A stretch of DNA of 22,231 bases. Source: a virus. The notes under the pieces were generated by a model. The model saw only the letters and a list, made by a program, of their open reading frames with translations, was not told where the DNA came from and did not search any database. Below, piece after piece: positions 1 to 22,231 of this stretch; the stretch's first letter is position 1, and each line of letters starts with the position of its first letter. Position numbers and translations under genes: made by a program. The DNA lies in the IMG/VR virus record IMGVR_UViG_3300037674_001163, positions 1 through 22,231 of that record. One strand, given 5' to 3'.

Positions 1-20
1 TTTCATGGCGGAGAAAACTC

Positions 21-194
21 ATGGATAAAGATTATACAGAAAAACAATTAGAATACATATATGGTAAATGGTTATATGAATATGGTGGTTCACAAGATAT
101 AAAAACTTTTAGAGAGTATGTAAATGAATACAAAGGTGATCCCGATAAGTATGGGAATTGCCCCTGTTACACTTGTCAATCAGGGGAGTATTAA
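21..194 (+). CDS. Small hypothetical protein with C-terminal CxCxxC
   Basis: A 57-codon reading frame with a GGAG Shine-Dalgarno at 10-13, seven bases before the ATG. The product is acidic and aromatic-rich and ends in a cysteine cluster (C-P-C-Y-T-C at about residues 47-52) that could bind a metal or form disulfides. I do not recognise the family. The frame stays open to the window edge upstream of the ATG, so a longer protein starting outside the window cannot be excluded, but the SD favours this start. The stop lies three bases before the next ATG, consistent with one operon. No function is assigned. Confidence 0.55.
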   Translation: MDKDYTEKQLEYIYGKWLYEYGGSQDIKTFREYVNEYKGDPDKYGNCPCYTCQSGEY

Positions 195-197
195 AAA

Positions 198-383
198 ATG
201 GGTAGAAAAATTAAATATAAAACAAAAAAGGAAAAAAAAGAAGCTCAAAAGAGATGGCAAATGGAGCATTATAGAAGAAATTCAGATACGATAAAATCAA
301 AGGCTCGAGAAAGATATCGTGAAAAGAAAAGAAAAGAATTTTATGATAAAAAGGTACATGATATGTATGAGAACTTGGAATGA
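198..383 (+). CDS. Small highly basic hypothetical protein
   Basis: A 61-residue protein dominated by Lys, Arg and Glu, with a run of K/E/R pairs that should form one long charged helix. The composition suggests nucleic-acid binding, but no fold is recognisable. A GGGGAG Shine-Dalgarno at 183-188 supports the ATG at 198. The stop overlaps the next gene as ATGA (380-383), so its translation is probably coupled to the methyltransferase that follows. Short basic proteins of this kind are common in replication regions of T4-like phages. That is a general resemblance and not a family assignment. Confidence 0.6.
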   Translation: MGRKIKYKTKKEKKEAQKRWQMEHYRRNSDTIKSKARERYREKKRKEFYDKKVHDMYENLE

Positions 384-1513
384 GTTCAGTAGACTATAGT
401 GTATTGAGTAAATTTCTTGATGAAGATAAGTTATCTTTAGATTATCATAAGGTATGTAGTAGTTTAGATAAAATAGAAATAGAAGATGCAGTTGAGATTA
501 TCTTCAAGTATTATAGAAAGAATGGATTCCCACATTATACAATTCGTGAAGAAGAGAAACACGAACAAATAAGAAAGTTACAGAATTTTAAACACGAACA
601 AATACTTGATGGTGATGAGATAACTCAGACAATGAATGGATTGAGGTTGGCTTGGAGTTATTTTCCACAATTTTGGGAAGTTCCTTGTGGTAATGCAAAA
701 ACCACACCAATGGAAAATTTCCACAATGATGACAAGTTGAAAGAGGTTATCAAGAAGACAATTAAATGGCATTACAATCATAGTGATAAACCACATTGGA
801 CAGAGAATAGATTCAGACAGAACATAAAGATATATGGTGGAACACAAACCGTATCTAACTTTCGTCCTACTGCTGCAAAATACATTTATGAAACTTACGG
901 TGGAGATGGAGTTGTTTGGGATATGAGTTGTGGTTGGGGTGGAAGACTATTAGGTGCACTTTCATCTAAAAGAATTAAAAAGTATATTGGTACAGAACCT
1001 TCAACAAAAACATTTGAGGGATTGAATAAGATTAAAGAAGAGTTTAGTTATCTTGGTAAAGAAGTAGAATTACATTGTCTTGGTAGTGAAGTATTTAAAC
1101 CAAAAGAAAAAGTAGATTTATGTTTTACTTCACCACCATATTTTAATACTGAAAAGTATGCAGATGAACCAACTCAAAGTTATATTAAATTTCCAACAGA
1201 ACAAGAATGGATAGATGGATTTTTATTTCAAACTTTACAAAATACTTTTGATTCTACGAAAGATAATGGATATTTATTATTGAATATAGCGAACACTTCG
1301 AGTGGGAAAAATATTGAAAATGGTACTTTAGAAATAGCAAAAAAAATAGGTTATAGTCATATCAACACACTTAAATTAAATTTATCAACAATGGCCAGAG
1401 AAGGTGAGGGTTCAGGTTCAAAGTATGAACCTATCTTTGTATTCAAAAAGGAAAAACATATTGAGAGTAATGTTCCAAATCCATACGGAGATGATGGATG
1501 GGCAACACCATGA
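380..1513 (+). CDS. DNA methyltransferase of TSPPY type (copy 1)
   Basis: A 377-residue protein with the two hallmark SAM-dependent DNA methyltransferase motifs: motif I D-M-S-C-G-W-G-G-R at 181-189 (AdoMet binding) and catalytic motif IV T-S-P-P-Y-F at 250-255. The (T)SPPY form is typical of N4-cytosine enzymes, while DPPY is usual for N6-adenine, so N4-cytosine is the better guess. About 175 residues lie before motif I and may hold target recognition. The C-terminus (Y-E-P-I-F-V-F-K-K) resembles the end of the second methyltransferase at 12351-13580, and motifs I and IV are spaced alike in both. No restriction endonuclease is adjacent, so protection or DNA marking is likelier than a restriction-modification pair. 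It overlaps both neighbours and ends inside the helicase start region. Substrate base and site are unknown. Confidence 0.8.
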   Translation: MSSVDYSVLSKFLDEDKLSLDYHKVCSSLDKIEIEDAVEIIFKYYRKNGFPHYTIREEEKHEQIRKLQNFKHEQILDGDEITQTMNGLRLAWSYFPQFWEVPCGNAKTTPMENFHNDDKLKEVIKKTIKWHYNHSDKPHWTENRFRQNIKIYGGTQTVSNFRPTAAKYIYETYGGDGVVWDMSCGWGGRLLGALSSKRIKKYIGTEPSTKTFEGLNKIKEEFSYLGKEVELHCLGSEVFKPKEKVDLCFTSPPYFNTEKYADEPTQSYIKFPTEQEWIDGFLFQTLQNTFDSTKDNGYLLLNIANTSSGKNIENGTLEIAKKIGYSHINTLKLNLSTMAREGEGSGSKYEPIFVFKKEKHIESNVPNPYGDDGWATP

Positions 1514-2871
1514 GTGAATCATTAATAAAATACGGAACTTCCTTTCAGAGTAAAATTATTTCAAGTTTATTAACTGATGTAAAGTTTGTAAAACAAATTA
1601 TTGATATTCTTGAAGTAAGTTATTTTGATACAGATTCAAATAAATTTTTAGTTAAATCAATTAAGGATTATTTTGTTAAATATAAAACACAACCAACGAT
1701 GGAATCAATAAAAATAATGGTTGATGATGTAGAAAATGATGTATTAAAGGTAGCAATTGTAGATTCATTGAGAGGTGCTTGGCAACATAGAGAAGACCCA
1801 GATTTAGAATTTGTTAAAGAGAAAACATTAGAGTTTTGTAAGAACCAAATAATGAAAAATGCAATCATGCAATCAGTTGAATTATTGGAAACTCAACAAT
1901 ATGACGATATAAAGGGAATTATAGATAAAGCAATGACTGCTGGTATGGAAAGAGATATCGGACACGAATACATTACTGGGTTTGAAGAAAGAATGACAAA
2001 ACAAGCAAGAGATACTCAACCAACTGCATGGGATAGTGTTAATGATTTAATGGATGGTGGTTTAGGTGGTGGAGAACTTGGAGTGATAGTTGCTCCAGCA
2101 GGGATTGGTAAATCATGGACACTACAGGCAATCGGTACACATGCTATGAAAAAAGGATTAACGGTAATTCATTATACATTGGAGTTAAATGCGGCTTATG
2201 TTGGGTTACGATATGATTGTATTATAAGTGGACAACCTACAGGAAATCTTCAGTACTACAAGGATGATGTACAGAGAGCAATTGATAAGTTAAAGGGAAA
2301 TCTTATTATCAAATATTATCCAACGAGAACAGCAAGTGTAAACACAATATTTGCACATTTACAACAATGTGAATTACAAGGAATAAAACCAGATTTGGTT
2401 ATTGTGGATTACGCTGATATTATGAAATCAACATCTAACTTCACAGAAAAAAGACATCAGATTGGGCATGTATATGAAGAGTTAAGAGGTATGGCAGGTG
2501 AGTTTGATATACCGATATGGACAGCTTCACAAGCAAATCGTTCATCATTAGAAGAAGATGTAATTGATGCTAGTAAAGTATCAGAAGATTACTCTAAGGT
2601 TATGACTGCAGATTTTGTAATGAGTATGAGTAGAAAAGTGGAAGATAAGATAGCAAATACAGGTAGATTCCATGTGATTAAAAATAGATTTGGTCCAGAT
2701 GGAATTACATTTCCAGCAACCATTAATACTAATACAGGTTACATACAAATCTATGAAACTAATACACAGGGTGGTAAAGAAGTACAAGGAAAGATGAATA
2801 ATGCTGATGAATATATTAGAAAAACATTAGCACAGAAGAAGAAAGATTTTGACGGAGAAGGATTTGAATAA
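1498..2871 (+). CDS. Replicative DNA helicase, DnaB/T4 gp41-like
   Basis: A RecA-fold hexameric helicase expected to unwind DNA ahead of the phage polymerase. Walker A is A-P-A-G-I-G-K-S at 199-206, and Walker B is L-V-I-V-D-Y-A-D at 300-307. The residues after it (around 340-350, T-A-S-Q-A-N-R) match the sensor segment usual in DnaB-type proteins. The N-terminal 150 residues fit the helical DnaB N-domain. Length (457) is close to T4 gp41 (about 475). Two starts are possible: ATG 1498 has GGAG at 1487-1490 with seven-base spacing, while ATG 1510 forms an ATGA overlap with the methyltransferase stop. I keep 1498 but the second is nearly as good. No primase is seen nearby. A hairpin terminator follows directly at the stop. 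Confidence 0.88.
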   Translation: MGNTMSESLIKYGTSFQSKIISSLLTDVKFVKQIIDILEVSYFDTDSNKFLVKSIKDYFVKYKTQPTMESIKIMVDDVENDVLKVAIVDSLRGAWQHREDPDLEFVKEKTLEFCKNQIMKNAIMQSVELLETQQYDDIKGIIDKAMTAGMERDIGHEYITGFEERMTKQARDTQPTAWDSVNDLMDGGLGGGELGVIVAPAGIGKSWTLQAIGTHAMKKGLTVIHYTLELNAAYVGLRYDCIISGQPTGNLQYYKDDVQRAIDKLKGNLIIKYYPTRTASVNTIFAHLQQCELQGIKPDLVIVDYADIMKSTSNFTEKRHQIGHVYEELRGMAGEFDIPIWTASQANRSSLEEDVIDASKVSEDYSKVMTADFVMSMSRKVEDKIANTGRFHVIKNRFGPDGITFPATINTNTGYIQIYETNTQGGKEVQGKMNNADEYIRKTLAQKKKDFDGEGFE

Positions 2872-2898
2872 AAAGTACACACTTGGTGTTCACTTTTT
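2870..2898 (+). terminator. Hairpin terminator after the helicase gene
   Basis: AAAAAGT (2870-2876) pairs with ACTTTTT (2892-2898), and an inner ACAC (2877-2880) pairs with GTGT (2886-2889), leaving a two-base bulge. The 3' arm ends in five T, giving the U-tract of an intrinsic terminator, and the 5' arm starts inside the helicase stop codon. The A/T-rich outer stem makes it only moderately stable. Confidence 0.55.
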
Positions 2899-3017
2899 AA
2901 AACTTCAAAGAAAAAGTTTTTTAAACTTCTAAAAAACTGTATATATAGTGTTTAAAATATTATATATATTATAGGTATATTAGGAAGTAGATAAACGAGT
3001 TGTTAACAGGTAGAAAT
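2899..3017 (+). promoter_or_regulatory. AT-rich leader with alternative hairpins and putative promoter
   Basis: Non-coding leader of the RNR gene. A central AAGTTTT (2914-2920) can pair with AAAACTT upstream (2899-2905) or, via AAGTTT, with AAACTT downstream (2923-2928), so the two hairpins exclude each other. A 13-base near-repeat (2894-2906 and 2917-2929) lies behind this. A weak promoter may read TTAAAC (2921-2926), 17 bases, TATAGT (2944-2949). Alternating TA runs continue to about 2978. The exact promoter is not certain. Confidence 0.3.
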
Positions 3018-3022
3018 AGGAG
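3018..3022 (+). promoter_or_regulatory. Ribosome binding site that fixes the GTG start of RNR
   Basis: AGGAG five bases before GTG 3028. There is no in-frame ATG nearby upstream, and the first internal ATG (residue 32) would cut into the conserved N-terminal region, so this site decides the start. Confidence 0.7.
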
Positions 3023-3027
3023 TTGTA

Positions 3028-5037
3028 GTGGAAAAGTTTAAGTTATCAGAAAATTTTATTAATAAGTATAAAAGAAAGAAACCGCCTTTTGGTTTTAATG
3101 GCTTAGGTGAGTTGGTTTATATGAGAACCTATTCCCGTATAAAAGAGAATGGAAAAAATGAGAGATGGTGGGAAACCGTCCAAAGAGTTGTAGAGGGAAC
3201 ATATTCAATGCAATGGAATTGGATTAATTCTCATCAATTAGGTTGGAATCCGTGGCAAGCACAGAAATCTGCACAAGATATGTATGATAGAATATTCAAT
3301 ATGAAATTTTTACCACCTGGTCGTGGTTTATGGGCAATGGGAACAGCAATCACAGAAGAAAAGAAATTATATGCAGCTCTAAATAATTGTGCATTCGTAT
3401 CTACTAAAACACTTAAAGAAGATTACTCAAAACCATTCTGTTTTCTAATGGATGCAAGTATGTTAGGTGTTGGTGTTGGATTTGACTGTAAGGGTGCTGG
3501 TGAAATACTTGTTAAAGGTATAGATAAAGATAGGGATTCAACAATATTTCAGATTCCAGACACAAGAGAAGGTTGGGTAGATTCGTTAAGGTTATTATTA
3601 GAAAGTTATTTTCATGGTTCACACCCAGTAGAGTTTGATTATACAAAGATTAGAGCATTAGGAGAACCAATCAAAGGATTTGGCGGTGTTTCAAGTGGTC
3701 CAGACCCATTAGAAGAAGTTCACGAAGATATAAGAAAAGTATTAGAAAAGAATAGTGGAGAACTAATTACCGTAACTACAATTGTGGATATAATGAACCT
3801 AATTGGTAAATGTGTCGTAGCAGGGAATGTAAGACGAACAGCAGAGATTGTGTTCGGTGATCCCCATGATGATGAATATTTAGATTTAAAAAATTATAAA
3901 GTTAATCCAGACAGAGAACAATATGGGTGGACTTCAAACAATAGTATATTTGCAGAACTTGGTATGGATTATACAGAAGTTTCAAAACGAATCGTAGATA
4001 ATGGAGAACCTGGTTTAGCTTGGTTAGAAAATATGAGGAAATTTTCTCGTATGCAAAATGGTGGAGATAATAAAGACCATAGAGTTGCAGGTGGAAATCC
4101 TTGTTTAGAACAATCATTAGAAAGTTATGAGTTATGTTGTTTAGTAGAAACATTTCCAAACAATCACGACTCATTAGAGGACTATCAAAGAACACTTAAA
4201 TATGCTTATCTGTATGCTAAAACGGTAACACTTGGTAGAACTCATTGGAGTGATACAAATAGAGTTATGTTGAGAAATAGAAGAATTGGATGTAGTGTTA
4301 GTGGAGTTGCACAATTCATTACTAATCATGGATTAGATAAATTAAAAACTTGGTTAGAAGATGGATATGATGTTATACAAGAATGGGATAAATTATATTC
4401 TGATTGGTTCGCCATACCAAAATCAATTAAAACCACAAGTGTAAAACCAAGTGGAACGGTTTCATTATTAGCAGGAGCAACTCCAGGATTACATTATCCC
4501 GAAAGTCGTTTCTATATTCGGAGAGTAAGATTATCAAATCAATCTGAATTAATAGAACCATTGAAAAAAGCAGGTTATAAGTTAGAGCCAGCATTTGGTT
4601 CGGAGAATACAACTATGGTTGTAGATGTTCCAGTAGATGTTGGTGAAGGTATAAGAACTGCGGCTGAACTTTCGATTTGGGAACAATTCAGTTTAGCCGC
4701 ATTCTTACAACGACATTGGGCAGATAACCAAGTTAGTTGTACGGCAACATTCAATCCTGAAACAGAAGCTGAAGAACTACCATATGTATTGAATTATTTT
4801 CAATATAGATTAAAAGGAATTTCATTATTACCAAGACATGATTATGGAGCTTACAAACAAATGCCATATGAAGCAATAGATGAGAAAACTTATAATAAAC
4901 AATTAAAAAAATTAAAACCTCTTTCATTTGGTGTAATTAAAAATGAAGAGGCTGAAATAGATAAATTTTGCAATAATGATTCATGCGAGATTCAACCATT
5001 AAGTGGAGATAACGATGATCAAGATTATGCAAACTAA
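3028..5037 (+). CDS. nrdJ: Class II adenosylcobalamin-dependent ribonucleotide reductase
   Basis: Reduces ribonucleotides to deoxyribonucleotides using coenzyme B12 instead of a separate radical subunit. It fits the single-chain RTPR type (669 residues; Lactobacillus RTPR is somewhat longer). Visible signatures: N-N-C at 119-121 (first redox cysteine), N-P-C-L-E at 357-361 (radical cysteine C359 and catalytic E361), S-V-K-P-S-G-T-V-S at 471-479 (phosphate-binding loop), and a C-terminal C-x4-C pair (C648, C653) on a flexible tail as used for re-reduction by thioredoxin. All catalytic residues appear present, so it should be active without a beta subunit. Such enzymes suit a phage because they work with or without oxygen but need host cobalamin. 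The GTG start is supported by AGGAG. It stands first in the auxiliary block, behind its own leader. Confidence 0.92.
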   Translation: MEKFKLSENFINKYKRKKPPFGFNGLGELVYMRTYSRIKENGKNERWWETVQRVVEGTYSMQWNWINSHQLGWNPWQAQKSAQDMYDRIFNMKFLPPGRGLWAMGTAITEEKKLYAALNNCAFVSTKTLKEDYSKPFCFLMDASMLGVGVGFDCKGAGEILVKGIDKDRDSTIFQIPDTREGWVDSLRLLLESYFHGSHPVEFDYTKIRALGEPIKGFGGVSSGPDPLEEVHEDIRKVLEKNSGELITVTTIVDIMNLIGKCVVAGNVRRTAEIVFGDPHDDEYLDLKNYKVNPDREQYGWTSNNSIFAELGMDYTEVSKRIVDNGEPGLAWLENMRKFSRMQNGGDNKDHRVAGGNPCLEQSLESYELCCLVETFPNNHDSLEDYQRTLKYAYLYAKTVTLGRTHWSDTNRVMLRNRRIGCSVSGVAQFITNHGLDKLKTWLEDGYDVIQEWDKLYSDWFAIPKSIKTTSVKPSGTVSLLAGATPGLHYPESRFYIRRVRLSNQSELIEPLKKAGYKLEPAFGSENTTMVVDVPVDVGEGIRTAAELSIWEQFSLAAFLQRHWADNQVSCTATFNPETEAEELPYVLNYFQYRLKGISLLPRHDYGAYKQMPYEAIDEKTYNKQLKKLKPLSFGVIKNEEAEIDKFCNNDSCEIQPLSGDNDDQDYAN

Positions 5038-5063
5038 GATTTCACATACCCGAATAGGCAGTT

Positions 5064-5087
5064 GACGCACCTATGAAAAAATGCGTC
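5064..5087 (+). terminator. Stem-loop between RNR and TonB receptor genes
   Basis: GACGCA (5064-5069) and TGCGTC (5082-5087) form a perfect six-base stem with a 12-base A-rich loop. There is no T-run after it; instead an A/C-rich stretch (CAAAC repeated three times, 5089-5101) leads to the receptor SD. It could be a weak terminator, an RNA processing site or a 5' stabiliser. Confidence 0.35.
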
Positions 5088-5101
5088 TCAAACAAACAAA
5101 C

Positions 5102-5108
5102 AGAGGAG
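5102..5108 (+). promoter_or_regulatory. Strong ribosome binding site of the TonB receptor
   Basis: AGAGGAG, seven bases before ATG 5116, in an unstructured A/C-rich leader. It is among the best SD matches in the window and suggests high translation of the receptor. Confidence 0.7.
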
Positions 5109-5115
5109 ATTATAA

Positions 5116-7923
5116 ATGAAAAAAAATAATCTAATATCTGTATTTTTAACAATGATGATGCCAATGTTCTTATATGGGCAGGTAGTCGGAACAGTTACAG
5201 ATACAGAAAAGAACCCATTGATTGGGGCTGATATTGTAGTACAAGGAACTGATTTAGGTACATCTGCTGATGCAGATGGAGCTTACTCTATTGATTTAGG
5301 GGCAGGAACTTATACAATTAAAGCTTCTTCAATTGGATATGCATCTCATACAGTAGAGGTTGAAGTGGTAGAGGGAACGGCTAGTACCGTAGACTTCTCA
5401 CTTTTAATATCTGCACTTGAGATGTCTGCACTTGAAGTTTTAGCTTCAAGGGCTGATGATAAAACACCTGTTGCTTATACTACAGTTAGTAAAGAAGAAA
5501 TTGAATTTCGTCTTGGTTCACAAGACTTACCAATGTCTTTAAATACTACACCAAGTGTATATGCTACGCAACAAGGTGGGGGTGCGGGTGATGCCCGTAT
5601 CAATGTTCGCGGGTTTAATCAGAGGAATGTAGCAGTAATGATAAACGGAGTTCCACAAAACGATATGGAAAACGGTTGGGTCTATTGGTCTAACTGGGAT
5701 GGAGTTGCAGATGCAGCTCAATCTATCCAGATGCAGCGTGGATTAAGTGCCGTTAACTTGGCTGCCCCCTCAATTGGTGGTACGATGAACATAATCACAA
5801 ATCCTGCTTCCGCTTCAAAAGGTGGTAAGTTTAAACAGGAAGGTGGTGCAGGGGGTTTTCTGAAAACCACATTGAATTACAATTCAGGACTTATTGGTGA
5901 TAAATTCGCCCTAAGTGGTACTGTAGTTCGTAAAACAGGTGATGGTGTCATTGACAAGACATGGACAGACGCTTGGGCATATTATTTTGGTTCAAGTTAT
6001 CAAGTAAATGCTGACCATCGATTGGAATTATATGCAATCGGTGCTCCACAGCGACATGGACAAAATCTATACAAACAGAATATCGGTGCTTATGACGCTG
6101 ATTTTGCTGCAAGTGTAGATGGATATGATACTGAAGCACTTGGTGAAGATGGTAAGTTCGCAGATGTAGGACATAAGTTTAATCAAAACTGGTCACCAGT
6201 TGACCCATCATATAAAGGTAAACAATACTGGTATATGTATGGTGTAGGTGGACTTTTTGATAGTGGACTACAAGATAGACACGCAAGTGATTATCTAAAC
6301 GAAAGAGAAAACTACTTTCACAAACCATTAGTAAATCTAAATCATTTTTGGACAATAGATGATAAGACAAGTTTAAGTTCAGTCTTTTATTGGTCAGGTG
6401 GTTCTGGTGGTGGAACAGGAACTTATGGTAAGATTCCTACATTTGATGCTGATGGTAATCTTGGTGATGATGACTATAAATTTTATTATGGTCGTGGTCC
6501 CTGGACTCGTGATTGGAATAGTCTTATAGCATATAATTCTGGAGATGATTCAGTAGTATATGTTGATAAGAAAGCTCTTACACGAACACATGGTGTTGAT
6601 AATAATCAATCAGTTGGTATTCTTCGTAATAGTATCAATCGTCAAAATACTTATGGTGTAATTTCTAAACTTAATTACGATATTAGTGATGAGTTTAAGT
6701 TACAAGTAGGTATTGATTGGAGAACCGCAGGTATAGAACACGCACGAGAAGTTCGTGATTTATTAGGTGGAGATTATTATTTGGATTTTGCTGATGATAA
6801 CGCACCAGATGGTAAAAGAGTTGGGTTAGGTGATATAATCGCTTATCACAATGAAACTACCGTTGATTGGTTGGGTGGATTTGTACAAGGTAATTATAGT
6901 AAAGATAATCTAAATCTATATGGTATGGGTGGATTATCAAGTATTAAATATTCTTACCAAGACCACTTTTCAGTTGCTGATAAAGTAATAGAAGCTGATG
7001 CTATCTATGCTGCTCAGTTCAAAGGTGGAGCAATGTACGACATAGATGATAATGTTAGTCTTTTTGCTAACATTGGATATGTTGAAAAACCACCTATCAT
7101 GGATAATGTGATTTACTTTGATGGTACGGTTGCTTCTGATCCAAATAATGAAAGTTTCATTAGTTCAGAAGCTGGTGTCAATTTCGAATCTGAAAGATTT
7201 GCTGTTAAGGCAAATGTTTACAATACAGATTGGAAAGACAGAAACCTTACTAAAGCAGTAACCACAGGACAAGGTGATTCAGGTGATACTGATGTCATTT
7301 TCTTAACAGGTATTCAACAAAAACATCAAGGACTTGAGATTGAAGCTTCTACACAACTACATAAATTGGTTCGTTTAGATGCAGCAGTAAGTCTTGGTAC
7401 TTGGAAGTTTGATGGTGATGCTCATGGAAAGTATCAATCAAATGAATATGATGAAAACGGTAATGTAACTGGTTTAACCACTACAGATTATCAATACGCC
7501 CTTGACGGGTTGAATGTTGGTGATATGCCACAGACTTCATATGCACTTGGTGCAACCATTTTTCCTGTAAAGGGATTAGTAATTTCAGCACTATGGAATT
7601 CTTATGATAAGAACTATAGTGATTGGAGTCCTGATTCTCGTGAATACGATGGTTCAGATGAAGATGCAGACAGAGAACAAGTATGGGAAGCACCATCTTA
7701 TTCAAAGGTGGACTTACATGCTTCATATCAACTACCAGTTAGTGGATATGACATATCTTTATTTGCTCATGTGTTTAACGCATTAGACGAAACATATGTA
7801 CAAGATGCAGTAGATCATAGTCAATACAATAGCTATGGGAGTAAAACTCACTCAGCACATAATGCTGAAGTATTTCTTGGTACACCAAGATACTTTAACT
7901 TAGGGTTAAGTGTTAATTTCTAA
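5116..7923 (+). CDS. TonB-dependent outer membrane receptor with carboxypeptidase-like N-domain
   Basis: A complete 935-residue outer membrane transporter. Residues 1-21 are a signal peptide (two Lys, hydrophobic core, likely cut before Q22). Residues 23-93 match the carboxypeptidase regulatory-like domain (G-T-V-T-D, P-L-I-G-A, G-A-Y-S-I, S-S-I-G-Y). A linker is followed by the plug domain (about 115-230: I-N-V-R-G-F-N, M-I-N-G-V-P, G-G-T-M-N-I-I-T). The rest is beta-barrel, ending in aromatic N-F as needed for outer membrane assembly. Such proteins import siderophores, cobalamin, glycans or other large nutrients by TonB energy, and also serve as phage receptors. The N-terminal add-on domain is typical of Bacteroidota and related phyla. 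The substrate is not readable from sequence. The gene is intact, has a strong SD and lies between stem-loops, like a moron acquired from a host. Its plug-coding part is more GC-rich than the surroundings. Confidence 0.9.
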   Translation: MKKNNLISVFLTMMMPMFLYGQVVGTVTDTEKNPLIGADIVVQGTDLGTSADADGAYSIDLGAGTYTIKASSIGYASHTVEVEVVEGTASTVDFSLLISALEMSALEVLASRADDKTPVAYTTVSKEEIEFRLGSQDLPMSLNTTPSVYATQQGGGAGDARINVRGFNQRNVAVMINGVPQNDMENGWVYWSNWDGVADAAQSIQMQRGLSAVNLAAPSIGGTMNIITNPASASKGGKFKQEGGAGGFLKTTLNYNSGLIGDKFALSGTVVRKTGDGVIDKTWTDAWAYYFGSSYQVNADHRLELYAIGAPQRHGQNLYKQNIGAYDADFAASVDGYDTEALGEDGKFADVGHKFNQNWSPVDPSYKGKQYWYMYGVGGLFDSGLQDRHASDYLNERENYFHKPLVNLNHFWTIDDKTSLSSVFYWSGGSGGGTGTYGKIPTFDADGNLGDDDYKFYYGRGPWTRDWNSLIAYNSGDDSVVYVDKKALTRTHGVDNNQSVGILRNSINRQNTYGVISKLNYDISDEFKLQVGIDWRTAGIEHAREVRDLLGGDYYLDFADDNAPDGKRVGLGDIIAYHNETTVDWLGGFVQGNYSKDNLNLYGMGGLSSIKYSYQDHFSVADKVIEADAIYAAQFKGGAMYDIDDNVSLFANIGYVEKPPIMDNVIYFDGTVASDPNNESFISSEAGVNFESERFAVKANVYNTDWKDRNLTKAVTTGQGDSGDTDVIFLTGIQQKHQGLEIEASTQLHKLVRLDAAVSLGTWKFDGDAHGKYQSNEYDENGNVTGLTTTDYQYALDGLNVGDMPQTSYALGATIFPVKGLVISALWNSYDKNYSDWSPDSREYDGSDEDADREQVWEAPSYSKVDLHASYQLPVSGYDISLFAHVFNALDETYVQDAVDHSQYNSYGSKTHSAHNAEVFLGTPRYFNLGLSVNF

Positions 7924-7934
7924 AAAGTAGAGTT

Positions 7935-7982
7935 TGGGGGGCTTGGTGATAAGTAAGCTTAACTAAGTTATCTTGCTCCCCA
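7935..7982 (+). terminator. Long hairpin after the TonB receptor gene
   Basis: TGGGGGGC (7935-7942) pairs with GCTCCCCA (7975-7982), with one G-T wobble. An inner GATAA/TTATC pair and a small AAGCTT palindrome lie in the loop. This is by far the most GC-rich stem among the intergenic regions. The sequence after it (CTTTATTA) is only partly T-rich, so termination may be partial, which would leave some transcript for the glutamine synthetase gene 25 bases on. Confidence 0.6.
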
Positions 7983-7989
7983 CTTTATT

Positions 7990-8004
7990 AAGTTCGGAGA
8001 ACTT
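7990..8004 (+). promoter_or_regulatory. Hairpin holding the glutamine synthetase SD in its loop
   Basis: AAGTTC (7990-7995) and GAACTT (7999-8004) form a perfect six-base stem with loop GGA. The SD GGAG occupies 7996-7999, eight bases before ATG 8008. The SD is therefore mostly in a three-base loop, which could block or present it. Whether this regulates translation is inference. Confidence 0.45.
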
Positions 8005-8007
8005 AAA

Positions 8008-9000
8008 ATGCATAAATTAGAATATCTTTGGTTGGATGGTAGTAGTCCAACACAGATTAGAAGTAAGACAAAAATAGTAAAAGAAATCGGTAAAAATGAA
8101 GAAGCTCCAATATGGGGATTCGATGGTAGTTCTACAAATCAAGCAGAAGGACATAATTCTGATTGTGTGTTGAAACCAGTAAGAGTTTATAAAAATCCAT
8201 TGGAAGCTTTCGACAATGGTTCAATAGTTTTATGTGAAGTGTGGAATGTAGATGATACACCACACCCAACAAATACAAGAAGAATGTTAGAAGAAACCAT
8301 TATAGATATAGAAGATGATATTGATGAATGGGTAGGTTTTGAACAAGAATATACCTTATATGAAAACAATAAACCATATGGATGGCCAGAAGTAGGAGAA
8401 CCACCACCACAAGGTGATTACTATTGTGGTAGAAACATTGGTGAAAACATTATGAAAGAACATACGGACTCTTGTATTTATGCAGGGGTGAATATATGTG
8501 GAACAAACGCAGAAGTGATGTTAGGGCAATGGGAATACCAAATCGGTGAAGGTGGTTCAATTCATATGAGTGATGATTTATGGGTTGCTCGTTGGTTAAT
8601 GGAAAGAATTTGTGAACAGAATAATTTATCAGTTTCATTGGATCCAAAACCAATAGAAGGTGATTGGAATGGTGCAGGTTGTCATACCAATTTTTCTACC
8701 AAGTATACGAGAGGACATGGTGGAGATGAATTTATATTTAAAGCTTGTATGGATTTAGAAAAGGTTCATAAAGAACATATGGAAGTTTATGGAAAAGGAA
8801 ACGAAAGACGATTAACAGGACTACACGAAACTCAAGCAATAGATACATTCAGTTGGGGAGTTTCAGATAGAGGAGCATCCATTCGTATTCCTTGGCAAGT
8901 AGATAAAGATAAATGTGGTTATTTAGAAGATAGAAGACCATCATCAAACTGTGATCCTTATATTGTTTCACAAAAATTAGTTGAAACTATTTGTAAATAA
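8008..9000 (+). CDS. Glutamine synthetase, type II (eukaryotic-type)
   Basis: Makes glutamine from glutamate, ammonia and ATP in the cytoplasm. Length (330) is that of GSII enzymes (rhizobial GlnII is about this size) and not the ~470 of bacterial GSI. Seen motifs: W-G-F-D-G-S-S-T at 36-43, metal-binding F-E-Q-E-Y at 111-115, G-T-N-A-E-V at 165-170 and G-Q-W-E-Y at 173-177, D-W-N-G-A-G-C-H-T-N at 219-228, R-L-T-G-L-H-E at 268-274, and Y-L-E-D-R-R-P-S-S-N at 305-314. All metal and substrate positions I can place are kept, so it should be active. GSII lacks the GSI adenylylation control, so a phage copy could escape host nitrogen regulation. Glutamine feeds purine and CTP synthesis, which fits its place beside RNR. 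The SD lies in a hairpin loop. Confidence 0.92.
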   Translation: MHKLEYLWLDGSSPTQIRSKTKIVKEIGKNEEAPIWGFDGSSTNQAEGHNSDCVLKPVRVYKNPLEAFDNGSIVLCEVWNVDDTPHPTNTRRMLEETIIDIEDDIDEWVGFEQEYTLYENNKPYGWPEVGEPPPQGDYYCGRNIGENIMKEHTDSCIYAGVNICGTNAEVMLGQWEYQIGEGGSIHMSDDLWVARWLMERICEQNNLSVSLDPKPIEGDWNGAGCHTNFSTKYTRGHGGDEFIFKACMDLEKVHKEHMEVYGKGNERRLTGLHETQAIDTFSWGVSDRGASIRIPWQVDKDKCGYLEDRRPSSNCDPYIVSQKLVETICK

Positions 9001-9003
9001 GGC

Positions 9004-9032
9004 TTGACTATTATAAAAAAAAGTGTTATATT
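9004..9032 (+). promoter_or_regulatory. Sigma70-like promoter for the DNA polymerase gene
   Basis: TTGACT (9004-9009), a 17-base spacer, and TATATT (9027-9032), in the 61-base gap between glutamine synthetase and polymerase. Each hexamer is one mismatch from, or close to, the bacterial consensus (TTGACA, TATAAT), and spacing is ideal. The predicted transcript starts near 9039, just ahead of the SD at 9048. Confidence 0.7.
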
Positions 9033-9047
9033 AAGAGACATTAAATT

Positions 9048-9051
9048 GGAG
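9048..9051 (+). promoter_or_regulatory. Ribosome binding site supporting the TTG start of DNA polymerase
   Basis: GGAG ten bases before TTG 9062. The alternative first ATG (residue 9, 9086) has no SD, and the extra residues M-Y-Q-S-I-Y-F-E look like a normal N-terminus for this polymerase group. Confidence 0.55.
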
Positions 9052-9061
9052 AATTACATAG

Positions 9062-11560
9062 TTGTATCAATCAATATATTTTGAAATGAGAAAGCAGAAA
9101 ATTCATCTGTGGGATGATAAAAGGGGTTATTTAGTAATCCCATATAAAAAATACGCTTATATAAAAAATTCAACAGGACAACACTTTACACTTGATGGTG
9201 ATAAAGTTAAAAAGATTTTCCAATGGGAAGATAACACTCCTGGTTTACACGAAAGTGATGTACCACAAACTACAAGATTTTTAGTTGACCAATATATGGA
9301 TTCAGATGAACCATCCATTGGAAATAGAAAAGTATTTTTTGATATTGAGGTAGAGGTTACAGAGGGATTTCCTGATCCAATGAAAGCTCCAAATAAAATA
9401 ACTTCAATTTCATTATATGACGAGATAACTAAGACATATTTTGCGTATGTGTTGGATGAGAAAAAACAAATTCAGAATTATACAAAAGATAATCAGATAG
9501 TTGAGTTTTATATTACAGAGTATGAAATGTTAACTTCATTTTATAGAAAATATTCGGAAATACAACCAACAATATTAAGTGGGTGGAATAGTGATAGTTT
9601 TGATATTCCTTATTTATATAATCGTTCAGTAAGAGTATTGGGTAAAGATGTAGCAACTATGTTATCACCAATTGGACAAATTTTTTATAGTGAATACAAG
9701 AAAAAGTATACTATTGCTGGTGTTAATCAAATGGATTATTTACATTTATATAGAAAGTTCTCACCCATCCAACAATCAAGTTATCGTTTAGATTACATTG
9801 GTGAAAAAGAAGTTGGTATGAAAAAAATTGAATATGAAGGAACTCTTAATGATTTATATGATAAAGATTTACAGAAGTTTGTAAATTATAATATTCGAGA
9901 TGTTCAAATACTCGTGGAATTAGATGAAAAATTGGATTTCATTGATATTGCTCGTGGTATAGCTCATATTGGTCATGTACCATATGAAGATGTGTTTATG
10001 AGTTCAAGATATTTAGAGGGAGCTATCTTAGTATATCTGAAAAAGATTGGTGTGGTGGCACCCAATAAACCACCAAGACCTAAAAAGATTGAAGATAAAT
10101 TTGCAGGTGCTTATGTACAATCACCACAACGAGGTAGACACGAGTGGGTATTTGATTTAGATATTACATCAATGTATCCAAGTGTTATTCGTAGTTTAAA
10201 CATTTCACCAGAAACCAAGATTGGTAAGGTTGAAGAGTGGGATGCAAATAATTATATAAAAAAATCTCATAAACAAACATATCAAGTTAAAAATAGGAAT
10301 GGAAAAGAGGTTGGTAAATTATCTGAAATAGAATTAAAAGATTATTTAGAAAGTCAAAAAATAAGTATATCAAGTAATGGTATAATGTATCGTACAGATA
10401 GACAAGGATTGATTCCAGCACTATTAACAAAGTGGTTTAATGAACGAGTAGAGATGAGAAAACTTGTAAAGAAGTTTCATGAACAAGGTGATACTAAAAA
10501 ACAAGAATACTTTGATAGACGACAATATCTACAGAAGATTCTATTAAACTCATTATATGGTGTATTGGGTTTACCAGTATTTAGATTTTATGATATTGAT
10601 AATGCTGAAGCAACCACACTTACAGGTCAATCATTGATTAAGTTCAGTAAGAAGATTACTAACCACTTTTATAATAAAGAGTTAGGTACAGATAAGGATT
10701 ATGTTATCTATATTGATACAGATTCTATTTTCGCATCCGCAGTACCATTGATTGAACATAGATTTCCAAATGAGAAACTATCTGAAACAATGATGACACA
10801 ACGAATTATGGAAGTGTGTGGTGAAGTACAAGACTATTTGAATCAAAGTTATGATTTCTTTTCTAAGAAGTTTCTTAATGTTGATAAACACGAGTTTGAT
10901 ATCAAACAAGAAGTTATTGCTAAAACAGCATTGTTTATTGTTAAGAAAAGATATGGATTAAATATTATTAATGATGCTGGTAGAAAAGTGAATAAGATAC
11001 AAGTAAAAGGATTAGATACAGTTCGTAGTAATTTTGCAGTAGCTATGAAAGACTTATTAAGTAAAGTTTTAGAAGATATATTGGCAAAAGTACCAAAAGA
11101 AAAAATTGATGAGAGAATATCAATATTCAAAAGAAATATGCACAATCTATCTTATGATGTAATGGCAAATCCTATCGGTGTAAAGGGTATTGGTAAGTAT
11201 ATTGAAAGAGATGAAGAGAGTTCATTTGCTAAATACAAGAAAGGTGCTCCTGTTCATGTTAAGGCGGCTATAAATTACAATTCATTATTAGATTATTGGT
11301 ACGAGGGTAGAAAATATGAAAAGATATCCAACGGAACAAAGATACGATGGGTTTATTTAAAAGATAATGAGTTTGGATTTGATACCATAGCTTATAAGGG
11401 GTATGAAGACCCAAAAGAAATTTTAGATTTAATCAAAAATAAGATAGATAGTAGTAGAATGTTCGAGCAGGCTATGAGTAAAAAACTTGGTATGTTCTAT
11501 GAAAGTATGGGTTGGGAAGCAGTAGTTGACAAACAACAATCTATTGAAAGATTTTTTTGA
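9062..11560 (+). CDS. Family B DNA polymerase with proofreading, T4 gp43-like
   Basis: The replicative polymerase, 832 residues (T4 gp43 is about 900). Exonuclease motifs: Exo I F-D-I-E-V-E with D94 and E96, Exo II N176 to D181 (W-N-S-D-S-F-D), Exo III Y276 to D280. Polymerase motifs: A D-I-T-S-M-Y-P-S at 367-374, B K-I-L-L-N-S-L-Y-G at 492-500, C I-D-T-D-S at 551-555. All catalytic acidic residues are present for both activities, and no intein interrupts motifs A to C. The last eight residues, Q-Q-S-I-E-R-F-F, form a textbook PIP-box, so the tail should dock on the clamp encoded just downstream. Start is TTG with a GGAG; a sigma70-like promoter precedes the gene. It stands alone between two promoters, so it can be expressed separately from the clamp genes. 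Confidence 0.95.
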   Translation: MYQSIYFEMRKQKIHLWDDKRGYLVIPYKKYAYIKNSTGQHFTLDGDKVKKIFQWEDNTPGLHESDVPQTTRFLVDQYMDSDEPSIGNRKVFFDIEVEVTEGFPDPMKAPNKITSISLYDEITKTYFAYVLDEKKQIQNYTKDNQIVEFYITEYEMLTSFYRKYSEIQPTILSGWNSDSFDIPYLYNRSVRVLGKDVATMLSPIGQIFYSEYKKKYTIAGVNQMDYLHLYRKFSPIQQSSYRLDYIGEKEVGMKKIEYEGTLNDLYDKDLQKFVNYNIRDVQILVELDEKLDFIDIARGIAHIGHVPYEDVFMSSRYLEGAILVYLKKIGVVAPNKPPRPKKIEDKFAGAYVQSPQRGRHEWVFDLDITSMYPSVIRSLNISPETKIGKVEEWDANNYIKKSHKQTYQVKNRNGKEVGKLSEIELKDYLESQKISISSNGIMYRTDRQGLIPALLTKWFNERVEMRKLVKKFHEQGDTKKQEYFDRRQYLQKILLNSLYGVLGLPVFRFYDIDNAEATTLTGQSLIKFSKKITNHFYNKELGTDKDYVIYIDTDSIFASAVPLIEHRFPNEKLSETMMTQRIMEVCGEVQDYLNQSYDFFSKKFLNVDKHEFDIKQEVIAKTALFIVKKRYGLNIINDAGRKVNKIQVKGLDTVRSNFAVAMKDLLSKVLEDILAKVPKEKIDERISIFKRNMHNLSYDVMANPIGVKGIGKYIERDEESSFAKYKKGAPVHVKAAINYNSLLDYWYEGRKYEKISNGTKIRWVYLKDNEFGFDTIAYKGYEDPKEILDLIKNKIDSSRMFEQAMSKKLGMFYESMGWEAVVDKQQSIERFF

Positions 11561-11562
11561 TT

Positions 11563-11591
11563 TTGAACAATCTTATATATATGTATATATA
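11563..11591 (+). promoter_or_regulatory. Sigma70-like promoter for the clamp operon
   Basis: TTGAAC (11563-11568), 17 bases, TATATA (11586-11591), directly after the polymerase stop. The sequence around it is a run of alternating TA. An AAGGAA SD (11605-11610) and the clamp ATG follow. The match is good but less exact than at 9004-9032. Confidence 0.55.
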
Positions 11592-11619
11592 GGAACAATA
11601 ATACAAGGAACAAACGGTT

Positions 11620-12351
11620 ATGAATAAAACACAACTAATTAGGTATATTAACAAATATGCACTTGGTGGAGAAATTAAATCTGTTAAGTGGATTAGTGAT
11701 GGAAAAAAACTATCAACAAGGTTTATCTCAGGTGATAAATCAGTTGTTGGTTCGGTAGTAGTAGATAAATTCTCTGGAGTAGATGCATCAGAATTAGGAG
11801 TCTATAATACACCACAACTTTTAGCATTATTATCAGTTTTAAGTGATGATGTAGAGTTTAAATTAACATCTTCGGGTGATAAGTTTATTAGTATTGACAT
11901 GAAAGACACTAAATATAATACTACTTCAAAGTATATGTTAAGTGATTTAAGTGTAATACCAACACCACCAGCGTTGAAAAACTTACCAAGTGAATTTGAT
12001 TTAGATATTAAAGTAAATTCTTACTTTATAAATACATTCATTATGGGTAAGGGTGCTCTTACAGATAGTGAATCTTTTACAATAATAACAAAAGATGGAA
12101 AGGTTAGTGTTGTTATAGGTTATAGTAATGTTGCAAGTAATCGTATTACAATTCCAGTTGAAGTTGAAGAATATACAGAAATTGAACCAATCTCATTTAA
12201 TGCTAATATGTTTTCAAATATATTGAGTGCAAATAAAGAGTGTACAGGTGCTTCTCTAAAGATTAGTAAAGCAGGTTTGAGTAAAATAAACTTTAATGTG
12301 GATGAATACAAATCAGAATATTATTTGGTAGCAACACAACAAGTTAGCTAA
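11620..12351 (+). CDS. Sliding clamp, T4 gp45/PCNA-like
   Basis: A 243-residue DNA polymerase processivity clamp (T4 gp45 is 228). Sequence identity in clamps is low, so the call rests on the beta-rich pattern, the segment V-Y-N-T-P-Q-L-L-A-L-L-S-V-L (about residues 81-94, typical of gp45-like clamps), no catalytic motif, length, and position immediately before a clamp loader gene and after the polymerase. It would form a trimeric ring around DNA and bind the PIP-box at the polymerase C-terminus. The SD AAGGAA is nine bases before ATG. Its stop shares one base with the next ATG (TAATG), coupling it to the second methyltransferase. Confidence 0.82.
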   Translation: MNKTQLIRYINKYALGGEIKSVKWISDGKKLSTRFISGDKSVVGSVVVDKFSGVDASELGVYNTPQLLALLSVLSDDVEFKLTSSGDKFISIDMKDTKYNTTSKYMLSDLSVIPTPPALKNLPSEFDLDIKVNSYFINTFIMGKGALTDSESFTIITKDGKVSVVIGYSNVASNRITIPVEVEEYTEIEPISFNANMFSNILSANKECTGASLKISKAGLSKINFNVDEYKSEYYLVATQQVS

Positions 12352-13580
12352 TGTACCTATCTTACTTTGATAAGTTCTATGATATGGAGCCTTATCTTTC
12401 AATAGAAGAGAAAGAATGGGAATACATAAAGAACACCTTTGAAAAACAAGATGTACGAGAAAGTCTTGCAAAAGTTGCAATGACATATCCACCACCATAC
12501 ATGAACATTTCAGAAAATGGAGCATACAAAGAGTTACAGAAACTTAAAGGTATGAGACATAATGATTTATTGGTAGATGGTGAGTGGTTTGCACGAGAGG
12601 GTACAAAGTATCGTTATGATTTAACATTCGAAGGTAAACAACAATACTTTAAACGAATCAATACAGGTAACGCTTCAAGTAATTACTTTCAACAAGAAAA
12701 TCGATGGAGTGTGGATGGAACAATAGCACCAGGACCAATTAGAACTTGGGGTAGTTATAAGTTTATGACTACATTAATGGGTGCCGCATATACTTTAAAA
12801 CTTCCCAAAATAAATAAGGGTGCTCTTAGAGTTATGATAAGTTTGAGAAAGTACATTTGTTCACAGTTTAAACCAAATGTGGCAAAAGTACTATACGATA
12901 AGTTAGGTAGTGAAAACATATTAGATTTTAGTGCAGGTTGGGGTGATAGATTAGCAGGATTCTATGGTAGTGAAAGTGGTAAGTATTATCTTGGAATAGA
13001 TCCAAGAAAAGAAAACCATCCTATCTACAGAGAACAAAAAGAGTTCTATGAAAAACATAGAAATATGTTTTTTGAAGTCGATAAGGATTGTGAATTTATT
13101 GAATCCCCCGCAGAGGATGTGGACTTTAAAGTGTATGAAAATATGTTTGATACCGTATTTACATCACCACCATATTTTTCAGTAGAAAGATATAGTTATG
13201 AAGATACTCAAAGTTGGGTACGATATAAAGAAATAGATGATTGGAATAAAAACTTTTTACAGAAAACTATTGAAAATTTATGGGTTTCTATTAAGAGTGG
13301 TGGATATTTATTAGTGAATATTGCTGATGTATTTGCTAGAACTGGAACACAAAGAAATATGGTAGAGATTTGTAATCCTATGAATGATTTTTTATCAACA
13401 TTTAGTGATTCAGAGTATCAAGGTTGTATTGGAATGGAAATGGCTAAACGACCAAATAGTGGTGGAGCAGGAATGGCAAGAGCATCAGATGAAAGGTTTC
13501 ATGGCTCTACGATTAAGAAGGCAGAAGAAACCAAAGATAAAAGATTTTGTGAACCAATTTGGATTTGGAAAAAGTTATAA
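12351..13580 (+). CDS. DNA methyltransferase of TSPPY type (copy 2)
   Basis: A 409-residue AdoMet-dependent enzyme paralogous in layout to the one at 380-1513. Motif I is D-F-S-A-G-W-G-D-R at 192-200, and motif IV is T-S-P-P-Y-F at 271-276. The end (C-E-P-I-W-I-W-K-K) parallels E-P-I-F-V-F-K-K of copy 1. The stretch before motif I also aligns loosely (F-K-P-N-V-A-K here, F-R-P-T-A-A-K there). The SPPY form suggests N4-cytosine methylation, but base and site are not proven. It has no SD of its own: it starts on the clamp stop (TAATG) and ends on the clamp loader start (TAATG), so translation of all three should be tied. This place inside the replisome operon suggests methylation of newly made phage DNA, an inference. 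Confidence 0.8.
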   Translation: MYLSYFDKFYDMEPYLSIEEKEWEYIKNTFEKQDVRESLAKVAMTYPPPYMNISENGAYKELQKLKGMRHNDLLVDGEWFAREGTKYRYDLTFEGKQQYFKRINTGNASSNYFQQENRWSVDGTIAPGPIRTWGSYKFMTTLMGAAYTLKLPKINKGALRVMISLRKYICSQFKPNVAKVLYDKLGSENILDFSAGWGDRLAGFYGSESGKYYLGIDPRKENHPIYREQKEFYEKHRNMFFEVDKDCEFIESPAEDVDFKVYENMFDTVFTSPPYFSVERYSYEDTQSWVRYKEIDDWNKNFLQKTIENLWVSIKSGGYLLVNIADVFARTGTQRNMVEICNPMNDFLSTFSDSEYQGCIGMEMAKRPNSGGAGMARASDERFHGSTIKKAEETKDKRFCEPIWIWKKL

Positions 13581-14503
13581 TGGAAGAAATTAAAAATAGT
13601 TTATGGGTAGAAAAGTATCGGCCTTCAAACCTTGACACTTACATTGGAAATGAACATCTAAAGAGTAAGGTTAAGGTTTATCTGGAGAGTGGCGACTTAC
13701 CACATCTTTTACTGTACGGAAGAGCTGGTACAGGTAAGACCACTCTCGCAAAACTACTTGTTAATAATATAGATTGTGATTATCTATATATTAATGCATC
13801 AGATGAGAATAGTGTAGAGATAGTTAGAGATAAAGTAAAGAACTTTGCCTCAACACTTGGGTTTGCAGAGATGAAGATTATCATTTTAGATGAGTGTGAT
13901 TACATCACACCAAATGCACAGGCAGCACTTCGTAACTTGATGGAAACATTTAGTAAACATTGTAGATTCATTCTAACCTGCAATTTCGTAGAGAGAGTTA
14001 TAGACCCAATTCAATCGAGATGTCAATCTTTTCAAATTATACCACCAGATAGGAAACAAGTTGCACTTCATGTTTCAAATATTTTACAGAATGAAAAGGT
14101 GGATGCAACAGTAGATGACATTGTAACGATAGTTAATGGTGGTTATCCAGATATAAGAAGAGTTATAAATTCTATACAACGACAAGTTGTAAATGGTAAA
14201 CTTGTTATTGATGAGGGAATGGCAATACAGAATGACTACAAGAACCAAGTATTAGATATTTTAAAAACACAAGATAAAAAGAATTCGTTTAAAAACATTA
14301 GACAAGTATTGGCAGATTCCAAAATAACAGACTTTAGTGATTTATTTAGATTACTATTTGACACAGTAGATGATTGGGGTAGAGGTCATGTTGCAGAATG
14401 TATTTTAACATTAAGTCAATATCAACAAAGTGATGCTATAGTAGTGGATAAAGAGATTAATATTATGGCTATGTTCGTTGAGGTAATTGGAAAAATAAAA
14501 TGA
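13580..14503 (+). CDS. Clamp loader ATPase large subunit, T4 gp44/RFC-like
   Basis: A 307-residue AAA+ ATPase that opens the sliding clamp and loads it at primer ends. It opens with W-V-E-K-Y-R-P (9-15), the RFC-family signature. Walker A is G-R-A-G-T-G-K-T-T at 47-55, Walker B I-I-L-D-E-C-D at 101-107, the arginine-finger S-R-C at 146-148, and sensor 2-like P-D-I-R-R at 190-194. Length matches T4 gp44 (about 319). The frame is open seven codons upstream (TTG 13559), but ATG 13580 makes a TAATG junction with the methyltransferase stop and puts W-V-E-K-Y-R-P at its usual place, so I chose it. No gp62-like partner gene follows. Instead a radical SAM gene overlaps its stop as ATGA. Confidence 0.92.
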   Translation: MEEIKNSLWVEKYRPSNLDTYIGNEHLKSKVKVYLESGDLPHLLLYGRAGTGKTTLAKLLVNNIDCDYLYINASDENSVEIVRDKVKNFASTLGFAEMKIIILDECDYITPNAQAALRNLMETFSKHCRFILTCNFVERVIDPIQSRCQSFQIIPPDRKQVALHVSNILQNEKVDATVDDIVTIVNGGYPDIRRVINSIQRQVVNGKLVIDEGMAIQNDYKNQVLDILKTQDKKNSFKNIRQVLADSKITDFSDLFRLLFDTVDDWGRGHVAECILTLSQYQQSDAIVVDKEINIMAMFVEVIGKIK

Positions 14504-15657
14504 GAAAAGGATTTTGTGTAGCTCCATTCAGGAATGCAGAATTCTTTCATGATGGAAAAGTATGGCAATGTGTTTCAGGTGGATGGAGTGAGGAAGAAAA
14601 AAGATGGGTTAATGCATGGATAACTTGTGGCCCTTCTGGAAATTCTTTAGAAGATGAATGGGATGATATTTGGAATGGTGAAGTTGCACAAAAATTAAGA
14701 CAATCAATGCATGATGGTGATTTTAAGTATTGTGATTCAACTGAATGTGGATTTTTAAATCGATGGTATAATGAAGATGTAGATGAAACCATATATGATA
14801 ATGGATATTTTCCAATTTATGATGAGAGTACTTTTCATAAATTATGGAATGCAAAAGAAATAAATCCTAATGGTGAAGAGAAGTGGAAGAAAATTATATC
14901 TGAAAAGATGGTAAAGTTGCCGTGGGGTCCAGAATGTGTTATATTTTCACATGATAGAAGTTGTAATTTGAAATGTCCAAGTTGTAGATTAGATTATATA
15001 CAGACAACGGGAAAAGAAAGAGAGAACTCAGAGAAAATACAAAAGGTAATATTGTGTGATGCTATGGATGACGCAAATGAACTTTATATTACTGCAAGTG
15101 GAGATGGATTCGGTGGAGAGTTTTGGAGAAATCTTTTAAAGTCTATTAATATGGAAAAATATCCCGATACACGAAATTTACATTTACATACAAATGCAAA
15201 TGGGTGGACTAAAAAGATGTGGAATAGTTTAAGTAATTTACATGATATACCACGAATAACTGCTGAAATTAGTATTGATGCGTGTACTGAAGAAACTTAT
15301 AATAAAATTAGAGTAGGTGGTAAGTGGAAAACATTACATAAGAATTTACATTTTATATTTACAGAAATACCAAATTTAGATTTTGTACGAATGACATTTG
15401 TAGTACAAGATAATAATTATAAAGAAATGGTAGGGTTTATAAAGATGTCAGATTATTTTCAGAAATTAAATAATATGAGAACGGAAGTTAATTTTATACA
15501 TATAAATAATTGGGGAACTTTTACAGAAAATGTTTGGAAAACAAAAAATATAAATAATAAAAGCCATTCAGAATATAAAGATTTTATAAGTGAAATAGAA
15601 AATGTAAAATCTTTACGAAATAAATATAAAAATTTAGAAATATACACAAATATATAA
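14500..15657 (+). CDS. Radical SAM protein with N-terminal SPASM-like region
   Basis: A 385-residue predicted radical enzyme. The radical SAM cluster motif is C-N-L-K-C-P-S-C (C155, C159, C162), followed by a glycine-rich S-G-D-G-F-G-G (200-206) expected near the SAM site. Ahead of it, residues 1-90 carry C6, C24, C43, C78 and C83 in a pattern like SPASM/Twitch auxiliary cluster domains (A-P-F, then D-G-K-V-W-Q-C, then D-I-W-N, then Y-C-D). SPASM normally sits at the C-terminus, so this order is unusual. SPASM enzymes modify peptides or sugars; the substrate here is unknown. It starts by ATGA overlap with the clamp loader but looks like the first gene of a different functional cassette. The 3' part is clearly more AT-rich than the replication genes. 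Confidence 0.78.
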   Translation: MRKGFCVAPFRNAEFFHDGKVWQCVSGGWSEEEKRWVNAWITCGPSGNSLEDEWDDIWNGEVAQKLRQSMHDGDFKYCDSTECGFLNRWYNEDVDETIYDNGYFPIYDESTFHKLWNAKEINPNGEEKWKKIISEKMVKLPWGPECVIFSHDRSCNLKCPSCRLDYIQTTGKERENSEKIQKVILCDAMDDANELYITASGDGFGGEFWRNLLKSINMEKYPDTRNLHLHTNANGWTKKMWNSLSNLHDIPRITAEISIDACTEETYNKIRVGGKWKTLHKNLHFIFTEIPNLDFVRMTFVVQDNNYKEMVGFIKMSDYFQKLNNMRTEVNFIHINNWGTFTENVWKTKNINNKSHSEYKDFISEIENVKSLRNKYKNLEIYTNI

Positions 15658-15667
15658 AGGAGATAAA

Positions 15668-15940
15668 ATGAGTACAAAACCACAAAGACAGTTTCAAAAA
15701 CCACCACAAGCACAACCACAGGTAGATTTATCGAAAGCAGATACCGTAAGGTGTGATGATCCTGAATGTAATAATGTGTTGTTTATACAATCCACGATAA
15801 TAAAAAGATTATCAGCAATTGTATCACCAACAGGAAAAGAAGCATTAGTACCGATTGATGTTTATAGTTGTGGAAATTGTGGAAAAGTTCCAAAGACAAT
15901 GTTACAAGGAACTGGTTTAGATTTAGATAGTGATACATAA
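15668..15940 (+). CDS. Small zinc-ribbon protein
   Basis: A 90-residue protein with two cysteine pairs, C29-x4-C34 and C68-x2-C71, spaced as in a zinc ribbon. The first 20 residues are Gln/Pro-rich and probably disordered, and the tail is acidic. AAAGGAG (15656-15662) gives a strong SD five bases before ATG. Zinc ribbons in phages often join transcription or assembly complexes, but no specific family is recognised here. Because it has its own strong SD, it may be made in larger amounts than its neighbours. Confidence 0.68.
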   Translation: MSTKPQRQFQKPPQAQPQVDLSKADTVRCDDPECNNVLFIQSTIIKRLSAIVSPTGKEALVPIDVYSCGNCGKVPKTMLQGTGLDLDSDT

Positions 15941-15942
15941 TT

Positions 15943-16386
15943 TTGTATTACAAGATAGATTTAAGTAATTACGAACCAAAAGAAGTTCAAAAGTATCAAG
16001 TGGTTACAAACTACAATGATATTCATTCAGAACAAATACAAGTAATATCAGAAGAGTTGGATAACTTTAAAGATTCATTTGGAAAGGACTGGAAAGAGTG
16101 GAATTTAAAAGACCTAAGAAGTAGATTAAAAGATAATTGGACATTTTATTTAACTGAGTGTGGTTGGGCATTTATAGATTGGAATAGACAATATCCTTAT
16201 TTATGTAATCGTTATATAATACCAGAATATAGAAATAAAGGATTGGGTAGTGATTTAGTATGGTTGAGATGTAATGAAATCGTTAAACAAGGGTATAATT
16301 ATGCATCAATTAAATTAGAAGATTGGAATACACCAGCACTATCAGTTATGAAAGAAAATATTTTTACAGAAATAAAAGAAATATGA
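15943..16386 (+). CDS. GNAT-family N-acetyltransferase
   Basis: A 147-residue protein whose second half fits the GNAT fold: a beta strand (Y-L-C-N-R-Y-I-I), then the acetyl-CoA loop R-N-K-G-L-G (97-102) on the following helix, then Y-A-S-I-K-L-E and N-T-P-A-L-S-V as in motif B. It would transfer an acetyl group to an amine on a protein, peptide or sugar; the acceptor is unknown. The start is TTG 15943, two bases after the previous stop, without a clear SD, so translation may be coupled. No in-frame ATG occurs before the conserved region, so the exact start is uncertain. It lies within a cassette of other modifying enzymes. Confidence 0.72.
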   Translation: MYYKIDLSNYEPKEVQKYQVVTNYNDIHSEQIQVISEELDNFKDSFGKDWKEWNLKDLRSRLKDNWTFYLTECGWAFIDWNRQYPYLCNRYIIPEYRNKGLGSDLVWLRCNEIVKQGYNYASIKLEDWNTPALSVMKENIFTEIKEI

Positions 16387-16429
16387 TATTTATAAGTGTA
16401 TACAAACTTCCAAATTAAGGATATAAATT
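16387..16429 (+). promoter_or_regulatory. Leader of the Hint protein gene, possible promoter
   Basis: A 43-base gap in an otherwise tightly packed cassette. It contains the AT-rich TATTTATAAG and a good SD (16417-16421). A separate promoter is plausible, but neither a sigma70 pair nor a clear T4 late box (TATAAATA) is present at a sensible distance. Confidence 0.2.
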
Positions 16430-18190
16430 ATGGCAGATTATAATAAAACGATATATAGTGGTTCTTTACGAGACAAAAGTTTAGAAGTTGCTAATCTTTT
16501 TACACAGAGTGTTCATTGGGATGGAGAGCAAAACAATGAGGGTATTTTGGGTATGTATGATTGGGTGGCATCCGATGGTGATATATATTTAGCAGAAATA
16601 AATACTAATTTAAGAATGAGAAATATAGATACTAATTGGGTAGATTTTGATGCATTAAATACTTTTTTAGGTAGTGGTGGTTATAATAAACTTTGTGTTG
16701 TTTGTGATAATACTGAAGTTGGAGCAAAACCACAAGATGGATTTTTAACACATTTGAGTTCAAGTTTATCTTCTGCTGATATAGAATATGAGAAAATATT
16801 AGTAGACCCATATCCAGTTGTTATCCCAGAAATTTCTTCATCTGATGCTAATGTTTTTGTGATGAAAATATCTTATGATACTGATAATTCAATTGGTGAG
16901 TATTCAGCAAATAAATTGAGTTTTAATAATTATGTAAGCTCTTCTGGACTATATAGTTATCAACCAAGAAAATATGCAGATTTACCATCAGATTTTAGTA
17001 ATGGAGCAGGTGTTCCAGATGTTGTGGTGAAATCCCCCAATACAGATTTAAAAAGGGGTAATTCTTTTCTTGATTTAAATGATGCTACTACTGGTTCACT
17101 TTCAGATTATGTTAATTCAGGATCTGTAGTGGAAGAATATATTGTTCCAGATGTAATTGTAGGTTCATTACAAACAGATGTTATTCGAGGGTTGGTTTTA
17201 CACACATCTTCTTCAAGTGTTTACTTAACTTCAGATTCATCTAATTTAAGAGGATACTCATGTAGAAAAACACCAGTTGCTAGTGGTAGTAATGAGTATA
17301 AAATAAATTATCTACATAACCCTGATACTTTTATTGAGGGAACACCAATTAGAATGCATGATGGTAGTAGTAAAGATGTTGAAGACATTCAAATTGGAGA
17401 CATTGTATCATCTTATAATATTCCTGGACAACCAGAAGATACAGCAGGCCCATTTCAATTAAGTAATATGTGGAGTTGGTCAACTTCATCTATAGAGAAT
17501 GCTGAACTTACAAGTTCAGTTGTAACTGGATGGGGAAGTGATGAATTAGATCAATATTATCTTATTAATAGTTCATATAAAATAGGAACTGGGGCATCAC
17601 TTTTTGTAAAATCTGGTTCAGAGTATTGTTTTAAACTGCCTGAATATGTTGAGACTGGAATGAAAATTTTAAGTAGTTCTGAAGAAGAAATTAATATAGA
17701 TAGTATATCATTAGTGAGTGAAACAACTACTTTTTATTCCTTAGATGTTGAAGAAATAGATACATACTTTGGTTCAGATATTCTTGTTCATAATTTACCA
17801 CCATGTTTTGTTGGTGGAACACAAATTCAAATGCATGAAGGAGTAAAATCTATTGAAGAGGTAGAGATAGGTGATATTGTTAAATCATTTGATGTAGGAA
17901 CAAGTTCAGTTGTTGATTCTAAAGTAACAAAAACATATGTACATACTGATAGATATTATATGATTTTAAATGGAAATATTAAAACTACTTCTGTTCATCC
18001 ATTTTATACTGATGGTAAGTGGGTAGAGGCTGGTGATTTATCAATTGGAGATAAAATACTTCATGTAGATGGATTGGAACATACAATTGAAACTATTGAG
18101 TTGAGTGATGAACAGGTTACTGTATATAACTTTGAGGTAGATGGAACACACAATTATTATGCTGAGGGTTATTTAGTGCATAATAAATAA
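16430..18190 (+). CDS. Protein with two tandem Hint (hedgehog/intein) domains
   Basis: A 586-residue protein. Residues about 1-298 are a Ser/Asp-rich domain I cannot name firmly; short pieces (L-A-E-I-N-T-N at 54-60, V-V-V-K-S-P at 198-203, V-V-E-E-Y-I at 233-238) recall ATP-grasp proteins. Hint 1 spans about 300-455 and Hint 2 459-585, joined by only L-P-P. Hint 2 has every catalytic mark: C459 at position 1 in C-F-V-G-G-T, T-S-V-H (520-523) for block B, and terminal H584-N585, followed only by Lys. Hint 1 has Thr300 in place of the cysteine and T-G-A-S in place of T-x-x-H, but keeps V-H-N at its end. So one copy seems active and one degenerate. With no C-terminal partner to splice, Hint 2 might cleave or attach the N-terminal part. 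AAGGA (16417-16421) is the SD. Confidence 0.78.
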   Translation: MADYNKTIYSGSLRDKSLEVANLFTQSVHWDGEQNNEGILGMYDWVASDGDIYLAEINTNLRMRNIDTNWVDFDALNTFLGSGGYNKLCVVCDNTEVGAKPQDGFLTHLSSSLSSADIEYEKILVDPYPVVIPEISSSDANVFVMKISYDTDNSIGEYSANKLSFNNYVSSSGLYSYQPRKYADLPSDFSNGAGVPDVVVKSPNTDLKRGNSFLDLNDATTGSLSDYVNSGSVVEEYIVPDVIVGSLQTDVIRGLVLHTSSSSVYLTSDSSNLRGYSCRKTPVASGSNEYKINYLHNPDTFIEGTPIRMHDGSSKDVEDIQIGDIVSSYNIPGQPEDTAGPFQLSNMWSWSTSSIENAELTSSVVTGWGSDELDQYYLINSSYKIGTGASLFVKSGSEYCFKLPEYVETGMKILSSSEEEINIDSISLVSETTTFYSLDVEEIDTYFGSDILVHNLPPCFVGGTQIQMHEGVKSIEEVEIGDIVKSFDVGTSSVVDSKVTKTYVHTDRYYMILNGNIKTTSVHPFYTDGKWVEAGDLSIGDKILHVDGLEHTIETIELSDEQVTVYNFEVDGTHNYYAEGYLVHNK

Positions 18191-18205
18191 TTTTAATAAA
18201 AAATA

Positions 18206-18721
18206 ATGGTTTTAAATAAAAAAATTCTATATGTGAATGGTTGTAGTTGGGTTGAGGGTGATGAACTTGAAGCCCAAAAAGAGGAAAGATTTAGTCGGTT
18301 AATATCAAATGACTTAAATCTTAATGAAGTTAATGAATCTATCTCAGGTTGTAGTAATGAAACAATCATAGTCAATACTATGAAATGGATTTACAATAAC
18401 CAACAACTTCACAATGAAACAATATTTATTATAGGATTTACAATAGAGAGTCGTTCTAAATATGATTGGGAAATGTATGATATAATTTTATTCCAAACAT
18501 TTTTACAATCACTTGGAGTAGAACACATATTATTTTTTTCATTTGGAAAATCACATAGAGATTTAAATATTAATAATTTTACAGACAAAGCTTTTTATGA
18601 GGTTATAACACAAGATAAAAATAATTTAGAAAAAGTATTTTGTAAAAATGGACATCCAAATGAAAAAGGACATAGAATTTTTGCAGATTATTTAAAAGGT
18701 TGGATAGATGATACAGAATAA
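18206..18721 (+). CDS. SGNH/GDSL-like hydrolase
   Basis: A 171-residue protein fitting a compact SGNH hydrolase (esterase or deacylase). Block I is N-G-C-S-W at 11-15 with S14 as candidate nucleophile after a beta strand (I-L-Y-V). A second conserved block is S-I-S-G-C-S-N at 45-51, giving the Gly/Asn oxyanion pair. The C-terminal G-H-P-N-E-K-G-H at 149-156 supplies the catalytic histidine segment. No signal peptide is present, so it acts in the cytoplasm or on the virion. It could remove acyl groups, for instance opposing the GNAT two genes upstream, which is speculation. The start lacks a clear SD. The end overlaps the first oxygenase by 14 bases. Confidence 0.65.
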   Translation: MVLNKKILYVNGCSWVEGDELEAQKEERFSRLISNDLNLNEVNESISGCSNETIIVNTMKWIYNNQQLHNETIFIIGFTIESRSKYDWEMYDIILFQTFLQSLGVEHILFFSFGKSHRDLNINNFTDKAFYEVITQDKNNLEKVFCKNGHPNEKGHRIFADYLKGWIDDTE

Positions 18722-19310
18722 TAATTGGCAGTGGTATATGAGTAAACCAAATTTTTTCACAAACGATGAGTGTGATGAATTGGTTGAAAGAATAAAGAAT
18801 ACCGAAAAAAGTGAACAAGGTTGTTTAGATGACCACTTTGGTGATGATCACAATACAGATTTTAGAAATGTTACAGAATGGTATTTACACAAAGATATGA
18901 GAGATTATGTTGTAGGGGATTATAGTTCATTACAACAGAAATTATTTATTGCGGCTAAGATGTGTAATCATTTATCTTGGAATCTTCATATACAAGAACC
19001 AGAAAATAATATGAAATTGATTGAATATAAATCAGATAATTTTTATACATGGCATTCAGATTTTAATAATGGTGAGAGTTCAAGAAGAAAATTAGTTACA
19101 ATACTTCAATTATCAGCTCCAAGCGAATATGAAGGTGGTTCTACACAATTAGCAATACAAGACCCAAAGACTTTAGAATTTTATGAAATGCCAAAAGAAA
19201 AAGGAACATTATTAATATTTTGTCCATTGTTATTTCACAGAGTTACACCAGTTACAAGTGGTGTTAGATATTCATTACAAGAATTTATAATAGGAAATAC
19301 TTTTGTATAA
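18708..19310 (+). CDS. 2-oxoglutarate/Fe(II) oxygenase (copy 1)
   Basis: A 200-residue double-stranded beta-helix oxygenase. The iron ligands are H116-x-D118 (in Y-T-W-H-S-D-F) and distal H177 (F-H-R-V-T-P), with R187 in G-V-R-Y-S-L binding 2-oxoglutarate. The spacing is that of prolyl-4-hydroxylase-like enzymes, which hydroxylate proteins, peptides or small molecules; the target is unknown. The N-terminus (W-Q-W-Y-M-S-K-P-N-F-F-T-N-D-E-C) aligns with the two other copies at 19303 and 21995, which supports the ATG at 18708. AAAAGG (18694-18699) is the SD. It overlaps both neighbours. Oxygenases of this type are frequent in marine T4-like phages (established for the group). Confidence 0.85.
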   Translation: MIQNNNWQWYMSKPNFFTNDECDELVERIKNTEKSEQGCLDDHFGDDHNTDFRNVTEWYLHKDMRDYVVGDYSSLQQKLFIAAKMCNHLSWNLHIQEPENNMKLIEYKSDNFYTWHSDFNNGESSRRKLVTILQLSAPSEYEGGSTQLAIQDPKTLEFYEMPKEKGTLLIFCPLLFHRVTPVTSGVRYSLQEFIIGNTFV

Positions 19311-19893
19311 ACCAATAGATATAGATACTCTTAAAAAAAATCCATCATTTAGATGGTGGTTAACAAGGGATAATTTCTTTACTGAAGATGAATGTAATGA
19401 AGTACGAAACTATATTGATAATAATGCAAAACCAAAGGTAGGTTCGTATTCTATTATTGAAGAACAACCAACGATGGAAGATGAGATTTGTAAGTTAAAT
19501 ATTGCTGATATTGTAGAACAAAAATATTTAGATAAAGTTTGGAGTTTGATTGAAATAGCTAACACTACATCTTTCAAATATAATATTTCAGGTATATATA
19601 AAAATAAACTTATGGGGCATAGATATGATGGAGAGGACTGGTATACACCACATTCAGATTTCCATCCCATTGATCCTTTTACTGTAGTTAAGTTAACTAT
19701 AATTATATTTTTAAGTAATGAGGGAGAGGATTATCAAGGTGGTGAATTTAAGTTTTTCGATGGTACACACATTGAATCAAGAAAGGGCAGGGCTTTAATA
19801 TTTCCATCATTTTATGGACATGAAGTAAAACCAATTACAAATGGACATAGATATTCCTTAGTTACTTGGGCCGTTGGAGACACTTTTGTATGA
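19303..19893 (+). CDS. 2-oxoglutarate/Fe(II) oxygenase (copy 2)
   Basis: A 196-residue paralogue of the preceding gene. Iron ligands are H117-x-D119 (T-P-H-S-D-F) and H173 (Y-G-H-E-V-K-P), with R183 in H-R-Y-S-L for 2-oxoglutarate. N-terminal F-R-W-W-L-T-R-D-N-F-F-T-E-D-E-C and C-terminal G-D-T-F-V mirror copy 1 (which ends G-N-T-F-V). The start is TTG 19303, inside the final codons of copy 1, with AGGA (19292-19295) seven bases upstream; no in-frame ATG occurs before residue 104, so a non-ATG start is needed. The two copies have diverged in the middle, so they probably act on different substrates. Confidence 0.85.
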   Translation: MYKPIDIDTLKKNPSFRWWLTRDNFFTEDECNEVRNYIDNNAKPKVGSYSIIEEQPTMEDEICKLNIADIVEQKYLDKVWSLIEIANTTSFKYNISGIYKNKLMGHRYDGEDWYTPHSDFHPIDPFTVVKLTIIIFLSNEGEDYQGGEFKFFDGTHIESRKGRALIFPSFYGHEVKPITNGHRYSLVTWAVGDTFV

Positions 19894-21995
19894 TGGACAA
19901 AAAAGATTTAAAAATAGCTTTATGTATTTGTCCACAATGGTCTATATCAACTCCTTCATTTGCGTTAGGTAGTTTAAATACAGCCTTAAAGGAGGCGGGG
20001 TTTAATCCAACTCAATATGATATTAATATGATGAGTTCATTGTATTTAAAAAATAATCATAAAGAGTATTTTAAAAAATGGACTCAAGATGATCCTTGGT
20101 CTACAAAGGGAGTTTTTTGGGAACAAATTGTTCCATTGTTTCAAGAATTTTGGTTTGATATAGTAAAAGAATTATCTGAATTTGATGCAGTTAGTTTTAC
20201 TACATATTCATCAAATATAATGACAACAGATTATCTTGCTCGTTATTTAAGACAACTTAATCCCAATATACATATATGGTATGGCGGCCCATTTTGTTGG
20301 TATGGTGAAAACGGTGGACTTAGCGAACTTGGTTCAAATCAGTCAACTAATGAATCATTGATAAAAGGAAAGTACAGAGAATTTGTAGATGTTGGATGTG
20401 GTACAAATGAAGGTGAGAAAACTATTGTAGATTTAGCAACCGATTTAATAGAAACTGGGAGTTATGATAATACAAATGGAATTTGGAAGTGGGATAAACT
20501 AAGACCATCATTCGCGACTGTATTAGAACAAGGTCGTAGTGGTAGAAAACCAGTTTATACTGGCAATTTACAGATAATGAACCTTGATACTTTAAGTACA
20601 CCAACTTGGAGTGAAGAAGTTTTAAAAGGTTATACTGAAATTAGAAAAGAAGATAAAACATCAGATTTTGGCCCAAAGTTGACAGTACCAATTCAAGGTT
20701 CAAGAGGATGTACTTTTAAATGTACTTTTTGTAGTGAGACTCGATTGTATAGATATAGAAGTCCTGAAAAGTTAATTGAAGATATAACAAAATTAAATAA
20801 AGAATATGGAGTTGAAAATTTTTGGTTTACAGATTCATTGATAAATGGTTCAATAAGTAATTATAAAAAATTTGTTGATGTATTAAATGAATTAATTGAC
20901 AAGGGAGAATTACCAAAAATAAGATATGGTGGTTATTTTAGAACTCATAAAAAAATGAATGAGAAGTTTTTAGATGAAGCAAGAAAATCAGGATTGGTTT
21001 ATATGAATATCGGAGTAGAGAATGGAGTTCCAAAAACTTTAGCACTAATGGAAAAGAACCAAACTCCAGATGTTATTAAAATGTATTTAGATGCAGTTAC
21101 AAAAGATGATAAAATTGTATTTGATGCGGGATGGATACCTGGTTATCCAAGAGAAACTACAATTGATTTTATAAGTAGTTTAAAGTTTTTGTTTGATACT
21201 AAACATAATTTTAAATATGATGTTGAAAAAACTGGTAGAATTAATTTAATGAAAGGTACAGATGTCTTAGTGGATACACCACTTGATACTGAAAGGGAAG
21301 TTTTTGATATTTCAAAAGATGAAAGTTTACTTAAAAATTGGATAAGTAATGATTATAGAAATAATATTTTTAATAGGAATTTGAGATCACATTTAACAGA
21401 TTTATTTTTGAACATTTTTAAAATTAATAAAAGAGGGATGATTAAGGATGGGGATGTTTCAATGGCTCAATCATGGGCATTAGATACATCATTCTATAAT
21501 TTTCAAAGTGATGGAAATAAAAGTAATGTTTCTGATGATATTATTTTTAAAAATTCATTTTTAACACCATCATCAGGAGAATCTACTTTTAAAGAAATTT
21601 TAATAAATTCATTAATTGATGAGGTTAAAGGATTTGCATGGTTAATATATAGTTTACAAAAGAATGTTAATTTAGAATTTGGTATGACTGATAATTTTAA
21701 AGTATTTAATTTAAAGGACACTTCGTTTATTATTAATATTAATTTTGAAACCAAACCAAATTCAGATTTTAACTTGAAAGTAGATTTTAAAATTAATGTA
21801 GATAAAGAAGATAGAAAGTATTTAAATATTAAAAATGTGAATGAATTAGAATTGGATGAAACATTTGAAATAAGTGGTAATTTTGATAAGGATTATTCTG
21901 ATAATAAAGTTGTTAAAGATATATATTTGGATTCACTTAATATAGATAAATATAAAATAAATATAGCAAGAACTGCAACGACTGGACGATATTAA
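19890..21995 (+). CDS. Radical SAM enzyme with B12-binding-like N-domain
   Basis: A 701-residue protein. The N-terminal 140 residues read like a Rossmann B12-binding domain of radical SAM methylthio/methyltransferase type (K-I-A-L-C-I-C-P, later I-H-I-W-Y-G-G-P at about 127-134), though the DxHxxG cobalamin motif is absent, as in many such proteins. The radical SAM motif is C-T-F-K-C-T-F-C (C274, C278, C281), followed by typical strands (F-W-F-T-D, Y-M-N-I-G-V-E-N-G, G-W-I-P-G-Y-P). The last 200 residues are an extra, Asn/Asp/Lys-rich domain of unknown role in very AT-rich DNA. The substrate is unknown; members of this class methylate unactivated carbons or build cofactors. ATG 19890 forms ATGA with the oxygenase stop and has GGAG at 19876-19879; an upstream TTG (19866) is less likely. 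Confidence 0.8.
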   Translation: MMDKKDLKIALCICPQWSISTPSFALGSLNTALKEAGFNPTQYDINMMSSLYLKNNHKEYFKKWTQDDPWSTKGVFWEQIVPLFQEFWFDIVKELSEFDAVSFTTYSSNIMTTDYLARYLRQLNPNIHIWYGGPFCWYGENGGLSELGSNQSTNESLIKGKYREFVDVGCGTNEGEKTIVDLATDLIETGSYDNTNGIWKWDKLRPSFATVLEQGRSGRKPVYTGNLQIMNLDTLSTPTWSEEVLKGYTEIRKEDKTSDFGPKLTVPIQGSRGCTFKCTFCSETRLYRYRSPEKLIEDITKLNKEYGVENFWFTDSLINGSISNYKKFVDVLNELIDKGELPKIRYGGYFRTHKKMNEKFLDEARKSGLVYMNIGVENGVPKTLALMEKNQTPDVIKMYLDAVTKDDKIVFDAGWIPGYPRETTIDFISSLKFLFDTKHNFKYDVEKTGRINLMKGTDVLVDTPLDTEREVFDISKDESLLKNWISNDYRNNIFNRNLRSHLTDLFLNIFKINKRGMIKDGDVSMAQSWALDTSFYNFQSDGNKSNVSDDIIFKNSFLTPSSGESTFKEILINSLIDEVKGFAWLIYSLQKNVNLEFGMTDNFKVFNLKDTSFIININFETKPNSDFNLKVDFKINVDKEDRKYLNIKNVNELELDETFEISGNFDKDYSDNKVVKDIYLDSLNIDKYKINIARTATTGRY

Positions 21996-22231
21996 TGATT
22001 ACTAATGATAAATTTCAGTTTGTTATCCATAGAGATAATTTTCTATCAGAAAGTCAATGTATAGAGTTAATTGAATATTTTGAAAGTAAAGAATCAAAAG
22101 ATTCAGAACTTGCTGGAACTTATGATAAAAATTTACTTAATAAAGAAGTTCGTAATACAAGAGAACTTGTACTTGATGATGAAAAATTAACTAATAAATT
22201 AAAAATGGTTTTTGAATTGGCAAATGTTTCT
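21995..22231 (+). CDS. 2-oxoglutarate/Fe(II) oxygenase, N-terminal part (copy 3, cut by window end)
   Basis: An open frame of 79 codons running off the window. It starts on the previous stop (TAATG). The N-terminus, F-Q-F-V-I-H-R-D-N-F-L-S-E-S-Q-C, aligns with the same region of copies 1 and 2 (R-D-N-F-F-T-E-D-E-C), which is why I call it an oxygenase although the iron-binding residues lie beyond the edge. If right, it is a third paralogue in the same cassette. Confidence 0.6.
   Translation, partial: MITNDKFQFVIHRDNFLSESQCIELIEYFESKESKDSELAGTYDKNLLNKEVRNTRELVLDDEKLTNKLKMVFELANVS

Follow-up and report, generated by a model that had tools for sequence, protein, structure and literature searches.

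Phages can specify outer-membrane proteins of their own, as exemplified by the lambdoid phage porins, such as Lc of PA-2, which can change the cell surface during infection or lysogeny. Receptor genes such as btuB are under riboswitch control, and preQ1-I and other small pseudoknot riboswitches accommodate an H-type fold with an A-rich loop 3 in about 34 nt. The SAR406 clade (Marinimicrobia) is an uncultured bacterial phylum that ranks with the most abundant of its kind in deep and low-oxygen seawater; to our knowledge, little is known of its phages. In the open-access literature, the only phage-encoded TonB-dependent receptor (TBDR) that we found is in the megaphage Mar_Mega_1, a putative TBDR (SusC) proposed to raise carbohydrate uptake (Michniewski et al. 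2021, PMC9723777); an earlier description may exist elsewhere. The operator of T4 gene 32 consists of a pseudoknot and then an unstructured segment with the ribosome-binding site (PMC535899). T4-like phages are also known to carry mobile regulatory cassettes termed PeSLs, as far as PMC4503421 recounts the work of Arbiol 2010 and Comeau 2014.

Here we analyze a TBDR gene in a 22,231-base IMG/VR record, the whole of which is hereafter called the window (Table 1). On balance, we favor the explanation that a SAR406 TBDR was captured once by phages and has been kept as a working importer, in a mobile cassette controlled by a pseudoknot.

The receptor and its genomic neighborhood

A preliminary description, made by reading the window, had credited the gene with a signal peptide, a carboxypeptidase-like domain, a plug, a full-length barrel, a terminal Phe and a strong Shine-Dalgarno sequence (SD). 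Most of this is borne out: the N-terminus, MKKNNLISVFLTMMMPMFLYGQ, resembles a signal peptide and the C-terminus, ...LGLSVNF, ends in Phe, both as read from the sequence; Pfam recovers the CarbopepD_reg_2/CarboxypepD_reg and plug (PF07715, 59 bits against a cut-off of 23.9) domains; and the SD, AGAGGAG, lies 7-8 nt 5' of the ATG. The conserved ALEVLASRADEKTPVAYT segment before the plug is a candidate TonB box, assigned by position. The barrel, which Pfam does not recognize even at E<=1, was modelled with AlphaFold2 from a 56-row alignment (mean pLDDT 74.8, pTM 0.72), and all of the top 50 among the PDB matches listed by Foldseek are TonB-dependent outer-membrane transporters. The strand count of the modelled barrel is uncertain: the model lists 24, one hairpin probably lying inside a loop, as against a 22-strand barrel. 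We predict that the phage-encoded protein resides in the outer membrane. A structure search of viral proteins returned a single strong match, a protein from an uncultured marine phage that is annotated as TonB-dependent receptor SusC and is 11% identical. Membership of the SusC/RagA family was rejected, as NCBIfam TIGR04056 scores 60 bits against a cut-off of 368 and covers the N-terminal part only. No SusD-like partner was seen among the Pfam-annotated genes of the window, or in the neighborhoods of the host copies, which were checked by sequence inspection only.

Table 1. Features of the window around the receptor gene (parts of the receptor in residues)
Feature	Position	Strand	Basis
DnaB-like replicative helicase (T4 gp41 type context)	1498..2871	+	Pfam, PHROG
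Class II adenosylcobalamin-dependent ribonucleotide reductase (RNR); upstream gene, first docking site of the cassette	3028..5037	+	Pfam RNR_Alpha/RNR-II_ins_dom, PHROG 367
34-nt H-type RNA pseudoknot of the TBDR leader	5054..5087	+	comparative pairing
Pseudoknot stem S1	5054-5058/5070-5074
Pseudoknot loop L1	5059-5063
Pseudoknot stem S2	5064-5069/5082-5087
Pseudoknot loop L3 (A-rich)	5075-5081
Shine-Dalgarno AGAGGAGA, downstream of an A-rich, G-poor spacer	5102..5109	+	leader sequence
TonB-dependent receptor (TBDR), 935 aa, ATG start	5116..7923	+	ORF, Pfam, AlphaFold2 model, PDB matches
TBDR parts: signal peptide; CarboxypepD_reg; TonB-box/linker; plug; barrel; C-terminal Phe	signal peptide, then 22-104; ~101-118; 115-223; ~235-935; C-terminal residue
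Terminator-like hairpin closing the cassette at its downstream end; stem of a G-run and a C-run with a T-rich tail behind it	7927..7988 (about)	+	fold
GlnII-type glutamine synthetase, second optional cargo of the RNR-polB interval	8008..9000	+	433 bits vs cut-off 500
Sigma70-like polB promoter, TTGACT-17-TATATT	9004..9032	+	conserved in relatives
T4-like family B DNA polymerase (polB)	9062..11560	+	Pfam, PHROG
Clamp loader subunit	13559..14503	+	PHROG 168

The upstream RNR also matches NCBIfam TIGR02505 (354 bits, cut-off 340). The GC content of the first half of the TBDR gene is ~0.40 as against ~0.32 in its surroundings. Terminator-like scores recur downstream of the gene in 49 of 56 distinct phage regions and in all 45 host copies. 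The glutamine synthetase of the window is missing from three loci (L003, L004 and L036) that are 99% identical to it elsewhere, and in L186 and L194 it lies upstream of the TBDR. TonB and ExbBD were not found within the window; import would therefore depend on the persistence of the host TonB. Farther along, positions 16430-18190 specify a 586-aa protein with a C-terminal Hint/intein-like domain (PT-HINT), weakly similar to a virion structural protein family. Two regions (14500-15657 and 19866-21995) code for SPASM and radical SAM proteins; two 2OG-Fe(II) oxygenases and a GNAT acetyltransferase are encoded nearby, and the set is possibly a modification or glycan-type cargo.

Occurrence on phage contigs

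A scan of the viral contigs of IMG/VR found relatives of the TBDR encoded on 311 stretches, of which the best 80 (63-100% identity) were retained and alone entered the trees; the contigs are fragments. Among these best 80 of 311, 67 full-length copies adjoin homologs of RNR or polB and 12 full-length viral copies do not. A second set of 80 loci was picked by RNR so as to avoid selection by the TBDR itself: in 55 the TBDR directly follows the RNR, usually ~80 nt on, in 15 the RNR is followed by polB without a TBDR, six have glutamine synthetase only and four end first. The T4 major capsid protein gp23 is encoded on the same contig as the TBDR in L010 (131.8 kb), along with a tail sheath and a major head protein, and in L064 (80 kb); the remaining TBDR contigs, most of them far shorter than a T4-like genome, gave no gp23 match. 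Many uncultured T4-like ocean phages carry an intact TBDR. Annotated phage genomes yielded distant TBDRs only, the best at 31% identity.

Two side observations concern individual contigs. On that of L064 (G008:C1 35435-39959), the RNR matches fall in three separated pieces in adjacent frames, which suggests inteins or insertions. In L078, a sequence that looks like a tRNA gene lies just 3' of the TBDR stop (from 12728 on).

Origin in the Marinimicrobia

The non-phage relatives of the TBDR come almost exclusively from Marinimicrobia/SAR406 genomes and MAGs. The viral copies examined form one clade inside the Marinimicrobia copies, with a support of 100 in FastTree (125 copies) and 99 in IQ-TREE (49 copies), and their sister relation to one host group has a support of 93 and 97. 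The preliminary description had proposed as a check that phage copies should form a clade nested in one host phylum and recur with the same neighbors, and this is the pattern found, with RNR as the recurrent neighbor in the RNR-picked loci (55/80). A strong ortholog is present in 37 of 100 sampled genomes of the phylum, as a single copy in all but one. In the hosts, it is surrounded by conserved housekeeping genes, namely dnaG, cvpA, yqeY, a YedK-like gene and lon. From these relationships among sequences, we infer that the TBDR was captured once from SAR406 and that members of this phylum are the likely hosts of the phages, the host assignment being based on the TBDR phylogeny.

A few contigs show labels at odds with their content. 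The gene order of L095 (labeled Flavobacteriales) and L131 (labeled Euryarchaeota) is that of the phages, and both are probably phage contigs that were misbinned. L103, a 4.3-kb Marinimicrobia MAG contig (1-4266), has a TBDR inside the phage clade with a leader lacking the pseudoknot described below, and may be a re-acquired host gene or a misbinned phage.

A mobile cassette with two docking sites

The TBDR also occupies a second docking site, after the genes for an Hsp20 and a membrane-protein-like family (fam26), on contigs that carry phage baseplate genes and no RNR. On three further contigs (L071, L175 and L202), the TBDR is at the RNR site and fam26 has no adjacent TBDR. In nine pairs of close TBDRs drawn from different sites, nucleotide homology of 78-95% identity covers the leader (~50-100 nt), the gene and up to ~50 nt beyond, and then stops; the tree requires at least seven changes of docking site. 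Losses are also apparent: some related phages lack the TBDR, and in L212 (~4400-4520) the end of the RNR (...NDDQEVST and stop) is joined to the last TBDR codons (frame PRSFNLGLSVNF and stop) and the TBDR terminator. The join bears the shared word ACCAAGA, a microhomology read by eye, and is a deletion scar left by TBDR loss.

The gene is hence host-derived, carried on phage genomes, not needed for the virion or replication and variably present, as is characteristic of auxiliary metabolic genes or morons. The moron-like character put forward earlier stands insofar as the gene is an accessory one that moves together with a leader and a terminator of its own; no clear sigma70 promoter of its own was seen in 5038-5115. 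At the TBDR-polB junctions of 14 loci, a stem-loop terminator is followed by an early promoter.

Other genes on second-site contigs include QueE, QueC and FolE-like genes near the docking site in L059 (G007:C1 39379-42600), placing a 7-deazaguanine pathway in the same phages, and signal-peptide-like proteins without Pfam or NCBIfam matches in L158 (9546-10859) and L163 (14063-15043).

A conserved pseudoknot in the leader

Stem-loops had been noted on both sides of the gene. Both exist; the upstream one is only half of a conserved H-type pseudoknot, with the consensus ACAGGCAGnnGACRCACCUGUnnAAAAAUGYGUC and interleaved S1 and S2 helices. It is present in 222 of the 224 viral TBDR loci that extend far enough upstream, by an anchor that leaves S2 and the outer S1 pairs unconstrained and in counts that include near-identical contigs; of the two other leaders, that of L063 has the pseudoknot with a shorter loop 1 and that of L216 is degenerate. 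Distinct sequences number 109 for the leader and 65 for the core, with 61 cores of standard length. In these 61, all 610 cells of the 10 pairs are standard pairs, with compensatory changes at five of the 10 pairs and 48 cells changed on both sides. None of 500 shuffles reached the observed percentage paired or covariation score, and slid controls were 20-55% paired. The outermost A-U pair of S1 is not kept in every leader, and 17 bases are invariant. Wobbles in the helices are G-U in the sense strand only and never A-C, from which we conclude that the structure probably acts as RNA rather than DNA. The pseudoknot lies 24-32 nt from the ATG in 99 of 103 distinct leaders, across a spacer that is rich in A (55%) and poor in G (6%); none of its pairs involves the SD.

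The linkage to the TBDR is tight. A pattern scan of viral contigs gave at least 80 loci, with the TBDR directly downstream in 80 of 80 among the matches listed; a variant with a pyrimidine at S2 position 4 had no matches in the same contigs. The element is absent from 149 Marinimicrobia genomes and from the host TBDR leaders. A sequence-free scan of 352 kb of phage DNA for the same geometry recovered TBDR leaders only, with 1.0 expected by simple shuffling. Rfam 15, which includes preQ1-I, returned nothing relevant at E<=10 in 4900-5300 and nothing at gathering score in the whole window. As judged from these comparisons, the pseudoknot is previously undescribed and linked exclusively to this TBDR gene.

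A further conserved word, TTYCRCATAC (window ~5040-5050, TTTCACATACC; TTTCACATAC), lies 3' of the upstream gene and 5' of the pseudoknot in both docking contexts, and similar words are found in some host TBDR leaders (L085, L093 and L100). TTTCACATAC was considered as a genome-wide repeated motif and discarded, as it is not enriched elsewhere in the phage contigs.

Possible roles of the pseudoknot

At its nearly fixed distance from the start codon, the pseudoknot probably sets the timing or amount of receptor translation: from about this position, a bound protein or ligand could impede or promote the loading of the 30S subunit, much as at the operator of T4 gene 32. We tentatively propose that it represents a new class of regulatory RNA, either a riboswitch or a protein-operated switch, that senses the ligand of the receptor or the state of the infection and so would let the virus meter nutrient import. 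By analogy with btuB and its riboswitch, a small-molecule switch that reports the imported ligand is possible.

An alternative to a ligand sensor is a protein-bound operator of the T4 gene 32 kind, in which the phage single-stranded DNA-binding protein would bind the pseudoknot together with the unstructured A/U-rich ribosome-binding region and tie receptor synthesis to DNA replication. The layout is that of the T4 operator (PMC535899), a pseudoknot upstream of an unstructured ribosome-binding site, with the A-rich spacer and near-constant distance to the ATG given above; a gp32 homolog is encoded on six of 10 contigs, and gp32 leaders have similar UUAACAAU-type spacers. However, the leaders of gp32 itself appear, by eye, to form a plain hairpin rather than this pseudoknot, no second pseudoknot of its geometry occurs in the 352 kb of phage DNA, and A-rich leaders are common in these phages. 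On balance, we regard such an operator as unlikely, if worth retaining.

Selection and function of the receptor

The dN/dS ratios (Nei-Gojobori) are 0.08-0.27 among phage copies and 0.08-0.14 among host copies. Identity in the plug is 92% within the phages and 92% within the hosts, and that of the TonB-box region is 0.77 in phages versus 0.79 in hosts; no column, at the thresholds used, holds a fixed residue difference between host and phage. Such constraint indicates that the phage copies are functional, or were so until recently. Identity in the extracellular loops is 0.69 between phages, 0.57 between hosts and 0.59 between phage and host, where the loop limits come from a model of moderate confidence and overall diversity may be lower in the phage set. 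The conserved plug and TonB box and the lack of loop diversification make import of the same ligand more likely than a decoy that diversifies.

The three functions initially offered were feeding of the infected cell, replacement of a blocked host receptor and a change in superinfection; of these, feeding is the better supported, and we found no positive evidence for the last. Under superinfection control or receptor replacement, the phage's own host-like TBDR would change which phages adsorb to the infected cell, or would soak them up, much like the lambdoid porins. TBDRs are common phage receptors, the Foldseek matches include FhuA with T5 pb5 and with the superinfection-exclusion lipoprotein Llp, phages exchange the cassette among themselves, variability in the protein is highest in loop L4 (439-500), and conserved loops would also be expected were the protein conserved as a phage receptor. 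Yet the loops are no more variable in phages than in hosts, no residue class separates the two, and the TonB box and plug, which a passive decoy could do without, show the same conservation as in hosts, rendering this function improbable.

The importer could conceivably supply a corrinoid to the adenosylcobalamin-dependent RNR directly upstream, given that the RNR is of class II and the two genes are adjacent in so many of the RNR-picked loci. This is very doubtful: the cassette also sits at the Hsp20-fam26 site on contigs without RNR, RNR-polB loci without the TBDR are common, BtuB ranks only 43 among the fold matches, no cobalamin riboswitch was found by Rfam in the window and the host copies lack B12 neighbors. 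Nor did fold comparison point to a specific ligand, although a structural search had been named as a possible source of one: Fiu, PqqU/YncD, FhuA and many siderophore receptors head the matches to the TBDR model at 11-14% identity. The host neighborhood was likewise discarded as a guide, since the ortholog lies among housekeeping genes outside any uptake operon.

Finally, an assembly chimera of phage and host DNA, the scenario named at the outset as fatal to the idea, or host contamination or misclassified host contigs, has a negligible chance of being true: in its favor are the host-like nature of the gene and the mixed labels of a few MAG contigs (L095, L131 and L103), but the same cassette recurs in independent assemblies from many samples at two phage sites, with the phage-specific leader in 222/224 loci and hallmark genes such as gp23 on the same contigs.

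A proposed scenario and its significance

In the scenario that we favor, an ancestor of a T4-like phage group infecting Marinimicrobia would have captured a chromosomal TBDR once. The resulting cassette of pseudoknot leader, SD, gene and terminator-like hairpin would then have passed between phages, docking at the tail of phage operons, mostly behind RNR but in some cases behind Hsp20-fam26. During infection, the TBDR is probably co-transcribed with nucleotide-synthesis genes and would add a receptor to the outer membrane, where it could use the host TonB/ExbBD so that its native ligand keeps entering while host gene expression is shut down; when or how much of it is translated would be under the control of the pseudoknot. 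The import, its timing, the host phylum and the RNA-level control are all offered as likely components of this scenario.

If so, these viruses control what an infected cell takes up, and the reprogramming of SAR406 cells by their phages, whose likely host the TBDR marks, reaches the outer membrane and not just central metabolism. It also becomes testable which transport function merits 2.8 kb to a phage. The pseudoknot, being compact, fully covarying, invariant at 17 bases and exclusive to one gene, qualifies as a strong candidate for a new class of regulatory RNA, and a 31-nt pattern derived from it provides a DNA-level tag for locating these phages in any metagenome.

Comparison with known systems

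The chromosomal ortholog of Marinimicrobia shares 60-71% identity over the full length, with the same domains and loop motifs, but lies by the dnaG/cvpA or lon regions behind a leader without the pseudoknot. The pseudoknot resembles preQ1-I and the other small pseudoknot riboswitches in its ~34 nt, H-type fold and A-rich loop 3; it differs in lacking both a match to Rfam at E<=10 and an unpaired loop 2 ahead of S1, and in not sequestering the SD. With the T4 gene 32 operator it shares an H-type pseudoknot 5' of an unstructured ribosome-binding region (PMC535899), whereas its gene, sequence and loop 1 are different, it is far more conserved and it does not precede gp32 here. As to the PeSLs, insofar as PMC4503421 describes them, the TBDR-polB junction is similar in its terminator hairpin followed by an early promoter and in cargo genes that come and go; by the same account, the TBDR differs in that inter-site homology spans the whole gene and the pseudoknot leader, which is unique in the genome rather than repeated.

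Among phage genes for outer-membrane proteins, the lambdoid porins are trimeric porins of temperate phages, whereas the present gene specifies a TonB-dependent transporter of apparently lytic T4-like phages. A further parallel is the putative TBDR of the marine phage Mar_Mega_1 (PMC9723777). That receptor is annotated as SusC and belongs to a megaphage; the one described here falls below the SusC cut-off, is found in T4-like phages, forms one clade in hundreds of contigs and is preceded by a pseudoknot leader.
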